Positions 1 to 64,000 of a stretch of 64,000 bases of DNA are shown piece after piece (position 1 is the stretch's first letter; the number at the start of each line of letters is the position of its first letter). The position numbers were made by a program, and so were the translations under genes. Source of the stretch: a virus. Where the stretch lies: the IMG/VR virus record IMGVR_UViG_3300035117_000094, positions 1 through 64,000 of that record. One strand, written 5' to 3'. The notes beneath the pieces are model-generated. The model was given only the letters and a program-made list of their open reading frames with translations, made no database searches and was not told the origin of the DNA.

Positions 1-180
1 GTCCTGCCATTCGAATGGTCAAAAAAACCGCCTTCTCATATGCGAGAACGTGCTTACCAATATCGTTAGCTAGAGTAATTACTGCGCTTGGTAGGCGCAT
101 TCTCTTTAATGGAAACGAGCTTATCGATTTAGCTTGGCTATGCTATCGCATACGGCTAGCGCCATTGGCTCGGCATGAGA

Positions 181-417
181 GTGCGCTTACCACGCAGCCA
201 CCCATGCCCTTACCACATAGGCAGCATGCCCCTACCACGTAGCCACCCATGCCCTTACCACATAGGCAGCATGCGCCTACCACGTAGCCACCCGTGCCCT
301 TACCACATAGGCAGCATGCGCCTACCACGTAGCCACCCGTGCCCTTACCACATAGGCAGCATGCGCCTACCACGTAGCCACCCGTGCCCTTACCACATAG
401 GCAGCATGCCCCTACCG
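181..417. repeat. 45-bp tandem repeat array
   Basis: Nearly five copies of a 45-bp unit begin at 204, 249, 294, 339 and 384, with a degenerate half unit at 181-203. Each unit is two related halves of about 22 and 23 bp, each containing a TTACC or CTACC core followed by A(C/T)GTAG or ACATAG, so a similar word recurs about every two helical turns. Copies differ at only one or two positions. Because 45 is divisible by three, repetitive frames stay open on both strands, but none looks like a real protein. Iteron-like protein binding is an inference. Confidence 0.9.
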
Positions 418-432
418 CACCATGGCTATGGC

Positions 433-498
433 CTTACCTCGCAGGCAGGCCACCATTACCGCATAAGCAGCATGCCCTTACCTCGCAGGCAGGCCACC
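433..498. repeat. 44-bp direct repeat, diverged from the array
   Basis: A 22-bp word beginning CTTACCTCGCAGG occurs at 433 and again at 477. It sits just downstream of the main 45-bp array, shares its CTTACC core and roughly its period, and is probably a diverged extension of it. Confidence 0.75.
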
Positions 499-600
499 GT
501 TACCGCCACTTGCAACCCCCGTTCTGCCTAACCCTGGCTGGCATTCCCGCCATGGCAGAATGCCGTTACCGCACTCGCAGCTAAGTTACCGCCAGGTAGT

Positions 601-715
601 GAGAACGCCGTTCTCCGTTAACGCAATACACCGTTCCAAGCGCTCACAGCGCCATGGCGCTGCGCGACCCCCGTTTGCATGCCCGTACCCGTAACGCACT
701 GAGAACGTCATTCTC
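601..715. promoter_or_regulatory. Two GAGAACG palindromes 100 bp apart
   Basis: Positions 601-615 read GAGAACGCCGTTCTC, a perfect 7-1-7 palindrome. Positions 701-715 read GAGAACGTCATTCTC, the same site with one imperfect arm. A related TTCTC-N6-GAGAA arrangement occurs near 33-48. The exact 100-bp spacing and shared arms suggest operator sites for a dimeric regulator, which has not been identified. Confidence 0.45.
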
Positions 716-1856
716 GCAGGTCAAAGGCGTATTACGCACGTGTAAACCGAACAGTCCCGCAGCGCTCGAATACACGTCGCATGCACGCGTGTTCGCTGTA
801 ACCGTGTAACCGTAGCGTAGTTCGAAATTCGCGAGTAATTACCGCCCTGGCCAGCGCTTATGTCGTGTAACCGTAAGGTGTCCGATTCCGCTGTAACCGT
901 AGGCCGCGCCTCACCTCGCAGTCATGCACGCACGGTAGCTAGCCGTCACGCTACGTTGAATAGCGTCGCGCGGCGCTGTAAGCCTCTGTGAGCTGCTTTC
1001 ACGCTGGCATTCAGCCCGAAACCGAGCCTGCCCCGTTAACGCGCTTCACAGTGCCCCGTAGCGCGCTACAGCCTAGGTTCCGTCCCGTACGCGCATGCGC
1101 GCGTGTCGCGTGCCCGTTCCGCCTCAGCTCGCATCTCGGCTGGCTAGTGTTCGGTAGTTCGAACATCACGCAGTCACGACAACTCACGCAAAGTAGTTTT
1201 TTCGCTCGATACAGCCCTTGACCTGCGCTTTCATCAGTGTGACCGGCGTCACATTTTCCCCGCCAACCCGCATGCGCGTTCGAATCACCCGGCCTGGCCT
1301 GCGTGTATACCCTTCACACAAGCCGTTTGACGCCGTTTTGATTATTCACAGCGTTGCCGTAGTGTTCCTCTTGTCCGGCCAGCACGGCGGACACGGAGCA
1401 AGCGGAAGCTCTCCACGAGCCGGCCTAGAGTCTGCGCGCTACGCACGATTGGTAGAAGGCGGAAATTCGGGCCTGTATGCAAGCAAGCGGGATAGTGCCC
1501 CGTAGCTTGGCTCAAACGGGCACCAAACGCACGCTGCGCGATGACGTTGCTTGAATGGCCATATAGGCCGGCAATGAGCGGTAACCAGCAACCTAACGGC
1601 TAAGTGCGACCCCCGTTAAACAAGCTTTCGCAATGCCATGCTGCCTAGCAACCAGCGTGGTACCGCGTGAAATAACGCGCTGCGCATGCCATGCGTTCCA
1701 GCCGGTGAATACACCCGGCTCTCTCCGGTTACCGGTTCCGAGTCACTGACTCCCGTTAACCCAATGGTGAGGCTACCTACAGCCTCAATTCCTGTATGGC
1801 CCTGAATGCGCAGCGCGTGAAAGTCGCGCTTCACTACAATACGTTAGGAGTCGCAA

Positions 1857-1916
1857 ATGTGCCCTGATTGTGACCGTACGCTAGTCAATGGTCAGTGTCC
1901 CGCTTGCGATCAATAG
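1857..1916 (+). CDS. 19-residue double-CxxC mini zinc ribbon peptide
   Basis: This very small frame encodes MCPDCDRTLVNGQCPACDQ: two CxxC knuckles eight residues apart, the minimal arrangement for one structural zinc. A good Shine-Dalgarno sequence (TTAGGAG, 1844-1850) sits at normal distance from the ATG, which is the main reason to believe it. It is the first credible gene of the rightward left arm. Its function is unknown; such knuckles often bind nucleic acid or a protein partner. Its size makes chance occurrence a real alternative. Confidence 0.55.
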   Translation: MCPDCDRTLVNGQCPACDQ

Positions 1917-2249
1917 CAGTACCGCGCGCCACGGTGCCCGCAAGGGATAACCACGTAAGTCGCGCATTCCTTTGGTTAGCGTCGTTTCTGCCCCCGATTG
2001 CAGCGGATTGGCCACGTCATCGCATGTTGGCTGCAATTCGCCTAAGCGGATAACGAAACGCCGCTTTCCATGGGAATTCAGTTCCCTGATAGCGTGATTG
2101 CACGCGCTAAATGATCCGCAAACCGGGAAAACGGTACGTCATGGGTAACGCTCCTGTTGCGCTATGCCCGCACTGCCGGCTACAGGTAACCGGACAATTC
2201 CGCGTGCAATCACCTATCATCCGTAGTATCAGCGTAAGGAACAACCACG
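1917..2249. other. Gap without a supported gene
   Basis: A frame starting at 2111 (or 2141) contains a CPHC motif early on but has no ribosome binding site and then runs across the next gene in another frame, so it is not called. Short inverted words such as GGGAATTCAGTTCC (about 2071-2084) are present. No clear promoter or terminator is seen. Confidence 0.5.
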
Positions 2250-2537
2250 ATGGCACTCCTGCTAGAGGCTGGCCAGACAATCGGCGCTATGATCGCGTTG
2301 TGCGTGCTGCCACTTGCCTACTCCCGGACTCGCCGAGTCACGTTCGCAGTCATGGCTTTTGCCAAGCGCCGCGCGCCACGGTGGCTAGTGCCCGTACTGG
2401 TGGCTTGCGCTTTCATCCCAGGTCCCCTAGACGAGCTGCTAGTCCTAGCAGCTGTTGCCTATCCGGTTCTCAAGTCGCAGGCTAACCGCGCGGAATTCAA
2501 GTCGTGCGTTAGCGGCGCTTGGAAGGGAAGCAAGTGA
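2250..2537 (+). CDS. Small membrane protein of unknown function
   Basis: A 95-residue protein with two hydrophobic stretches (about residues 10-28 and 45-72) separated by a basic loop (SRTRR, AKRRAPRW), consistent with two membrane helices. GTAAGGA at 2234-2240 gives a good ribosome binding site before the ATG. Its stop overlaps the GTG of the next gene (GTGA), which indicates translational coupling. No family was recognised. It could be an inner-membrane protein expressed early in infection. Confidence 0.75.
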   Translation: MALLLEAGQTIGAMIALCVLPLAYSRTRRVTFAVMAFAKRRAPRWLVPVLVACAFIPGPLDELLVLAAVAYPVLKSQANRAEFKSCVSGAWKGSK

Positions 2538-2953
2538 ACACGGAATTCGTCGCTCGCGAGCGTGCCCGCATGGCACGAGAAGCGGCTGGCATCATGCCCG
2601 CATCGCTCACGGCCACGATGGAAGGGCGCGGCATGAACCGCACTCCCCCTCACGTGGCTACTCCTCAGGTCGCAGGCGTAATGGCGACTCGTCACGATGT
2701 AGACTTCACTCCGCACTCTGGTCAGCGCATGCGCCGACGCGCGTCACAGCGCCACAAGGGGCACAAGTTCACGCGGTTCGGTGCCATCGGCGCGATACCG
2801 CGCGGCGTTGCCGACACGGCTACCTCTGGCCGTGCCCGCCGCGCGAGCGATGCCGATAGCGGCGCTAGCACGTACGGTAGCCTGCCGGCGTTGCCCCCCG
2901 CTGGCATGACTGACCTGTCAATGCGGTATGAGCCAAACGGGCGGAACCTGTAA
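2534..2953 (+). CDS. Hypothetical basic protein
   Basis: The GTG at 2534 is chosen because it overlaps the upstream stop and follows GGAAGGGAAG at the right distance; an in-frame TTG at 2519 is less likely. The 139-residue product has an arginine-rich N-terminal helix-like segment, a basic centre (RMRRRASQRHKGHK, about residues 64-77) and a glycine/serine-rich tail that looks disordered. Nucleic-acid or capsid binding is possible but not shown. Confidence 0.7.
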   Translation: MNTEFVARERARMAREAAGIMPASLTATMEGRGMNRTPPHVATPQVAGVMATRHDVDFTPHSGQRMRRRASQRHKGHKFTRFGAIGAIPRGVADTATSGRARRASDADSGASTYGSLPALPPAGMTDLSMRYEPNGRNL

Positions 2954-2955
2954 CC

Positions 2956-3375
2956 ATGAGTCACTACGCGTACTCTCCCGTAGGGTACTCATTCAACGCT
3001 GATGACTACTGCCTAGACTGCATTCCGCAGGTAGCCGCGATAGCCGGTAAGGGCAACGGTGGTAACGGCAGTAAGCGCGGGGAATGCAACTGCGCGGAGT
3101 GCCGACTTGACCGCATGGCAGCGGCGCGCGGCATCAATCGCATGGATGAGCGCACCTTTGACAGTGGCGACTTTCCCAAGCACATTCCGTACCACAATGA
3201 CATTCACTCGGAATGCGGCCCTGATCACTATCAGGATGAGGATCACCCGTCTGAGTGGTCATGCTACGCGCGCTGCGGGAAATGCCACAAGGTTATCGAT
3301 GGCACGAGCAACTCGTCCGGTCCTGACACGTGCCCGTCAATGCCGGAGCCTGCCGAGACTGAGGACGACGATTAG
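2956..3375 (+). CDS. Cysteine-rich hypothetical protein
   Basis: 139 residues with three cysteine clusters: YCLDC near residue 20, CNCAEC near 46 and CYARCGKCHK near 97, plus many histidines and a strongly acidic C-terminus. The CxC/CxxC spacing suggests one or two zinc sites. It begins two bases after the preceding stop and is followed by the first long hairpin leader element. Function unknown. Confidence 0.8.
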   Translation: MSHYAYSPVGYSFNADDYCLDCIPQVAAIAGKGNGGNGSKRGECNCAECRLDRMAAARGINRMDERTFDSGDFPKHIPYHNDIHSECGPDHYQDEDHPSEWSCYARCGKCHKVIDGTSNSSGPDTCPSMPEPAETEDDD

Positions 3376-3380
3376 CACGC

Positions 3381-3470
3381 CGGCACATGGTGAGGCTGGC
3401 CAGGCGCAAGGGCGGAGCCTGCCCTTTTTGACCTGGCCAGCAACGCCACGCGCTTACGCGCTGGCAGCAA
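3381..3470 (+). promoter_or_regulatory. Long hairpin leader element, copy 1
   Basis: A perfect 10-bp stem (GCTGGCCAGG at 3395-3404, CCTGGCCAGC at 3432-3441) encloses a second hairpin (AAGGGC/GCCCTT) followed by a T run. Downstream is a small CGCGC-TTA-CGCGC hairpin. The next start codon (3502) is 61 nt after the main stem. Copies 2 and 3 share the architecture but not the stem sequence. A transcription attenuator or mRNA-stabilising leader is the simplest reading. Confidence 0.65.
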
Positions 3471-3501
3471 CCGACAGAACGCAAGGGAAGGGATAGCAGT
3501 C

Positions 3502-4005
3502 ATGCCCCGTAGCGTAACGGCAGTGGCCGATATGGCTGGCATGTGGTGGGACGCCGGCGTAGTGGAGTACGTCGGGCGGTTTGACGCGTCCGAATTCGCG
3601 CGTCGCATGCTGACCAGCACAGCGCACGCCGCACTGTGGGCCGACTCCTCGCATGATGAGGACACGGACGGGAACGGGAAGTTCACGGAGGAGATAGACG
3701 ACTACGCTAACGGCTATGCGCCGGATTACGAGGACGCGCTTCCCGACGACGCGCGAGTCCAGCTGGAAACGGATGTTGACGACTTCATTCGCTCGGCATG
3801 GGTGTACCTCACGCTTGACAACATCACTCCGGAGCAAGCGGGACACGATTTCGAGTTGTCCCGTAACGGCCACGGTGCCGGATTCTGGGACCGTGGCTAC
3901 TCGCACGGGGACGAGCTGCATTCACTCGCCGAACCGTATGGCACGTTCGGCTTGGACGTGTCCGGCCACGGTGAGGACATGACCGTTTACGGATTCCACG
4001 GCTAG
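3502..4005 (+). CDS. Conserved phage hypothetical protein
   Basis: 167 residues, acidic. The segment GHDFELSRNGHGAGFWDRG (about residues 115-133) resembles a motif I recall from many actinophage proteins of unknown function, so the gene is very probably real and conserved. AAGGGAAGGGAT upstream provides the ribosome binding site. It is the first gene after hairpin leader copy 1. No enzyme signature was recognised. Confidence 0.85.
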   Translation: MPRSVTAVADMAGMWWDAGVVEYVGRFDASEFARRMLTSTAHAALWADSSHDEDTDGNGKFTEEIDDYANGYAPDYEDALPDDARVQLETDVDDFIRSAWVYLTLDNITPEQAGHDFELSRNGHGAGFWDRGYSHGDELHSLAEPYGTFGLDVSGHGEDMTVYGFHG

Positions 4006-4006
4006 C

Positions 4007-4114
4007 ATGAATGACCAGCAACGCCGGCAACTGCACTTCTGGGTAGCCGTGCTATCCGTAGCTTGCTTCGTGCTGGGATTCACCCTAGCCCTAGCGATAA
4101 TGACAATGCCGTGA
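4007..4114 (+). CDS. 35-residue single-span membrane peptide
   Basis: A short frame immediately after the preceding gene. The product starts with a charged segment (NDQQRRQ) followed by about 24 hydrophobic residues, a clear transmembrane helix. It depends on coupling to the upstream gene because no strong ribosome binding site is visible. Function unknown. Confidence 0.55.
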   Translation: MNDQQRRQLHFWVAVLSVACFVLGFTLALAIMTMP

Positions 4115-4156
4115 GCGCACCAATCTACGCATACCAGAGCTAAGGACAATAAGCGC

Positions 4157-4336
4157 ATGCGCAAGCTTCTACTCCCTGTCATCCTGGTCACGCTATTGTC
4201 GGCCGGCATCGCCGCAGGCATGGCCGCAGCGCCATTCCTCCACTTCAACGGGGGTGACTGGTCAGCGGGCACTAACACGGCGTACTGCGGCGTGTACTGG
4301 CCGCGCGCTGATTTCTACTGCCAGCGCGCTGGCTGA
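4157..4336 (+). CDS. Small exported or membrane-anchored protein
   Basis: 59 residues: MRKLLLP start, then about 20 hydrophobic residues with alanine/glycine steps (a signal peptide or anchor) and a short extracytoplasmic part with two cysteines (YCGVYW and FYCQRAG) that could form a disulfide. TAAGGA upstream is an acceptable ribosome binding site. The three-way-junction element follows its stop. Confidence 0.6.
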   Translation: MRKLLLPVILVTLLSAGIAAGMAAAPFLHFNGGDWSAGTNTAYCGVYWPRADFYCQRAG

Positions 4337-4343
4337 CACGACT

Positions 4344-4389
4344 GCCCCGTTAACGGCGTGATGCCGCCCGATCGGATCGGGCACGGGGC
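4344..4389 (+). ncRNA. Three-way-junction leader RNA, copy 1
   Basis: P1 is GCCCCGT/ACGGGGC, P2 is CGGC-GTGAT-GCCG and P3 is CCCGAT-CGG-ATCGGG. Both P1 and P3 differ from the common version (copies 2, 3 and 6) by paired changes that keep base pairing. The ATG of the next gene is 33 nt downstream. Confidence 0.8.
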
Positions 4390-4421
4390 GCGCAGGCATC
4401 ACCTATAAGAGAGGCTCGGCA

Positions 4422-4820
4422 ATGGCAGTCATGACGTACGGTACCGATACCGGTTACCCTGCCGTGATAGACGAGGACACCAAGGCGGTTACGTTCCGAT
4501 GCGTAGCGCATCAGGTTGACCCTAGCGCATGCGCGTTGTGCGCTGCCACGGAACGTGAGGGTTTCCTGGGCAAGCACACCACGCACTATCCCGCTTACGT
4601 CAACTCCCGTGGCACGCTGGTTACCACGTTCGGGGGATTCGAGCTTGGCGTCATCATCAGGTACCGTACGGGACGCCGGCGCTGCACTCCTACGGGCGGG
4701 TACTACCGGCTGGAGTACGTGACCGTCCGGGACGCCCATGGCGGTATCTGGCACGGTGCGCACAACAGCGACGGCGGTAACCTCGTGCTGCTGCGCAAGT
4801 CACGGAAGGCGGCGAGGTAA
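4422..4820 (+). CDS. Hypothetical protein with a CxxC pair
   Basis: 132 residues. A CALCAATE motif with an upstream FRCVAH gives C...C..C around residues 27-40, a possible zinc site; the rest is beta-rich (GGYYRLEYVTVRDAHGG). GAGAGG precedes the ATG. It is the first gene after copy 1 of the three-way-junction leader and overlaps the next gene by one base (TAATG). Function unknown. Confidence 0.8.
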   Translation: MAVMTYGTDTGYPAVIDEDTKAVTFRCVAHQVDPSACALCAATEREGFLGKHTTHYPAYVNSRGTLVTTFGGFELGVIIRYRTGRRRCTPTGGYYRLEYVTVRDAHGGIWHGAHNSDGGNLVLLRKSRKAAR

Positions 4821-5299
4821 TGCCCGCGACACTGACAGAGCATCCCGGCATCGTTGACCAGGGGACGCCTCACGAATTCTACAGTCCGTTCATCAAGTGG
4901 GAAGCCGAAAGCACGTCGGGCAGGTACGGGGAAGTGCAGCGACGCGGGCGGGCAGCGCAGATCAGCGCCGCAAAGCGCGCTTGGGTCAAGGCTCACCCGG
5001 GGCATTTCCTGTTCCTCTGTGATCGCAGCTACTCTGAGACCTGGGGTTTCCTTCACCAGTCAGCATTCCGTTACCGCGTCATCAGGTGCGACGCGATTAC
5101 CGGCGACGTGAGCAGCATGAATTGCTCGGATGACCTGCGCGTTGTCTGGTATGGCAAGGAGACTCCGGCGCTGGCATGCGGCTATCACGCGGGTAACTAC
5201 CCGTGCGCGGTCTACCGTGGCCATCACATCCGCGCGGCATACGAGGCTGAGCAGTACGCGAAGCTTAACGGCAAAATCTGGAAATGGCCCTACAAGTAG
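4820..5299 (+). CDS. Hypothetical protein
   Basis: 159 residues, mixed alpha/beta in appearance, with a basic patch (RRGRAAQISAAKRAW, about residues 41-55) and an aromatic C-terminus. It starts at the overlapping TAATG junction, so it is translationally coupled to the preceding gene. No motif was recognised. Confidence 0.8.
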   Translation: MPATLTEHPGIVDQGTPHEFYSPFIKWEAESTSGRYGEVQRRGRAAQISAAKRAWVKAHPGHFLFLCDRSYSETWGFLHQSAFRYRVIRCDAITGDVSSMNCSDDLRVVWYGKETPALACGYHAGNYPCAVYRGHHIRAAYEAEQYAKLNGKIWKWPYK

Positions 5300-5311
5300 A
5301 GAGGTAATCGC

Positions 5312-5569
5312 GTGACCGGATTCGTTGGCGGTTACAGGGACATGGCCGGCATCACGAGCCGCGCTAACAGCGCACTGTGCCGGATTGAGTACATCCACGG
5401 CATGGGGCACCTTCCCCCCGCCGTGAGGCTTGCCCTGATCGCCGAGGTGATCGCGCATGAGCCGATCCTCACTGACACGTGCCCCGCCGCGTATACGGTG
5501 CGCGAGCTAGCGTGGCCTGCGCAAGGCAGCGCGCCGCGCGTCCACTGGGACGGCAGGCTAGGGCGGTGA
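5312..5569 (+). CDS. Hypothetical protein
   Basis: 85 residues from a GTG preceded by GAGAGG. Contains a helix-like centre (PPAVRLALIAEVIAHEP). Its TGA overlaps the GTG of the next gene. Function unknown. Confidence 0.7.
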   Translation: MTGFVGGYRDMAGITSRANSALCRIEYIHGMGHLPPAVRLALIAEVIAHEPILTDTCPAAYTVRELAWPAQGSAPRVHWDGRLGR

Positions 5570-5847
5570 AGATAACCACGAACAACGTCCCGCGATTCAC
5601 CGTGGACAGTTGGGATCTAACGCCGGCGGAACGCGAGGAGTTCGATTACCTGGACTGGCCGGCGCTTGATGAGGGAACCGATAGCGCGACGTTCTTCCGC
5701 TACAAGGGCACCGTTTACGGCCTTGACCAGTTCATGCGCACGGGTCAAGAGGGATGGGAGGGGTACCTCGCATTCTCCTGGTCATGTGGCCTGCTTATCC
5801 GCCTGCCAGACGAGGACACGGTGGTTGTGGGGTTCTTCTCCGGCTAG
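5566..5847 (+). CDS. Hypothetical acidic protein
   Basis: 93 residues beginning VKITTNNVPRF. The GTG at 5566 is chosen over longer in-frame starts because it forms the GTGA overlap with the upstream stop. The sequence is acidic and tyrosine/tryptophan-rich, like a small soluble domain. The second hairpin leader begins at its stop codon. Confidence 0.75.
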   Translation: MKITTNNVPRFTVDSWDLTPAEREEFDYLDWPALDEGTDSATFFRYKGTVYGLDQFMRTGQEGWEGYLAFSWSCGLLIRLPDEDTVVVGFFSG

Positions 5848-5927
5848 CGCCGGCGCACGGTGCCCTTCCGCCTGGTCCTGGCCGGCGCTGGCCAAGACCA
5901 GGCGGAACGGGACGCCGCGTGCTTACG
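5841..5927 (+). promoter_or_regulatory. Long hairpin leader element, copy 2
   Basis: A perfect 12-bp stem (TTCCGCCTGGTC at 5866-5877, GACCAGGCGGAA at 5896-5907) has a TGGCC/GGCCA inner stem and partly paired GCACG/CGTGC flanks. These 87 bp are identical to copy 3 at 7333-7419. The next start (5963) is 56 nt after the main stem. Confidence 0.75.
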
Positions 5928-5962
5928 CACGGCAATCCGATACGAGACGAGAGGAAAAGCAC

Positions 5963-6271
5963 GTGCCCGTTAAGGTACCATCGGCCGACCAGAGGGTTAC
6001 CGCGCAAGCTGCGGCTGAGTACTTCTGGCTAGTGGCCACGCGCGATGACCGCACCGTGAGCACTTACGACACGGCTTACTACATCACGGCCAAGCGCGCG
6101 TTCATCGTCGCTGTAAGGCAGGCATACGGCATCGGGGCACGACGGGCGGAACGGGTTTACGAGGCGCTTTCCGCCTACGGGCCATACGACACGCTTTCGG
6201 GCACCACGGGACGCGGCGTTGAGTCCTACGTGCAATTCGTCGTTAAGTACCCGCGAGAGAAGGTTTACTGA
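5963..6271 (+). CDS. Hypothetical protein
   Basis: 102 residues from a GTG with GAGAGGAAAAG upstream; longer in-frame starts would run into the hairpin leader and are rejected. Helical and moderately basic (AKRAFIVAVRQAYGIGARRA). Overlaps the next gene by ATGA. Function unknown. Confidence 0.75.
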   Translation: MPVKVPSADQRVTAQAAAEYFWLVATRDDRTVSTYDTAYYITAKRAFIVAVRQAYGIGARRAERVYEALSAYGPYDTLSGTTGRGVESYVQFVVKYPREKVY

Positions 6272-6669
6272 TGAGCGACGAAATGCGAGTTAGGTTCCCC
6301 GCCGGCGCGCGGGTACTGTGGACGGGCAGCAGTCCCCGCCCGTTCTCACAGAACGTGAACGCGCCGGCGAAGGTGCAAGGATGGCAGCGCGATTCCCTCA
6401 CTCGCGGCCACCTGGTCTTCTACGTGTCGCTAGACGGCGGCCCGAGCCACGCCACGGCGGGCGATTCCCAGCTGCGCTACCCGTGCCCGCAATGCGGGGA
6501 GCCGCTGGAATGGCGCGGCCCGTTTGACGGGCGGGCGGCGTCCACGGGAGTCACGGGCGGGCATGAGGGGTTCGGCGAAACGCTGATGTGCGACGCCGGC
6601 CACTGGCACGCGTTCATTCAGCTTGGCGTGATACCTCCCGAGCGCATCCTTACCGTGATCGACCTCTAG
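6271..6669 (+). CDS. Zinc-ribbon-like hypothetical protein
   Basis: 132 residues. A CPQCGEPLEW knuckle near residue 71 and a later MCDAGHWH segment provide a plausible C-C-C-H zinc site separated by a glycine-rich loop. Starts at the ATGA overlap. The three-way-junction element copy 2 follows its stop. Function unknown. Confidence 0.8.
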   Translation: MSDEMRVRFPAGARVLWTGSSPRPFSQNVNAPAKVQGWQRDSLTRGHLVFYVSLDGGPSHATAGDSQLRYPCPQCGEPLEWRGPFDGRAASTGVTGGHEGFGETLMCDAGHWHAFIQLGVIPPERILTVIDL

Positions 6670-6675
6670 CACGGA

Positions 6676-6721
6676 GCCTCGTCAACGGCGTGATGCCGCC
6701 CTGTCGAACGGGGCACGAGGC
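6676..6721 (+). ncRNA. Three-way-junction leader RNA, copy 2
   Basis: P1 GCCTCGT/ACGAGGC, P2 CGGC-GTGAT-GCCG, P3 CCCTGT-CGA-ACGGGG (one T-G wobble). The next ATG (6758) is 37 nt downstream, preceded by the conserved GCGCAAGGACAC tail. Confidence 0.8.
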
Positions 6722-6757
6722 GCGCAAGGACACCAACCACGATCGAAGGGTAATTCA

Positions 6758-7339
6758 ATGGCTTGGAACGTTTACGCGATGCGCACGGCTAACCAGGGCA
6801 AGGGCGGTCACTGGTTTGATGCGGGCGCAATGCGCTTCTTCAATGGCCGCATCAGCGGGGAGGTTCACAGCGCGGGCAAGAATGCCGGCCAGTACTTCGT
6901 GTCATCCGAGCGGTACGACGACGACACGCCGCGCCTCTACTCAGTGCGCCGGTTCGATCCTGAGACGGCCGACGTGATGGATGCCCCGGGGCATCACTTC
7001 CAGGAGTACGCGTCATTGTCCGGCGCGCACGGCGCGGCCAAGCGCGCGGCGGCCAAGGAGGCGGCGACGGGATGGTGCAAGCGAGACGCCGACGCGCATT
7101 CCGGCCACCTGAGAGGGAGTGACAAGGCGTGCCCGAACTGCGGGACAATCGCGCTGGCCAAGACGGACGAGTGGATGATCACGGGCATCGCGTCCGATGG
7201 TAACCGGGCGCGGTTCGTCATCCACGACTCGCGCGAGTTCGCCGACGTGGCCGCGCACGCTGCGGAATCGGCTGCCCGCGTGTGGGGGGAAGGCTGCCTG
7301 ATAACTAACCTCACCATGCAAGAGGCAACACGCGGCTAG
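6758..7339 (+). CDS. Conserved phage hypothetical protein
   Basis: 193 residues. The N-terminus (HWFDAGAMRFFNGRISGEV, about residues 18-36) resembles a motif I recall as common in actinophage proteins of unknown function. A CPNCG knuckle lies near residue 126 and the C-terminal half looks alpha/beta. CGAAGG upstream is the ribosome binding site. It is flanked by a leader element on each side. Confidence 0.85.
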   Translation: MAWNVYAMRTANQGKGGHWFDAGAMRFFNGRISGEVHSAGKNAGQYFVSSERYDDDTPRLYSVRRFDPETADVMDAPGHHFQEYASLSGAHGAAKRAAAKEAATGWCKRDADAHSGHLRGSDKACPNCGTIALAKTDEWMITGIASDGNRARFVIHDSREFADVAAHAAESAARVWGEGCLITNLTMQEATRG

Positions 7340-7419
7340 CGCCGGCGCACGGTGCCCTTCCGCCTGGTCCTGGCCGGCGCTGGCCAAGACCAGGCGGAAC
7401 GGGACGCCGCGTGCTTACG
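7333..7419 (+). promoter_or_regulatory. Long hairpin leader element, copy 3
   Basis: Identical over 87 bp to copy 2 (5841-5927), with the 12-bp stem at 7358-7369 and 7388-7399. The next start codon (7461) is 62 nt after the stem. Identity between copies whose flanking genes are unrelated implies recent duplication or strong constraint. Confidence 0.75.
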
Positions 7420-7460
7420 TGAATAGCACGAAACCTGCCCACATCACGAGAGGTACGACG

Positions 7461-7634
7461 ATGGACCTTGACACGCGCGCCACTGCTCCCGGTTTCTACG
7501 TGGAATCGCTGGAGGGTAACGAGTGGCTGACATTCAAGGCCGGCACGCGGAAGCGCGCCAAGCGCGCGGCCAGCCGGCGACTCCGCCACACGACGCGGGC
7601 CAAGCTCCGCCGCGCGGATTACAGCGACTTCTAG
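7461..7634 (+). CDS. Small basic hypothetical protein
   Basis: 57 residues. The ATG at 7461 follows GAGAGG and is preferred to an in-frame GTG at 7419 that lies inside the leader. The C-terminal half is very basic (KRAKRAASRRLRHTTRAKLRR), suggesting nucleic-acid binding. Function unknown. Confidence 0.7.
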   Translation: MDLDTRATAPGFYVESLEGNEWLTFKAGTRKRAKRAASRRLRHTTRAKLRRADYSDF

Positions 7635-7642
7635 CACGAGGA

Positions 7643-7688
7643 GCCTCGTTAACGGCGTGATGCCGCCCTGTCGAACGGGGCACGAGGC
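7643..7688 (+). ncRNA. Three-way-junction leader RNA, copy 3
   Basis: Same as copy 2 except for TTAA in place of TCAA between P1 and P2. The next ATG (7727) is 39 nt downstream. Confidence 0.8.
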
Positions 7689-7726
7689 GCGCAAGGCACC
7701 CCACCACATGAGAGGCATAACCAGTC

Positions 7727-8242
7727 ATGGGACACAAGCCACTGCCCGCGCACCGAGACGACCTGTTTTACCGTCACACGGTGCTGCCCGCCGCGCGCCG
7801 CATCGCGGCCAGCATCATCGACGACGCGCGGGCCAGCACCACGCCCGTCGCGTGGGTCACGGGCAATTCCTACATGCCGCCGGCGCGGTCGTTCACCGAA
7901 TTCGAGATGGTCTGGCAGCACCGCCTTAACGAGAGCACGCCGGAACGCCCGTACGCCGGCGGCCAGATGTCAGAGGCGATGTGGGAGGAGATCGAGCGAA
8001 TCCTCACTGAGGCGGACGTGTACACGGCGTGCCCCGACTACGATAACTCCATCTACGCGGTTGACTCCCGCCGCTGGGAGTACATCGGAGAAGACAACCC
8101 CGCGTTTGACGAGTTCGACATGAACGGGGAGTACCTGCCCGTGGTGCGCGCCGGCGTGACGTGCCCCGAGTGCGGTAAGTCGCACAAGGCAGGATCGGCA
8201 ACGCTGGCCAAGTGCGCCACGGCGCGCGGGCTGCCGGCGTGA
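7727..8242 (+). CDS. Hypothetical protein with C-terminal zinc knuckle
   Basis: 171 residues. The N-terminal segment LFYRHTVLPAARRIA is shared with LFYRRTVAPAMRAIA in the gene at 12028, so the two contain a common domain. A CPECGKSHK knuckle and a later cysteine lie near the C-terminus. GAGAGG precedes the ATG. Its TGA overlaps the next GTG. Function unknown. Confidence 0.8.
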   Translation: MGHKPLPAHRDDLFYRHTVLPAARRIAASIIDDARASTTPVAWVTGNSYMPPARSFTEFEMVWQHRLNESTPERPYAGGQMSEAMWEEIERILTEADVYTACPDYDNSIYAVDSRRWEYIGEDNPAFDEFDMNGEYLPVVRAGVTCPECGKSHKAGSATLAKCATARGLPA

Positions 8243-8400
8243 CCGGGGAGCCTGCCCCGCTGACCGATACGCGGGAGGCGCTGGCCGCCATGTGCGAGGA
8301 CGAAACTTACGCGCCATGGCTAGCACGGCAGGAGGCGAACAGCCGGCCCGTGGGAATGGTGCGGTTCGCCGATGATCCTGCCAAGGATTACCAGGTATGA
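8239..8400 (+). CDS. Small hypothetical protein
   Basis: 53 residues from a GTG that overlaps the preceding stop (GTGA). Acidic and helical in the centre (TREALAAMCEDETYAPWLAR). No motif. Copy 4 of the three-way-junction element follows. Confidence 0.6.
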   Translation: MTGEPAPLTDTREALAAMCEDETYAPWLARQEANSRPVGMVRFADDPAKDYQV

Positions 8401-8406
8401 GAAGGA

Positions 8407-8452
8407 GCCTCGTCAACGGCGTGATGCCGCCCTGCCGAACGGGGCACGAGGC
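8407..8452 (+). ncRNA. Three-way-junction leader RNA, copy 4
   Basis: P1 GCCTCGT/ACGAGGC and P2 as in the others; P3 reads CCCTGC-CGA-ACGGGG with one unpaired position next to the loop. The next ATG (8489) is 37 nt downstream. Confidence 0.78.
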
Positions 8453-8488
8453 GCGCAAGGACACAGTCACGCACGAAGGGAAAGCACG

Positions 8489-8974
8489 ATGCGCAAGCCG
8501 CTGAAGGACACGAACAAGACCTACGCCACGCTTAACGCACTGCTCGGCAGCCTGCCAGAATTCCGTCCCGCCCCTGTTCGCTCGGATGTTGCCGGCGTTA
8601 TCCTCGCCTGCTGGGAGGCGGGCCTGATCACCACGGACGAGCTTGCGTGGGAAGTGCTGCGCATAGTGGAGCACGACGTTGCCGATGGCTTCGTGCCGTG
8701 GGACGTGTCGTGCTTCGGGCAGCTCCACGATTTCGTGGACGCCAACATGTACACGGACGAGCTGATCGGGCTTGCGGAGCCGGACGACGAGGACGACGAA
8801 CGGCACATCGCCATTCACAACGCCGTGACCAGCCGCGTTAACGAGCTGCTTACGGGAAGCAAGGAGACGCCGGCGTACTACGCGGACGGCTTCCCGTGGC
8901 AGGAGATGCAGGAGCGCGGCAAGTCACGCGATACCGACATGGCCGTGTACCTGGTCAGCATGGGCAGGCGATAG
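8489..8974 (+). CDS. Hypothetical protein
   Basis: 161 residues, acidic, predicted mainly helical, with an acidic run (EPDDEDDERH, about residues 98-107). CGAAGGGAAAG gives a strong ribosome binding site; the longer upstream frame overlaps the RNA element and is not used. Function unknown. Confidence 0.8.
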   Translation: MRKPLKDTNKTYATLNALLGSLPEFRPAPVRSDVAGVILACWEAGLITTDELAWEVLRIVEHDVADGFVPWDVSCFGQLHDFVDANMYTDELIGLAEPDDEDDERHIAIHNAVTSRVNELLTGSKETPAYYADGFPWQEMQERGKSRDTDMAVYLVSMGRR

Positions 8975-8977
8975 GAG

Positions 8978-9583
8978 ATGACGATCATGACAGCGCCGGT
9001 TACGTACACGTTCGACGTGGTAACCGTCACCACGATCCGCGTTACGGTCAGCGGCGGCGAGGAGGCAGCGCGGGCAGCCATCGCCGGCCTGGAATCCCTC
9101 GACATCGACGCCGTGATCACGGGCACGGAAGGCGGCGCGGAAGACGCGAGCTACAGCCCGACGTGCATAAGCCCGCGCGGGAAGGCAGCGCTCGTGCATG
9201 CTACGGGAGCACACGGCGAGGACATGCCCGTGGAAGAGGACGAGGGACTCGCCGAGCCGCTGTTCAGCACGGGCGAGGCACGGGAACTGATCACGGACGG
9301 CTGCGACGACCACGGCGGCGAGGAGGCAGCGCGAGACGCGCCGGATACGCCCCTCACCGTGTACGTTGTCACAGAGGGCGCTGATATCGAGTGCTGCGAG
9401 CACCACGGCGCGTTCAGCACGCCGGAGAAGGCAACAGGGTACGTGAACGCCAGCGCTAAAGGCGGCGCGCACTGGTACGCTAACCCGTTCCACGCGCGGT
9501 CTAGGCACGGCGGATCGGAATGGACGATCGTCCCGATGATCCTTGACGAGCTAACACCGAACACCCACCAGGAGGCATCGTGA
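8978..9583 (+). CDS. Hypothetical acidic protein
   Basis: 201 residues. The first 50 residues form a beta-alpha unit (YTFDVVTVTTIRVTVSGG, then AARAAIAGL), and the C-terminal third holds ECCEHHGAFSTPEKATGYV, a possible metal-binding cluster. Overlaps the next GTG. Function unknown. Confidence 0.8.
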   Translation: MTIMTAPVTYTFDVVTVTTIRVTVSGGEEAARAAIAGLESLDIDAVITGTEGGAEDASYSPTCISPRGKAALVHATGAHGEDMPVEEDEGLAEPLFSTGEARELITDGCDDHGGEEAARDAPDTPLTVYVVTEGADIECCEHHGAFSTPEKATGYVNASAKGGAHWYANPFHARSRHGGSEWTIVPMILDELTPNTHQEAS

Positions 9584-9957
9584 CCGAAGAGGCACAGTTC
9601 ACCGAAGAGGAGATCGCGGCGGCCATACCGCAACTGCCCGACTGGCAGCGCTACGATAACGCGGCGGTCCTGTACACGCGCGGACCGGTAAGCGCGGTCG
9701 TGCTGGCCGCGTTCGCCGAGCTGGCCAGCGCGATCAGCAACAGCACCGATGGCGGCGCGAGCGTTGCCACGGAGTACGGGCAGCTAGCCGCGCGTGTGGC
9801 CAAGCCGGCGGCGGACGTGCGAGAGTGGGCGCTACGGCACCTTCGCCAGCAGGCGGAGAAGGCAACGGCCGACAAGCACATTCTTGCGTGTGAGAACGCG
9901 GAGAGGGCAGCAGCCGTTGCCGATGCCGAGCGCTTGCTCAGGCCGGCCGCCACCTAG
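9580..9957 (+). CDS. Hypothetical helical protein
   Basis: 125 residues from GTG, rich in alanine and charged residues, apparently all-helical with a coiled-coil-like C-terminus (HLRQQAEKATADKH and onward). Coupled to the preceding gene by overlap. Function unknown. Confidence 0.75.
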   Translation: MTEEAQFTEEEIAAAIPQLPDWQRYDNAAVLYTRGPVSAVVLAAFAELASAISNSTDGGASVATEYGQLAARVAKPAADVREWALRHLRQQAEKATADKHILACENAERAAAVADAERLLRPAAT

Positions 9958-9965
9958 CACGAGGA

Positions 9966-10011
9966 GCCTCGTCAACGGCGTGATGCCGCCCCGTCGAACG
10001 GGGCACGAGGC
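9966..10011 (+). ncRNA. Three-way-junction leader RNA, copy 5
   Basis: P3 is a fully Watson-Crick CCCCGT-CGA-ACGGGG, replacing the T-G wobble of copies 2, 3 and 6. The next ATG (10046) is 35 nt downstream. Confidence 0.8.
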
Positions 10012-10045
10012 GCGCAAGGACATAACCGCGAGCGAAGGGCACGAC

Positions 10046-10489
10046 ATGACCAATCCCGCAGACGACATCGCCAACGCGGACATCAGGCGAGCGCGCACGG
10101 CGCTGGCCGTCATGTCCGCGCCGGCCGGCCAGCTCGGCACGGACGCGCACGACACGCTGCTCCGTAACGCTGCGGAGATCCGCAGGTTCCTGGACCGGCT
10201 GGAAGGCCAGCGGCTAGCCGAGCGGCGACGGCAAGGAGACTTCACCCCCGAACTGGTCACGCTGGAGGCGCAAGCCGGCGAGCTGCGCGCCCTGTCCTCC
10301 GAGCTGGGTAACGTCGCATTCGAGGTGACCGCGCAGCGCTCGGGCATGTCGCGCAACGGCCACGACGCGAGCGACGCGATGCAAGTGCAGGAGTACGGGC
10401 GCACGGTCGAACTGCTCATCGGCAAGCTGACCGTGGTGCGCGATACGCTCAGCGCGCTCGGGTCAGCGTTCGGCGAGCCTGCCGCATGA
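10046..10489 (+). CDS. Hypothetical helical protein
   Basis: 147 residues; the ATG follows CGAAGGGCACGAC and lies downstream of the RNA leader, so longer in-frame starts are rejected. Long amphipathic helices throughout (NAAEIRRFLDRLEGQRLAER) suggest a coiled-coil or helical bundle. ATGA overlap with the next gene. Function unknown. Confidence 0.8.
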   Translation: MTNPADDIANADIRRARTALAVMSAPAGQLGTDAHDTLLRNAAEIRRFLDRLEGQRLAERRRQGDFTPELVTLEAQAGELRALSSELGNVAFEVTAQRSGMSRNGHDASDAMQVQEYGRTVELLIGKLTVVRDTLSALGSAFGEPAA

Positions 10490-10764
10490 GGCTCGGCAAC
10501 GGGCGGCCGGCGGGACCGCGCATGCTGGCCGCCTGGAGGTACGTGCAAGAGCACCCAGGCTGCCCGATCCTGCCCGTTGCGGAGGCGGTCGGCCCGCACG
10601 GCTCACGGAAGTTCGGCTACCGCAGCGTTCACAGGGCGATCAGCGCCGGCCTGATCATGGCGGCGAGAGACTCGCGCGGGCGGTACAGCCTCACGGCCGA
10701 AGAGGTGACCGTGCACCCGAGCGTCACCCGCACCCCGTTCAGCAACTACGTTCAGAGACGATAG
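10486..10764 (+). CDS. Putative winged-helix protein
   Basis: 92 residues. The order helix-helix-recognition helix-wing is suggested by ILPVAEAVGPHG, RKFGYRSVHRAISAGLI and ARDSRGRYSLT, similar to small winged-helix regulators in which a fixed side chain is followed by a glycine-rich beta wing. Starts at an ATGA overlap. DNA binding is inferred. Confidence 0.65.
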   Translation: MRLGNGRPAGPRMLAAWRYVQEHPGCPILPVAEAVGPHGSRKFGYRSVHRAISAGLIMAARDSRGRYSLTAEEVTVHPSVTRTPFSNYVQRR

Positions 10765-10776
10765 GGGAGGCACCCC

Positions 10777-10980
10777 GTGAAGGTCTCGCGAATCAAGCCG
10801 TACGGCGACGAGTACGACCGTCACGGGATAGTCATCGCTCGTCAGTACCTGTGCTGGATGGCCGATCAGACGGTACTTACCGTGCACGTGCCGGCCACCT
10901 ATCGCGGGCGCGAGAAGAGTCGCGCGGCACGAGCGCTGGCCGTGGCCAAGTGGAAAGAACAGCAGAGGAGAAACCCGTGA
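10777..10980 (+). CDS. Small basic hypothetical protein
   Basis: 67 residues from GTG, preceded by GGGGAGG. The C-terminal third is strongly basic (YRGREKSRAARALAVAKWKE). Overlaps the next GTG. Function unknown. Confidence 0.65.
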   Translation: MKVSRIKPYGDEYDRHGIVIARQYLCWMADQTVLTVHVPATYRGREKSRAARALAVAKWKEQQRRNP

Positions 10981-11468
10981 AACTGCATACCGTCCTTTAC
11001 ACCCAGGACATCCGCAACGCGCTCCAGCGCGCTAAGGCCGCTGGCCGCGTGACCGCTGACGTGGAGCTTGTCCAGCTCAAGCCCGAGGGATCGCGTACGC
11101 ACCCGTACGGGTACCTCGTGCAGCTAGGCACCTTCGACCAGGACAGCCTGCCGGCGGGCACGACCGACCAGCACGGGCGGCGCATGAACGTCCGCAGGTA
11201 CAAGAACAGCGGCGACTCCGGCGCGGCGTCGGAGTACTACGGGCGCGACGGCGCGGTATGGGCGGCCACGTACCACGAGTGGGGATGGTTTATCGCGGAG
11301 CTGTTCGCCGCCGACCCGACCGCCTCGACCAGTGCCTCGTACGGGCGCTACAAGAGCGCTGAGGACTTCCGCGAGCAGACGAACGGCGCGTACGAGCTGC
11401 CCGTTCCCGCTGAGCCGCGCCACTGGCACCCCAACATGCACGGGGACTACACGGGCGGCATCCGCTAG
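10977..11468 (+). CDS. Hypothetical protein
   Basis: 163 residues starting VKLHTVLYTQDIRNALQ at the GTG overlapping the upstream stop, preceded by GAGGAG. Mixed alpha/beta with several tyrosine-rich strands. Copy 6 of the three-way-junction element follows its stop. No motif recognised. Confidence 0.75.
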   Translation: MKLHTVLYTQDIRNALQRAKAAGRVTADVELVQLKPEGSRTHPYGYLVQLGTFDQDSLPAGTTDQHGRRMNVRRYKNSGDSGAASEYYGRDGAVWAATYHEWGWFIAELFAADPTASTSASYGRYKSAEDFREQTNGAYELPVPAEPRHWHPNMHGDYTGGIR

Positions 11469-11476
11469 CACACGGA

Positions 11477-11522
11477 GCCTCGTCAACGGCGTGATGCCGC
11501 CCTGTCGAACGGGGCACGAGGC
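11477..11522 (+). ncRNA. Three-way-junction leader RNA, copy 6
   Basis: Identical to copy 2 in all three helices. The next ATG (11558) is 36 nt downstream. Confidence 0.8.
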
Positions 11523-11557
11523 GCGCAAGGACACGACCACGAGCGAAGGACACGCGC

Positions 11558-11788
11558 ATGAAGTACGTCATCAGCGAGAAGACCGCTGACCTGATGAAAG
11601 ACCTGTTCGAGCAGCTAATCAACGAGGCCGATCACCTGGTTAGCCATCCGAGCGCAGAGGGCCAGTTCTTCGACACCACGTCGGGGGGCGCGTGCTCGCG
11701 CGAGGATATCGCGGGCATCCGCGACGACATGAGGGCCGCGCTCGGCGAACTGGACCGTCAGCGCGGTGCCGTGATCATCAACACCTAG
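11558..11788 (+). CDS. Small hypothetical protein
   Basis: 76 residues, helical, acidic (ADLMKDLFEQLINEADHLV). CGAAGG upstream. First gene after RNA copy 6. Function unknown. Confidence 0.75.
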   Translation: MKYVISEKTADLMKDLFEQLINEADHLVSHPSAEGQFFDTTSGGACSREDIAGIRDDMRAALGELDRQRGAVIINT

Positions 11789-11806
11789 GGAAAGGCACCT
11801 GCTACC

Positions 11807-12031
11807 GTGACAACCATGTACGAGCCTAAGGTCAACCAGCCGCGCCGTGTCACGCACGAGCTAGCCGGCGAGGAAACAGACATCGTGCCCGAGCTAACGG
11901 GCTTCTTCGAGCGGCCGGCATACGCCACGCTGGCCGACATCACGACGGCGCTCGTGGAGGAGACCGACCCTCACGAGCTGCACCGCCTTCAGGGCCTGCT
12001 GGACAGCGTGCGGGCAGGGGAGATCGGATGA
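11807..12031 (+). CDS. Small acidic hypothetical protein
   Basis: 74 residues from GTG. GGGAAAGG lies upstream at a somewhat long distance; the in-frame ATG four codons later is an alternative start. Ends in an ATGA overlap with the next gene. No motif. Confidence 0.65.
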   Translation: MTTMYEPKVNQPRRVTHELAGEETDIVPELTGFFERPAYATLADITTALVEETDPHELHRLQGLLDSVRAGEIG

Positions 12032-12423
12032 CCGGCAGCGGCGTAACGAGGCAGCCTGAAAACGAGCCTGAGGACGCCGAAGCCGGCAAGGAGCTGCTTG
12101 ACCTGATCGTGAAGATGGTGCCCCCCGTGCTGTGGGAGAAGGTGCCCGCTAACAAGGACACGTCCGTCCTGATCGCCCGTGAGGGCGCGTGGGAGGCACC
12201 CGAGCCGGCGGCGGCCATCCGTGCCGTCATGCGCGCGGGCAGCGACGCGAACTTCGCCGGCATGGGAGACGACGAGGTGAGGGCACTCCGCCTCGTGGCC
12301 TTCGACTTCCTCCGGGTAGCCGATGAGGAGCTGTTCTACCGCAGGACAGTCGCGCCCGCCATGCGGGCCATAGCCCAGGCGAGCACGCTCATCCTGCGTG
12401 ACGCCGGGGAAGGAGGCAGCTGA
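12028..12423 (+). CDS. Hypothetical protein with shared LFYRRT domain
   Basis: 131 residues. The C-terminal segment ELFYRRTVAPAMRAIAQAS matches the N-terminal part of the gene at 7727, placing a common small domain in different contexts. Overlaps the start of the methyltransferase-like gene. Function unknown. Confidence 0.75.
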   Translation: MTGSGVTRQPENEPEDAEAGKELLDLIVKMVPPVLWEKVPANKDTSVLIAREGAWEAPEPAAAIRAVMRAGSDANFAGMGDDEVRALRLVAFDFLRVADEELFYRRTVAPAMRAIAQASTLILRDAGEGGS

Positions 12424-13310
12424 TGCAGAGGCTCCGGGTACTGCTGGCCTGCGAGTGCAGCGGGCGAGTGCGAGACGAGTTCGCCAAGCGCGGGTGGGAG
12501 GCCGTCTCGGCGGACATCCTGCCGAGCGAGACGCCCGTGGACCGCAGCATGGTCTCAACGCTGATCCACGGGCAGGGAAGCGCGGGGCAAGGACCGGAAG
12601 AGTTCCACTCACCTGTTGAGACAGGGACAGGCGGCTGGCAGCGCTGGGACGCGGGCGGCTCAACGGCGCACTACCGGGGCGACGTGCGAGACCTTTTCAG
12701 CTGGGATCACCCGGTGAACAGGTCTCGTATCCAGCCGGGCAAGCCCGTTAACGAGCAGCTTCCCCCGTGGGATCTCGTCATCGCGTTCCCGCCGTGCACC
12801 CGGCTGTCGTACGCGGGCAACCGCTGGCGGAAGGAGTGGCAGGCCAACGGCGAGGAGGACGCGGGCGCGGCGTTCTTCATGGACATGATCAGCGCGCCGT
12901 CGCCGCTAGTCGCGGTCGAGAACCCGCGCGGCGTGATGTTCCAGCGCTACCGCAAGCCTGATCAGGCGATCCAGCCCTGGTGGTTCGGTGATCCGTTCCG
13001 GAAGACCACGTGCCTGTGGCTGAAGGGGCTGCCCCCGCTGGTGCCGGAGCTTACTGAGCCGGAAGTTCTGGCGACCGTCAGCTCCGGCGACCTGGCCGGC
13101 TACCGGCTGCACCGTGCCGCGACGGGCGGGGGGTCGCACCGCACCGACGCGGGCGCGGAGCACCCTGCCCACGACTTCGGCGGCCGGAAGCACTACGAGG
13201 ACAGCGAGGGGCGCGTGAACCGGGCGAAGGTCCGGTCCCGCACGTTCCCCGGCGTCGCCCGTGCCATGGCCGCCCAGTGGGGCGCGTTCGCGGAGAAGTA
13301 CCACAGCTAG
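12423..13310 (+). CDS. Cytosine-methyltransferase-like protein
   Basis: 295 residues. An N-terminal nucleotide-binding-like start (RLRVLLACECSGRVRDEFAK) and a DLVIAFPPCTRLS segment near residue 118 resemble motifs I and IV of C5 cytosine methyltransferases; VENPRG near 165 resembles motif VI (ENV). The family is common in phages and usually labelled DNA methyltransferase, but the usual target-recognition region and later motifs are short or unclear, so modification of host-restricted sites is an inference. It overlaps the preceding stop (TGATG). Confidence 0.7.
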   Translation: MQRLRVLLACECSGRVRDEFAKRGWEAVSADILPSETPVDRSMVSTLIHGQGSAGQGPEEFHSPVETGTGGWQRWDAGGSTAHYRGDVRDLFSWDHPVNRSRIQPGKPVNEQLPPWDLVIAFPPCTRLSYAGNRWRKEWQANGEEDAGAAFFMDMISAPSPLVAVENPRGVMFQRYRKPDQAIQPWWFGDPFRKTTCLWLKGLPPLVPELTEPEVLATVSSGDLAGYRLHRAATGGGSHRTDAGAEHPAHDFGGRKHYEDSEGRVNRAKVRSRTFPGVARAMAAQWGAFAEKYHS

Positions 13311-13317
13311 GCAACCC

Positions 13318-13362
13318 GCCCCCGTAACCGCGTGACGCCGGCGATCGGATCGCCACGGGGGC
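13318..13362 (+). ncRNA. Three-way-junction leader RNA, copy 7 (diverged)
   Basis: The most diverged copy, yet still paired: P1 GCCCCCGT/ACGGGGGC, P2 reduced to GCG-TGA-CGC, P3 GGCGAT-CGG-ATCGCC. The paired substitutions in P1 and P3 are the best evidence that the structure, not the sequence, is conserved. The next ATG (13401) is 39 nt downstream. Confidence 0.78.
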
Positions 13363-13400
13363 ACGCACGCCACACCCAGACCGCTAGGAAAGGCACTCTC

Positions 13401-13814
13401 ATGTCAAAGGGCATCTTCGACCTGTCCGCCGAGGACATCATGTACTCGCGTGACGTGGACGCGCGCATCGCCGGGCTTGAGCAGGAGATCACTGCGCTGC
13501 TAACCCCGGACCCGGGCGACGGCAGCCCCGAGATAGACGAGGCCGCCGAGCTGGACGCCGAGCTTACCGAGCTGAAGGAGTTCCGCGACACCGTGACTCG
13601 CAGCCCGGCCGGGGACGGCTGGGACAGGGATCGCGGCATGTCCTTCATCAACGTCCGCTACTGGGACCAGTACGCGAGTGAGCAGGCCGGCGAGATCTAC
13701 GGCGAGGCTACGAGCACTGAGTTCTGGGACGGCGGGAAGTGGTCGGCCCGCCTTCAGCGGGACTTCGCCGAGGTCAGGCTGAACGGCGACGTGTTCCTGT
13801 ACGACGGCAGGTAG
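13401..13814 (+). CDS. Hypothetical protein
   Basis: 137 residues; the ATG follows AGGAAAGG and lies after RNA copy 7. The first half is an acidic coiled-coil-like helix (about residues 19-62), the second half an aromatic alpha/beta part (FINVRYWDQYASEQAGEIYG). Its TAG immediately precedes an ECF-like promoter motif. Function unknown. Confidence 0.8.
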   Translation: MSKGIFDLSAEDIMYSRDVDARIAGLEQEITALLTPDPGDGSPEIDEAAELDAELTELKEFRDTVTRSPAGDGWDRDRGMSFINVRYWDQYASEQAGEIYGEATSTEFWDGGKWSARLQRDFAEVRLNGDVFLYDGR

Positions 13815-13817
13815 CCG

Positions 13818-13846
13818 GGAATACTCGCGACCGTTCACCGGTTACA
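13818..13846 (+). promoter_or_regulatory. ECF-like promoter, GGAATA-N17-GTTACA
   Basis: Begins four bases after the upstream stop codon in the shared context TAGCCGGGAATA. Expected to start transcription about 20 nt before the ATPase gene at 13874. Confidence 0.7.
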
Positions 13847-13873
13847 CAATGCGAGCGATGAGAGGAGACACGC

Positions 13874-15037
13874 ATGCAGACTCGCGAGCTAACACCGCTA
13901 GACTACGCACGGGCCTTCGCCGGCCGGCTGGTCTACGCGACCCCCGAGCAGCTTGACGCGCTTACCCTGCTGGTCACGGTCAGCCACGTCATCAACTGCT
14001 TCACGACCGTGCCGCGCGGGCTGGCGGTCAGCGACGAGCCGGGGTCAGGCAAGTCCACGGTCCTTCACTTCGCGCGGATGCTGGGCTGGCGGGCCTGGTC
14101 GGGCACTAACGCCACGGAGCCGGCGATCAAGGCCAAGTTCATCGAGGGCGAGTGCACGCTCATCGTGGACGAGATATCCAAGCTGTTCGGCGAGTCCGGC
14201 ATGAACGGCAAGAACAGCAAGCTCTACCAGCTTCTCGTGTCCGGGTACGAGTCCGGGGCGACTACGGCGTTCAGCGCCGGGCGCGTCACGGAGGACGTTC
14301 CGATCTACGGGGTGGCCGTCGCCGCCGGGCTGCGCAAGGCAGCACCGGACGACCTGCGGTCCCGGTCGGTTATCTGGCAGATGAAGCCAGCGCCGCCGGC
14401 CGTGGCGGAGGCGCTTGAGGACGCGCTGGACCCGAGCACCCGGGCTTACGGCCTGGACCTGGGCAAGGCGCTGCACAAGTGGGCGCGGTCCAGCGCCGAG
14501 GAGATGCGCGAGTTCGCCAAGAACGGGCTTCGCGGGCTGCACCCCAAGCTGAACGGGCGGCGGCGGCAGGTGTGGGGTCCGCTGTTCGCGGTCGCGCACG
14601 TGGCTGGCAGCGACTGGCCGGCGCGGTGCCTGCGGGCGTTCCTCGACCTCGCGCTTGACTCCGGCGAGCGGCCGGTCCTCGTGCCCGAGGAGCAGGTTCT
14701 CCTGGACGCTGCGGACTTCACCGGGCAGCACGGCACCGAGGAAGGCTGGATTACGTCCCGCGACCTGCTGACGTGGCTGAAGGGCACCGAGCGCGAGCTG
14801 TACTGGCCGATGTCGGACCGGGCGCTGGGCAAGCTGATGACGGCGACGCTGGGAGCGACGCGAGCGGAGCGCTGCTCGTTCGTGTACCCGCAGCCGGAGG
14901 ACGAGGGCAAGGTACCCGTGCACAAGGGGTGGTTCATGGCGGAGCACCTGCTTCACGCCGCCGACCTCCGCGCCCAGCTTAACCTCGTGCTCCACGAGAA
15001 GCAGGAACCCGACGACATCGACATGATGTTCGAATAG
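13874..15037 (+). CDS. DUF3631-like P-loop ATPase
   Basis: 387 residues. Walker A is DEPGSGKST near residue 56 and Walker B is TLIVDEISKLFGE near residue 96, followed by a SGYESGATT and RSRSVIWQMK region typical of DUF3631 proteins of actinobacterial mobile elements. These are thought to act as replicative or mobilisation ATPases. It lacks an N-terminal primase domain and is separate from the primase/helicase at 37607, so it may have a different role. AGAGGAG precedes the ATG. Confidence 0.8.
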   Translation: MQTRELTPLDYARAFAGRLVYATPEQLDALTLLVTVSHVINCFTTVPRGLAVSDEPGSGKSTVLHFARMLGWRAWSGTNATEPAIKAKFIEGECTLIVDEISKLFGESGMNGKNSKLYQLLVSGYESGATTAFSAGRVTEDVPIYGVAVAAGLRKAAPDDLRSRSVIWQMKPAPPAVAEALEDALDPSTRAYGLDLGKALHKWARSSAEEMREFAKNGLRGLHPKLNGRRRQVWGPLFAVAHVAGSDWPARCLRAFLDLALDSGERPVLVPEEQVLLDAADFTGQHGTEEGWITSRDLLTWLKGTERELYWPMSDRALGKLMTATLGATRAERCSFVYPQPEDEGKVPVHKGWFMAEHLLHAADLRAQLNLVLHEKQEPDDIDMMFE

Positions 15038-15046
15038 GAGGCACGC

Positions 15047-15424
15047 ATGCAGTACGAGGACCGGGCGCGAATCCGCGCCGCAGTGCAGCGGCTAGTCAAC
15101 TACAACTGGAAGGACGAAGAGGCCGACTTCCGCGCGGTCCCGTCCGAGGACCACATCTTCACGGACCTGGTGTTCCTCCAGTCGTGGCTGTCCGAGGGGG
15201 ACGTGGACGCGGCGGCCGACGACGCGGCGCGCGAGCCTAAGCCCGGGCCTGCGCCGTGGCCGTGGATCGCCGCCCCGCGCACGGACGTCATCGGGGGCTG
15301 GGGCATCTGGCACCAGCACGAGCACCGCTGGTTCACGCCTGCGGGCTTCCCGGCCCCGATGCGCTGGGGTAACGAGCCTGCCGGGATGGCCCGTCACCTG
15401 AACGAGAAGGAGGCACGCGCGTGA
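15047..15424 (+). CDS. Hypothetical protein
   Basis: 125 residues, acidic N-terminal half and a tryptophan/proline-rich C-terminal half (WGIWHQHEHRWFTPAGFPAP). AGGAGG before ATG; GTGA overlap at its end. Same operon as the ATPase. Function unknown. Confidence 0.75.
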   Translation: MQYEDRARIRAAVQRLVNYNWKDEEADFRAVPSEDHIFTDLVFLQSWLSEGDVDAAADDAAREPKPGPAPWPWIAAPRTDVIGGWGIWHQHEHRWFTPAGFPAPMRWGNEPAGMARHLNEKEARA

Positions 15425-15885
15425 GCTACTACATCTTCCGGTTCCCGGAGAACACGCCGAAGCTGAGGTACAAGGAGCTGTCCGCGCTGCTGGACAAGGC
15501 GTGCGACCGGCCAGACTGCCACCTGTGCGAGGCGAAGATCGGCACGACCGTGACCGTCCGCCGCTGTTACGGTGATTACGCCGGGGCCGTCTCCCTCAAG
15601 TTGTACAGCCTGGAGCTTGCGCGCATCTGGCCCGACCGCGTGGAGTTCACCCCGGATGACGACCCGCATCAGGCAACCACGCAGTGGATCTCGCGCATCG
15701 TCCAGGACAACCGCATCGGCAGCACGGTATGGCGGGCACGCCGGCGCAAGGCCGATGGCCCCGGCCCGTGGACAGAGCGCGGGCGGGCCGGGCTGCTGTG
15801 CGTCAGCGGCGATCGCGGCAAGCCGGTATTCGGTCAGTCATTCCCGGTGGGCGAGCCGTGGACGCCACTGGTCCGGAGGGGGTAG
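15421..15885 (+). CDS. Hypothetical protein with a CxxxxCxxC cluster
   Basis: 154 residues from GTG. CDRPDCHLCEAK near residue 28 could hold zinc with CY further on. A basic RARRRKADG segment lies near residue 105. Coupled to the preceding gene. Function unknown. Confidence 0.75.
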   Translation: MSYYIFRFPENTPKLRYKELSALLDKACDRPDCHLCEAKIGTTVTVRRCYGDYAGAVSLKLYSLELARIWPDRVEFTPDDDPHQATTQWISRIVQDNRIGSTVWRARRRKADGPGPWTERGRAGLLCVSGDRGKPVFGQSFPVGEPWTPLVRRG

Positions 15886-15887
15886 CC

Positions 15888-16370
15888 GTGCTGCACCCGT
15901 CCCCGGGAGTCACGTCGCCGCCAGCGCACGACCCGGCGGCGACGTGGATGATCCTGCTCGCGCTGGTCCTGCTCATCGCGGTGCCGCTGGCGGCGGGCCT
16001 CGTCGCCGGGGCACTGCGCGAGCGGCACAGGGACAGGGGACTGGAGATCGAGGCGATGATGGCTAGCCTGGACCCGGGGCGCTTCACGGGCACCGCCATT
16101 CAGCCGGCGAGCCGGAAGATGCGGATAGCGGTAACGCTGTTCGCCTCGCCGTGCGATGACTGCGACTCGGTGGTGAGCCAGCCGTGCCGCCTGGTCCCTG
16201 GCAGGCAGACGGCGGTGGTCGATGAAGATCACGGCTGGGCCTGCCACGTGTCGCGCATCGTGAAGGGCGTCGCCGAGAACAAGGCGCTTTACCTCGCGCT
16301 GATAGCCGAGTGGACGGGGCCGCTGCCCCCTGAGCTGGAAGGACTGCACGCGAATGAAACCCCTGAGTGA
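15888..16370 (+). CDS. Membrane-anchored hypothetical protein
   Basis: 160 residues from GTG preceded by GGAGGGGG. One strongly hydrophobic segment (about residues 18-40) would anchor the protein; the soluble part contains CDDCDSVVSQPC, a three-cysteine cluster that may bind metal. Overlaps the next gene by 17 bp. Function unknown. Confidence 0.75.
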   Translation: MLHPSPGVTSPPAHDPAATWMILLALVLLIAVPLAAGLVAGALRERHRDRGLEIEAMMASLDPGRFTGTAIQPASRKMRIAVTLFASPCDDCDSVVSQPCRLVPGRQTAVVDEDHGWACHVSRIVKGVAENKALYLALIAEWTGPLPPELEGLHANETPE

Positions 16371-16755
16371 GTTTCCAGGCGACACGCCGCGCGAGAGGCT
16401 GGCAGCGTGGGCACAGGACCGGCTAGCGGAGACGCTGACACCGGAGGAGATCACCGGCTTCCAGGCGGAGGCGGAGCGCCGCGCGGACCAGCGGATCACG
16501 AGTCATGGAGGGCAGGCTATGAGCGAGAACCCGGACCTGGAGCGCATCACGCACTCCCTTGAGCACAAGACGCGCATCCGGGTAACGGGGCCAACCGGAG
16601 CCTCGTGGACGGGCATCGTAGTCGGCATCCTCCAGGAGTCGGCGCTACTGCTGGAGAAGGCAGACGGCAAGCGCGTGATGCTGCCGCTCCGGTTCGACGC
16701 CACGATCGCCGGCCAGTACGAGGACCAGGCAGCCAGCGAAGGAGAGCTACTGTGA
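16354..16755 (+). CDS. Hypothetical protein
   Basis: 133 residues: a helical first half and a small beta-barrel-like second half (RIRVTGPTGASWTGIVVGIL) reminiscent of SH3/Sm-like folds. An internal ATG (16519, preceded by GGAGG) could produce the second half alone. Ends in GTGA overlap. Function unknown. Confidence 0.7.
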   Translation: MKPLSEFPGDTPRERLAAWAQDRLAETLTPEEITGFQAEAERRADQRITSHGGQAMSENPDLERITHSLEHKTRIRVTGPTGASWTGIVVGILQESALLLEKADGKRVMLPLRFDATIAGQYEDQAASEGELL

Positions 16756-17282
16756 CAGGCATGAACATCACCCTGGTAACTGCCGGAGAAGAGGACCCGG
16801 AGCCGCTGATCAGGGCAGCCGAGCTGTTCGTCATCCAGCACGCGCGGTGCCACCCCTCGACGCACCGCGCGTCTTCCATCACGACGCACGTCAGCTCATC
16901 AGGCGTCCCGTTCCTGGACGAGACGGAACCGGGCAAGGCGGTGCACGGCGCGGGCATCCGGCTCCGGGAGAACGGCAACGACGGCTGGGCAAGCGTCGAA
17001 GAAGACGCGAACGGCCTGGTCACGGTCGTCATCGGGGGAAGCCCCGGCGTGCACCAGCGGGCGCGGGTCGTGTACGCGGACCCTGTGCCAGAGGAGCCGC
17101 CGGCCGTCAAGCCTGCGGCGAACCCGGTATGGCGCGGGCGCCCGGTGGCCGGCTCCATGCGCTCCCGGTGGGAGATCTGGTCTCGCGACGGCCGGCAGTA
17201 CGCGACCCCGGACGGAACCCGGGAGTGGAGTGGCTTCGAGGTCACTAGCGTGCTCCTCGCGCTGAATGAGGCGCCCCTGTGA
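16752..17282 (+). CDS. Hypothetical protein
   Basis: 176 residues beginning VTGMNITLVTAG at the GTG that overlaps the upstream stop. Beta-rich; a C-terminal segment (RWEIWSRDGRQYATPDGT) looks like a small beta-sheet domain. Function unknown. Confidence 0.75.
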   Translation: MTGMNITLVTAGEEDPEPLIRAAELFVIQHARCHPSTHRASSITTHVSSSGVPFLDETEPGKAVHGAGIRLRENGNDGWASVEEDANGLVTVVIGGSPGVHQRARVVYADPVPEEPPAVKPAANPVWRGRPVAGSMRSRWEIWSRDGRQYATPDGTREWSGFEVTSVLLALNEAPL

Positions 17283-17512
17283 ACGGGAACCTCACCGTCG
17301 CTGACATCCTGTGGGGCGGCCTCGCCGTGCTCCTCGTCACCGGTATCATCATGTTCACAGACAAGGGAAAGGAGGCGGGCACATGGCGGTACATGTGGTC
17401 GCTGTCATCAAGGCTTGGCCGTTCAGCTCTGCGGAGGCTCCCGTGGACTGGACGTGCCCTCACCGGCACAAGGACCACGATACGGCGGCTGAGTGCGCGG
17501 GCCAGGAAATGA
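17279..17512 (+). CDS. Small membrane protein overlapping the next gene
   Basis: 77 residues from a GTGA-coupled GTG. A transmembrane helix (about residues 7-27) is followed by a very basic tail. The last 130 bp overlap the next gene in a different frame, which is unusual in this genome. The coupling and clear helix favour reality; the tail may be only an open frame. Confidence 0.5.
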   Translation: MNGNLTVADILWGGLAVLLVTGIIMFTDKGKEAGTWRYMWSLSSRLGRSALRRLPWTGRALTGTRTTIRRLSARARK

Positions 17513-17607
17513 GGCGGGAATTCGTGCCGCCGTCCGACCGTTACCGCCGCGTGCCCCGCAAGTGGCGTACGATCTACAGCACGACCGAAGAGAGGGGCAC
17601 TGCCTGA
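17383..17607 (+). CDS. Hypothetical protein
   Basis: 74 residues; AAAGGAGG lies before the ATG, a strong ribosome binding site that decides the start inside the upstream gene. Contains TCPHRHKDHDTAAECAGQ, a C-H-H-H-C grouping that may bind metal. Function unknown. Confidence 0.75.
   Translation: MAVHVVAVIKAWPFSSAEAPVDWTCPHRHKDHDTAAECAGQEMRREFVPPSDRYRRVPRKWRTIYSTTEERGTA
17517..17545 (+). promoter_or_regulatory. ECF-like promoter, GGAATT-N17-GTTACC
   Basis: Lies inside the coding region of the preceding gene, about 60 bp before the helix-turn-helix gene at 17607. Variant -35 ends in T instead of A. Confidence 0.5.
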
Positions 17608-17879
17608 TGAAGAAGGACAGCCCGCGCGTTACCCGGCAGCCGAGGCACGTCAGCTCGAAGCGGATCGCGCGGGAACTGGGCATCCGGCCAGCGGCGGTCA
17701 CCAACTGGATCGCCCGGGGCATCCTGCCCGCTCACCTCCTGCCTGACTGGGTGGACCACGGCGACAGCGTCACGCCCGTGTGGAGGGCGAGCGCGCTGCC
17801 CGCGTTCCGGTCCTGGTACGGCGACCGTCACTCGCCGCTACAGGCGGCCCTCGTCACGCCGGACGCTGAGGCCGCCTGA
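17607..17879 (+). CDS. Putative helix-turn-helix DNA-binding protein
   Basis: 90 residues. RIARELGIRPAAVTNWIARG (about residues 19-38) is a good helix-turn-helix, with a basic N-terminal arm before it. The size and layout resemble MerR-like or excisionase-type small regulators. It starts at a TGATG overlap and is downstream of an ECF-like promoter. Its target is unknown. Confidence 0.7.
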   Translation: MKKDSPRVTRQPRHVSSKRIARELGIRPAAVTNWIARGILPAHLLPDWVDHGDSVTPVWRASALPAFRSWYGDRHSPLQAALVTPDAEAA

Positions 17880-17881
17880 CC

Positions 17882-18103
17882 ATGGGCCGCCGTTACGTCT
17901 GTCACGGGGCCGGGGTGCCGCGCATATACCCCGGCTCCCTTGACGGCGTGGTGCACGCGCTGCGAGACGCCCAGCAGGCGTCGCGCCAGGAACCCGGCGA
18001 GCATCGCGTGGGAGTGCACGAGCCGGGCAAGGGGATCACCCCGGTCCGGGTTTTCGAGGACGGCCAGTGCACGTGGGCCGCAGGACAGGAGGCACCGGCA
18101 TGA
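17882..18103 (+). CDS. Small hypothetical protein
   Basis: 73 residues, starting two bases after the preceding stop. Contains a helix (GVVHALRDAQQASRQE) and beta-like end. ATGA overlap with the next gene. Function unknown. Confidence 0.7.
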   Translation: MGRRYVCHGAGVPRIYPGSLDGVVHALRDAQQASRQEPGEHRVGVHEPGKGITPVRVFEDGQCTWAAGQEAPA

Positions 18104-18678
18104 GCAGTGAGACCGCACCATGGGGGGACCGCGCGCTTTACCTCGCCCCGTACCTGGACGACGAGGACAACTACGGAGACGCCACCAGCGCGAGCGAGAA
18201 GCGCTACCCGGTTCCTGACGCCGCCCTGGCAAACCTGGTCAGCTCGCACGTCGCGGGCAAGCCGGGCACCCACAAGCCCGTGCTGGACCTGGACTTCCCG
18301 TGCCTGACCTGGCCGTGCACTGAAGACGGGCGCACGCTCCTGTTCCTGGACAAGGAGCTGAGCGAGTACGGCTACGGGCGCCTGTACCTCGCGCTCCTGC
18401 ACGCGGGCGTCACCGAGGAAGCCCGTGACCCCGTCGCCGTTCCCCTCGTGTTCCGGCCCTTGCTGGACCTGGGCTTCCCGGTCACGCTGGTCCCGAGCAC
18501 CACCCCGGGGCACTTTCACGCTTACCTGGGCAAGGAGCTTAGCTGGACGGCGTACGCGGAGCTGCTGAGGCAGCTGTGCATAGCCGGCGTCGTCGAAACG
18601 GGCTTCTACGCCATGTCCCTGCGGCGCGGCGCCACCTTCGTCCGGAAGCCGGGAGTGCGCAAGGAGCACTTCACGTGA
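18100..18678 (+). CDS. Conserved phage hypothetical protein
   Basis: 192 residues. Two segments, HKPVLDLDFPC (about residue 62) and VPSTTPGHFHAYLGKELSW (about residue 130), recall a conserved actinophage family with a paired LDLDF/PSxxPGHxHxYL signature. The acidic-histidine pattern could form a metal site, but no activity is known to me. Start is the ATGA overlap with GGAGG upstream. Confidence 0.8.
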   Translation: MSSETAPWGDRALYLAPYLDDEDNYGDATSASEKRYPVPDAALANLVSSHVAGKPGTHKPVLDLDFPCLTWPCTEDGRTLLFLDKELSEYGYGRLYLALLHAGVTEEARDPVAVPLVFRPLLDLGFPVTLVPSTTPGHFHAYLGKELSWTAYAELLRQLCIAGVVETGFYAMSLRRGATFVRKPGVRKEHFT

Positions 18679-18860
18679 GGCGCCCCCGGTACCGCAGGCT
18701 CGGCGAAGCCCCGGGCCACGTAACGCACCGTGAAGTGCGCGACCTGTGGTATCACCTCGCCCGGCTGCGCGAGGCCCGGGGAGACGCCGAAGGCGCCCGG
18801 CGAGCGCGGCGCAGCGCCCTTATCCTCGGTGACCCGCGCCCGTCAGGGGCGAAACGATGA
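18675..18860 (+). CDS. Small arginine-rich protein
   Basis: 61 residues from GTG at a GTGA overlap; about a quarter arginine (RRPRYRRLG, GARRARRSALI). Probably helical and nucleic-acid binding. Function unknown. Confidence 0.6.
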   Translation: MRRPRYRRLGEAPGHVTHREVRDLWYHLARLREARGDAEGARRARRSALILGDPRPSGAKR

Positions 18861-19063
18861 CCGCGATCAAGGCCGTAGCGTGGCTGGCGATGCTCGCTAT
18901 CCTCGGGACGGGTGCATCGCTGGCCGTGATGAGCACGCTGGCCGTGGCAGGCTCCCTGCTCGCCCCGCATCCTCGCGCAGAGCAGTTGCGCGGCTGGCCG
19001 CCTTACAAGACCGCGTCGTGCACGTACCTGCCTCCCTGGTCTGACGTGCCGTACGCCTGCTAG
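18857..19063 (+). CDS. Small membrane or exported protein
   Basis: 68 residues: a long hydrophobic N-terminal segment (about residues 5-36) followed by an external part with two cysteines (TASCTYLPPW, YAC) at the end, similar in plan to the gene at 4157. Last gene of the left arm before a terminator. Function unknown. Confidence 0.7.
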   Translation: MTAIKAVAWLAMLAILGTGASLAVMSTLAVAGSLLAPHPRAEQLRGWPPYKTASCTYLPPWSDVPYAC

Positions 19064-19084
19064 CCCGTACCCTCCCCCTTAACG

Positions 19085-19124
19085 CGGGGGCCGCGTCGCC
19101 GGAATAACGAGCGACCGGCCCCCG
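19085..19124 (+). terminator. Terminator-like hairpin containing a promoter
   Basis: CGGGGGCCG (19085-19093) pairs with CGGCCCCCG (19116-19124), with an inner GTCGC/GCGAC stem. There is no T tract, as is usual in high-G+C actinobacterial genomes. The ECF-like promoter at 19101-19129 lies in its loop and right arm. Confidence 0.7.
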
Positions 19125-19129
19125 TTCCA
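19101..19129 (+). promoter_or_regulatory. ECF-like promoter, GGAATA-N17-GTTCCA
   Basis: The -35 sits in the loop of the terminator hairpin and the -10 begins at the end of its right arm. Likely drives the Ku-like gene at 19182. Confidence 0.65.
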
Positions 19130-19181
19130 TTTACCAGTACCCGCTCGACCTCCGGAAACACCGTCTCGAAGGGACACTCAC

Positions 19182-20006
19182 ATGGCACGGAACATCTGGA
19201 ACGGATCGATCTCTGCTCGCATGCTCTCCATCCCCGTCACGCTGGCCAGCGCCGTCAGCGAGGGCGGCCTCGAACTGCACCAGTACGCCCCGGACGGCGG
19301 CCGGGTCAAGTACCGCCGCGTCTCCGAGGCGTCCGGGCAGGAGGTTCCCTACGGCGAGATCCGCATGGGCTACGCGGCGCCGGACGGCACCGTGGCGTAC
19401 CTCACCGACGACGACTTCGCGGAGGCGTACGGCGAGGTCAGCCGGAACGCGCAGATCCTGATGTTCACGGACCCGGCGCGCGTTCCGGACATGGCCCGGT
19501 GCCGGCCGTTCATCATCGCCCCCGCGAAGGAGAAGGGCCGCAAGGCCAAGGAGTGGGACCGGGGCAGCGAGCGCGCGTACGCCCTGCTGGCCGCCGCCCT
19601 GAAGTCCACGGGCAAGGTCGCGATCGTCGTGTTCGGGCTGCGGCAGCGCAAGCGCCTCGCCGTGATCTCCGAGCAGGACGGCTACCTGGTCCTGGAGCAG
19701 CTTGAGTGGCACGAGGACCTGGCGGCCCCCGACTTCGCCGCCCCGTCCGTCGCCCTGAGCAACGCCGAGCTGACGGCGGCCGGGGACCTGGTCGCGGACA
19801 TGAGCGCGGACTTCTGCCACTCCGACTACGCGGACGACTCGCGCGCCCGGGTCGAGGCCATGATCGAGGCCCGGCTCGCGCCCGCCCCGGCCGTAGCGGA
19901 GGCTGCCGCCGTCGCAGCGGACGAGGGCGTGACGGCGTTCGGGGACCTGCTGGCCTCGATCAACGCCTCGCTCGCGTCAGGCCGGACCGCGAAGGCCAGC
20001 GCGTGA
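19182..20006 (+). CDS. ku: Ku-like DNA end-binding protein
   Basis: 274 residues, the usual size of bacterial Ku. The opening ARNIWNGSISARMLSIPV, then ELHQYAPDGGRVKYRRV (about residues 31-47) and an EVPYGEIRMGYAAPDGTV segment are hallmark Ku features. Ku rings bind double-strand DNA ends and recruit LigD for end joining. Phage Ku copies are known in mycobacteriophages Corndog and Omega, where they are proposed to help genome circularisation with host LigD. No LigD is seen in this window. It starts an operon behind an ECF-like promoter. Confidence 0.9.
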   Translation: MARNIWNGSISARMLSIPVTLASAVSEGGLELHQYAPDGGRVKYRRVSEASGQEVPYGEIRMGYAAPDGTVAYLTDDDFAEAYGEVSRNAQILMFTDPARVPDMARCRPFIIAPAKEKGRKAKEWDRGSERAYALLAAALKSTGKVAIVVFGLRQRKRLAVISEQDGYLVLEQLEWHEDLAAPDFAAPSVALSNAELTAAGDLVADMSADFCHSDYADDSRARVEAMIEARLAPAPAVAEAAAVAADEGVTAFGDLLASINASLASGRTAKASA

Positions 20007-20443
20007 GCGCGCAAGTGACCATGCGCGTGACCGCCGGGGAGCACGAGCGGTTCGCGCCCGGCTCCTGGGACTCCCAGGTGGGCAAGACCGTGCCGTTCAA
20101 GGTCGGCGAGCGCAGCACGGAGGCTACGGTAATCGCGGTCAGGGTGGCCGATGACGGCAATTCCGTCGCTATTACCGTGGAGCTTCCGGACGCCGGGGTC
20201 TCCGCCACGGGCCGCGCACCGCGCCAGCCGAACGCGCAGTCGTTCAGCGCGAGCCTGGAGCGCGCGGTGCGCGGGGACAGCCTTAGAGCCGCGCTCTCCT
20301 CCGCCCCTGCCCTGACGCCGCACGCGGCACTCCGGAAGCTGGAGGCCCTGCTGGCGAGCACGGACGCGCCGAAGGCGAAGATAGACGAGGCCGAGTCGTA
20401 CTTCAGGGTGCTCTGGAAGCGCGTCATGCTCGGGCCATCATAA
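20003..20443 (+). CDS. Hypothetical protein coupled to Ku
   Basis: 146 residues from GTG overlapping the Ku stop. First half is a small beta domain (TVPFKVGERSTEATVIAVRV), second half is helical (LRKLEALLASTDAPKAKIDE). Coupling suggests a role with Ku, but no family was recognised. Confidence 0.75.
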   Translation: MSAQVTMRVTAGEHERFAPGSWDSQVGKTVPFKVGERSTEATVIAVRVADDGNSVAITVELPDAGVSATGRAPRQPNAQSFSASLERAVRGDSLRAALSSAPALTPHAALRKLEALLASTDAPKAKIDEAESYFRVLWKRVMLGPS

Positions 20444-20489
20444 CCCGCGCGGGTTAAAGCGGCGGCCGGGGAACTTCCTGGCCGCCGCT
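20442..20489 (+). terminator. Palindrome plus terminator hairpin
   Basis: A perfect 14-bp palindrome (AACCCGCGCGGGTT, 20442-20455) abuts a 10-bp perfect hairpin (AGCGGCGGCC at 20458-20467, GGCCGCCGCT at 20480-20489). The hairpin ends the Ku operon; the palindrome could be a separate operator. Confidence 0.75.
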
Positions 20490-20557
20490 GCTCGTTCATC
20501 ACCGGTAACGCCGGGTATGCTTCGTAAGATCAGACACCTACTGAGCGGAGCAGGCCA

Positions 20558-20896
20558 GTGAAGCACTTCACAGTCTCCTACCTTAACGGTACGAGCATCC
20601 TTCAGGACGAGTTCGACGCGGACCACTACTCGGTCTCGCAGTCAGGCACCGCGCACTTCTACCGGCAGCCTGAGATGGTGCCGAACGCGGCCCGTGGTGC
20701 CCAGCCAGCGCCGAAAGACGAGCTGATCGGCTCGGTGGCGGTCCCGGTGCTCATCCGGGAAGACGGGCAGTCCGGGAGCACGGAGCTTACGGGCGCCGGG
20801 ATGGATGACGCGGTAGCCGACCTCGTCGGCGAGCTGCTCGACCTCGAAGCAGTCGGCGATGACGAGAGGTTCCGCATCACGGTCACGCGGGTATAG
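20558..20896 (+). CDS. Hypothetical protein
   Basis: 112 residues from GTG preceded by GAGCGGAG. Beta-rich start (HFTVSYLNGTSILQDEF) and acidic helical end (DAVADLVGELLDLEAVGDDE). A tRNA gene begins eight bases after its stop. Function unknown. Confidence 0.75.
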   Translation: MKHFTVSYLNGTSILQDEFDADHYSVSQSGTAHFYRQPEMVPNAARGAQPAPKDELIGSVAVPVLIREDGQSGSTELTGAGMDDAVADLVGELLDLEAVGDDERFRITVTRV

Positions 20897-20904
20897 TGAC
20901 CGGT

Positions 20905-20978
20905 GGCGGGGTGGAGCAGCTAGGCAGCTCGGCGGACTCATAATCCGCAGGTCGCCGGTTCAAATCCGGCCCCCGCTA
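20905..20978 (+). tRNA. tRNA-Met (CAT)
   Basis: Clean cloverleaf: acceptor GGCGGGG/CCCCGCT, anticodon stem GCGGA/TCCGC with loop CTCATAA (anticodon CAT), T arm GCCGG-TTCAAAT-CCGGC. The D arm resembles initiator tRNAs, but the anticodon stem lacks the three G-C pairs expected of initiators, so elongator Met or a CAT-Ile are alternatives. CCA is not fully encoded. Confidence 0.85.
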
Positions 20979-20981
20979 CAA

Positions 20982-21035
20982 GCTGAAGGCCCTTTTTGCC
21001 CCCGTCCGGACACGGGAGTGAACTGGGCCTTCAGC
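20982..21035 (+). terminator. Terminator hairpin after tRNA-Met
   Basis: An 11-bp perfect stem (GCTGAAGGCCC at 20982-20992, GGGCCTTCAGC at 21025-21035) with an inner CCCGT/ACGGG hairpin and a short T run in between. Confidence 0.8.
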
Positions 21036-21122
21036 GTTCACGGCGCCCTTCATACCTGACGCGCACGTCATAGTCCATGACCATCCGGGGCCATTGCGGT
21101 CGCGAAGTTCCCGCCGCAGCCT

Positions 21123-21151
21123 GGAATAACCGTCCCTCACGGGGCGCTGTA
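21123..21151 (+). promoter_or_regulatory. ECF-like promoter, GGAATA-N17-GCTGTA
   Basis: Located between the tRNA terminator and the lysin gene, about 70 bp before its ATG. The -10 is of the GCTGTA subtype. Confidence 0.65.
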
Positions 21152-21223
21152 AGGCCCGAAGTACCGCGATACCCCCTGCGGCTGGCGCTAAGGCCCGGCC
21201 CGAGAGCAGAAGAGGTACTGATC

Positions 21224-22342
21224 ATGACTCCAGCCGTTAAGCGCCTCAGCGCGCTAGTGCAGCAGCTCACAGCGAGAACTACGGCCCGCGCCCGCCTCGC
21301 GGCGCTCATCGCCTCCGTGGCCGCCGTCGCCGGCCTGACCCTGGCGCTCACCACCCCCTCATCGTCCTCCCTGCCCGAGAGCGCCTTCAGCGCGCAGGTC
21401 ACCCGCGTTCACGTCCCGGCGGCCCCCCTCACCAGCGGTGCCCTGAGCCTCCGCGCCGCTAAGGCCGCGCACGCGGCCGGGTACGCCTCCTCCGTCGCCC
21501 GCAAGGCCGCTCACGCCGCTCACGTGGCTCACGTAGCCCGCCTGCGCGCCCGGAGCGCCCTCAGCCCCGCAGCGGCCCTCTCAGCCCCGTCCGGCCCTAC
21601 TTCAGGGAGCGTGCCCTCGGGCGGCTCTGGCGGCCTCAGCGGAACCCTCAGCTGCACGGGCCTCGCCCGGCTCTGGCTCGCGGCAGGCGGCAGCGCCGCG
21701 CACGTCCTGGTGGCCGCCGAGGTGGCCATGGCCGAGTCTGGCGGTAACCAGTACGCGCACAGCCCGACGAACGACTTCGGCTACTGGCAGATCAACGGCT
21801 CCCACGGCGCGATGGCCAGCTACGACCCCATGACGAACGCCCGCGCCGCGATCTCGGTCTCCGGTGACGGCTCGAACTGGTCGCCGTGGACCACCTACAC
21901 CAGCGGGGCGTACGCCGGGAAGTGCCCGGCGGCCAGCGTCAGCGCGGCAAGCCGGATCGGCGTCCCTGCCCCGGTTGCCAGCGCGCCCGGTAGCTCGCTG
22001 GAAGTGCGGGCGATGCGGCTGGCCGAGTCCAAGATCGGCGACCCCTACGTCTACGGCGCTGAAGGCCCGGACAAGTTCGACTGCTCGGGCCTGGTGACCT
22101 GGGCCTACCACCAGCTCGGGGCTACCCGGGTCGGCCGCACGACAGGCGACCTGTGGAACGAGGGGCCGCACGTCTCGCGCGCCAGCCTCCAGCCGGGTGA
22201 CCTGCTGTTCTTCGACAGCATAGGCCACGTCGGCATCTACACCGGAAACGGCCAGATGGTGGTAGCCCCGCACACGGGCGACTACGTCAAGATCCAGGCC
22301 GTTTACTGGGCGGGCTACGACGGCGCCGTCCGGATCGCCTGA
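21224..22342 (+). CDS. Peptidoglycan hydrolase, lysozyme-like plus NlpC/P60
   Basis: 372 residues. A hydrophobic N-terminal helix (about residues 25-45) is a signal or membrane anchor. Residues about 140-220 contain AEVAMAESGGNQYAHSPTND and YWQING, the catalytic-glutamate region of lytic-transglycosylase/lysozyme-like domains. The C-terminal domain is NlpC/P60 with DCSGLVTWAYHQLG (catalytic Cys), HVGIYTG (His) and PHTGD. It should cut both sugar and peptide bonds. AGAGGT precedes the ATG. Whether it acts as endolysin or as a virion-associated lysin is not decided. Confidence 0.88.
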   Translation: MTPAVKRLSALVQQLTARTTARARLAALIASVAAVAGLTLALTTPSSSSLPESAFSAQVTRVHVPAAPLTSGALSLRAAKAAHAAGYASSVARKAAHAAHVAHVARLRARSALSPAAALSAPSGPTSGSVPSGGSGGLSGTLSCTGLARLWLAAGGSAAHVLVAAEVAMAESGGNQYAHSPTNDFGYWQINGSHGAMASYDPMTNARAAISVSGDGSNWSPWTTYTSGAYAGKCPAASVSAASRIGVPAPVASAPGSSLEVRAMRLAESKIGDPYVYGAEGPDKFDCSGLVTWAYHQLGATRVGRTTGDLWNEGPHVSRASLQPGDLLFFDSIGHVGIYTGNGQMVVAPHTGDYVKIQAVYWAGYDGAVRIA

Positions 22343-22566
22343 TGGCCGGCCTCTGGAAGCGCCTGAAGGAGTCGGTCATCCAGCACCAGCCAGACCCTCC
22401 GCGCCGCACTGACACGAGCGGCAGGACCGTCACCCCGCAGGTGTGCGGCTCGTGCGATGGCCGGAAGAACCTGGTCGTCCGCATCAGCGGCCGGCAGGAA
22501 GTCGTGGTCTGCCCGGCGTGCAACGGCACGGGCGAAGTACCGGTCGAGGAGGGTGAGCATGGCTAG
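22342..22566 (+). CDS. Small zinc-ribbon protein
   Basis: 74 residues. CGSCDGRKN and CPACNGTGEV form a DnaJ-like CxxC...CxxCxGxG zinc ribbon, similar to that in the protein at 50780. Overlaps the lysin stop (TGATG). Function unknown; likely protein or nucleic-acid contact. Confidence 0.8.
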   Translation: MAGLWKRLKESVIQHQPDPPRRTDTSGRTVTPQVCGSCDGRKNLVVRISGRQEVVVCPACNGTGEVPVEEGEHG

Positions 22567-22849
22567 GAAGAGGAGCGGGGACGCGACGCCCCCGCCTAAG
22601 CGGGACAGGCGCCAGGAGCAGAAGGACCGCCGCGCGGCAGCGGCAGCGGACCGGTCAGGGCGCCGGTCCGGCGATACGGGCTGGCGCGGGGACAAGCGGT
22701 CCCCGGAGGGCCGCCGGGCGGAGGACGACGCCAAGGCCCAGCGCGGCTACTCCAGGTCGGAGGACCCGGACCTGCAAAGCCCTCCCGGCGGCACGCAGCG
22801 CGAGGTCTGGGTGAAGGATCCCGAGCCGGAGCCAGAAGAAGAGAAATAG
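22559..22849 (+). CDS. Highly charged disordered protein
   Basis: 96 residues with almost no hydrophobic residues; arginine/lysine-rich first two thirds and an acidic end. GAGGAGGG lies upstream and it overlaps the previous gene by 8 bp. Probably disordered; function unknown. Confidence 0.7.
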   Translation: MARKRSGDATPPPKRDRRQEQKDRRAAAAADRSGRRSGDTGWRGDKRSPEGRRAEDDAKAQRGYSRSEDPDLQSPPGGTQREVWVKDPEPEPEEEK

Positions 22850-22861
22850 CAGGGACGGCTG

Positions 22862-22894
22862 AGGCCCGGAACCGCGTCACTGGGTTCCGGGCCT
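22862..22894 (+). terminator. Terminator hairpin after the lysin operon
   Basis: A 12-bp perfect stem: AGGCCCGGAACC (22862-22873) with GGTTCCGGGCCT (22883-22894), nine-base loop. Confidence 0.8.
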
Positions 22895-22932
22895 TACTCG
22901 CGTGTAAAATCAAGGGGAGGAAAGGGGGCACG

Positions 22933-23010
22933 ATGCTGCCCGGATGGCTGCTGATCCTGATCGCGGTGCTCGTCATCCTGCTCATTATCTACCTGATCCG
23001 GCGTCTCTGA
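22933..23010 (+). CDS. 25-residue transmembrane peptide
   Basis: The product is almost one transmembrane helix: MLPGWLLILIAVLVILLIIY followed by LIRRL. GAGGAAAGGGGG gives a strong ribosome binding site, and a TAAAAT -10-like box lies near 22907. It sits alone between two terminators next to the lysin operon, so a role in lysis (holin-like or antiholin) is an attractive guess only. Confidence 0.65.
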   Translation: MLPGWLLILIAVLVILLIIYLIRRL

Positions 23011-23017
23011 CCCGGGC

Positions 23018-23060
23018 AGCGCTGAGGGCCGCGTCACCAGATGTCGCGGCCCTCAGCGCT
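23018..23060. terminator. Bidirectional terminator between convergent operons
   Basis: A 16-bp perfect stem (AGCGCTGAGGGCCGCG at 23018-23033, CGCGGCCCTCAGCGCT at 23045-23060) with an 11-base loop, placed where rightward and leftward genes meet. The right arm is also the end of the HNH reading frame. Confidence 0.85.
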
Positions 23061-23429
23061 TTCGCGGGCAGCCTCCCCGCCGCTCAGGCTCAGCCCGGTC
23101 CGCTCCCCGATTATCCGCCGTGCGCGGTCTATGCTGCCCATCCCGCGAATCTCGTTGCAGTAAACGAGCTTGCCGCCGCTCCTGGCCGCCGCAGCCGAGC
23201 ACTCCGGGCAGGCAGCCGGATAACCGTGCACGGCGCGCAGGTTGGCCATGTCGAGCGCCCGGGCGGGATTCTCCGTGACCGGCACCAGGTGATCAGCGGA
23301 CTTAGCCCCGAAATGAAGGCAGATGTGGCACTTCCCCGCGTCCCGCCTGACAGCCTCCTGCACCATGCGCTTCCACGAGCCGCTGCCCTCAGCCCCGTGG
23401 CGCTTAGGGCGCCGCCTAGACGGACTCAT
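23034..23429 (-). CDS. HNH endonuclease
   Basis: 131 residues. CHICLHFGAKSADHLVPVT (about residues 34-52) carries the first zinc knuckle and the DH of the HNH motif; NLRAVHGYPAACPECS supplies the asparagine, the later histidine and the second CxxC. Such nucleases cut DNA and in many phages sit beside the terminase. Here it is the last gene of the leftward block and overlaps the next gene by 14 bp. Confidence 0.85.
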   Translation of the reverse strand: MSPSRRRPKRHGAEGSGSWKRMVQEAVRRDAGKCHICLHFGAKSADHLVPVTENPARALDMANLRAVHGYPAACPECSAAAARSGGKLVYCNEIRGMGSIDRARRIIGERTGLSLSGGEAARESAEGRDIW

Positions 23430-23694
23430 CCACCCAGAAGCCCGCCGCCCGCGCCTTGCGCAGCTCCTCGGCGTACTTGGCCTCCACGGCTGCGGTGCTC
23501 AGCCCGAGGTTCCCGGCCGCGTTCGCCCGCAAGACCGCGCCGAGCATCTTGCCCGTGTAGGCGAGGATGTTGGCCTTGTGGCCGTTGTCCACGGACGTGT
23601 AGGTCGCTAGCCGCTCGCGAACGTAGTCGAGTGCCGCGCCGGCTAGCATGCGGGCGTCGGCCGCCTTGTCCTGGACGGGAACGTTCTCGGTCAT
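23416..23694 (-). CDS. Helical hypothetical protein
   Basis: 92 residues beginning MTENVPVQDKAADARML. A longer frame exists upstream, but GGAGGAGCC-type spacing before 23694 and the overlapping upstream gene favour this start. All-helical; size and position next to an HNH gene recall small terminase subunits, but no helix-turn-helix was identified, so this is only a suggestion. Confidence 0.75.
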   Translation of the reverse strand: MTENVPVQDKAADARMLAGAALDYVRERLATYTSVDNGHKANILAYTGKMLGAVLRANAAGNLGLSTAAVEAKYAEELRKARAAGFWVDESV

Positions 23695-23695
23695 T

Positions 23696-23881
23696 TCAGG
23701 CTCCTCCGGGGTTTTCAGGGCTGAGGGGGGATTCCGGACTGGGGTCACGAAGGGCGTTTTCCGTGTCCCCGGGGGCGTTTTCCTGGCGCGACCGCAGGCC
23801 GAGGGCCTCCATGACCGGGAACGCGTACCAGGCCCAGAGGAACACGGCGAAGTTGCGCAGGTCGCGCAGGACCCTACGCAC
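23696..23881 (-). CDS. Small hypothetical protein
   Basis: 61 residues from GTG. A hydrophobic, aromatic stretch (NFAVFLWAWYAFPVMEALG) could insert in the membrane; the tail is proline/serine-rich. Overlaps the upstream stop. Function unknown. Confidence 0.6.
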   Translation of the reverse strand: MRRVLRDLRNFAVFLWAWYAFPVMEALGLRSRQENAPGDTENALRDPSPESPLSPENPGGA

Positions 23882-24161
23882 CCGCGTTCTCCGCTATCAC
23901 CCGGGCCAGCTTGGCGGTGTCCTCCGGGCTGGTAACCGCGCACCAGCACAGGTCTACCTCGTCGCCGAACTCGGCGAGCCAGTCAGCGAGGGTCCGCGTG
24001 CCCTCCAGTAGCTGCCGGGCCTCTACCAGGGCACCGCAGCGGCTGACGAACTTGCGGGCGTCGCCGGGGAGCGCCACGGCAAGGTCCGTTACCTCTTCCC
24101 GGCGCGCATGCCACCAGTGGTGGCCGTCCCGGTCGGCCTGGGTGTCGAGTACGTAGTTCAC
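23874..24161 (-). CDS. Hypothetical protein
   Basis: 95 residues from GTG, starting at a GTGA overlap. Contains DGHHWWHARREEV and a DLCWCAVTS segment; mostly helical. No family recognised. Confidence 0.75.
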   Translation of the reverse strand: MNYVLDTQADRDGHHWWHARREEVTDLAVALPGDARKFVSRCGALVEARQLLEGTRTLADWLAEFGDEVDLCWCAVTSPEDTAKLARVIAENAGA

Positions 24162-24361
24162 CCGCCGAACACCTTCACGTCCTGGTCGTTCTCGTCGCCA
24201 TTACCGTCCGGGCCTGTGTACACGACGCGCTCGCCGGGCACGAGGGACTGCCTAACCGCGTTACGGGCGGCGGGCAGGGTGTCGCGAGTGGTCGTCACAG
24301 TCTCGGTGCGGCGGCTCCCGTCGTCGTTGCGCCCGGTGATGAAAGCAGCGAACTTTCCCAT
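24158..24361 (-). CDS. Small hypothetical protein
   Basis: 67 residues; AGAAGGAGAGAATC upstream is a strong ribosome binding site. Charged, beta-like. Function unknown. Confidence 0.7.
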   Translation of the reverse strand: MGKFAAFITGRNDDGSRRTETVTTTRDTLPAARNAVRQSLVPGERVVYTGPDGNGDENDQDVKVFGG

Positions 24362-24570
24362 GATTCTCTCCTTCTCGGTGACGTCAGGCTCAGGCAGTAA
24401 TCGATGTCCGTAACCTCGTGCAGGATAGCACGCTTCTCGGCTTCGGCAAGGAAAGCCGCCTGCTGGTCCATGACCCGTGACAGGTGCTCGCGCTCGTGCT
24501 CCAGCATGACGCGGTTCCAGCGCCGGAACTCGCCTAGCCGGCAGCGCTCATGCGACAGGTCGTCGTCCAC
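24295..24570 (-). CDS. Hypothetical helical protein
   Basis: 91 residues from GTG. The first 60 residues are a charged helix (EFRRWNRVMLEHEREHLSRV). The last 67 bp overlap the downstream gene in another frame, so the exact C-terminus deserves caution. Function unknown. Confidence 0.6.
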   Translation of the reverse strand: MDDDLSHERCRLGEFRRWNRVMLEHEREHLSRVMDQQAAFLAEAEKRAILHEVTDIDYCLSLTSPRRRESWESSLLSSPGATTTGAAAPRL

Positions 24571-24579
24571 GGCGCCAGC

Positions 24580-24885
24580 TTACCGCCTCTTCGGCTCCAG
24601 GACGCCCTCCAGGGCGAAGCCGTCGTCGATATGGCCGTTCTCCCTCAGGACGCGCAAGGCGAGGCTCAGGCCCCCTCGCAGCGCCGTGATGGCCTCCTCC
24701 TGTGACTTCACCGTGTCACGCAGGTACGCGACGATGCGCGGCATGTCGTCCCTGACCTCCAGGAGGCCGGCCGTCTCGCGCAGGTGCTTAGCCTCACGAG
24801 TCAGCCTCTCAGCTTCCCGCTCGGCTGTGTCAGCCCGGTCCCGGAGGCTGAAGGCGCCGGCCTTCTCGATTTCCTCGTCTGACAT
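24580..24885 (-). CDS. Coiled-coil hypothetical protein
   Basis: 101 residues starting MSDEEIEKAGAFSLRD. The in-frame extension further upstream would translate the tRNA genes and is rejected. A heptad-like stretch (about residues 18-75) suggests a coiled coil. It directly follows the tRNA cluster on the same strand. Confidence 0.75.
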   Translation of the reverse strand: MSDEEIEKAGAFSLRDRADTAEREAERLTREAKHLRETAGLLEVRDDMPRIVAYLRDTVKSQEEAITALRGGLSLALRVLRENGHIDDGFALEGVLEPKRR

Positions 24886-24902
24886 CGCTCTTATGTCCAC
24901 GA

Positions 24903-24985
24903 GCCGGCCCCGGGATTCGAACCCGGATCTCCCGTTCAAGGGGCTGTTCCTGCCCCGGGTGTCCTGCCAGTTAGACGAGGACGGC
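24903..24985 (-). tRNA. tRNA-like gene with abnormal anticodon arm
   Basis: Acceptor strands GCCGTCC/GGCCGGC (one mismatch), a D arm (GTCT-AACTGGCA-GGAC) and a perfect T arm (CCGGG-TTCGAAT-CCCGG) are clear. The middle is 34 nt instead of about 22. The only regular arm is GGGGC-AGGAACA-GCCCC, whose 7-base loop lacks the universal T33; an alternative outer CCCG/CGGG pairing leaves a 21-base loop. Either a degenerate tRNA or a non-decoding tRNA-like RNA. Confidence 0.55.
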
Positions 24986-24987
24986 GC

Positions 24988-25059
24988 TCCGTGCCCTGGA
25001 TTCGAACCAGGAACCAGCGCCTTAACAGGGCGCCGCTCTGCCGGTTGAGCTAACACGGA
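24988..25059 (-). tRNA. tRNA-Asn (GTT)
   Basis: Standard 72-nt cloverleaf: acceptor TCCGTGT/GCACGGA, D arm GCTC/GAGC, anticodon stem GCGCC/GGCGC with loop CTGTTAA, T arm CCTGG-TTCGAAT-CCAGG. No CCA encoded. Confidence 0.9.
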
Positions 25060-25087
25060 CTGACAGGACGCCCGGCTGGCCTCCCGC

Positions 25088-25160
25088 TCCCGCCCGTGGA
25101 TTCGAACCACGAACCTCCGGCACCAGAGGCCGGCGCTCTGCCTAGTTGCGCTAGACGGGA
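25088..25160 (-). tRNA. tRNA-Gln (CTG)
   Basis: 73 nt: acceptor TCCCGTC/GGCGGGA, D arm GCGC/GAGC (one mismatch), anticodon stem CCGGC/GCCGG with loop CTCTGGT, T arm CGTGG-TTCGAAT-CCACG. Decodes CAG, a frequent codon in this genome. Confidence 0.9.
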
Positions 25161-25244
25161 CCGTGGCGAGTTGCGTACCGCCCCGGCGATTACGCCGACG
25201 TTCCCGCCCCACGGTTCAGGGGGCTGGGAAAGCTCGAAGGGATG

Positions 25245-25496
25245 TTACAGGCCGTGCGACGCCAGCGCGGCGACGGCGGCCTCGATCAGCTTGCCCGCCA
25301 GGGCCTTGGCCTCGGCTGCCAGCGCCGGGTTCTCGGCCTCGGCAGCCGCCTTGGCGTCCGACAGGGCAGTCTTAACGTCCGTCGCGAGGACGCCCTTCTC
25401 CGCGTCGAACGCGGCCTTGGCCTCCGCGATGGCCTCGTCCACGCGCTCCTTGATGGGGTGGAGCACCTTCTCGATCTCCGCGATGACACTCGCCAT
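25245..25496 (-). CDS. Alanine-rich coiled-coil protein
   Basis: 83 residues, one long alanine/lysine/glutamate-rich helix (EIEKVLHPIKERVDEAIAEA and onward), preceded by CCGGAGGAATTC, an excellent ribosome binding site. Function unknown; such proteins are often small structural or scaffold-like partners. Confidence 0.75.
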   Translation of the reverse strand: MASVIAEIEKVLHPIKERVDEAIAEAKAAFDAEKGVLATDVKTALSDAKAAAEAENPALAAEAKALAGKLIEAAVAALASHGL

Positions 25497-25511
25497 GAAT
25501 TCCTCCGGTCA

Positions 25512-25546
25512 GTAGGCTGGTTCCGTCGTCCAGGGCTTCAGCCTAC
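25512..25546 (-). terminator. Terminator-like hairpin after the vWA gene
   Basis: GTAGGCTG (25512-25519) pairs with CAGCCTAC (25539-25546) across a 19-base loop, at the end of the vWA gene. Confidence 0.5.
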
Positions 25547-26592
25547 CGCAGCACCAGGACGCGAGTGCCGGGCAGGATCTTGCGGTTGTAGGCAGTGGAC
25601 TGGATGAAGATCGTGCAGCCGGCCTGCTGGTTCGGGCGGACGTGCACCGTGTGGTCCGAGGGGAGGCCCAGGACAGCGCGGGCGGCCGGGCCGCTGTAGA
25701 CCTTGCCGCCTGTCTCGACGGCGATGGCCTTCCCGCCCTGGATGTCCTCAGCCTTGGTGAACTCGTAGTACGCCCGGCCGACCACGTACGGGGTCACGAG
25801 CGCGTCGATGCGCTCACGGTCGGCGCTGAGGGGGTGCTCCACGAAGTAGTAGCTGCCCTCGGTGAGCGGCGTGGCCGCGCCCTTGACCTCGGCGGCCGAG
25901 AACTCGCGGACCTTGAACAGGCCCCCTCGCTGGCTGCCCGCGCCCTTGTTCCAGCCGTGGACGCCCTCCTTGCGGCCCTGCATGAAGCTGGCGGCGCTGG
26001 TGCGCATGACCTCGCCCACCTGGCTCATGCCCGCCGACGACGAGGTGTCCCACACGGCGATGTTGCCCTCGGGAAAGCCGCACGCGCGAAGCTGGACAGT
26101 GGCGTAGCTGTTCGGGCCGAACGCGGTGGTCGTCCAGTTCTCGGGCAGGCCGCCGATCCGGGCGGCGAGCCGCTTCGGCGCCTCGTACCTGCCGCCGTGA
26201 TCGTGGCTGTCGTTCTCCAGGCCGTCCGACAGGAGCGTGAGGTTAAAGGCGTGCTCGCCGTAGAGGGTGGCCGTCTTCTCCAGGTCGGAGACGCCCAGCA
26301 TGGCGCAGTCGATGAGCGCGGTGTTCCCGCCCGGCTTGTACAGCCCCTGGATCGAGGGAAGGCGGAGCACGTCCTTGTCGTAGAACAGGCAGCGCTGCCG
26401 CCCGTAGCCGCTGAAGGTGTAGAGGGTGACCCGGGTCTCCTGGTCCTGCTCCTGCGAGAGCTGGGCGAGGAACCGCACGTAGTTGTCCCACGCCTGGACG
26501 ACGGCGTCCGCGTGCACGTTCATCGACCAGGACGCGTCGATGAGCGCGGCGAAGTGGTTGATGAGGTTCGGGGTGCTCGTGCCAGTGGTCAT
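25543..26592 (-). CDS. von Willebrand factor A (vWA) domain protein
   Basis: 349 residues. A metal-ion-dependent adhesion site is visible: DASWSM near residue 19 (DxSxS), GGNTAL near 89 (Thr) and TLLSDGLEN near 119 (Asp). The C-terminal 150 residues form an extra beta-rich domain ending in LPGTRVLVLR. Similar vWA proteins occur in phages and in tellurite-resistance/TROVE-type systems; here the partner is unknown. It sits among lysis and tail genes but is separated by gaps from both neighbours. Confidence 0.85.
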   Translation of the reverse strand: MTTGTSTPNLINHFAALIDASWSMNVHADAVVQAWDNYVRFLAQLSQEQDQETRVTLYTFSGYGRQRCLFYDKDVLRLPSIQGLYKPGGNTALIDCAMLGVSDLEKTATLYGEHAFNLTLLSDGLENDSHDHGGRYEAPKRLAARIGGLPENWTTTAFGPNSYATVQLRACGFPEGNIAVWDTSSSAGMSQVGEVMRTSAASFMQGRKEGVHGWNKGAGSQRGGLFKVREFSAAEVKGAATPLTEGSYYFVEHPLSADRERIDALVTPYVVGRAYYEFTKAEDIQGGKAIAVETGGKVYSGPAARAVLGLPSDHTVHVRPNQQAGCTIFIQSTAYNRKILPGTRVLVLR

Positions 26593-26649
26593 CGCTTTTC
26601 CCGTCCTGACTGGTCTGGGGATGTCTCCGGGCCTCAGCCTACCTGCTGC

Positions 26650-26979
26650 TCAGATCGCTCCCGGCTCGTCCGGGGCCTGCGCGTCATAACAGCTGGTGAT
26701 GCCGTCGATAAGCGCCGTGGCCCACGTCGTGTCCGTGCCCGCGATCGTGCTGACGACGCTACGGGACACCCCGTCGAAGCCGAGGGCGCTCAGGTCCAGG
26801 CCGGGCACGGCGTGATGCAGGAGGGCGTTGACGAGGGTGCCCGCGATGGCAGCGTGACTGCCCGCCCGCTTGGCCAGCAGCGCCATGTAGAGCACGCGGC
26901 GCGTCTCGTCGAGCGCTCGCTTCAGCTCGTCCGTCAGGGCCTCGCCCGGCCCGTCAGCGTCTTCAGGCATGATGTCCAT
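26650..26979 (-). CDS. Hypothetical helical protein
   Basis: 109 residues, acidic start then helices (LKRALDETRRVLYMALLAKR). A TAGGCT box six bases before the ATG could be a -10 element giving a nearly leaderless mRNA. Function unknown. Confidence 0.7.
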   Translation of the reverse strand: MDIMPEDADGPGEALTDELKRALDETRRVLYMALLAKRAGSHAAIAGTLVNALLHHAVPGLDLSALGFDGVSRSVVSTIAGTDTTWATALIDGITSCYDAQAPDEPGAI

Positions 26980-26988
26980 GATGCCAGC

Positions 26989-27729
26989 CTACCCGAGCCT
27001 GTGGGGGTGCCAGGGCCAGCCGGCCGGCACGAGGTCGAGCACCTTCGGGTCGCCGAGTCCGACCCACGCCTCGGCGTCGTAGCGGTCACGGTGCCGGATG
27101 CCGGGCAGCCCGGCCAGGTAGCCCGCCGTGGCCCACCAGAAGTTGCCGGCGAACATGGGAACGCCGACTACCTTGCCGTCCGCCGGGAGCCAGTGCGCCC
27201 CGGCCGCGTCGTGGCCGTCGCCGAGCGCCGCCGTGCACTCGCGCCACCGGGTCACGCAGGCGCCCTGCATGCACTGCCGCCACAGGTCCTGGTGCGGGGT
27301 CTGCCGCCAGCCGCCCTTAGTGTGCGCGTACAGCACGGGCGTGTTCACGGGCAGCCCCTGGACGGCGGCGTGCAGCGCCCGCAGGGTAACGTGCTCGAAC
27401 CCGTACTCAGCCGACGCGGCCTGGGTCCACGCCGGCCACGCGCCCTCCAGCCAGTTCCGGGCGGACTGACGGGCGCCCAGCGAGCCTACCAGCCCCACGC
27501 GGACCTCACCCGTGAACCCGGCCTGGCCCAGCGCGGTGAAGTGCTCGGAGGCGACGCGCGGCCAGCCGCCCCCGGCGGCGTACAGGTGGTAGAAGTGGAC
27601 GGGCACCGGGCTGGCCGCCGGGGGCGCGAGGGCGGAGCCGGGGAACCCGTGGCCGGGCGCCCCGTAACCCGGCACCTGGGGGTCTCTCCAGTGAGCGATG
27701 CCCGCCTGCTGCGGGCGTTCCTCGGTCAT
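26989..27729 (-). CDS. Glycosyltransferase-like protein, paralogue 1
   Basis: 246 residues from ATG 27729 (a GTG three codons upstream is possible). VLYAHTKGGW (about residue 131), FAGNFWWATAGYL (about 198) and a C-terminal WPWHPH are shared, in order and spacing, with the gene at 32151. Families with HTKG and NFWWA motifs are usually annotated as glycosyltransferases; I infer sugar transfer to a tail or surface component. The pair brackets the tail-fibre genes. Confidence 0.65.
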   Translation of the reverse strand: MTEERPQQAGIAHWRDPQVPGYGAPGHGFPGSALAPPAASPVPVHFYHLYAAGGGWPRVASEHFTALGQAGFTGEVRVGLVGSLGARQSARNWLEGAWPAWTQAASAEYGFEHVTLRALHAAVQGLPVNTPVLYAHTKGGWRQTPHQDLWRQCMQGACVTRWRECTAALGDGHDAAGAHWLPADGKVVGVPMFAGNFWWATAGYLAGLPGIRHRDRYDAEAWVGLGDPKVLDLVPAGWPWHPHRLG

Positions 27730-27755
27730 CGTCGTCACGGGGCGCGCTGCCCGGG

Positions 27756-28847
27756 CTAGCTGACGCTGATGACGCGGGTTACGGTCGTGTAACCGGTGGC
27801 GCTGGTCTCCACGGTGTACGCGCCCGCCCGGGGGACGGCGATGACGACGTGCGGCGCGGACCCGTGGCTCTCGCCCGCGATGTTCCCGGCCGTGTCCTTC
27901 ACGATCGTCGAGTAGGCGCCCGAGTAGCCGGGAATTCCCCGGGCCACGTTCATCGTGCGCGTGACCTCCGTGTGCGGGGTGACGGACAGGCCGGCCACGG
28001 GAAGCGGCGCCGGGGTGGTGCCCGGGGACTTCAGCAGCGCCGCCCACGTGCCCGGCCCTACGATGCCGTCCACGGCGAGGTGCGCCGCGCCCTGGAACTT
28101 GGTCAAGGCTGCGAGGGTGGCGGCGCCGAAGCTGCCGTCCACGGCGAGCATGGCGTACCCGTACGCGGAGTGCCACGCGTTCAGCCGCTCCTGGAGGACG
28201 TGCACGGGGCCTCCGGCCACGCCGCCGTCCGTCATGCCGGACCGCAGGACGGTCAGCGTGAGGGGGACGGGCGCGAACGCGTAGCCCTGCCAGAGGGTGG
28301 TGTCGTAGCGGGCGTTGCTCGCGTACTGGGTAGCGTCGGCGGGGCGCAGCCTGCTCAGGCCGCAGGTCTTCGCGGCGCACAGGTGCTTGCCGGCGTAGTG
28401 CGCGGTCCACATGACGTACGCGCTGTCCGGTACGCCGGCCGCGCGCAGGTGGCTGGTGACCGTGTCGGCCCAGCTTCCCTCGACGTAGAGGATCGGCCGG
28501 CGGGCGGCGCCGTGGTCCGGGTTGTGCACGAACGCCACGGCGGCGCGGCCCCCGGCGTCAGCGTCCGGGTAGTTGCCCGCCTCGATGTCGATGCACATCG
28601 CCCTGTTGAGGCCATCGGGGGTGATGGACACGACCCGGCCGGAGGCCAGCAGCGCGGGGAACCGGTCCCCGACCGCCTTGATGTTGGCGTACCGGCCGTT
28701 AAAGTACCCGGCCTCCACGTCGCCCTGCGGCAGGAACGCCACGGTCACGGCGTCGTAGCCGGTCAGGGATCCTGCGGGGACGGTGGTGAGGCCGAGGGGG
28801 GCGAGGACCCGGGTCCTGAGGGTCCGCGCCTTCTGCGTGATGGTCAT
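27756..28847 (-). CDS. Lysin: GH25-like domain plus peptidoglycan-binding domain
   Basis: 363 residues. Residues about 30-195 look like a glycoside-hydrolase-25/DUF1906-like domain, with CIDIEAGNYPDAD carrying the acidic DxE pair and TQYASNARYDTTLWQGY near its end. Residues about 210-275 are a peptidoglycan-binding repeat (LQERLNAWHSAYG, DGSFGAATLAALTKFQ, DGIVGPGTW). The last 80 residues are beta-rich, Ig-like. A cell-wall hydrolase acting as endolysin or tail lysin is likely; the window thus holds two unrelated wall hydrolases. Confidence 0.8.
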   Translation of the reverse strand: MTITQKARTLRTRVLAPLGLTTVPAGSLTGYDAVTVAFLPQGDVEAGYFNGRYANIKAVGDRFPALLASGRVVSITPDGLNRAMCIDIEAGNYPDADAGGRAAVAFVHNPDHGAARRPILYVEGSWADTVTSHLRAAGVPDSAYVMWTAHYAGKHLCAAKTCGLSRLRPADATQYASNARYDTTLWQGYAFAPVPLTLTVLRSGMTDGGVAGGPVHVLQERLNAWHSAYGYAMLAVDGSFGAATLAALTKFQGAAHLAVDGIVGPGTWAALLKSPGTTPAPLPVAGLSVTPHTEVTRTMNVARGIPGYSGAYSTIVKDTAGNIAGESHGSAPHVVIAVPRAGAYTVETSATGYTTVTRVISVS

Positions 28848-28955
28848 GATGCTCCCGGGGTTCTCGTGATCGAGGGGGGATTCCGCGACTGCGTCAGGGG
28901 GGTCCGATCCCTCGTCAGCAGCCGGGGCTTCCGTTGCCCCAGCATACCCCGGACG

Positions 28956-29972
28956 TCACATGAAGTCAGAAGTGCCCACGAGGCCGTGGGAAAGCTCGTC
29001 GAACGTGGGACTGGCATTGCTGGTGTAACCGGGGAGCCAGAAGTAGCCGGAGTACTGGGAGTGACCCCACTGCGCGCCGGGGGGAACGAGCCACCGGTTG
29101 CCCTTCCACGTCAGCCCGGACGAGAGCAGCAGCGTCTGGTCGTACAGCGGGCCGAATGCCGCCTGCCACTGCGTGGTGTAGGTGTTATTCGTGAACGTTA
29201 GGTTAGTGAGCTGGCCAGCCTCGTTGTGCAGCGCGACCGTGAACCCGAACCCGCCGATCAGGTTGCCGCTGATCAGGCAGTTCGTCAGGAAGTTGGCGGC
29301 GGACCCCCAGACTATGGCGTTCGTGTCGCCGAGGGCGTTGATGGCGTTGCGCGTCAGCTGGAGGTAGGCCATCTGGCCGCCGCCCGGGGCGCCGATGCCG
29401 TCGTTGTGGTCCAGGCCGCTGGTGTTCAGCCTCAGGTTATGGAAGTTGTTGTAGTCCACGAGGTAAGGATTCGCCTGCGTGCTGCCGTTGGCCAGCCGGG
29501 CGCCGCCGTTGCCGAAGCCCCACATGTCGCAGTTTTTCAGCAGCAGGCCGCCCTCGCACCAGGTATTCAGCGTGCCCGGCTGAGCCTGGGTGCCGTCCGC
29601 GCAGAAGCCGTACTGGTACCCGGCGTCCTGGGGGACCGGGCTGTCCTTCAGCGCCGGCGGCCACGACGCGAACGGCCCCGGCTGCGTGGTGCAGTTAACG
29701 AACTTCAGGTTCCTGCCGTACAGCAGGACGGCGAACGCGTTCGGCCCGGTGCTCGGCCAGCAGCAGCCGATGCACGTCACGTTCTGCACGGGCACTGACT
29801 CGGTTCCGATGTTGCCGTTGCCGAGGTTGACGTAGCCGACGTAGGTGGTGTTGGACTGCACGGTGATGGCGCTGCCATCGGTCAGCGTCCCGTTATACCC
29901 CGGCGCGTTCTCGTAGCCCGTGACCGCGCCCGTGGGCCACTGCGGGAGGGGCGGCGCCTTGGTGAGGAACAT
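28956..29972 (-). CDS. Parallel beta-helix tail-fibre or tailspike protein
   Basis: 338 residues with repeating short strands and asparagine turns (TFTNNTY, LISGNLIGGFG, LKFVNCTTQ, LLLKNCDMWGFGNGGARL), the pattern of right-handed beta-helix (pectate-lyase-like) proteins. A DHNDGIGAPG segment lies mid-way. Such proteins bind or cut surface polysaccharide. It belongs to a run of structural genes on this strand. Confidence 0.8.
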   Translation of the reverse strand: MFLTKAPPLPQWPTGAVTGYENAPGYNGTLTDGSAITVQSNTTYVGYVNLGNGNIGTESVPVQNVTCIGCCWPSTGPNAFAVLLYGRNLKFVNCTTQPGPFASWPPALKDSPVPQDAGYQYGFCADGTQAQPGTLNTWCEGGLLLKNCDMWGFGNGGARLANGSTQANPYLVDYNNFHNLRLNTSGLDHNDGIGAPGGGQMAYLQLTRNAINALGDTNAIVWGSAANFLTNCLISGNLIGGFGFTVALHNEAGQLTNLTFTNNTYTTQWQAAFGPLYDQTLLLSSGLTWKGNRWLVPPGAQWGHSQYSGYFWLPGYTSNASPTFDELSHGLVGTSDFM

Positions 29973-29981
29973 CCCGGCCTC

Positions 29982-30548
29982 CTAGACGATTCCGGATGCG
30001 AGCAGCAGGCCGCCGGCCGACAGCGTTACCTCAGGGTCAACCCAGTAATTCGAGGCGTTAAAGCTGCCGTCCGGGTACGTGGCGGTAGGCGCGGCGTGGA
30101 AGGAGTCCTGCCCGGGGCTGGCCCCCGCGTTATCCGGCGCGGACAGCGCGCCGTTGGTGATCCCGGCTGCGCCCGCCCCGGAGTCCCAGTAGTGAGCAGT
30201 GATGCCGTACCAGTTAGCGGTGCCCGACCCGGCGTCCTTCGCGACGCACGCCTTGTACGCAGTGCCGGGGCTGAGTGACGGCGGGGAGGCGAACGCCCCC
30301 CGTACCCACCCTGACCCCGGGGCGCCGCTCCAGGACGGGAACTCCTGGTGCACCAGCGCGGTCCCGGAGACGGTGAAGAGGGCGATGATGGTGGGAAGCT
30401 CCGTGGCCCCGGCCGGGCTGTCCCACCACACGGCAGCCAGGCGGTACCCAGCGGCGTTAACCTGGACCTGCACGCCGAGGGTGAGCCACGTGGCGTCCGT
30501 CACGATGGCGCCGCCCCCGGACTGGCCGAACAGCGTGAGCGCGGTCAT
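29982..30548 (-). CDS. DUF4082-like structural protein
   Basis: 188 residues; ATG 30548 overlaps the upstream stop (ATGA). The order LGVQVQVNAAGYRLAAVWW, then GWVRGAFASPPSLSPGTAY resembles DUF4082 beta-sandwich domains found on surface and fibre proteins. Probably a fibre subunit or accessory tip. Confidence 0.7.
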   Translation of the reverse strand: MTALTLFGQSGGGAIVTDATWLTLGVQVQVNAAGYRLAAVWWDSPAGATELPTIIALFTVSGTALVHQEFPSWSGAPGSGWVRGAFASPPSLSPGTAYKACVAKDAGSGTANWYGITAHYWDSGAGAAGITNGALSAPDNAGASPGQDSFHAAPTATYPDGSFNASNYWVDPEVTLSAGGLLLASGIV

Positions 30549-31528
30549 CAGAACCCCAGGCCCGAGCCGAGGTAGCGCCACTTAGAGGCGGCAGCGTAGT
30601 ACCTGAAGCCGACGATGTCGGCCGCGTTAGCCGCCGTGCTGAGCGTTGGCGCCCCGGCCGCCCCGAAGGCGTACGCGGCGTTCCAGGTGACGGCGCAAGG
30701 GCCACCGGACGCGGGCTGAGTGAGCGCAATCGTGATCGACTGCCCGTCAACGGGACTCGACGGCGCCCCCATGGCGCGGGTACCGCCCACGCCGCTGGTG
30801 AGCAGGAGCCGGAAGTCATTGCCGGCCGCCGCGTTAACCGCCACGGTAGCCGCGTCGGTGAGGGCCACTACCGCCGGGGACAGCGGGCCTTGCATGGCCC
30901 CGCCCGTGATCAGCACGTACCGGGCGTCCAGGCCGGACAGGGGCTGGTCGTCGGCCGTCACGTACCAGGCCGTGAGCGTCGTGTTGTAGCAGAGGACGAC
31001 GCCCTGGTCCTTGATCCGCAGCGTGAGCGGGCCGGCCTCGCCGGAGTTGAACGTCGCCCCGTTGCCCGCGATCGTGACCACGTTAGACCCGGCCACGGCG
31101 ACCATCTTCACGCCGCACAGGGTGTTGTTGGCGGGGGCGGGGGGCAGCGTGATGGTGACGGAGGACCCGGACGCGTCCACCGGCACGTACTCGCCGTTAG
31201 CGGGCGAGTAGGCGGACGACTTGACCGCGATGGGCAGCAGCGCCGTGAAGGCCGCCGCCGCGAACGCCGTGGTGGCGAGCTGCGTCGTGCTGGTGCCGGG
31301 CGTCGCAGTCGGGGCGGTCGGAACGCCCGTGAAGGCAGGGGAGTTCAGGGGGGCGCCGCCCCCGCCGCCCGGGTTCCAGTAGGCGAGGGAGGCCCACGCC
31401 GTGGCGCCGTCCCCCATCTTGCCCTTGCCCGTGTCGGTCTCCACGCCGATCTCGCCCTGGTGGAGCACGGGGTTGACGCTGGTCCAGTTAGCAGCGGTGT
31501 CCCGCCTGATCTGAATGGTAACGCTCAT
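30548..31528 (-). CDS. Tail-fibre protein with Mtd-like N-terminus
   Basis: 326 residues. QIRRDTAANWTSVNPVLHQG, then EIGVETDTGKGKMGDG and AWASLAYW is the common N-terminal module of phage tail fibres and hyaluronidase/major-tropism-determinant-like proteins. A proline/threonine linker follows, then beta-rich repeats. Role in host attachment is inferred from this and its neighbours. Confidence 0.85.
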   Translation of the reverse strand: MSVTIQIRRDTAANWTSVNPVLHQGEIGVETDTGKGKMGDGATAWASLAYWNPGGGGGAPLNSPAFTGVPTAPTATPGTSTTQLATTAFAAAAFTALLPIAVKSSAYSPANGEYVPVDASGSSVTITLPPAPANNTLCGVKMVAVAGSNVVTIAGNGATFNSGEAGPLTLRIKDQGVVLCYNTTLTAWYVTADDQPLSGLDARYVLITGGAMQGPLSPAVVALTDAATVAVNAAAGNDFRLLLTSGVGGTRAMGAPSSPVDGQSITIALTQPASGGPCAVTWNAAYAFGAAGAPTLSTAANAADIVGFRYYAAASKWRYLGSGLGF

Positions 31529-32103
31529 CAGGCGCCGCCTCCGTCGATGTTGCCTGCCGGGAACTGCCCGGTGGACGCTGAGCCGCCGTCGAGGTCAGCA
31601 GCCGGGAACTGCCCGCCCGCTGCCGTGCCGCCGTCCTGGCCGAACAGGCTGCCGCCGGACTGCGGCTGCCAGGAGCTTGCCTCCCCGGCGCCCGTCGCCA
31701 CCGGGACGTACCCGGGCACGGCAGTACCGGAGGGGAGCGGGAGGTACTGCTGGCCGGGCTGGGCTGCGGGCACCTCCGCGAGGGCGCTGAGGTACTGCAC
31801 CGCGCCGTCAGCGAAGCGCAGGTAGAAGCTGAACCCGCGCGGGCTGCCGGGAACGCCGGGGAACGAGACAGCGTACGTCCACGCGTTCGGCTGCGGGCCT
31901 ACGGAGTCGGTGGACACGAGCCGGGCCTGCGGCGGCGACGGCCTGCCCCCGAAGGCGGCCACCACGGGCGCGGTCATGATCAGCAGCTGGTCAGCGGGGT
32001 CGGGCAGGCTGCCGGACGGCGTGATCACGGCCTGACCCTGGGCCAGGGGGATCCCTCGCGCGTCGGCAGAATCCAGCACCAGCGTCACGTACTGCGCGGT
32101 CAC
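31528..32103 (-). CDS. Structural protein, likely fibre-associated
   Basis: 191 residues from GTG 32103 with GGGAGGATG upstream. The first 120 residues are a compact beta domain (QYVTLVLDSADARGIPLAQG); the last 50 are a glycine-rich repeat with two near-identical GGQFPAADLDGG-like units. Position and composition suggest a tail-fibre adaptor. Confidence 0.7.
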   Translation of the reverse strand: MTAQYVTLVLDSADARGIPLAQGQAVITPSGSLPDPADQLLIMTAPVVAAFGGRPSPPQARLVSTDSVGPQPNAWTYAVSFPGVPGSPRGFSFYLRFADGAVQYLSALAEVPAAQPGQQYLPLPSGTAVPGYVPVATGAGEASSWQPQSGGSLFGQDGGTAAGGQFPAADLDGGSASTGQFPAGNIDGGGA

Positions 32104-32150
32104 GGCATCCTCCCTGCTACCTAAACGGTACCAAGGGAAGCGCGGGTCAG

Positions 32151-32876
32151 CTAGACGTGCGGGTGCCAGGGCCATGCCCGGCTGCTGATGGCCCTCATGC
32201 GGGCGCCGTTGTCCCCTAGCCACGTCTCGGCCGTGTGCCGGTCGGACCAGTCAACAAGCTTGCAGTCCCGCAGGAACGACGCGTTCGCCCACCAGAAGTT
32301 ACCGCCGAAGAACGGGGAGCGCACGAGGCCCGGGAAGTCCTGCGGCGTGAGCAGGTGCTCGCCGATCGCGTCGCAGTCCTCCAGGACGGCCAGCTTGGAC
32401 CGCCAGTCGAGCAGCACGGCCCGGGTCATGCAGCGGCGCCACTCGTTCATGTGGATCCGCTCGCCCTCCTGCTCCCCCTGGTGGGTGATGCCCTTAGTGT
32501 GCGCGTAGAGGACCGCGTGGCCCGGGTGCCGGCCGGCCACCTCGCGGGCAAGGTCCAGGGCGGCGTGCTCGAAGCCCTCGTCGAGGTCCCGGCCGACCTT
32601 CACCATCCCGCCCAGCCGCTCCCGGAAGGCGTCAGCCACGGCCTGCCGGCTATCCCGCTGGCCTGACAGGGACAGGTACACGGTGCCGAAGAACCCCGTG
32701 CCCTCCAGCATCGCGCAGTGCTCGGCCACGATGTCCTGCCATGGCCCGTCGCACCAGGCGTGGTAGACGTGCACGACGTCCCGGAATGCCCAGGCGCCTG
32801 AATAGCCGGCGGCCCGTCGCGGGGTGAAGACGCGGGGCGGGCACGGGTACGTCCTCGCCAGCTCCTGCATGATCAT
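32151..32876 (-). CDS. Glycosyltransferase-like protein, paralogue 2
   Basis: 241 residues. VVHVYHAWCDGPWQDIVAEH at the N-terminus, VLYAHTKGI (about residue 126), EWRRCM, FFGGNFWWANASFL (about 191) and C-terminal WPWHPH match the gene at 26989. ATG 32876 overlaps the previous stop. Sugar transfer is inferred, not shown; no classical DxD motif is obvious. Confidence 0.65.
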   Translation of the reverse strand: MIMQELARTYPCPPRVFTPRRAAGYSGAWAFRDVVHVYHAWCDGPWQDIVAEHCAMLEGTGFFGTVYLSLSGQRDSRQAVADAFRERLGGMVKVGRDLDEGFEHAALDLAREVAGRHPGHAVLYAHTKGITHQGEQEGERIHMNEWRRCMTRAVLLDWRSKLAVLEDCDAIGEHLLTPQDFPGLVRSPFFGGNFWWANASFLRDCKLVDWSDRHTAETWLGDNGARMRAISSRAWPWHPHV

Positions 32877-33379
32877 GAGTCCCCCAGGTGCTTCACGGCG
32901 GCCAGGTGCGCGGCGAGGCTGGCGGTCATCTCGCCCAGGGTTCGCCCGCTCAGCTCGTACAGGCACGGCGAAGACCCGGCCCCCGGCAGCGTGAAGGGCC
33001 ACGCGTTCTCCACGGGAACCCGGCCAGCGCAGAACAGGGCAGGCGGCTTACCGCTGCGCGTGCAGACCGGGGCGCCTCCCGCGCGCAGGGCCTCAGCCGG
33101 GGCCGGGGGCCTGACGGGCACCGGGGGCGCTACGGCGGCGGCCATCGCTGCGGCCAGGATGACCCGCCACGAGGTGAGGTCCACGTCATGGCCCAGGGCG
33201 GTCTTCTCGGCCCCGGCCTCCTCGCCCCGGGCATGACGCCGCAGGGCGTAGTCGATCACCACCGTGAACGCAGGGGTGCCGTAGCCGAGGGCCGTGGCCT
33301 TGTCCAGCCCGGCCGTCACGTCCAGCTTGTCCGCGTTGACGCCGGGTACCAGCGGCATGCCGTTCATGTCTCGCGTCAT
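32873..33379 (-). CDS. Hypothetical protein
   Basis: 168 residues. N-terminal helical part (TAGLDKATALGYGTPAFTVV), alanine/proline-rich linker (about residues 75-105), then a C-terminal domain with two cysteines. Not recognised; probably structural given its neighbours. Confidence 0.7.
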   Translation of the reverse strand: MTRDMNGMPLVPGVNADKLDVTAGLDKATALGYGTPAFTVVIDYALRRHARGEEAGAEKTALGHDVDLTSWRVILAAAMAAAVAPPVPVRPPAPAEALRAGGAPVCTRSGKPPALFCAGRVPVENAWPFTLPGAGSSPCLYELSGRTLGEMTASLAAHLAAVKHLGDS

Positions 33380-33380
33380 G

Positions 33381-33713
33381 TCAGTCCTCGTTCCCGTAGT
33401 AGTCCTCGGGCCAGTGCCCGGCGATCAGGCGGTAGGCGAGGTGGCCGGCGAACTGCCGGTACTGCCCGATGACCTCCCGCCACCTGTACGCGGCAGGCAC
33501 GGGAGCCTTCAGCCGGCCGGAGAGCAGGGCGTCAAGGTCGAGCGGCGGGCAGTCGGCCAGCAGCTCGCGAGGCACCGCGATCATCATCGTGTGCTTCGTG
33601 GCGCTGAGCTGCTGCCGCGCGCCGGCCTCCAGCTCGTCCGCGAAGTCAGCAGGAACGCGCCCGCTCTCGCGCATGGCGTCGAAGAACTTCGTCACGTGCT
33701 CGTCCTGGCTCAT
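33381..33713 (-). CDS. Hypothetical protein
   Basis: 110 residues, helical, with aromatic C-terminus (GHLAYRLIAGHWPEDYYG). Overlaps the start of the next upstream gene by four bases. Function unknown. Confidence 0.75.
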   Translation of the reverse strand: MSQDEHVTKFFDAMRESGRVPADFADELEAGARQQLSATKHTMMIAVPRELLADCPPLDLDALLSGRLKAPVPAAYRWREVIGQYRQFAGHLAYRLIAGHWPEDYYGNED

Positions 33714-33955
33714 CCGATGTAGCGCTCCTCGTGGCCGCAGCCGGCCCGCTTGCAGTAAACGACCGTGGCTCCCCCGTCGTACCGGATGCCCGTGTCATGC
33801 CCGCCCGCGCACGGGTCCGGGGGCGGCCCGGCGGGCTTGACGGGCTTGGCCGGCCCGGCGGGCTTGGCGTCAGCGCGGGGCTGGCCCTTGCGGTGCCTGC
33901 CGGGAGCCGGGGCAGCGGGCGGCGGCGGCGTTGCCTTACGACGGAACACGGGCAT
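33710..33955 (-). CDS. Proline-rich protein with C-terminal zinc knuckle
   Basis: 81 residues: basic, proline/alanine/lysine-rich first 48 residues (PAGPAKPVKPAGPPP), then DPCAGGHDTG and YCKRAGCGHEE forming a C-H-C-C-H zinc cluster. Overlaps its upstream neighbour by 20 bp. Function unknown. Confidence 0.7.
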   Translation of the reverse strand: MPVFRRKATPPPPAAPAPGRHRKGQPRADAKPAGPAKPVKPAGPPPDPCAGGHDTGIRYDGGATVVYCKRAGCGHEERYIG

Positions 33956-34280
33956 GTCGGTCTCCGTTCACGCAGTCATGACGGCGGGTTCCCCTCGGAA
34001 GCTTAGCCCACAGCAGGACCGGGCGGGCACGCGCGGGGCCGAGCGGCTGCCGGGTGACGCACCACAGGCCGTCACGGGCTGCCACGTGCTGGTGGACGCC
34101 CAGGACGGCCATGCCCTCAACGTAGGCCCTGGCAGCGGCGGCCTTGCCCGCCCGGCGCCCGGCTATGGCCGTCAGGTGCGGGTCGAACCCCCGGAACCCC
34201 GGGTCGAGCACGGCCTCGGCTATCCGCCGCTGCCACGGCGTCATGTCCCGGGTCAGGGACTCCGGCAGGGCCTGCGTCAT
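33936..34280 (-). CDS. Hypothetical protein, terminase-like N-terminus
   Basis: 114 residues. MTPWQRRIAEAVLDPGFRGF followed by HLTAIAGRRAGKA resembles the start of phage packaging or DNA-dependent ATPases (WQR...GRRxGKT), but the P-loop threonine is replaced (GRRAGKAAAA) and the ATPase core is missing. Either an unrelated small protein or a remnant. ATG overlaps the upstream stop. Confidence 0.55.
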   Translation of the reverse strand: MTQALPESLTRDMTPWQRRIAEAVLDPGFRGFDPHLTAIAGRRAGKAAAARAYVEGMAVLGVHQHVAARDGLWCVTRQPLGPARARPVLLWAKLPRGTRRHDCVNGDRHARVPS

Positions 34281-34444
34281 GATGTCACTGCCGCGACGGC
34301 GAACAGGGCGCAGAGCACGAGCGCGATAACGCCGAGGACGCGCATGGCGAAGCCCGCCGTCCAGCCGGGCATCACGCGCGCCAGCCATAGCACGGTAAGG
34401 CCGAGAACGCCCGCGATTACCGCCAGCGTGATGGCTTGCGTCAC
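34277..34444 (-). CDS. Small two-helix membrane protein
   Basis: 55 residues from a GTG that forms a GTGA overlap with the upstream stop: VTQAITLAVIAGVLGLTVLW, a short charged turn with RVMPGW, and a second hydrophobic helix ending ALFAVAAVTS. Two membrane spans with a tight turn are holin-like in plan, but there is no direct evidence for lysis. Confidence 0.6.
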   Translation of the reverse strand: MTQAITLAVIAGVLGLTVLWLARVMPGWTAGFAMRVLGVIALVLCALFAVAAVTS

Positions 34445-34689
34445 GTCAGCCACCGGGCCTCCTCCACGCGCGTCACCCGGAACCTGCGGTCAGCCTCGGC
34501 TTCCAGGGCGCGCTTGGCCCACTCGCCCCTTACCGCTACCACGTCCGTCCCGAGCGTGGCGAACGTGTGGTGCTCGCCCGTCTTGTCCGTGCACGAGTCG
34601 CTGAAGGCGCACTGCCCGGTCTTCTTCGCCTGCGGGTCGTGCGACGAGTCCTTGCACAGCAGTCGCACGGTGACCAGGAAAATCGTCAT
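34441..34689 (-). CDS. Hypothetical protein
   Basis: 82 residues. Beta-rich N-terminus (TIFLVTVRLLCKD), cysteines near residues 27 and 33, and a basic helix at the end. GGAGG precedes the start. Function unknown. Confidence 0.75.
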   Translation of the reverse strand: MTIFLVTVRLLCKDSSHDPQAKKTGQCAFSDSCTDKTGEHHTFATLGTDVVAVRGEWAKRALEAEADRRFRVTRVEEARWLT

Positions 34690-34709
34690 AACTGCCTCCT
34701 TCGCTGCCG

Positions 34710-34913
34710 CTAGAAGTGGTTGCTCTGGTAGTTGTCATTCCCGATCTGGACGCCCCGGGACTGGCGCGTCCGGGCGAGGGCGACTGCCTCCCGCACCGTG
34801 ATCGTGGTCACCAGCCCGCCCGGCTCCTCGATGACCAGCACGCCGATGGCCGTGACCGTGACCTCCTCGCCGTCGCGCGTTACGATGCTGACGCTGCCCG
34901 TGCTACCGCTCAT
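34710..34913 (-). CDS. Small protein with amyloid-like C-terminal motif
   Basis: 67 residues; ATG 34913 has GGAGGCACCG upstream. The first 45 residues form a small beta/alpha domain. The C-terminal 13 residues are VQIGNDNYQSNHF: the VQIG core matches RHIM-type amyloid motifs, and the whole resembles the VQIGxxNxQxNxF tails I recall from actinobacterial effector-associated (BASS-like) proteins. In hosts such motifs nucleate immune signalling; in a phage a decoy role is conceivable but untested. Confidence 0.7.
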   Translation of the reverse strand: MSGSTGSVSIVTRDGEEVTVTAIGVLVIEEPGGLVTTITVREAVALARTRQSRGVQIGNDNYQSNHF

Positions 34914-34980
34914 CGGTGCCTCCTGCTCGCTTTTCCGGCCTGCTGGCCAGGTTAACCACGGGGGGCCGCCCGTTGTTCCC

Positions 34981-37161
34981 TCATGAGCTGTCCTGCCATG
35001 ACCGGAACACAGGGTCCGTGTCCACGCCGATCTCAACCCTGAACCCGGGGGACGACAGCACGGACGTGGTCATGCACTTGCGCAGGTACGCGGTGGCCGC
35101 CTCGCCCTGGCCGCGCGGGACGAACCCGATGAGCTGATCGTGGACGGGCAGGACCGGGACGCGGCCCCACGGGCCGTCCATCCACTCCAGCATCCCGTCC
35201 ACCAGCAGCTCGCGGGCCGTCCCCTGGATCGCGCCGTTGCCCGCCGCGTGAGCGCCCCTCGTCACGTAGATGTTCCGGCCCGAGTAGGCCCTGTACACCA
35301 GCCGGCGGCGGCCCTCGACCGGGGAGCTGTAGTTGGTGCCGGTGACGTAGTCGCGCCACGCCAGGGAACCCTCGTCGTAGCAGTCGCGGAGCCACTTGTC
35401 CCAGCCGACGTAGACAGGGGCGATGTCGTCGAACGCCCCCCAGACGCGGCGCATGTCAGACACGTCGCAGTAAACCTGCCCGGCCGCCGTCTCCGGGCCG
35501 CCGCCGAACAGCCGGCAGAAGACGCCCCTCTTGCACCAGTAACGGTGCTCCTTGACGGCCTCCTTGCCGAAGGCGAAGTGAGCGGCCATCCAGTGCAGGC
35601 CCTTGTGATCCTTGCCGCAGTCGCACGGGTCGTGCCCGCACGCCCAGCACCGGGTGCTCACCTCGGCCTCCAGGAGGGCCTTGTCGCCGGCCAGGGCAGC
35701 GGCCACCCGGATCTCGCAGCCCTGGAAGTCGCCGCCGATGCCCTCGGTTTCCTCGTCGGCGCGCACGCACGCCCGGACGCCGCCCTGCCGGGAGAACTGC
35801 TGGCCGTTGGGGCGGCGGCAGGAGGTGCGCCCGGTGACCGCCTCGATCGTGTAGACCGTTGGCCGCATGCGCCCGTCGCCGTTAGCGCACAGGGCCTTCA
35901 GCGGCCGGAGCAGCAGCCCGAGGGTCGTGACGCAGTGACGGTACTCCAGCACGGCCCGGGCGATGGCGCCGATGATGTCCTTGCGCCTGGTCAGCGGCTC
36001 CAGGGCCTTCTTGGCAGCCGAGGGATCGCCGGTCACGGCGGACGGCGGCAGCTCCACGGACGGGTCCAGCGCCGTCAGGCACGCGGCCACGCCGGGGGCG
36101 GACGGGTTGACGATCACGCCGCCCGTCAGGGTCTCCGCCTGGAACTGCGCGACCGCCCGCTTCGCCTCGAACTCGGCGATCTTCACGTCGATGTGCGCCT
36201 CGTCCAGCGCGAAGCCGTCCAGCGCCACCCGGGCGCAGCCCATCTGGAACCTGGTCTCCCGGGCGAGTACCTCCTCGCTGACCGGGACCTGCGGCTCCAG
36301 CACCCGGACGACGGCGCCCAGGTCCAGCACGTCGGAGCCGGCGTACCGGATCATGGTCACGGCATCCTTGCGGACCATGTTCCAGCCGTTGCGCTCCGGG
36401 GGCGTGGCGCTGTTCGCCTGGACGAGGCAGCCCATCGCGGCGAACAGCGCGTTCTTGGCCTTCTCGGCGCGGCTGCTGACCGCGTGCTCGCCGAGCAGGT
36501 CCCGCGCCAGGTCCTTCAGCCCGTCAGCCTCGGACCCGGACAGCTTAGGGTCGATCAGCTTGGCGTACAGGACGCCGTCGCGCATCTTGCCCCAGAACTC
36601 CTCCCACCCGATGAGGCCGGCCAGGACGCTGTTCACGGCCTCGACGACGGCGGAGTAAGCGTGCAGCCGGGTCGCGCTGCGCAGCGCCCACGCGGCGATG
36701 CCGAGCTGGACGGGGTCGGCGGCGTCGAGGACCACGGCCAGGTGCTCGCCGCCGAGCTGGATGGTGCGCAGCTCGTACAGCTCGTGGCCCAGGTCGTAGC
36801 CGGAGTTCTCCACGTCCGCCGACAGGGCGCCCAGGCACGGGGTGATGACGGCGGCGAAGTCCTCCAGCGGGAGGTGCGAGACCGTGCCGTCGCGGAGCAC
36901 GATCGCGGGCAGCTCGACGTGGCCGCCCTCCGCCTCCGCGATCCTCGCCAGCCGGGCTTCCTCCCTCTCCCTCGCCTTGCGGAGGCCGCGCTCCAGCTTC
37001 GCCCTCTCGCGCTCTATCGCGCGGGCGGCTGCGCGCGCTGCCTTCTCCGCTTCCGTGAGCCTGCCGGAGCGGCGCGGCGGGGCCTGCTCCAGCGCCATCG
37101 GCGCGCTGCCGTCGAGGTTCGCGATGGCGTCCTCCCTGGCTATGAGGGCTTCGGTGTCCAT
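34981..37161 (-). CDS. polA: Family A DNA polymerase
   Basis: 726 residues from ATG 37161. A charged coiled-coil lead (about residues 35-80) precedes a 3'-5' exonuclease-like region with ALSADVENSG near residue 117. Motif A is GGDFQGCEIR (Asp near 478), motif B is KRGVFCRLFGGG (near 544) and motif C is VLPVHDQLIG (His-Asp near 674). Between A and B lies an insertion CWACGHDPCDCGKDH (cysteines near 505, 508, 513, 515), a likely zinc knuckle not usual in Pol I. First gene of the leftward block, next to the AT-rich region. Confidence 0.9.
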   Translation of the reverse strand: MDTEALIAREDAIANLDGSAPMALEQAPPRRSGRLTEAEKAARAAARAIERERAKLERGLRKAREREEARLARIAEAEGGHVELPAIVLRDGTVSHLPLEDFAAVITPCLGALSADVENSGYDLGHELYELRTIQLGGEHLAVVLDAADPVQLGIAAWALRSATRLHAYSAVVEAVNSVLAGLIGWEEFWGKMRDGVLYAKLIDPKLSGSEADGLKDLARDLLGEHAVSSRAEKAKNALFAAMGCLVQANSATPPERNGWNMVRKDAVTMIRYAGSDVLDLGAVVRVLEPQVPVSEEVLARETRFQMGCARVALDGFALDEAHIDVKIAEFEAKRAVAQFQAETLTGGVIVNPSAPGVAACLTALDPSVELPPSAVTGDPSAAKKALEPLTRRKDIIGAIARAVLEYRHCVTTLGLLLRPLKALCANGDGRMRPTVYTIEAVTGRTSCRRPNGQQFSRQGGVRACVRADEETEGIGGDFQGCEIRVAAALAGDKALLEAEVSTRCWACGHDPCDCGKDHKGLHWMAAHFAFGKEAVKEHRYWCKRGVFCRLFGGGPETAAGQVYCDVSDMRRVWGAFDDIAPVYVGWDKWLRDCYDEGSLAWRDYVTGTNYSSPVEGRRRLVYRAYSGRNIYVTRGAHAAGNGAIQGTARELLVDGMLEWMDGPWGRVPVLPVHDQLIGFVPRGQGEAATAYLRKCMTTSVLSSPGFRVEIGVDTDPVFRSWQDSS

Positions 37162-37432
37162 AGTGCCCAGGCTAACGCCAGCCGGGAGGCCCGTGTTCCC
37201 GCCCTGTCCCGGTGTAAGTAAGTGTGAGTGTGAGACGGGCACCCTTAGCTCCCTAAGAGCGCTACCCCCAACACACAGGACCCCCCCTAGTGCTACCCCC
37301 TCAGCCTCGTAAGGCCGATACCCCTCTTATACTTACACTTACTTAATAAATAAATAAATAAATATATATATAAGGAGGTCAGGAACTATACGACAATGCT
37401 CGACCATGTCATTTAGGTCAAACCGGACTCAA

Positions 37433-37461
37433 GTGAGCGGCTTACATGATGCCTGTATTCC
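37433..37461 (-). promoter_or_regulatory. ECF-like promoter (leftward), GGAATA-N17-GCTCAC
   Basis: The -35 is at 37461-37456 and the -10 at 37438-37433, reading toward the polymerase gene and the leftward block. The only copy found on the minus strand. Confidence 0.5.
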
Positions 37462-37476
37462 CGACTGGTTTACTAG

Positions 37477-37505
37477 GGAATTTTCCAGGTAGGTCCCGCG
37501 TAGGC
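37477..37505 (+). promoter_or_regulatory. ECF-like promoter variant, GGAATT-N17-GTAGGC
   Basis: Keeps the spacing but has GTA instead of GTT/GCT in the -10; TAGGCT here could also serve as a housekeeping -10. About 100 bp before the primase/helicase gene. Confidence 0.4.
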
Positions 37506-37606
37506 TGGCGACCCGCTTACTTGCCCTGGAATGCAACCCGGGGCACTCGCGTTACCCCTCCCGCCCGCTTACCATGAGGCTTGTGCCCAGCCCAGGAGGA
37601 ACGCCC

Positions 37607-40165
37607 GTGACCAGTGCCGAGGATTACCCCGGCCAGCTAGCGCAGATGCAGCCCCTGTACCCCCGGCTCGCCGCTGACCTGACGGCGGCCGGCTGGCAGG
37701 TGGTCTGGGCCACGCAGAACAGGCAGGGCGACTGGACGCCCCTGAGCGGTACCACGGGCGGGAAGTCCGAGTTCCCCGCTCACCGGGACATGCCGCCCGG
37801 CCCGGTGCGCATCGCCTTCCGGCCGCCGCCCGGCGTGAAGGCCCTCGACGTGGACCACTACGGCGAGAAGCTGGGCTGGCACACGATCGAGCGGGCCGAG
37901 GAAGCGCTCGGCGTGCTGCCCGCCACGTGGAAGGTCAGCGCCCGGGGGGCGCAGGACCCCAGCGGCCGGTACCTGTTCCGCTACGACGGGCCGGACTTCA
38001 GGGACTCGGCGCTCGCCGCCTTCGCCGACCCGGACACCGGGGCCACGTGCGTCGAGGTGGTGCGCACCAGTCACCGGTTCTCGTGGGCGCCCGGCGACGT
38101 GAACCCCAAGACGATGACCGTCGTCCAGTGCTACGGCCCGGACGGGAAGCCGTGCCCGCTGCCCTCCGTCGCTGACCTCCCCCTGCTGCCGCCCGAGTGG
38201 CACGCCTACCTCGCCGACCCGCCGAGGGTCGCCGTCCCCCAGCTCCTGCCCGTCGCCACTGAGGTCCCCCGGTGGTGGGAGGCCATCCCGGACCACGTCA
38301 TCGGGACGCGGGAGAAGCTGGCCTCGCTGGCGTTCGAGATGACGCTCGCCGGGTGCCAGCCGGAGGAGGTCCAGGGGGAGCTGCGCCGGGTATCGGTCGC
38401 CCTGGACCTGTCCCGCCCGTGGGGCGCCGCTGACCTGGCCGGGCTTACCGACGCCAACACGCAGGGCAAGGTCGCCCGGATCCGGGGGGCGTGGGCGGAG
38501 GAGCGCGCCGTCATCGCGTCCGTGCTGCCGGGCGGGGAGGAGCGGCTGGAGCAGGCCGTCGCGGACGCGAGGCGCGAGCACGAGCGCGCCGTGGAGCTGG
38601 CCGCGTCCCCCAACCGGGCGCTCGCGCTGACCCAGGGGCTTCTCCCGGCCGCGCCGGGCGCGGGGGACATCCCGGAGGGCGCCTACGCCACGGGGGCATT
38701 CCGCGTCGAGGACGTGCTCAAGACGGTCATCGCCGGCGATCACGAGTTCGAGGCGGACGGCAGCGATGACCAGACGCTCGCCGAGGCCATCCTGGACCGC
38801 ATGCAGGGCGCCCGGTACTGCGCGGACTCCGGCCAGTGGGTGGTCTGGGGAGCGGAGAAGTGGGCGGAGATGCCCGGGGACCTGCTGGCGTGGGTGATCG
38901 CGCACCTCGCCCGGAACATGCCGTACGGCAACCCCAAGCCGGACGAGGACGACCCCGAGGGGCCACGGCTGAAGCGCCAGTCCCGCAACCGGTCGTACCT
39001 GCGGTCGGCGGCCGGGGCGGGGGCGGTGGCCCGCAAGGCCCAGGCGCTGCTGATGATGCCCGGCCAGCACCCCATCGCGATCAACCGCACGGACATCGAC
39101 GCCCGGCCCCTCGTCATCTGGGGCGGCGGCCGGTGCTGGGACATCAGGGCCTCCGTGCACGGGCTGGCCGAGGACCGGGACGCCATCGGGGAGCCGCACC
39201 TGATGACCGCCGCGTGCGCCCCGGCCGAGGCGGACGTCCCGGGCTTCCGCGCGCTGTGCGCCGCCATCCTGCCGGACGTGGCCAGCCGGGAGTTCTGGCT
39301 GGACATGATGGCCCGGGGGATGCTCGGGTACCAGACCAAGCGCACGATCCCGCTGGCTGTCGGGGGCACGGGCGCGGGGAAGACGCTGCTCCTGGAGCGC
39401 CTGCCGTTCGGCACTTACCTCGTCCCGGTGTCCGGCCAGGACCTGCTCGGCGGCGGCGACAAGGAGGAGGCCCGCAGGCTGCACGTCCTCGTCGGCCGCC
39501 GCCTCCCCTACATCGACGAGGGCATCGGCGGCGGGAAGTACACGATGAGCCGGCTGAAGAAGATAACCTCGGGGGGCACGCGGCTCCCGGCGCGCGGCAT
39601 CTTCGGCAAGGAGTACGAGTTCGAGCCGGTGCACACGCTGCTGATCCTGGTCAACCCCGAGGAGGAGCCGCCGTACACCGACGACGCCGTGGCCTCCCGG
39701 ATCTGCCGCGTCCACTTTAACGGCGACAAGGAGGCGGTCAAGGAGGTCGCGCGCTTCTACGAGCCGGGCAGCCCGATGTGGGAGGCCGAGACTCCCGGCG
39801 TGCTGGCGTTCTTCATCCGGCGCGCCGCGCAGATCCTTCACGAGAAGTCGGACCGGGGCACCAGCTTCGCCAAGCCCGAGTCGGTGCGGGCCGAGCAGGA
39901 CGGCGTCGCCGGCGAGCAGGACATCGTGCTGGACTGGCTGACCAAGTGCACGGAGCCTGCTGCCGCCGAGGCCGCGTACACCGACGCGGGCACCCTCTAC
40001 GATCACTTCCTCGCCTGGTCGGCCCGGCGCCGGGAGTCAATCCCGGGCAAGATATCGTTCGGCCTGAAGCTGACGAGGCACGGCGTCCCGGTCATCAGGC
40101 CGGGCGGGCGCAACCTGCGCGGCATTACCGTCAGGCAGGCGTGGGCGGGCATAGTCACGCAGTAG
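37607..40165 (+). CDS. Primase / SF3 helicase (D5, P4-alpha type)
   Basis: 852 residues from GTG 37607, which follows CAGGAGGAACG; an in-frame ATG at 37574 is weaker. The N-terminal 300 residues resemble a primase-polymerase-like bifunctional domain (KALDVDHYGEKLGW, SGRYLFRYDG, TSHRFSWAPGDVNPKT). Residues about 560-780 are a superfamily 3 helicase: Walker A GGTGAGKT near 587, Walker B-like LPYIDEGIGGGKY, and a TLLILVNPEEEP sensor region. Unwinds and primes DNA at the phage origin. First gene of the rightward replication block. Confidence 0.85.
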   Translation: MTSAEDYPGQLAQMQPLYPRLAADLTAAGWQVVWATQNRQGDWTPLSGTTGGKSEFPAHRDMPPGPVRIAFRPPPGVKALDVDHYGEKLGWHTIERAEEALGVLPATWKVSARGAQDPSGRYLFRYDGPDFRDSALAAFADPDTGATCVEVVRTSHRFSWAPGDVNPKTMTVVQCYGPDGKPCPLPSVADLPLLPPEWHAYLADPPRVAVPQLLPVATEVPRWWEAIPDHVIGTREKLASLAFEMTLAGCQPEEVQGELRRVSVALDLSRPWGAADLAGLTDANTQGKVARIRGAWAEERAVIASVLPGGEERLEQAVADARREHERAVELAASPNRALALTQGLLPAAPGAGDIPEGAYATGAFRVEDVLKTVIAGDHEFEADGSDDQTLAEAILDRMQGARYCADSGQWVVWGAEKWAEMPGDLLAWVIAHLARNMPYGNPKPDEDDPEGPRLKRQSRNRSYLRSAAGAGAVARKAQALLMMPGQHPIAINRTDIDARPLVIWGGGRCWDIRASVHGLAEDRDAIGEPHLMTAACAPAEADVPGFRALCAAILPDVASREFWLDMMARGMLGYQTKRTIPLAVGGTGAGKTLLLERLPFGTYLVPVSGQDLLGGGDKEEARRLHVLVGRRLPYIDEGIGGGKYTMSRLKKITSGGTRLPARGIFGKEYEFEPVHTLLILVNPEEEPPYTDDAVASRICRVHFNGDKEAVKEVARFYEPGSPMWEAETPGVLAFFIRRAAQILHEKSDRGTSFAKPESVRAEQDGVAGEQDIVLDWLTKCTEPAAAEAAYTDAGTLYDHFLAWSARRRESIPGKISFGLKLTRHGVPVIRPGGRNLRGITVRQAWAGIVTQ

Positions 40166-40168
40166 CCG

Positions 40169-40197
40169 GGAATACTGGCGGCCACCCGGGCGCTGTA
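40169..40197 (+). promoter_or_regulatory. ECF-like promoter, GGAATA-N17-GCTGTA
   Basis: Starts four bases after the helicase stop in the TAGCCGGGAATA context and precedes the gene at 40257. Confidence 0.68.
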
Positions 40198-40256
40198 CGA
40201 GGCGCACGGCACGACGAGGTAACGGTAACTGCACGATGAGACACTCAGGAGGAGCC

Positions 40257-40967
40257 ATGCCTAAAGACCGCACTGCCCCCGTGACCCAGCCGGACGGCGA
40301 CGAGGAGCACCCCGCGTTCGGCGTCATCGGGGTCCACCGGGTCCATTCCACGCCGGGCGAGGTGCTGTTCCAGTCTGACCTGCGCCACCAGGAGTACATC
40401 GTGCTGCGGGTCAGCGAGGCCAGCCGCAAGCGGGACCTGAAGCGCGACTGGGTGCACCCCGGGCGCCGGGTCTGCGAGGTCAGCATGTCGCTGGCGCAGT
40501 TCGCCGCGTTCGTGTCCAGCGGCGGCACCGAGGGCGTCCCGTGCACCATCGAGTTCGCGGGGAGCGGCTCGCGCGAGCCGGGCCAGCGGCCGGGCCTGCT
40601 CCCCGCCTCCCGGCTATCGGTCACTAACGCCGAGGTGCGCGATGCGGCGCACAAGGCGTACGAGGGCATCCAGGAGGCGCTGGCGGAGTACGAGCAGGCG
40701 CTCGCGGACCCCCAGTGCCGGGCCGCCGCCCGCCGCTCGGCGCTGGCCACGCTCCGGAACCGGGTGGGCAACGCGGCGGGCAACGTGGAGTTCGCGGCCC
40801 AGGCCCTGGACGAGCATGCCGAGAACGTGGTGGCAACGTCCCGCGCCGACATCGAGGCCATGGCCGCGCAGGCGGCGCAGCGCCTCGGCCTCCCGTCAGC
40901 TGCCCCGCTGGCCATCAGCGGCGCCCCCCGGGCCATCGCGAGCGGGGACGAGTCCGGTGGACGGTAA
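40257..40967 (+). CDS. Hypothetical protein
   Basis: 236 residues; AGGAGGAGCC decides the ATG at 40257. N-terminal beta domain (about residues 25-110) and a C-terminal alanine-rich helical region (AHKAYEGIQEALAEYEQALA). Coiled-coil dimerisation is likely. Function unknown; in the replication block. Confidence 0.8.
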   Translation: MPKDRTAPVTQPDGDEEHPAFGVIGVHRVHSTPGEVLFQSDLRHQEYIVLRVSEASRKRDLKRDWVHPGRRVCEVSMSLAQFAAFVSSGGTEGVPCTIEFAGSGSREPGQRPGLLPASRLSVTNAEVRDAAHKAYEGIQEALAEYEQALADPQCRAAARRSALATLRNRVGNAAGNVEFAAQALDEHAENVVATSRADIEAMAAQAAQRLGLPSAAPLAISGAPRAIASGDESGGR

Positions 40968-41181
40968 GTGCGCGTGCCGGGAGTACCTGTACGTGATCAG
41001 CGGCGAGGCAGGGCAGCGTATCCTGTTCAGGGACCTGGGCAGCGCAGCCGCTGACGGCGTGCTCATCCGCCCGAAGAAGGACGGCGGCTACCTCGCGGTG
41101 CTGACCTCGGCCCAGGTGATCGCGCTGCTGAAACGGCAGGACGAGTCAGCGGCGCATCACCGGGAGCGGCTGTCCATCTAG
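40957..41181 (+). CDS. Small hypothetical protein
   Basis: 74 residues from GTG: VDGKCACREYLYVISGEAG then beta strands and a helix (LTSAQVIALLKRQDE). CxC near the N-terminus. Overlaps the preceding gene by 11 bp. Function unknown. Confidence 0.7.
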   Translation: MDGKCACREYLYVISGEAGQRILFRDLGSAAADGVLIRPKKDGGYLAVLTSAQVIALLKRQDESAAHHRERLSI

Positions 41182-41184
41182 CCG

Positions 41185-41213
41185 GGAATACCAGCGACCG
41201 TTAGCGCGTTACC
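41185..41213 (+). promoter_or_regulatory. ECF-like promoter, GGAATA-N17-GTTACC
   Basis: Starts four bases after a TAG stop, same context as at 13818 and 40169, and precedes the gene at 41243. Confidence 0.7.
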
Positions 41214-41242
41214 GGCCGCGTACCGACGAGACAGGAGACCTC

Positions 41243-41995
41243 ATGACCTCACAGCACCCTCCGGCCCGCGCCGTGCAGCGCGTCATCGACCGCGACCTCC
41301 TCAGCGAGTGGGGCGTCCCTTTCGCCCTGCCCGCAGCGTCCCTGCCCGGCCCCGGTGTCCCTGACCCGGAACCTGGCAAGGCCGTGGCCCTGCACCGCTG
41401 GACCGCGAGCGTCCCGCCGGACCCTGCGGCGCCGTCACTGCACGGGCTGGTGTTCCGGGCGCCGGACGACGGGCACGCGTGGCGCGTCAGCTACGTGAAG
41501 TCGCGTCCCCTGCGCCCGGCCGTGGACCCGTGGCAGGACGCCGTCTTCGTGACCGCCACCATGGTCGAGCCGGTCTTCGGCGTGGTGGAGTGGAAGGCCG
41601 TGCCCGTGCCGCCGCTGCCCGGCGAGGGCAGCCCGGACCCCGCCCCTTCGCAGGCCAAGCCTGAGCCTGTCCCGCCGGCGGCCCGCTGGACGGACTGGCG
41701 CGGGCAGGAGTACGGCGTAGGCGATACGATCCTGTATCCCTGCGGGCAGGGCAGCTCCAGCGCGTATACCCGCGAGGGCGTCATCCTCGGCATGTTCCAC
41801 GTCGCGAGGGACGAGCACTACAGGTGGAAGCCGGTCACCGAGGAGGAGGCGGCCGGACTGGACCGGTGGAGCAAGCAGGCCCGGCTCATCGTGCAGGTGA
41901 CCGGGGACCAGACGGGACTGCGCGACGAGCAGCGCGGCAAGGCCGTCACCCTGCTGAAGCGCGAGCACGTGGTGCTGATCGCGAGGGCGTCATGA
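41243..41995 (+). CDS. Hypothetical protein
   Basis: 250 residues; CAGGAGACCTC precedes ATG. N-terminal half beta-rich and proline-rich; proline linker near residues 128-152; C-terminal half has a small beta-barrel look (EYGVGDTILYPCGQGSSS ... VTLLKREHVVLI). Function unknown. Confidence 0.75.
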   Translation: MTSQHPPARAVQRVIDRDLLSEWGVPFALPAASLPGPGVPDPEPGKAVALHRWTASVPPDPAAPSLHGLVFRAPDDGHAWRVSYVKSRPLRPAVDPWQDAVFVTATMVEPVFGVVEWKAVPVPPLPGEGSPDPAPSQAKPEPVPPAARWTDWRGQEYGVGDTILYPCGQGSSSAYTREGVILGMFHVARDEHYRWKPVTEEEAAGLDRWSKQARLIVQVTGDQTGLRDEQRGKAVTLLKREHVVLIARAS

Positions 41996-42192
41996 GCACA
42001 GGGTGCAGTCACCCGGGCCGGCTGTGCCCGGCCAACGACCCCAACCACTGCCACTGCCCGTGCGAGGGCTGCACGGTAGCCGTGGTAGGGGCGCAGGTTA
42101 AGCGCTCGAAGAAGGCCGCCAGGGGGCGCAAGGGGCAGGCCCCCGTGTTCGCCGAGGACGAGGTCATCAAGGTCCGCTGGTGGCAGCGATGA
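41992..42192 (+). CDS. Cysteine/histidine-rich small protein
   Basis: 66 residues. The first 28 contain CSHPGRLC and HCHCPCEGC, enough ligands for two zinc ions; the rest is basic (VKRSKKAARGRKGQ). A zinc-binding nucleic-acid-contact protein is plausible. ATGA overlaps on both sides. Confidence 0.75.
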   Translation: MSTGCSHPGRLCPANDPNHCHCPCEGCTVAVVGAQVKRSKKAARGRKGQAPVFAEDEVIKVRWWQR

Positions 42193-42695
42193 CGGGACAG
42201 CAGCCTGAGAAGGGCAAGGACCCGGCCCTGAGCCTGGCCGCAGTGGCGGCGCGGGCGTTCGCGTACGCCCTGAACGACCTGCCGGGCGAGGTGTACGCGG
42301 AGATCCGCCGGCTGCGGCGCGAGGACCTGGCCCGGGTGGCGAAGGCCGCGTCGCTGCTGAGGCAGGCGGCGCAGGCCGAGCTGGACGCCCGGCCCGAGGT
42401 GACTCCGCTCCTGGTCCAGGTGGCGGACGGCTCCCCGGACGGGAACGTCTACGTCATCGCGCCTACCCTGCGCAGGTTCGGTGACTGGTGCCGCCGTCAC
42501 GGGATCCGGCCGCAGTCCCCCCGGGTGACCTTCGTCCGGGGGCTTGACGGCCTCACGGCGCTGGAGGGCACCGGGGGCGCGTGGTACGCGTTCCTCGGCA
42601 TCCCGGCCGGGCTGGGCTATGACGAGCACCAGGCGTTCTCACGGCGGCTGAGGGCGCTCCAGGAGAACCCCTGGTTCCGCAACGCGGAAGGATAG
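42189..42695 (+). CDS. Hypothetical helical protein
   Basis: 168 residues, helical first half (VAARAFAYALNDLPGEVYAE, RREDLARVAKAASLLRQAAQ) and alpha/beta second half. ATGA overlap with the preceding gene. Function unknown. Confidence 0.75.
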   Translation: MTGQQPEKGKDPALSLAAVAARAFAYALNDLPGEVYAEIRRLRREDLARVAKAASLLRQAAQAELDARPEVTPLLVQVADGSPDGNVYVIAPTLRRFGDWCRRHGIRPQSPRVTFVRGLDGLTALEGTGGAWYAFLGIPAGLGYDEHQAFSRRLRALQENPWFRNAEG

Positions 42696-42704
42696 GAGGC
42701 AGGC

Positions 42705-43562
42705 GTGGCTACGGGCAGGCACGGCATACCGGAGTTCAGGGACCTGGCGGAGGCGAACACGATCCTGCGGGTGCAGGTAGGCTCGGGCGTCCACGGCATA
42801 GCGATCGAGGGCACCGATGACCGCGACGAGATGGGCGTGTGCGTCGAGCCGCAGGACTACGTCTTCGGGCTGCTGCCCCTGGGCGTCCCCGAGCGGTTCG
42901 AGCAGTACGAGCACCACACCGCGTGGGAGCGGGAGGGCGGCCTGAAGAACCGGTCCGGCCCCGGCGACCTGGACGTCACCGTCTACTCGCTGCGCAAGTT
43001 CCTCCGGCTGGCGCTCAACGGCAACCCGGCGATCATCGGCACGTTCTTCACCCCGCCCCGGGAAATCATCTCATGCAACGGCCTCGGGCTGCGGCTCCTG
43101 GAGCTGGCCCCGCTGATCGTCAGCAAGGAGGCCGGACCGAAGTACCTCGGCTACCTGAAGGCCCAGCGCCGGTCGATGGAGTCCGGCAACGGCAAGGGCC
43201 GCGACGTGACCCGCAAGGAGCTGGTCGGGCGGTACGGCTTCGACACCAAGTTCGCCGGGCACATGATCAGGCTGGGCCTCCAGGGCGCTGAGCTGCTGGA
43301 GACGGGCCGGATCACGCTGCCGATGAGGGCGCACGAGCGGGGCATCGTCCGGTCCGTGCGCACGGGGGCCTTCACGATGCAGGCTTGCCTGGACTTCGCC
43401 GGGGACCTGGAGGCGCGCGTCCGGCGCGCGATGGAGGCCAGCGCCCTGCCTGAGCACCCTGACCGGGAGGCCGTGAACAGGTGGCTCGTGCAGGCGTACC
43501 TGGAGCACTGGGGACTGGCCCCGGACAGCGACCCCGGGGCCATGATGAGGTCGTGGGAATAG
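42705..43562 (+). CDS. DNA polymerase beta-like nucleotidyltransferase
   Basis: 285 residues from GTG preceded by AGGAGG. GSGVHGIAIEGTDDRDEMGV (about residues 26-45) is the GS...DxD signature of the minimal nucleotidyltransferase fold (YcgL/COG3541-type), and DLDVTVYSLRKFLRLALNG (about 88-106) gives the third acid. Related phage proteins are predicted to modify RNA ends, proteins or tRNA. With an RNA ligase in the same operon block, an RNA end-processing role is possible. Confidence 0.85.
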   Translation: MATGRHGIPEFRDLAEANTILRVQVGSGVHGIAIEGTDDRDEMGVCVEPQDYVFGLLPLGVPERFEQYEHHTAWEREGGLKNRSGPGDLDVTVYSLRKFLRLALNGNPAIIGTFFTPPREIISCNGLGLRLLELAPLIVSKEAGPKYLGYLKAQRRSMESGNGKGRDVTRKELVGRYGFDTKFAGHMIRLGLQGAELLETGRITLPMRAHERGIVRSVRTGAFTMQACLDFAGDLEARVRRAMEASALPEHPDREAVNRWLVQAYLEHWGLAPDSDPGAMMRSWE

Positions 43563-43601
43563 CGTCCGGGGTACTTGCGGGAGGGGGGTAGAGTGGGCGT
43601 C

Positions 43602-44060
43602 ATGACAGAGACCCCGCTCACTCCCCTCCCGCTTACCGCCGAGCAGATCGACGTTATCCAGTCGCTGTTCCCGCAGGCGTTCCTCATCGCGCCGATGCCC
43701 GCCGTCAAGGCCCCGGCGCGCGTGGTGGTCAAGCCCGCGCCGGACTCCCGGCTGGAGGGGCTGCTCACCCTGTTCAAGTCGCGCCAGGAGGCGTCGGCGG
43801 CGGCCGAGACGGCGTTCAAGGACCTGAAGAGGGCCATCCTCGCCGAGCTGGAGGCGCTGTACCCGGAGGCCGCCCGGCCCACCGAGGCGTACGAGGTTCC
43901 CGCCACCGCGCTGTACCCGCAGCTCACCTTTCAGTACAAGGAGGTCCCGTACCTCCCGGCGCCGAGGATCCGCGAGTTCCTGCCCGCCGTCTACGACGCG
44001 TTCCACGGCGTGAAGCGGTACTGGGAGCTGCGCGAGACGGGCAAGGGCGGCAAGCGGTGA
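43602..44060 (+). CDS. Hypothetical protein
   Basis: 152 residues. A central coiled-coil-like helix (about residues 53-85) and an N-terminal hydrophobic segment. TAGAGT ten bases before the ATG may be a -10 box giving a near-leaderless mRNA. Overlaps the next GTG. Function unknown. Confidence 0.75.
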   Translation: MTETPLTPLPLTAEQIDVIQSLFPQAFLIAPMPAVKAPARVVVKPAPDSRLEGLLTLFKSRQEASAAAETAFKDLKRAILAELEALYPEAARPTEAYEVPATALYPQLTFQYKEVPYLPAPRIREFLPAVYDAFHGVKRYWELRETGKGGKR

Positions 44061-44509
44061 GCACGGGCTACGCGGATTACGCCAGCGCGCTCCCGTGGCG
44101 CGAGGCGGTGACGCGCGCCCTGGAATCCCGCAGGGCAGGCGTGCTCATGGAGGTCAGCGGGGACTTCCTTCGCGATAGCATCGCCGTGGAGACGTCGCTG
44201 GACCACTTCGCCGACACGCTGCTCGTCAGGCTGTCGGCGCTCGTCCTGGCCGACCAGGTCGTGAGCGAGCGCGACGAGGTGACCGTGGAAGTCCCGGCTG
44301 ACTGGTGGCAGCACCTGAAGCGCGACCACGCGGCTCGCTGGTGGATGCGCTGGCTGGTGGCGAGGCACCCGGTGCGGACAGTGACGCTGCGGAACCTGGT
44401 GTCGTTCGACCAGTACCGGATGTACCCCGGGGCCGACGTCGTCCTCCCGAAGCTGCCGTACGGCACGCACCGGGTCCGTGAAGTGCTCGCGCAGGGAGGC
44501 TGGACGTGA
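44057..44509 (+). CDS. Hypothetical protein
   Basis: 150 residues from GTG, GTGA-coupled. Contains VTVEVPADWWQHLKRDHAAR then WWMRWLVARHPVRT, a tryptophan/arginine-rich motif similar to a family of actinophage proteins I recall without known function. Overlaps the next gene. Confidence 0.8.
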   Translation: MSTGYADYASALPWREAVTRALESRRAGVLMEVSGDFLRDSIAVETSLDHFADTLLVRLSALVLADQVVSERDEVTVEVPADWWQHLKRDHAARWWMRWLVARHPVRTVTLRNLVSFDQYRMYPGADVVLPKLPYGTHRVREVLAQGGWT

Positions 44510-44826
44510 GTATCTTCCGCAGGCACCCGCGACCGCCGGCTAAGTTCCAGGAGGACGGCCGGGCCGAGCTGGAGCGCCTCGTGCTCGAATGCCTGAAGGT
44601 GAGCCTCGTGCAGCAGGTAACCTGGGCGCGCAGGGCCACCGCGCGGAATTCCCGGGATAACTGCTACGAGTGGTTCATGCACCCGGAGTGGGACCTGTGG
44701 TGCCGCAGGCTGGCCGACGACATGCGCATCCCCGGGGACGTCCCCGCCATGTCGCCCGCCGCGTACGCGCTGTTCGGCTACCCGGTGCACGCGGGTCCTT
44801 CCTACAGCGCACCGGAGCTGAGGTAG
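44506..44826 (+). CDS. Hypothetical protein
   Basis: 106 residues from GTG, GTGA-coupled. Helical; contains NCYEWFMHPEWDLWCRRLADD. Function unknown. Confidence 0.75.
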   Translation: MSIFRRHPRPPAKFQEDGRAELERLVLECLKVSLVQQVTWARRATARNSRDNCYEWFMHPEWDLWCRRLADDMRIPGDVPAMSPAAYALFGYPVHAGPSYSAPELR

Positions 44827-44828
44827 CC

Positions 44829-45083
44829 GTGACGACCCGGAGGAGCGACTGCATCTTTCGCGTCACGCGTTCGAACGGCCGGGTAACTCTCGGCTACAAG
44901 CGTAACCTCACCGCGCAACTCGGCGGCCAGAAGCGCCGTCACTACACGGGCGACATCGTCAAGATCGAGGCCACGAACGCCGACGCTACGATCGGGTGGA
45001 CGGACGTTACCTCCGAGTTCCCGGGAATTTCCCGGCAGCGCAGTCAGTTCCAGGTCATGGAAGACCCGCTAGGAGAGGAGTAG
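44829..45083 (+). CDS. Small basic hypothetical protein
   Basis: 84 residues from GTG: beta-rich and basic (FRVTRSNGRVTLGYKRNLTA). An ECF-like promoter motif lies inside its 3' end. Function unknown. Confidence 0.65.
   Translation: MTTRRSDCIFRVTRSNGRVTLGYKRNLTAQLGGQKRRHYTGDIVKIEATNADATIGWTDVTSEFPGISRQRSQFQVMEDPLGEE
45024..45052 (+). promoter_or_regulatory. ECF-like promoter, GGAATT-N17-GTTCCA
   Basis: Inside the end of the preceding gene, about 35 bp before the small membrane peptide at 45087. Overlaps a GGGAATTTCCC palindrome-like word. Confidence 0.45.
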
Positions 45084-45086
45084 CCC

Positions 45087-45197
45087 GTGAACATACCCGG
45101 CATGATCATGCAGCTCATGGCCACGCAGTTCGGCGCGGGGTTCATCACGGGCGTGTTCCTGGTGCTGCTCCTCATCTTCGTCCGGAAGGTGCTGTAG
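45087..45197 (+). CDS. 36-residue single-span membrane peptide
   Basis: Starts at GTG after AGGAGAGGAG. Short amphipathic lead (NIPGMIMQLMATQFG), then a hydrophobic helix (FITGVFLVLLLIF) and RKVL. Function unknown; the presence of several such one-helix peptides in this genome is notable. Confidence 0.6.
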   Translation: MNIPGMIMQLMATQFGAGFITGVFLVLLLIFVRKVL

Positions 45198-45201
45198 CGC
45201 C

Positions 45202-45417
45202 GTGGGACAGAGGATCGCCAAGGGGCCGCCCCCTGCCAGCGTGCCGCCGCTGACGGCCATGCCCCCGGCCGGAACCCGCTTCCGGCGCGGCGGCTACAGC
45301 TCCGGGGACCGTACCGTGTCACAGCTTCCCCCGCCGCCCCCGTCAGTGTGCGAGGAGCCGGACGACCGTGACTTCCTGGTCGCGCCTGACCTGCCGCCTG
45401 ACCTGGACGTGCCGTGA
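45202..45417 (+). CDS. Proline-rich small protein
   Basis: 71 residues from GTG, a fifth or more proline with acidic end; probably disordered. GTGA overlap with the next gene. Function unknown. Confidence 0.55.
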   Translation: MGQRIAKGPPPASVPPLTAMPPAGTRFRRGGYSSGDRTVSQLPPPPPSVCEEPDDRDFLVAPDLPPDLDVP

Positions 45418-45638
45418 CCGCGCCGGCGCCTAGCGACGGGGACAAGTACCTGTGGTGGCAGCGGGGCGCCGAGGACAACGAGAGGATTCACGCCGAGAAG
45501 ATGACCGCCGAGGCACGTGAGCTGTGCATGCTCCTGGAAGACCTCGCGAAGCTCCGCAGCCCTGCTACAGCCCTTGACCTGCTCACCTCAGCGGCCCGTA
45601 TCTACTGCCCGCACGTACTGAAGAGGAAGTACCGCTGA
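45414..45638 (+). CDS. Small helical protein
   Basis: 74 residues from GTG; two helices (KMTAEARELCMLLEDLAKL, ALDLLTSAARIYCPHVLKR). Overlaps the start of the Cas4-like nuclease, so probably co-translated with it. Function unknown. Confidence 0.7.
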   Translation: MTAPAPSDGDKYLWWQRGAEDNERIHAEKMTAEARELCMLLEDLAKLRSPATALDLLTSAARIYCPHVLKRKYR

Positions 45639-46489
45639 TGCCCGGCCCCGTGTTCGGCAGCTTCCGGGACGTCATGATGAGCGTGCCTAAGTCGGTGCAC
45701 GGCAACACCCCGTGGGCGGAGGCGTACGGCCGGGAGCAGCGGCGGCTCGTCTCCGACTACGCCGCCCGGGCGCCCCGTTCCCTCCAGAAGCACCTCGGCC
45801 CGTCCGAGCTTGGGGAAGAGTGCGATCGTCAGGTGGTGTTCAAGATGGCGGGCACCCTGGCGAAGACCAACAACGTCTCTGATCCGTGGGCGTCCGTCAT
45901 GGGCACCGCCGGCCACGCCTGGGTCGAGGGGATGTACCACTGGGACAACGCCCGGCGCGTCAGCCTCGGCGGCGTGCCCCGGTGGATCCCCGAGCAGCGC
46001 GTCACCCCCGACCCGGGAGCCAGCCCGCACCCCGGCACCGCCGACCTGTACGACATCCCCTGGCAGTCCCTGGTGGACCACAAGTTCCTCGGCGACAGTT
46101 CGCGGGCCAAGCTGGTCTCCAGGGGGCCGAAGCGCGTCTACAAGGTCCAGCTCCTGCTTTACCGGCGCGGCTACCAGGTGATGGGCCTGCGGGTGGACAG
46201 GATCGTGCTGCTCGCGTGGCCGCGCACCAAGTCCAGCCTCGACGAGCTGTACGTGTGGGAGCACGTGCCCACGGCTGAGGACGAGGAGCTAGTTGACGAC
46301 GTGCTGGAGCGGACGGGCGCCCGGCAGGCAGTCGCGGGGATGGTGAGGGCCGGGACGGTGAGCATCATGGACGTGCCCGCCACCCCGGACGACGATTCCT
46401 GCCACTGGTGCCCGCTGTACCGCCCGCAGGCAGCTTACGACAGCTCCTACGGATGCCCGGGAACCCTGACGAGGAAGGCTGCCGCGTGA
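45638..46489 (+). CDS. Cas4/RecB-like PD-(D/E)XK nuclease
   Basis: 283 residues. SELGEECDRQVVFKM near residue 58 gives the first cysteine; HPGTADLYDIPWQSLVDHKF (about 128-147) is the D...xHK active-site strand pair of the RecB/Cas4 fold; DSCHWCPLYRP and a later YGCPG give the remaining three cysteines of a probable 4Fe-4S cluster. Phage Cas4-like exonucleases act in recombination or DNA processing. No CRISPR array or other cas gene is present. Confidence 0.8.
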   Translation: MPGPVFGSFRDVMMSVPKSVHGNTPWAEAYGREQRRLVSDYAARAPRSLQKHLGPSELGEECDRQVVFKMAGTLAKTNNVSDPWASVMGTAGHAWVEGMYHWDNARRVSLGGVPRWIPEQRVTPDPGASPHPGTADLYDIPWQSLVDHKFLGDSSRAKLVSRGPKRVYKVQLLLYRRGYQVMGLRVDRIVLLAWPRTKSSLDELYVWEHVPTAEDEELVDDVLERTGARQAVAGMVRAGTVSIMDVPATPDDDSCHWCPLYRPQAAYDSSYGCPGTLTRKAAA

Positions 46490-46842
46490 ACGGGAAGATT
46501 ACGCACGTCGCTGACGACGGCACGGTGACCGACGTGACCAGCGCCGTGCAGGCGCTCTACGACCTCGCCGTAAGCTCGATGGACTACACGTCGGGCTTCT
46601 GGTCCTACGAGGACGCGGCCCCCGTCGCGGAGCTGGCGAAGCGCTGCGAGTTCCGGGGCTACGAGGGCATCGAGAAGTACGCCCGCGACGAGCTGCACAA
46701 GACGGAGGCCAGCGCATGGCAGCGCGACAACCTCAGCGGCGGCGGGAGCTTCGGTTACGAGTGGCGCGTACCGCACGAGCACGCGTTCTCCGTAGCCGGC
46801 CGGTGCATGTGGCCGGGCTGTTACCAGGAGAAGCCCGCGTGA
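46486..46842 (+). CDS. Hypothetical protein
   Basis: 118 residues from GTG, GTGA-coupled to the nuclease. Helical centre; a C-terminal HAFSVAGRCMWPGCYQE with C...C. Function unknown. Confidence 0.75.
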   Translation: MNGKITHVADDGTVTDVTSAVQALYDLAVSSMDYTSGFWSYEDAAPVAELAKRCEFRGYEGIEKYARDELHKTEASAWQRDNLSGGGSFGYEWRVPHEHAFSVAGRCMWPGCYQEKPA

Positions 46843-47081
46843 GCGGGTTCAGCGAGGCTGTCACGGACCTGAACCGCCGCATGCTGGCCACGTTCGGCAT
46901 CCCGCCGTTCAGCCTCGGGCCGGAGCCGCTGCGATGCCCTGCTGACGGCTGGACCCGGGACAGGTGCCTCGCGGCCTGGGGACGTGACCCGGCGCACGAG
47001 GAGGCTATACGAGAATCCCTCAGCCTGAGCCGGAATAACCCCGGGAGCGGGTACGCTGTACATGTCGCGGGATGGCCCTGA
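46839..47081 (+). CDS. Small hypothetical protein
   Basis: 80 residues from GTG, GTGA-coupled. Helical start (FSEAVTDLNRRMLATFG), two cysteines mid-way. The ECF-like promoter for the next operon lies in its 3' end. Function unknown. Confidence 0.7.
   Translation: MSGFSEAVTDLNRRMLATFGIPPFSLGPEPLRCPADGWTRDRCLAAWGRDPAHEEAIRESLSLSRNNPGSGYAVHVAGWP
47032..47060 (+). promoter_or_regulatory. ECF-like promoter, GGAATA-N17-GCTGTA
   Basis: Begins inside the end of the upstream gene and would start a leader of about 160 nt before the GTG at 47227. Confidence 0.62.
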
Positions 47082-47226
47082 GGGACCGGAGCGCGAGCTG
47101 CACGACAAGTGAACCCGGCACAAAGGGCATCCAGGCATTAGAGGGGTAGTGACCCCGCGCCATCAGCCGAGACAGCCGAGACCAGTAGTTCCAGTCAGTC
47201 ACGACAACGCCACGAGAGGCACCCAC

Positions 47227-48375
47227 GTGAATTACCCGCAACAGGGCTACCCCCAGCAGGGATATCCGCAGCAGGGCCAGCCCCAGGGCTACCCGCAGCA
47301 GGCACCTCCTCAGGGCTACCCGCCGCAGGCGCAGCCGCAGTTCCCCCCTCAGGGCCAGCCCCAGGGCTACCCGCAGCAGGCACCTCCCCAGGGTTACCCG
47401 CAGCAGGGCTACCCGCAGCAGGGATTCCCGCAGCAGGGCTACCCGCAGGGCTTCCAGGGCCAGCCGGCTCCCGTCGCTCCCCCGGCCGCGCAGGGCACCG
47501 TCGCCGACGCCTACACCCAGGGCGTCAAGGGCGGGCGCTACGGGCCGGCCGTGAAGTTCGAGCAGCAGGGCAACGAGGCTTACGTCATCATCGCCCGTGA
47601 CGTCCTCGACACCGACGTGGTCCAGGAGACGGACCCGAAGACCCGGATGCCGAAGTTCCAGCGGGACAACGTCACCCCGCGCTGGCAGATGACCCTGCCG
47701 GTGAACCTGAACCCGTCCCCGGCGTTCCCGGAGGGCAAGGGCACGATCTACGCCAAGGGCGGCCTGCTCCAGGCGATCGTCCGGGCGCTGGTCGCCGCCG
47801 GCTATGACGTGCGGAAGGACGAGCGGCTGCACGCCGGGGACATGCTCCACGTCCGCCGCGTCGCCGACCGGCCGACCAACTTCGGCAACGCCGCGCACGA
47901 GTTCGAGGCGACGGTCACCCGGGGCAGCGCCCCCGCCGTCGTTCCCGGCACCGAGGTCACCACAGGCCCCGGGTACCCGGTCGTCCACGAGCCTGTGCCC
48001 GCACCGCCGCAGGGACCGCCGCCCGGCTACGCCCCGCAGCAGTTCCCGCAGGCCGTGGCCGACGCTCAGGCGCAGGCCGCCGCGACCGTGCAGGCGATGC
48101 AGGCGGCAGGCTACCAGGGGCCGGCGTACCAGCCCCCGCAGCAGGCTCAGGCAGCCGGCCTGAATTTCACTCAGCTCCAGGGGACTCCCGCGATTTACCA
48201 GCCCCCGGCACCGGCTCAGCAGGCGCCCGTCCAGCAGGCTCCTGCGGCGCCGGGTGCCCCGGTTCCCGCGACGCCGCTTCAGGCGGTCATCGTCGCCCGG
48301 CTGACGGGGCAGCCCGTCACGGAGCAGATGCTGTCCCTGCTCACCCCCGAGGAGCGGTCCAAGGCAGGGTTCTAG
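47227..48375 (+). CDS. Putative ssDNA-binding protein with YPQQG-repeat tail
   Basis: 382 residues from GTG preceded by GAGAGG. The first 80 residues are near-perfect GYPQQ/GQPQ repeats, low-complexity and tyrosine/glutamine-rich. Residues about 95-240 are a folded beta-rich domain ([45 protein letters not shown]) consistent with an OB-fold. A proline/glutamine-rich linker and a short helix ([15 protein letters not shown]) end it. ssDNA binding is inferred from fold impression, disordered tail and location among replication genes. It forms its own transcription unit. Confidence 0.65.
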
Positions 48376-48394
48376 CAACCCGCAGGAGAATCCG

Positions 48395-48449
48395 GCGCCC
48401 CTGCCGGGAATTCCCGGACCATCGTCTGGGTTACTCCCGGCAGGGGCGC
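48395..48449 (+). terminator. Terminator hairpin containing a promoter
   Basis: A perfect 15-bp stem (GCGCCCCTGCCGGGA at 48395-48409, TCCCGGCAGGGGCGC at 48435-48449) around a 25-base loop. The loop and stem edges hold an ECF-like promoter, the second such overlap in the window. Confidence 0.82.
48407..48435 (+). promoter_or_regulatory. ECF-like promoter, GGAATT-N17-GTTACT
   Basis: The -35 straddles the end of the left stem arm and the -10 the start of the right arm. Precedes the membrane protein at 48483. Confidence 0.55.
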
Positions 48450-48482
48450 TTCCGCTCTCATCGCAGACGAAAGGACAGCCGC

Positions 48483-48695
48483 ATGCACCTCAACTACGCA
48501 CAGCTCGCCTGGCGAATCCTCTACGGCCTCGGTACCGTGCTCATGCTGGCCGCTGTAGTCGTATCCGGCTACCGGCGCGCTCAGAAGGTCGCCGACCGCG
48601 TCACGCCGCCCGCCACGGACGCCGTGATGAACGGGGTCATCGTGTTCAACCTGCTCATCTTCGCCCTCCTCGTCCAGGGGTACCTCCGTGCCTAA
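48483..48695 (+). CDS. Small two-span membrane protein
   Basis: 70 residues with two hydrophobic segments (about residues 12-30 and 48-66) flanking a charged loop (YRRAQKVADRVTPP). GAAAGGA precedes the ATG. Function unknown. Confidence 0.75.
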   Translation: MHLNYAQLAWRILYGLGTVLMLAAVVVSGYRRAQKVADRVTPPATDAVMNGVIVFNLLIFALLVQGYLRA

Positions 48696-48948
48696 GGTGG
48701 TAGTCCTCCACAAGAGCGACGGGGCCGCGCGGGCAGCCGGCTCGCCAGAGGACGCCACTGAGGTCTTCGAGGGCGTAGCCAGGGTATGGCGCGAGGAAGG
48801 CTGGCTCGTCATCGTCAAGGAGGGCGGCGGCGGTGAGTTCGGCATCAACCGCGATGAGGTCGCCTCGTACTGGCTGGCTGCCGATGACGTGTTCGACGCG
48901 GCGGCAGCGGCGGAGCTGGCCAAGGAGCAGGCGAGGGAGGGCGCGTGA
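48688..48948 (+). CDS. Small hypothetical protein
   Basis: 86 residues from GTG; GVARVWREEGWLVIVKEGGG looks like a small alpha/beta unit and the C-terminus is a helix. Overlaps neighbours on both sides. Function unknown; probably works with the helicase that follows. Confidence 0.7.
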   Translation: MPKVVVLHKSDGAARAAGSPEDATEVFEGVARVWREEGWLVIVKEGGGGEFGINRDEVASYWLAADDVFDAAAAAELAKEQAREGA

Positions 48949-50783
48949 TCGTTCCCGTGCTAGGGGAGCTGACGGAGGGCGGCCTGCTGAAGGTCGCCCT
49001 CGGCGGCGGCAACGACTGGGACGCGGAGTTCATGGGCACCCGCCTGCGCAGCCTCACCCCGGCATTCGAGGCGGTGAAGGGCGAGCCGCTGGCCATGACC
49101 ACCGGCCTGTCCTGGGCTGCCGTCAACCAGCTTGCCCGCGCCTTCCCCGGCGCCCGCTCAGAGGCGGACAGCCGGCCGCTAGCCTGGACTCCCGGCCCGC
49201 TGCTGTGCTCGTGGATCATGGGCGAGGCCGTGCGCCGGTCCTGCGAGGGCGACTTCACCGGCCAGCCGCCGGCCCGCGAGCCGATGACCCACCAGGTGGC
49301 CGGCGCCATCGCCATCGGGATGAACGGCCGGTTCCTGCTCGCCGACGAACCCGGGACGGGCAAGACCCAGACCGCCGCGATGGGGCTGGCGGAGCTGGAC
49401 GCCCGGGGCCGCTTCCCCTTCCCGGCGCTCGTCGTCGCGCCCGCCTCCGTCGTTGACTCGTGGCTGGAAGACCTCGCCCTGACCTACCCGGGCTGGAAGG
49501 TGATGCCCTACATGGGGGCGAGCCGGCAGCGGCTGCTCCGGTCCGACGCGCAGGTGCTCGTGACGAGCTGGGAGACCATGCGCAACGACACGGGCGACTC
49601 CCGGACCCCCGGCCCGCTGATGAGGCACGGGTTCAGCTCCCTGGTCGGCGACGAGGCCCACAAGACCTGCAACTACGAGTCCCGCCAGAGCGTCCGGTTC
49701 CGCCGGCTGGCCAGCCACACCCCTGTCGTGATCGAGGCGACCGGCACGCCGACGAACAACAACGCCGGGAACTTCTGGCCGCTGATCAACTCGATGCACC
49801 CCTCGGCGTTCCCCAGCCGTGACCGGTACAAGGAGCACTACTGCCTCGGCCGTCGCGCTGACTACGGCGATACCGAGGTGACGGGCCTGCGGCCGGAGAT
49901 GGAGCCGGAGTTCCGGGCGGTCATGCAGGGCGCGATGCGCCGCGTGGCCAAGGCCGACGTGCTGGCCGAGCTGCCCCCCAAGACGTACCAGACCCGCTGG
50001 ATGGACATCCCGGCGAAGTACCGCCCGGCCTACGACGAAATGGAGGCGGACATGCTGGCGCACCTCCCGGACACGGAGACGCCGCTGACCGCCATGAACA
50101 CCCTCGCCAAGATGATGCGCCTGTCCCAGCTCGCTCACGCCGCCTGCGACGTCGAGGCGTACACGGAGCTGGACGACAACCCTAAGAGCCTCACGTACGG
50201 CCAGGAAGTAGAGAAGCTGAAGGTGACGATGAGGGAGCCGTCCTGGAAGGTGGACGCCCTCATGGAGATCCTGGACGAGCTGCACGAGGGCGACGCCCCG
50301 CTGACCGCGAAGGGCGACGTGGACCGCAGGCGCCTCGTGCACGGCAGCCGGCCCGTCGTCGCGTTCGCGCCGCTGAAGCAGCTCGTGATGCTCGCCGGGG
50401 CGCGAGCCGAGGCACAGGGGTACAAGGTGGGGTACATTGTCGGGGGGATGACCGCCGCAGCCCGGACCGCCACCCGGCATGCCTTCCAGGCGCACGAGCT
50501 GGACCTGCTGTGCGTCACCACGGCGGCCGGGGGCGTCGGCCTTACGCTGACCGCCGCCGACACCGCAGTGTTCCTCATGAGGCCGTGGGGGCTGGTCGAG
50601 GCGACGCAGAGCGAGGACCGGCTGCACAGGCGAGGGCAGACCGGGAACGTGCTGATCATAGACCTCGTCACGCGCAAGTCGATCGAGTCGCGCATCAGGA
50701 CGGCGCTGAAGGGCAAGGCGCAGAACCTGGCGGAACTCGTCCAGGACCCGAGAATCGCACGGGAACTTTTCGGAGGGGCATGA
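48945..50783 (+). CDS. SNF2-family SF2 helicase
   Basis: 612 residues from GTG. Motif I DEPGTGKT near residue 137, Ia APASVVDSWLEDL, II VGDEAHK near 234, III IEATGTPTNNN, and in the second RecA-like domain TTAAGGVGLTLTAADT and QSEDRLHRRGQTG (motif VI) near 555. This is a complete SNF2-type translocase/helicase as found in many phages, probably for replication restart, recombination or displacing bound proteins. Confidence 0.92.
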   Translation: MIVPVLGELTEGGLLKVALGGGNDWDAEFMGTRLRSLTPAFEAVKGEPLAMTTGLSWAAVNQLARAFPGARSEADSRPLAWTPGPLLCSWIMGEAVRRSCEGDFTGQPPAREPMTHQVAGAIAIGMNGRFLLADEPGTGKTQTAAMGLAELDARGRFPFPALVVAPASVVDSWLEDLALTYPGWKVMPYMGASRQRLLRSDAQVLVTSWETMRNDTGDSRTPGPLMRHGFSSLVGDEAHKTCNYESRQSVRFRRLASHTPVVIEATGTPTNNNAGNFWPLINSMHPSAFPSRDRYKEHYCLGRRADYGDTEVTGLRPEMEPEFRAVMQGAMRRVAKADVLAELPPKTYQTRWMDIPAKYRPAYDEMEADMLAHLPDTETPLTAMNTLAKMMRLSQLAHAACDVEAYTELDDNPKSLTYGQEVEKLKVTMREPSWKVDALMEILDELHEGDAPLTAKGDVDRRRLVHGSRPVVAFAPLKQLVMLAGARAEAQGYKVGYIVGGMTAAARTATRHAFQAHELDLLCVTTAAGGVGLTLTAADTAVFLMRPWGLVEATQSEDRLHRRGQTGNVLIIDLVTRKSIESRIRTALKGKAQNLAELVQDPRIARELFGGA

Positions 50784-51079
50784 TGGCGGAGATCTACCCG
50801 TGCGGGGGCATCGGAAAGCACATAGGAAACTGCGATTGCCTTAACGCGGACGAGTCCCTGCCCCGCCGGCGCCGGAGGAAGCGCGAGCAGAAGCCCGCCG
50901 ACCGGGGCAAGCCCCCCGCGACCAGCAGCGAGGAGCTGGAGTGGGTCAAGGTGGACTGCCCCAAGTGCCGTGGCGCCAAGAGCGGGCCGTGGGGTCGCGG
51001 GGGCAAGGTCATCACGTGCCCGGAGTGCAAGGGATCCGGCAGCCGCATGACCCAGAAGCCGAAGCCGAAGGAGAAGTGA
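50780..51079 (+). CDS. Zinc-ribbon protein
   Basis: 99 residues. An N-terminal CGGIGKHIGNCDC cluster, a basic stretch (RRRRRKREQKPADRGK), then CPKCRGAKSG and CPECKGSGSR forming a DnaJ-like zinc ribbon, like that at 22342. ATGA overlap with the helicase gene. RNA or DNA contact is likely; function unknown. Confidence 0.78.
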   Translation: MMAEIYPCGGIGKHIGNCDCLNADESLPRRRRRKREQKPADRGKPPATSSEELEWVKVDCPKCRGAKSGPWGRGGKVITCPECKGSGSRMTQKPKPKEK

Positions 51080-51294
51080 TGAGGGTCCGGATGTGGGGCA
51101 GGCCCTCCGTGGAGGAGCAACTGGCGCCGTTCATGGGCAAGGCCGTGACGGTGACGATCCGGATTACGGGCCGGCTAGAGCGCGTCTACGGGGACGAGAT
51201 CCTGGTGGCCGGGCATCGCGGCATGACCCGGTACGTGAAGAAGTCCGATATCGATGAGATCGAGGAGGTTACCCGTGACTTACGTCCGCGATGA
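51079..51294 (+). CDS. Small beta-barrel-like protein
   Basis: 71 residues: KAVTVTIRITGRLERVYGDE and onward resembles an Sm/SH3-like barrel. TGATG overlap with the previous gene. Function unknown. Confidence 0.7.
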   Translation: MRVRMWGRPSVEEQLAPFMGKAVTVTIRITGRLERVYGDEILVAGHRGMTRYVKKSDIDEIEEVTRDLRPR

Positions 51295-51538
51295 CGAGGC
51301 AGCGGCCGAGCTGCGCAGGCGGCTGTCACTCTACGCGCGGCACCAGGGGAGGATGGGGTACCTGTCGCTGCTAGGCCACCTGGGCATGGCCCCGGGGGAG
51401 TTCGACCGCTGGGTGCAGGACGGTATGCTGTCCGAGAGGTGGATCGCCAATCTCAGGAGGATGCCTGATGTCCCTGCCCACGCTGAGGAGCCTGGAGAAG
51501 TACGCAGCGCGCCCGTTCCAGGTCGGCTACCCGGCTGA
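51275..51538 (+). CDS. Hypothetical helical protein
   Basis: 87 residues from GTG after GAGGAGG. LRRRLSLYARHQGRMGYLSL and EFDRWVQDGMLSERWIANLR give a helix-turn-helix-like region (about residues 11-60). The last 70 bp overlap the PLD gene, so the C-terminus may be shorter in effect. DNA binding is possible. Confidence 0.6.
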   Translation: MTYVRDDEAAAELRRRLSLYARHQGRMGYLSLLGHLGMAPGEFDRWVQDGMLSERWIANLRRMPDVPAHAEEPGEVRSAPVPGRLPG

Positions 51539-52067
51539 CGACCACGTCACGCTGTACGCGCCCGAGGACAACCTGCACGGCGCGCTGGTGAGCCTCGTAG
51601 GCTCTGCCGAGCACTCCCTCGTCATCGCCATGTACGGCTTCGACGATGATGAGCTGGCGACGGCGATCATGAGCAAGCTGGGAGCGGAGCACGTCTTCGT
51701 GTCCCTGTCGCTCGACTCCACGCAGGCCGCCGGCAAGCACGAGTCCGCACTGCTGGAGCACGCGCGGTTCCCGTCGAACTCCATCGCCTCCGGCCAGTCC
51801 GAGAAGCACGCCATCATGCACCTGAAGACCGTGATCATCGACGGCCTGGACGTGGTCAGCGGGTCCACCAACTGGTCGGACAGCGGCGAGCGGAAGCAGG
51901 ACAACGAGCTGTCCGTCACCCGGCACCCCCTCATCGCCGCCCGCGCCCGGGCCAAGCTCGACATCGTCCACCAGTCCATGCTCCTCCAGATGGCGGCCAG
52001 GGCCAGGGAGCGCCGGAATAACGGGCGGCCAGTCACGGTTACCCCGGAGGAGAACGGCACCCCCTAG
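51468..52067 (+). CDS. Phospholipase D-superfamily nuclease (single HKD)
   Basis: 199 residues; AGGAGG precedes the ATG. One HKD motif is complete: HLKTVIIDG (H118, K120, D125) followed by SGSTNWSDSG, as in Nuc-type endonucleases that act as dimers. LVIAMYGFDDDELATAI is the typical earlier strand-helix. It probably cuts nucleic acid without metal; substrate unknown. It directly precedes the RNA ligase. Confidence 0.85.
   Translation: MSLPTLRSLEKYAARPFQVGYPADDHVTLYAPEDNLHGALVSLVGSAEHSLVIAMYGFDDDELATAIMSKLGAEHVFVSLSLDSTQAAGKHESALLEHARFPSNSIASGQSEKHAIMHLKTVIIDGLDVVSGSTNWSDSGERKQDNELSVTRHPLIAARARAKLDIVHQSMLLQMAARARERRNNGRPVTVTPEENGTP
52015..52043 (+). promoter_or_regulatory. ECF-like promoter, GGAATA-N17-GTTACC
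   Basis: Inside the 3' end of the PLD gene, about 40 bp before the RNA ligase start. Confidence 0.6.
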
Positions 52068-52081
52068 GCACGGAGGCCCTG

Positions 52082-52771
52082 ATGACGGATTTCGGCCCGG
52101 AGTACCCGAAGGTACAGACTGCCTTCCTGCGCGACATGACCGTGAAGGGAAGCCCGGTCCTGCCCGGCCAGTGGACGCTCCCGGAGTTTGCTTACCTCGC
52201 AGACAAGCCGTGGCGGTGGACCGAGAAGGTGGACGGCACCAACACGCGGCTGCACTTCGACGGCGGCCAGGTGACCCTCGGCGGCCGGACGGGCAACGCC
52301 CAGGTTCCCGCGCACCTCATTGACGCCGTCCGGCGCCTCGGCCTGCTCGACGTGGCACGCTGGCAGGAGAAGTTCCCCCTCGTGCCCTTCGACGGCGGCG
52401 TGACCGTCTACGGCGAGGGCTACGGCCCTAAGATCCAGAAGGGCGGTGGCCTGTACCGGGACGACGTGAGCTTCATAGTCTTCGACGTCCGCGTAGGCGA
52501 CTGGTGGCTCCAGCCGGACGCCGTCGAGGACGTGGCCTCGTTCCTCGGCCTGGAGACGGTCCCGTACTGGGGCGACGGTACCCCGCGAGACGTGTGGAAC
52601 GCCATCATGGACGGGGCGCTCATATCTCACTGGCAGGACCGGGGCGTGCGGATCGAGGGACTGGTGGGCACGCCTGCCGTGCCGCTGTACGACCGCCGTG
52701 GCCACCGCCTGGTCATGAAGCTGAAGGTCCGGGACGCGGAGGACTTCCGCAGGGCGCGCGGTGATGCCTGA
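52082..52771 (+). CDS. RNA ligase (Rnl2-like)
   Basis: 229 residues. Nucleotidyltransferase motifs in order: I EKVDGTN (Lys49, AMP acceptor), III VYGEGYGPKIQ near 112, IIIa FIVFDV near 130, IV EGLVG near 196 and V LVMKLKV near 214. The size matches the catalytic core of Rnl2-type ligases without a large C-terminal domain. It would seal RNA 3'-OH/5'-P ends; phage ligases typically repair tRNAs cut by host anticodon nucleases. It follows a PLD nuclease and its own ECF-like promoter. Confidence 0.88.
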   Translation: MTDFGPEYPKVQTAFLRDMTVKGSPVLPGQWTLPEFAYLADKPWRWTEKVDGTNTRLHFDGGQVTLGGRTGNAQVPAHLIDAVRRLGLLDVARWQEKFPLVPFDGGVTVYGEGYGPKIQKGGGLYRDDVSFIVFDVRVGDWWLQPDAVEDVASFLGLETVPYWGDGTPRDVWNAIMDGALISHWQDRGVRIEGLVGTPAVPLYDRRGHRLVMKLKVRDAEDFRRARGDA

Positions 52772-53130
52772 TGGGCGCCTTCGGCCAGCCTGAGGCACCG
52801 CCCGCTCTCGTGCCCGTGCTGATGCTGGACGGCCCGAAGAAGGGCAAGATACACGTCCTCCCCCAGGACGTCGCGATGCTGCACGATGGCGAGGTGTACA
52901 CGATCCCGCGACCCTGGGACGCATCGCTTCCCGACCTGGCGTACACCCGCGTCCGGCAGGTCACCTACTGGTTTTCCGAGGTGGTCGTGCTGGGGCGGCG
53001 GTTCCGGGTAGGGGCGCTGGGAGACGCGCACGGCGCCCCTTCCACGGGCCGGGTTAACGACGCCGCGTGGCTGGTGCTGACCTCGGAGCTGGCCCGGCAG
53101 GCCGAAGACCTCACCGTGAAGATGCGCTAG
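52771..53130 (+). CDS. Hypothetical protein
   Basis: 119 residues, starting at TGATG overlap with the ligase. Beta-rich (KIHVLPQDVAMLHDGEVYTI). Co-translation suggests a link with the ligase, but no family is recognised. Confidence 0.75.
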   Translation: MGAFGQPEAPPALVPVLMLDGPKKGKIHVLPQDVAMLHDGEVYTIPRPWDASLPDLAYTRVRQVTYWFSEVVVLGRRFRVGALGDAHGAPSTGRVNDAAWLVLTSELARQAEDLTVKMR

Positions 53131-53132
53131 CC

Positions 53133-53161
53133 GGAATAACTGGCGGCCAGGGGGCGCTGTG
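53133..53161 (+). promoter_or_regulatory. ECF-like promoter, GGAATA-N17-GCTGTG
   Basis: Immediately after the TAG of the previous gene, with the CCGGAATAACTGGCGGCC core shared with 40169. Precedes 53195. Confidence 0.65.
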
Positions 53162-53194
53162 CCCGGGGACGTGATGACGGCGAAGGGAGACGCT

Positions 53195-53482
53195 ATGGCG
53201 AAGCGTGACGGGCAAGGCAGGAAGCGCTACCGGCAGCGGACCAAGCGGCCGGCAGTGCCTGTGGTCAGCACCTCCGTGCTGTTCACCTGTGCTTGCGGGA
53301 AGCAGGCGTACGCTAGCCGGAGGAGCGCTAAGCAGGTATCCCGGGTAGCGTTCCCCGGCCAGGCCATGCGCGCGTACAGGTGCGAGGAGGGCGAAGGCGA
53401 TGCGGCAGTTTATCACCTGACCTCGCTCAGCACGTCTCGCGTGACTGAGAGCCGGTCGTATTTCCAGGGAGGCACGTCATGA
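53195..53482 (+). CDS. Small basic protein
   Basis: 95 residues; GCGAAGGGAGACGCT before ATG 53195 makes this the best of several in-frame starts. Basic lead (KRDGQGRKRYRQRTKR), then FTCACGKQAY and a later cysteine that may bind zinc. Overlaps the next ATG. Function unknown. Confidence 0.7.
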   Translation: MAKRDGQGRKRYRQRTKRPAVPVVSTSVLFTCACGKQAYASRRSAKQVSRVAFPGQAMRAYRCEEGEGDAAVYHLTSLSTSRVTESRSYFQGGTS

Positions 53483-53778
53483 TCGGACAGCAGGAAGGCG
53501 ATGACCCGGGCACGCGCATGGAGCAGGCGATAACCGGGCTGACGGCCTGCGCCGCGCTGTACGGGTCCTTGTCCACGGCGATGACGGTGCTCTCCACGGC
53601 TGCGGCGCAGGCGTCTGCGGTGTTCAGCGACCTGGCAGAGGCCCTGCGCGAGGAGCACGAGGGTGAGGAGCACGAGGGCGAGGCGATTTCCGCCGAGGAG
53701 ATTGCCGAGGAAGAGGAAGCGGCGAACAGGGCGCTCACAATGGCGGACGCCTGGGCGGAGGGCTACGATGGCCCTTAA
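53479..53778 (+). CDS. Acidic helical protein
   Basis: 99 residues. A mildly hydrophobic first half (TACAALYGSLSTAMTVLSTA) and a glutamate-rich second half with an EHEGEEHEGEA repeat. Function unknown. Confidence 0.65.
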   Translation: MIGQQEGDDPGTRMEQAITGLTACAALYGSLSTAMTVLSTAAAQASAVFSDLAEALREEHEGEEHEGEAISAEEIAEEEEAANRALTMADAWAEGYDGP

Positions 53779-54202
53779 TCCTGACGGGCACGAGATCGAG
53801 GTTATCACCGGCCGCAGGAGCGGAACCGGCGCTTCCCGCCAGGGCGAGGCTAACCCGAACGCCGCCCTGAAGGACAGCGAGGCCCGGGAGGTGCGGATCC
53901 TGCGGTCCAACGGCTGGTCGCACCAGGACATCGCCGTGCTGTACGGCATCTCGGTGGGCCGGTCCTCGGAGATCTGCCGGGGCCGGGCGTACGCGGGCGC
54001 CGGAGGCCCGGTGGAGTCCGGCCGCGAGTACCATATCGCCGCCGCGCGCTACACGGGCGATGCCGCCGTCCTGGAGCGGTCAGTGCTGGACCTGCACGGC
54101 CGGGGCCTGTCACAGCGGGCCATCGCAAGTCGCGTGCAGCGCAGCAAGACGCTCGTCGGCGACATCATCCGCGCCAGCCGGAGGGAGGCAGCCGGTGCCT
54201 GA
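53768..54202 (+). CDS. Protein with two helix-turn-helix motifs
   Basis: 144 residues. REVRILRSNGWSHQDIAVLY with GISVGRSSEICRGRAY, and LDLHGRGLSQRAIASRVQRS with KTLVGDIIRASR, are both resolvase-like helix-turn-helix units (about residues 42-75 and 105-138). A double-HTH layout suits a DNA-binding regulator or a small-terminase-like protein. Overlaps the previous gene by 11 bp. Confidence 0.75.
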   Translation: MALNPDGHEIEVITGRRSGTGASRQGEANPNAALKDSEAREVRILRSNGWSHQDIAVLYGISVGRSSEICRGRAYAGAGGPVESGREYHIAAARYTGDAAVLERSVLDLHGRGLSQRAIASRVQRSKTLVGDIIRASRREAAGA

Positions 54203-54416
54203 GGGCGGGGACTACTCCTTTGAGGGGCTGTACCGTGCGCTGGTGGACAAGGAGAAGTCCGGGTTCGGGCAGTGCCGGGAGAAGGCGAAGGAGTACGTTA
54301 AGGCCCGCGTGGCGGCGCTTGAGGCCGAGCGCAAGGGCGTAGGCTGGCTGGACACGTACGGGCGGGGCAGGATGGCCGCGTACGATGACATGCTGAGGTT
54401 CCTGGGCGGCGAGTGA
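54195..54416 (+). CDS. Small hypothetical protein
   Basis: 73 residues from GTG after GGAGGCA; helical (LYRALVDKEKSGFGQCREKA). Overlaps the double-HTH gene by 8 bp. Function unknown. Confidence 0.7.
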   Translation: MPEGGDYSFEGLYRALVDKEKSGFGQCREKAKEYVKARVAALEAERKGVGWLDTYGRGRMAAYDDMLRFLGGE

Positions 54417-54444
54417 CAGCCCGGCTCCCTGGTACGCTTACGCT

Positions 54445-54774
54445 ATGCCCAAGACGCACCACGCTACGCGCAAGTTCAGGCTGGAGTGCGGCTGCCTCCG
54501 GGACTACCCGGGCATGGCGGCGGGCAAGCGCCATAGCGTGCTGTGCACGTCCTGCGGCAAGGCGTCGGCAACCTTGTTCGCCTACCCGGACAAGTGCTGC
54601 GGGGCCGAGGCCATGGTCGCCCAGGGCAGCCGCAGCACCCGCGTGAGCTGCACGAATGAAGCCGGGAATAGCGAATGCGGAGCCGGGGTTCACTACGACG
54701 AGTACGCCAGCGCCCGGTTTACCGTGACAGTGTCCCTGAAGAGGGGCAACTGGGGTAACACGGGCCGGGCATAG
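54445..54774 (+). CDS. Cysteine-rich protein
   Basis: 109 residues with eight cysteines: LECGCLRDY, LCTSCGKAS, DKCCGAEA, SCTNEAG and ECGAG, enough for two zinc sites. No strong ribosome binding site; a TACGCT box just before the ATG suggests a near-leaderless start. An ECF-like promoter motif lies within it. Function unknown. Confidence 0.7.
   Translation: MPKTHHATRKFRLECGCLRDYPGMAAGKRHSVLCTSCGKASATLFAYPDKCCGAEAMVAQGSRSTRVSCTNEAGNSECGAGVHYDEYASARFTVTVSLKRGNWGNTGRA
54665..54693 (+). promoter_or_regulatory. ECF-like promoter, GGAATA-N17-GTTCAC
   Basis: Inside the cysteine-rich gene, about 100 bp before the membrane protein at 54796. Keeps the GCCGGGAATA context. Confidence 0.5.
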
Positions 54775-54795
54775 CCAAGTGAGAAGGAGACCCGA

Positions 54796-61000: not shown

Positions 61001-62773
61001 CTAAGCGAACTTCCCTGGATACAGCATGCTTATGATGGACGCCAAGTCTGTTCTCGCGCTCTGGTAGGGCGTGATGGTGGCCGTCTGGGAGTTGTCGCTG
61101 AACTCGTACTCCCCTATTACGAACGAGATGGGGGCGAAGCCGACCTCGCCGCCGAAGGCGTAGTTGATGCCCAGCACGTCAGTGGTATGGCCGCCCCAGT
61201 TGCAGCCGAGGTCCACGGGCACGCCGCCGTCGCTGACGAGCTGCCCCGGCTGGACGGTGAACGGCGCCGAGAAGTTAGCCCTGATGTACTTGTTCAGGAT
61301 GTTCTTCGCCACTGCCTGCGCGCCGCCCCGGGAGTAGACGCCGCCGTTGCTTATGTCGATGAAGTACTCCATGCGCCCGTGAAGCGCCACGGACCCCGGC
61401 ACGTCGGCGAAGGTGGTCCTGTAGGTAGCGGCCACGGCCTTCTTCGTGGCGGTGGCCACCACGTCAGGGGTTGCCTGGTAGTAGACGACTATCGTGTTGT
61501 AGTCGCCTACGATCGAGCGCTGGACCGGGTTAGTGTTGATGATGTGGAGCTGGGGCGGCACGCGCGGCTCCACTGCCAGCCGGTCCACGCGCTTCCACTT
61601 GTGCCCGACGAGTACCCGGGTCTCCAGCTTCTGCACCGGCCCGGCCTGGAGCGGGTTGCCGGAGAAGTCCTGCGGGAGCGCGACGATCTTCAGCTCCCAC
61701 GGGCCGGGCGGGAACGAGCTTGCCGAAGCCGGGGGGACCAGCTCCCAGGTCAGGGAGCCGCCCGTGCACAGCAGGTTAAGGAAGTCCGTGACGGTCAGCG
61801 ATCCCGGGTTCTGCACGGGGCCGAGGTAGATGCCGGGCGGGCTGCCGATGCCCCTGTTCACCCAGCGCAGGCCCCGGGCGATGGCGAGGTCCACGGGCGC
61901 GTCGGCGGTCCAGCCCGACGACCCCTTAGTCGGCCCTGCCCCCGGCTGCCACCAGGCCGCGAAGTTAGTGCCGTACGTGCCGACGCCGTTGGCGGTGAGC
62001 GTCCAGCCCGTCGAGGCGGGCACAGGCTCGGTGAGGATGCCCTCCCAGATGCACGAGCCGCCCTTGTGCACGGTAACGACCCGGCCGGGGTTCATGGCGT
62101 CCGTGCGGAAGTTCGGCTCAACCTGGAGCGTGGCGGTGAGCTGGTCCGGGCCGCCTGGCAGCGAGTACGTGTAGTTGAGGTCGGCGACGTGCCCTATGCG
62201 CCCCAGCCAGCGCGGGCTGTACGGCTGCGGGACGGTGATGATACCGGACTGCCCCGCCGATATCAGCTCGCCGTGCGCCGGCGGCGGCGCGAAGTACACC
62301 TCCCAGGACGCGGGGGACTCCTGCTGCACGGCGATCACGGTGCAGAGCTGCGGGTCCTGGAGGAGGTACGGCGCCGGCTGGCCGGCCGTCTCGCGCGTGA
62401 TCGTGAACGGGTAGACCGAGAACAGGTCGGGAGCCTCGTTCAGCCCCTGGTAAGCGGGGGCGCCCGGCTCTACGTTATCCCCGGCGAAGACGGGCGGGTT
62501 CGGGAACGCGGAGTACGTGCTCGCGGGGTTGACCTTCCAGAGCTGGAACTTCTCCCCGGCCGACACGGGCGGCGTGTGCTGCCCCTCGACGGACGCCCAC
62601 TGGCTGGTGCTGACCGTGTACCAGCCGTAGCGCGTGCCGTCCGGCCCCGTGCCCGCCCCGGCGCTTGCCGGGAGGTCGGTAGTGGAGCCTGCCTCCACGA
62701 CGGGGAAGGCGCGCTGGGGCAGCGGCGGCGCCCACGTGACTACCTGGCCCGCGTTCCCCTTCTCGAATGCCAT
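61001..62773 (-). CDS. Minor tail protein
   Basis: 590 residues, beta-rich with many prolines and tryptophans. Contains GRVVTVHKGGSCIWEGILTE and a later VDLGCNWGGHTTDVLGINYA, typical of tail hub/minor tail proteins that bend and contact fibres in siphophages. No helicase or enzyme motif. It converges on the tRNA-like cluster and is preceded nine bases upstream by another structural gene. Confidence 0.75.
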   Translation of the reverse strand: MAFEKGNAGQVVTWAPPLPQRAFPVVEAGSTTDLPASAGAGTGPDGTRYGWYTVSTSQWASVEGQHTPPVSAGEKFQLWKVNPASTYSAFPNPPVFAGDNVEPGAPAYQGLNEAPDLFSVYPFTITRETAGQPAPYLLQDPQLCTVIAVQQESPASWEVYFAPPPAHGELISAGQSGIITVPQPYSPRWLGRIGHVADLNYTYSLPGGPDQLTATLQVEPNFRTDAMNPGRVVTVHKGGSCIWEGILTEPVPASTGWTLTANGVGTYGTNFAAWWQPGAGPTKGSSGWTADAPVDLAIARGLRWVNRGIGSPPGIYLGPVQNPGSLTVTDFLNLLCTGGSLTWELVPPASASSFPPGPWELKIVALPQDFSGNPLQAGPVQKLETRVLVGHKWKRVDRLAVEPRVPPQLHIINTNPVQRSIVGDYNTIVVYYQATPDVVATATKKAVAATYRTTFADVPGSVALHGRMEYFIDISNGGVYSRGGAQAVAKNILNKYIRANFSAPFTVQPGQLVSDGGVPVDLGCNWGGHTTDVLGINYAFGGEVGFAPISFVIGEYEFSDNSQTATITPYQSARTDLASIISMLYPGKFA

Positions 62774-62781
62774 GACGACTC

Positions 62782-64000
62782 CTAGGTGAGGTTCAGCGGG
62801 ATGTCAGCGTCAAACACCACGGCTCCCGTGCCAGTGGTCGCGTTGATGATGCTGATGTTGCCCGAGGTGTCGATCCGGCCGAACGCCGCCTGAGTGTAGC
62901 CCGTGCTCGTGTGGAAGGTCACGCCGAAGTCCACGCCGGTTGCCGACGTAGGCCAGTAGTTGCTGTCCGGCAGCGTGTAGAAGGTGGTGCCCGTCATGGC
63001 GCCCGAGCTGATGATGCCCCTGACGATCAGGTGGTTGCCCTCGGCGTTCATCCGGTACTGGAACGCGGGAGACTGCTGCGTCCAGCCGTTGAGGAGGCTG
63101 ACGGGCTTGTGCCAGGTTTCCGGCTTGGCCGGGGTGGCGCCCGGCTGGAACGGCGTGATGGTGCCCGTGAAGCCCTGCGCGAACTTGTTCCCGCCCGGGT
63201 CCGTCACCGCGAACGCCTCGACGGCGGCCACGGCGACGCCGGCCGGGTTCACGTAGGTGACGTACAGGCCGCCGGGGGCACCGGGGGCAGCGTAGTCCGG
63301 CGGCGGGCTGCCCGCCGCGAGCGCGGAGTACGTGAGCGTCAGGAACGGGGCGACGGAGCTGCCGTCTGGCGCGGCGGACCCCGGCCCGTAGACCTCGCAG
63401 TTGAACGCCTGGGCCGTGGGCTGGCCGTACGCCTCGAAGGTAGGGGACGCCCCCGGCCCGAGGATGATGGCCCCGGCGCGGTCCGGGTAGTTCAGCCCGA
63501 TGAGGGAGTCGTAGAAGCCCGTCTGGGTAAGGTCCATGGTCGCCGAGGCCGCCCCGGCCGGGATCACGAGCTGCCCGAGGCTCTGCTGGATGGTGCTGCC
63601 CGTGTAGCTGCCGGGCAGGACCGTGTCGAAGGAGTAGCTGACTTCGAGGATCACGGGGGCGGGATTCAGCGGGTTGGCGTTGAACACCGTCAGCGATACC
63701 TGCGTCACGTAATTGCTGACGTCGAAGAAGGTGAGGCTAGGGTCCGGGGTGAAGCCCAGCAGCGTGTACAGCGACGGGTCCAGCACGAGCATGCTGTTCT
63801 TCGCGCCGGTAGCGTAGTCGTTCGGCCCGGCGCCCGTGAACAGCAGCGAGTTAGTGCCCTGCTGGCCCGGGTTGTAGAGCGCCCCGGAGGCCGTGCCCCC
63901 GTTCGCGTCGGTGCCGTTGTAAGACGCCGCGCTGGTGAACCCGAACGTGGCCGCGCCGCCCGCCCCGGGGCTGGGAGTGCTGCCGCAGCCGCCGCCTCCG
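62782..64000 (-). CDS. Structural (tail) protein, 5' end outside window
   Basis: The frame stays open to the right edge, so the 336-residue portion from the ATG at 63792 is not the true start; upstream in-frame sequence reads glycine/serine-rich then GFTSAASYNGTDANGGTASG. Beta-rich sequence with YVTYVNPAGVAVAAVEAFAV and C-terminal FHTSTGYTQAAFGRIDTSGN resembles phage baseplate or fibre proteins. Partial gene; function inferred from composition and neighbour. Confidence 0.7.
   Translation of the reverse strand, partial: GGGGCGSTPSPGAGGAATFGFTSAASYNGTDANGGTASGALYNPGQQGTNSLLFTGAGPNDYATGAKNSMLVLDPSLYTLLGFTPDPSLTFFDVSNYVTQVSLTVFNANPLNPAPVILEVSYSFDTVLPGSYTGSTIQQSLGQLVIPAGAASATMDLTQTGFYDSLIGLNYPDRAGAIILGPGASPTFEAYGQPTAQAFNCEVYGPGSAAPDGSSVAPFLTLTYSALAAGSPPPDYAAPGAPGGLYVTYVNPAGVAVAAVEAFAVTDPGGNKFAQGFTGTITPFQPGATPAKPETWHKPVSLLNGWTQQSPAFQYRMNAEGNHLIVRGIISSGAMTGTTFYTLPDSNYWPTSATGVDFGVTFHTSTGYTQAAFGRIDTSGNISIINATTGTGAVVFDADIPLNLT

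Follow-up and report, generated by a model that had tools for sequence, protein, structure and literature searches.

In mitochondrial transcripts, tRNA folds lie between genes and serve as cleavage sites for RNase P and RNase Z. The PeSL cassettes of phage T4 each consist of an early promoter and a stem-loop, and the early region of phage phiC31 reportedly contains inverted-repeat terminators that have no poly-U tract. In bacteria, the known substrates of RNase P other than tRNA include 4.5S RNA, phage C4 antisense RNA and polycistronic mRNAs, and bacterial RNase P RNA cuts model hairpins composed of an acceptor stem, T-stem and T-loop at the canonical site (PMC11143913). Among cluster K mycobacteriophages, the start-associated sequence (SAS) is a 13-bp ribosome-binding-site motif and the ESAS is a 17-bp inverted repeat (PMC3203893).

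The window analysed here comprises positions 1-64,000 of the 103,588-bp IMG/VR record IMGVR_UViG_3300035117_000094. All seven copies of the structured element reported by the initial annotation were recovered on the plus strand at the coordinates below. Of the covariance models used, R1 was built from six phage copies with the copy at 13318 left out, and R3 was built from Streptomyces copies only, with neither phage copies nor tRNAs.

4344..4389, plus strand: copy 1, type II; P1 GCCCCGT/ACGGGGC, U8 A9, P2 GGC-GTGAT-GCC, P3 GCCCG-ATCGGAT-CGGGC; R3 51.9 bits, E 1.5e-8
4390..4421, plus strand: example of the GCGCA... tail and Shine-Dalgarno-like GAGAGG, followed by the start codon at 4422
6676..6721, plus strand: copy 2, type I; P1 GCCTCGT/ACGAGGC; R3 37.4 bits, E 1.7e-5
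7643..7688, plus strand: copy 3, type I; R3 36.0 bits, E 3.3e-5
8407..8452, plus strand: copy 4, type I, apical P3 pair broken; R1 81.2 bits, unlisted by R3 with default filters
9966..10011, plus strand: copy 5, type I; R3 39.7 bits, E 5.5e-6
11477..11522, plus strand: copy 6, type I; R3 37.4 bits, E 1.7e-5
13318..13362, plus strand: copy 7, type III, A73; P1 GCCCCCGT/ACGGGGGC, P3 GGCGAT/ATCGCC; R3 32.3 bits, E 2e-4
3532..13814, plus strand: operon-like series of small genes interspersed with the seven elements, from gene calls and a promoter scan

The phage element is 46 bases long (46-49 nt across the family), and no eighth copy was found in the entire 103,588-bp record. The divergent copy at 13318, in which P1 is one base pair longer and P3 one base pair shorter, is recovered by R1 at 38 bits (E 3.8e-6), the next match in the window scoring 15 bits. 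For R3, in turn, the six best matches all belong to the seven phage elements (E 1.5e-8 to 2e-4).

The element is a real, covarying three-way-junction RNA. As proposed initially, each of the seven copies folds on its own into the P1-P2-P3 arrangement (z -1.9 to -3.2), with folding energies of -25 to -29 kcal/mol. The compensatory changes that had been claimed are likewise present: comparison of the 6676-type with 4344 reveals complete double changes at pairs 4-43, 27-35 and 28-34. More specifically, the eight differences between these types comprise six in stems, one in a linker and one in a loop, and random placement of eight substitutions kept all pairs and produced three double changes in only 3 of 200,000 trials. 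A wider alignment had been named beforehand as the test of covariation, and there the signal is strong and extends to all three helices. Among 45 Streptomyces copies, 99.6% of cells are paired and 35 two-sided changes occur, against 8.8 when shuffled (0/500), while a mixed set of 20 phage and Streptomyces copies shows two-sided changes in 8 of 15 pairs (three in P1, one in P2 and four in P3). P1 and the P2 loop are conserved in sequence beyond mere pairing. The description of P3 required amendment. Its apical pair is broken in copy 8407, and in the wider family P3 is a 5-bp stem with a 7-nt loop rather than a 7-bp stem with a CGR triloop, pair 33-37 failing in 10 of the 45 Streptomyces copies.

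The phylogenetic distribution of the element extends beyond this phage, and it is not a leader repeat private to it. Searching with a covariance model built on the phage copies led to a genome of Streptomyces type, and an 80-nt stretch of that genome, used as a blastn query, matches 53 of the 396 genomes of the same Streptomyces-type family. From chromosomes 46 copies were collected, several genomes having two, and the element is also carried by 18 plasmids of Streptomyces, by Mycobacterium phage Dublin and by at least four IMG/VR contigs. Plasmids can carry the element in multiple copies, and it recurs in plasmid transfer regions that have GntR regulators. Several other searches yielded no relatives: a 7.6-kb query spanning the element region had zero blastn matches in INPHARED, one of the exact patterns taken from the phage copies was without matches in IMG/VR, and relatives found via the helicase or portal protein contain no copy of the element. 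Model scans of the stretches matched by the other IMG/VR patterns stayed at chance level, and the single-match 15-mers in IMG/VR and the weak model matches in three examined contigs were also judged to be chance. An Rfam match of mraW to 87-nt hairpins was weak and under the gathering score. The initial annotation did not recognise a described family, in agreement with the absence of any Rfam match to the element at the gathering or relaxed threshold and of any description in the open-licence literature searched. Because copies lie between genes in plasmids, chromosomes and a mycobacterial phage, the element looks like a member of an undescribed RNA family that is absent from Rfam.

A tRNA-like character, which the initial annotation missed, became evident through R3 and a comparison of stems and loops. 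Of 395 actinobacterial genomes, about 30 contain stretches of 75-77 nt that R3 matches at 41-45 bits (about 0.04 expected by chance), and all 16 of the long matches checked are 75-nt genes for tRNA-Leu(CAA). Some copies of the element share with this tRNA an identical first 12 nt (GCCCCGGTATCC) and 23 of the last 27 nt. Common to both are a 7-bp acceptor stem GCCCCGG/CCGGGGC, YA at positions 8-9, A73, and a 5-bp T-stem with a TCGAAT-type loop that abuts the acceptor strand. An A occupies position 73 in 36 of the 46 copies, the P3 loop obeys T-loop rules (U55 C56 R57 A/G58 N59 U60), and the 7-bp acceptor stem is stacked on the 5-bp T-stem and T-loop in the Streptomyces copies and in phage copy 4344. 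The T-stem departs from this pattern at 13318, where it is shifted by one base pair, and in type I copies, which mostly have U-G at 53-61. A model of trimmed real tRNAs (R2) gives the elements no significant score, matching 4344 at E 0.59 and 13318 at E 2.4 in exact register, and type I on the minus strand only. By blastn, 13318 resembles a vestigial tRNA of phiC31 type, which R1 misses; the match is not significant (E 0.8) but pointed to a possible tRNA likeness. Unlike tRNA, the element has no anticodon arm, substitutes a GUGA hairpin for the D-arm, is only 46-49 nt long and lies within operons, after a stop codon and before a start codon. The anticodon arm and full cloverleaf are absent in all copies, and neither ARAGORN nor Rfam calls any of them a tRNA. 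The 3' end of the element is ACU or GCG, not CCA; the tRNA-Leu(CAA) genes shown mostly have no encoded CCA either. The element probably arose from an actinobacterial tRNA of 75 nt that carries the anticodon CAA.

According to the present gene calls, all seven phage copies lie between genes, where the gaps measure 85-92 nt, and each begins 6-8 nt after a stop codon. The reported layout of a tail and a ribosome-binding box before the start codon is the same at all seven, and the reported consistency of spacing also holds, with the distance of 33-39 nt corrected to 32-38 nt after P1. The run of genes stops 3 nt ahead of the first forward GGAAT-N18-GTT motif (13818); there are 12 such forward motifs in all, with none in the element-bearing region, and the phage genome contains an ECF-like sigma factor gene. 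In plasmid NBC_01005 unnamed3, plasmid pCQ3 and Mycobacterium phage Dublin the element begins 8 nt after the stop codon, and the next start codon follows at a distance of 28, 39 and 38 nt, respectively. None of the 46 chromosomal copies lies inside an ORF of the same strand, and where an ORF ends close by (21 copies) the median distance from the stop is 13 nt. Many chromosomal copies, with an extra strong hairpin and about 100 nt to the next start, look less like simple punctuation. The term leader RNA is apt in that the element always precedes a start codon; however, because it is tied just as tightly to the preceding stop codon, the term covers one side only.

Taken together, these features suggest, with a probability of roughly 55%, that the elements act as tRNA-style punctuation at which RNase P, and probably RNase Z, cut a polycistronic mRNA; cleavage by these enzymes and an effect on expression may be inferred from the fold, covariation, family, tRNA resemblance and position described above. 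P1 forms an acceptor-like 7-bp stem continuous with P3, in which a 5-bp T-stem closes a T-loop-like loop of 7 nt, and P2 is a small GUGA-loop hairpin standing in for the D and anticodon arms. The structural prerequisites of an RNase P substrate appear to be present in the modelled fold. RNase P would cleave the long mRNA 5' of P1 and an RNase Z-type tRNA 3'-processing enzyme would probably cleave after base 73, so that the upstream mRNA, once released, would end in a short 3' tail and the downstream mRNA would begin at a new 5' end, about 35 nt ahead of its start codon. Counting against tRNA-style punctuation are the type I copies, in most of which position 8 is C and the T-loop is weak, together with the scores of R2, the silence of ARAGORN and Rfam, and the 3' end that differs from CCA.

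The same placement 6-8 nt past a stop codon, together with a stability of -25 to -29 kcal/mol, could instead mark the main rival to punctuation, a U-less intrinsic terminator or attenuator whose GC-rich stacked hairpins end transcription at least partly, and actinobacterial terminators are frequently without a U tract (PMC8355165). This explanation appears unlikely, since no U-run occurs at any of the seven elements and no promoter above chance would restart transcription (two sigma70-type promoters found vs 2.7 expected, and no GGAAT-N18-GTT in the region). Moreover, terminator-like hairpins elsewhere in the genome are long single stems, and a role for stems only leaves the near-invariant P1, the GUGA loop of P2, the T-loop pattern and A73 unexplained. 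Sequence conservation of P1 and the P2 loop, the constant position upstream of a start codon and the recurrence in transfer regions of plasmids, alongside GntR regulators, would all be accommodated by a leader whose tRNA-like fold is read by a protein of the mobile element or host to control downstream translation or stability; the downstream genes are mutually unrelated, however, and neither anti-Shine-Dalgarno nor alternative pairing was seen, making this quite improbable.

The close likeness to a single tRNA species and the carriage on phage and plasmids might also suggest a decoy, in which the freed 47-nt mimic occupies enzymes that handle tRNA, for example host tRNA nucleases, the CCA-adding enzyme or a synthetase, and so protects the mobile element. 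The constant stop-to-start placement suggests a role in cis, and the element, having no anticodon arm, cannot mimic the target of an anticodon nuclease; a decoy is therefore very doubtful. Finally, type I copies are near-identical cassettes of about 90 nt in unrelated contexts and plasmids can hold several copies, as might be expected of a DNA-level element, for instance a site of recombination or transposition, folding in single-stranded form and spreading as an intergenic cassette. A role in DNA is nevertheless extremely unlikely given the fixed orientation to genes, the fixed spacing to stop and start, the T-loop-like pattern, and the U-G pairs at 27-35 and 15-19, which can form on the sense strand only.

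Under tRNA-style punctuation, the family may mark sites where long messages are cut, and there is about an even chance that in actinobacteria an undescribed family of anticodon-less tRNA mimics, derived from a gene like that for tRNA-Leu(CAA) and copied into intergenic positions, is common to phages, plasmids and mobile elements of the chromosome and hijacks host RNase P and RNase Z to divide their operon mRNAs into units. If so, tRNA punctuation, best known in mitochondria, would extend to bacterial mobile elements by means of purpose-made, non-decoding tRNA mimics. The element would then provide a sequence signature for operon boundaries in actinophages and Streptomyces plasmids, a compact RNA part (46-52 nt) with which synthetic operons could be split, and an in-vivo probe of the minimal portion of tRNA that RNase P requires. 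Even with the mechanism wrong, the element represents a covarying RNA family outside Rfam, in 53 of 396 Streptomyces-type genomes by blastn and 18 plasmids.

With SAS and ESAS the element shares the character of a repeated, start-associated site among actinophage non-structural genes; as the initial annotation held, it is otherwise distinct, having no sequence in common with these sites, which do not form a three-way junction, and the 13-bp SAS GGGATAGGAGCCC, located 3-7 bp ahead of the start, is absent from the seven phage leaders. Neither a sigma70-type promoter nor GGAAT-N18-GTT was found at the elements that would parallel the promoter of a PeSL cassette. The early terminators of phiC31 are likewise structured intergenic elements in the early region of a Streptomyces phage. 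Mitochondrial tRNA punctuation involves the same proposed mechanism, but the mitochondrial tRNAs are functional whereas the phage elements are unable to decode. The non-tRNA substrates of RNase P are likewise mimics of the acceptor and T-arm in phage or operon RNA; these are mostly single cases, whereas the present element is a dispersed, multi-copy family with a P2 of its own.

The seven elements are spread over the stretch from 4.3 to 13.4 kb, each in an 85-92 nt gap that separates small plus-strand genes; the 5' end of each is found 6-8 nt past a stop codon and the 3' end 32-38 nt ahead of a start codon. Folded alone, each of the seven forms a three-way junction. Five copies are nearly identical (type I; 6676, 7643, 8407, 9966 and 11477), and those at 4344 (type II) and 13318 (type III) have diverged. 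The IMG/VR phage record is 103,588 bp long, the window being its first 64,000 bases, and possesses terminase, portal, capsid, PolA, primase and Ku-like genes; its proteins share only 23-44% identity with those of the phages and contigs checked. Other features of the window include:

19182-20006, Ku-like DNA end-binding protein gene (PHROG 4873)
60579-60651, odd tRNA gene with a four-base anticodon (agga)
60899-60998, odd 100-nt tRNA gene containing an inserted stretch

An identical, strongly folding hairpin 87 nt long occurs twice (5841-5927 and 7333-7419), each time starting at the stop codon that ends the gene before it, and a third resembling it may occur near 3374-3460. The left end of the phage (137-500) carries 45-bp tandem repeats (CCCTTACCACATAGGCAGCATG...), and both genome ends of a distant relative, G002, carry 12-bp tandem repeats, AGAGCCATAGGC.

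The base changes described as true covariation in the initial annotation are indeed compensatory. Type I differs from the 4344 copy at eight positions, six of which fall in stems as three compensatory pairs, and random substitution reproduces such compensation in only 3 of 200,000 trials. The U-G pairs of the phage elements form on the sense strand only, and a covariance model of six copies (R1) finds the seventh (E 3.8e-6). Searching Rfam with the elements returned no match, in keeping with the initial annotation, which did not recognise them as a described family.

Phage collections searched with the phage sequence yielded no relatives. The R1 scan of 395 actinobacterial genomes gave a single match at 37.7 bits, and its P3 does not differ from the one in 4344; because the match's per-genome E of 6.9e-4 becomes, taken alone, about 0.27 across all genomes, it was treated as a mere lead. 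With the 80-nt stretch at this match, blastn found matches in 53 of 396 genomes of the same family, their ends mostly coinciding with a ~51-nt element, often at two copies per genome, and 46 copies were extracted. Across 45 Streptomyces copies 99.6% of cells are paired, and two-sided changes number 35 against 8.8 when shuffled (counts not corrected for relatedness), a signal lost when partners are slid. With the phage copies added, two-sided changes occur in 8 of 15 pairs, spread over all three helices, again uncorrected for relatedness. A model built from Streptomyces copies only (R3) ranks six of the seven phage elements as its top six, at E 1.5e-8 to 2e-4, the next-ranked match having E 0.084; 8407, almost identical to other copies, is unlisted under default filters.

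None of the 46 extracted copies lies inside a same-strand ORF, and those with an ORF end close by are a median of 13 nt from it. Genes nearby include ones for GntR/UTRA regulators, DUF6284 and DUF6251, and one that weakly matches FtsK/SpoIIIE, suggesting integrated conjugative elements. Copies also occur in 18 Streptomyces plasmids, none overlapping an annotated gene (one plasmid record is without annotation); in the four inspected they lie near tra or FtsK genes or within runs of hypothetical genes. A pattern scan of IMG/VR with the Streptomyces consensus found seven contigs, at least four with an intact fold. A diverged copy, whose P1 is distinct (GCCCGGU/ACCGGGC), occurs in Mycobacterium phage Dublin, with a stop codon 8 nt before the copy and a start codon 38 nt after:

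L538 (Dublin sequence) 701-748, diverged element copy between genes 83 and 82, also in MarysWell

An ArdA-like antirestriction gene adjoins this copy.

In vitro, bacterial RNase P needs no more of its substrate than a mimic made of acceptor stem, T-stem and T-loop (PMC11143913). Together with the placement of the elements, this favours tRNA-style punctuation, in which each element is a putative mRNA cleavage site for RNase P and probably RNase Z. The upstream product would end shortly past its own stop codon, and the downstream product would begin about 35 nt ahead of its start codon. The main rival to this preferred reading is U-less termination of transcription at the element.

The element-bearing run stops where GGAAT-N18-GTT motifs start. 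The record holds 12 forward sites versus 0.35 expected, and no forward site at spacing 17 or 19; G002 has 14 sites on both strands together. This motif is the consensus of SigR/SigH-type ECF sigmas.

55454-56044, plus strand, ECF-like sigma factor gene (PF04542, 40 bits)
13818, 17517, 19101, 37528, 41185, 45024, 48407, 52015, 54665, 57940, 60861 and 88342 (record positions), plus strand, GGAAT-N18-GTT sites

The onset of the motifs at 13818, together with the phage's own sigma gene, suggests that an early operon, punctuated by the elements, is transcribed from the left end, and that sigma-driven units come after it.

The element resembles a tRNA. Its P1 is a 7-bp stem that P3 abuts with its 3' strand, as in the T-arm/acceptor arrangement of tRNA; P3 has 5 bp and a 7-nt loop showing the T-loop pattern of variation, the would-be triloop-closing pair being broken in 10 of 45 copies. 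A class-wide R3 scan returned the true copies and about 30 matches of 75-77 nt (41-45 bits), and all 16 examined are tRNA-Leu(CAA), whose acceptor stem is the same as the element's. The phage copies score without significance against a model of other trimmed tRNAs (R2), so the likeness appears to be to tRNA-Leu(CAA) in particular. These similarities are consistent with, although not proof of, descent of the element from tRNA-Leu(CAA). A tRNA whose anticodon arm is enlarged, and which is mostly unannotated, occurs in phiC31-type Streptomyces phages (sequence L418, 1433-1519; phiC31 AJ006589, about 31420-31529); in Sebastisaurus it scores 54 bits in Rfam and has a stop codon 6 nt before it and a start codon about 36 nt after. 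Many actinobacterial genomes (L518-L533) contain a 75-nt tRNA with anticodon CAA. Whereas normal class II tRNA-Leu has a long variable arm, this tRNA is without one, and it is a possible parent of the element.
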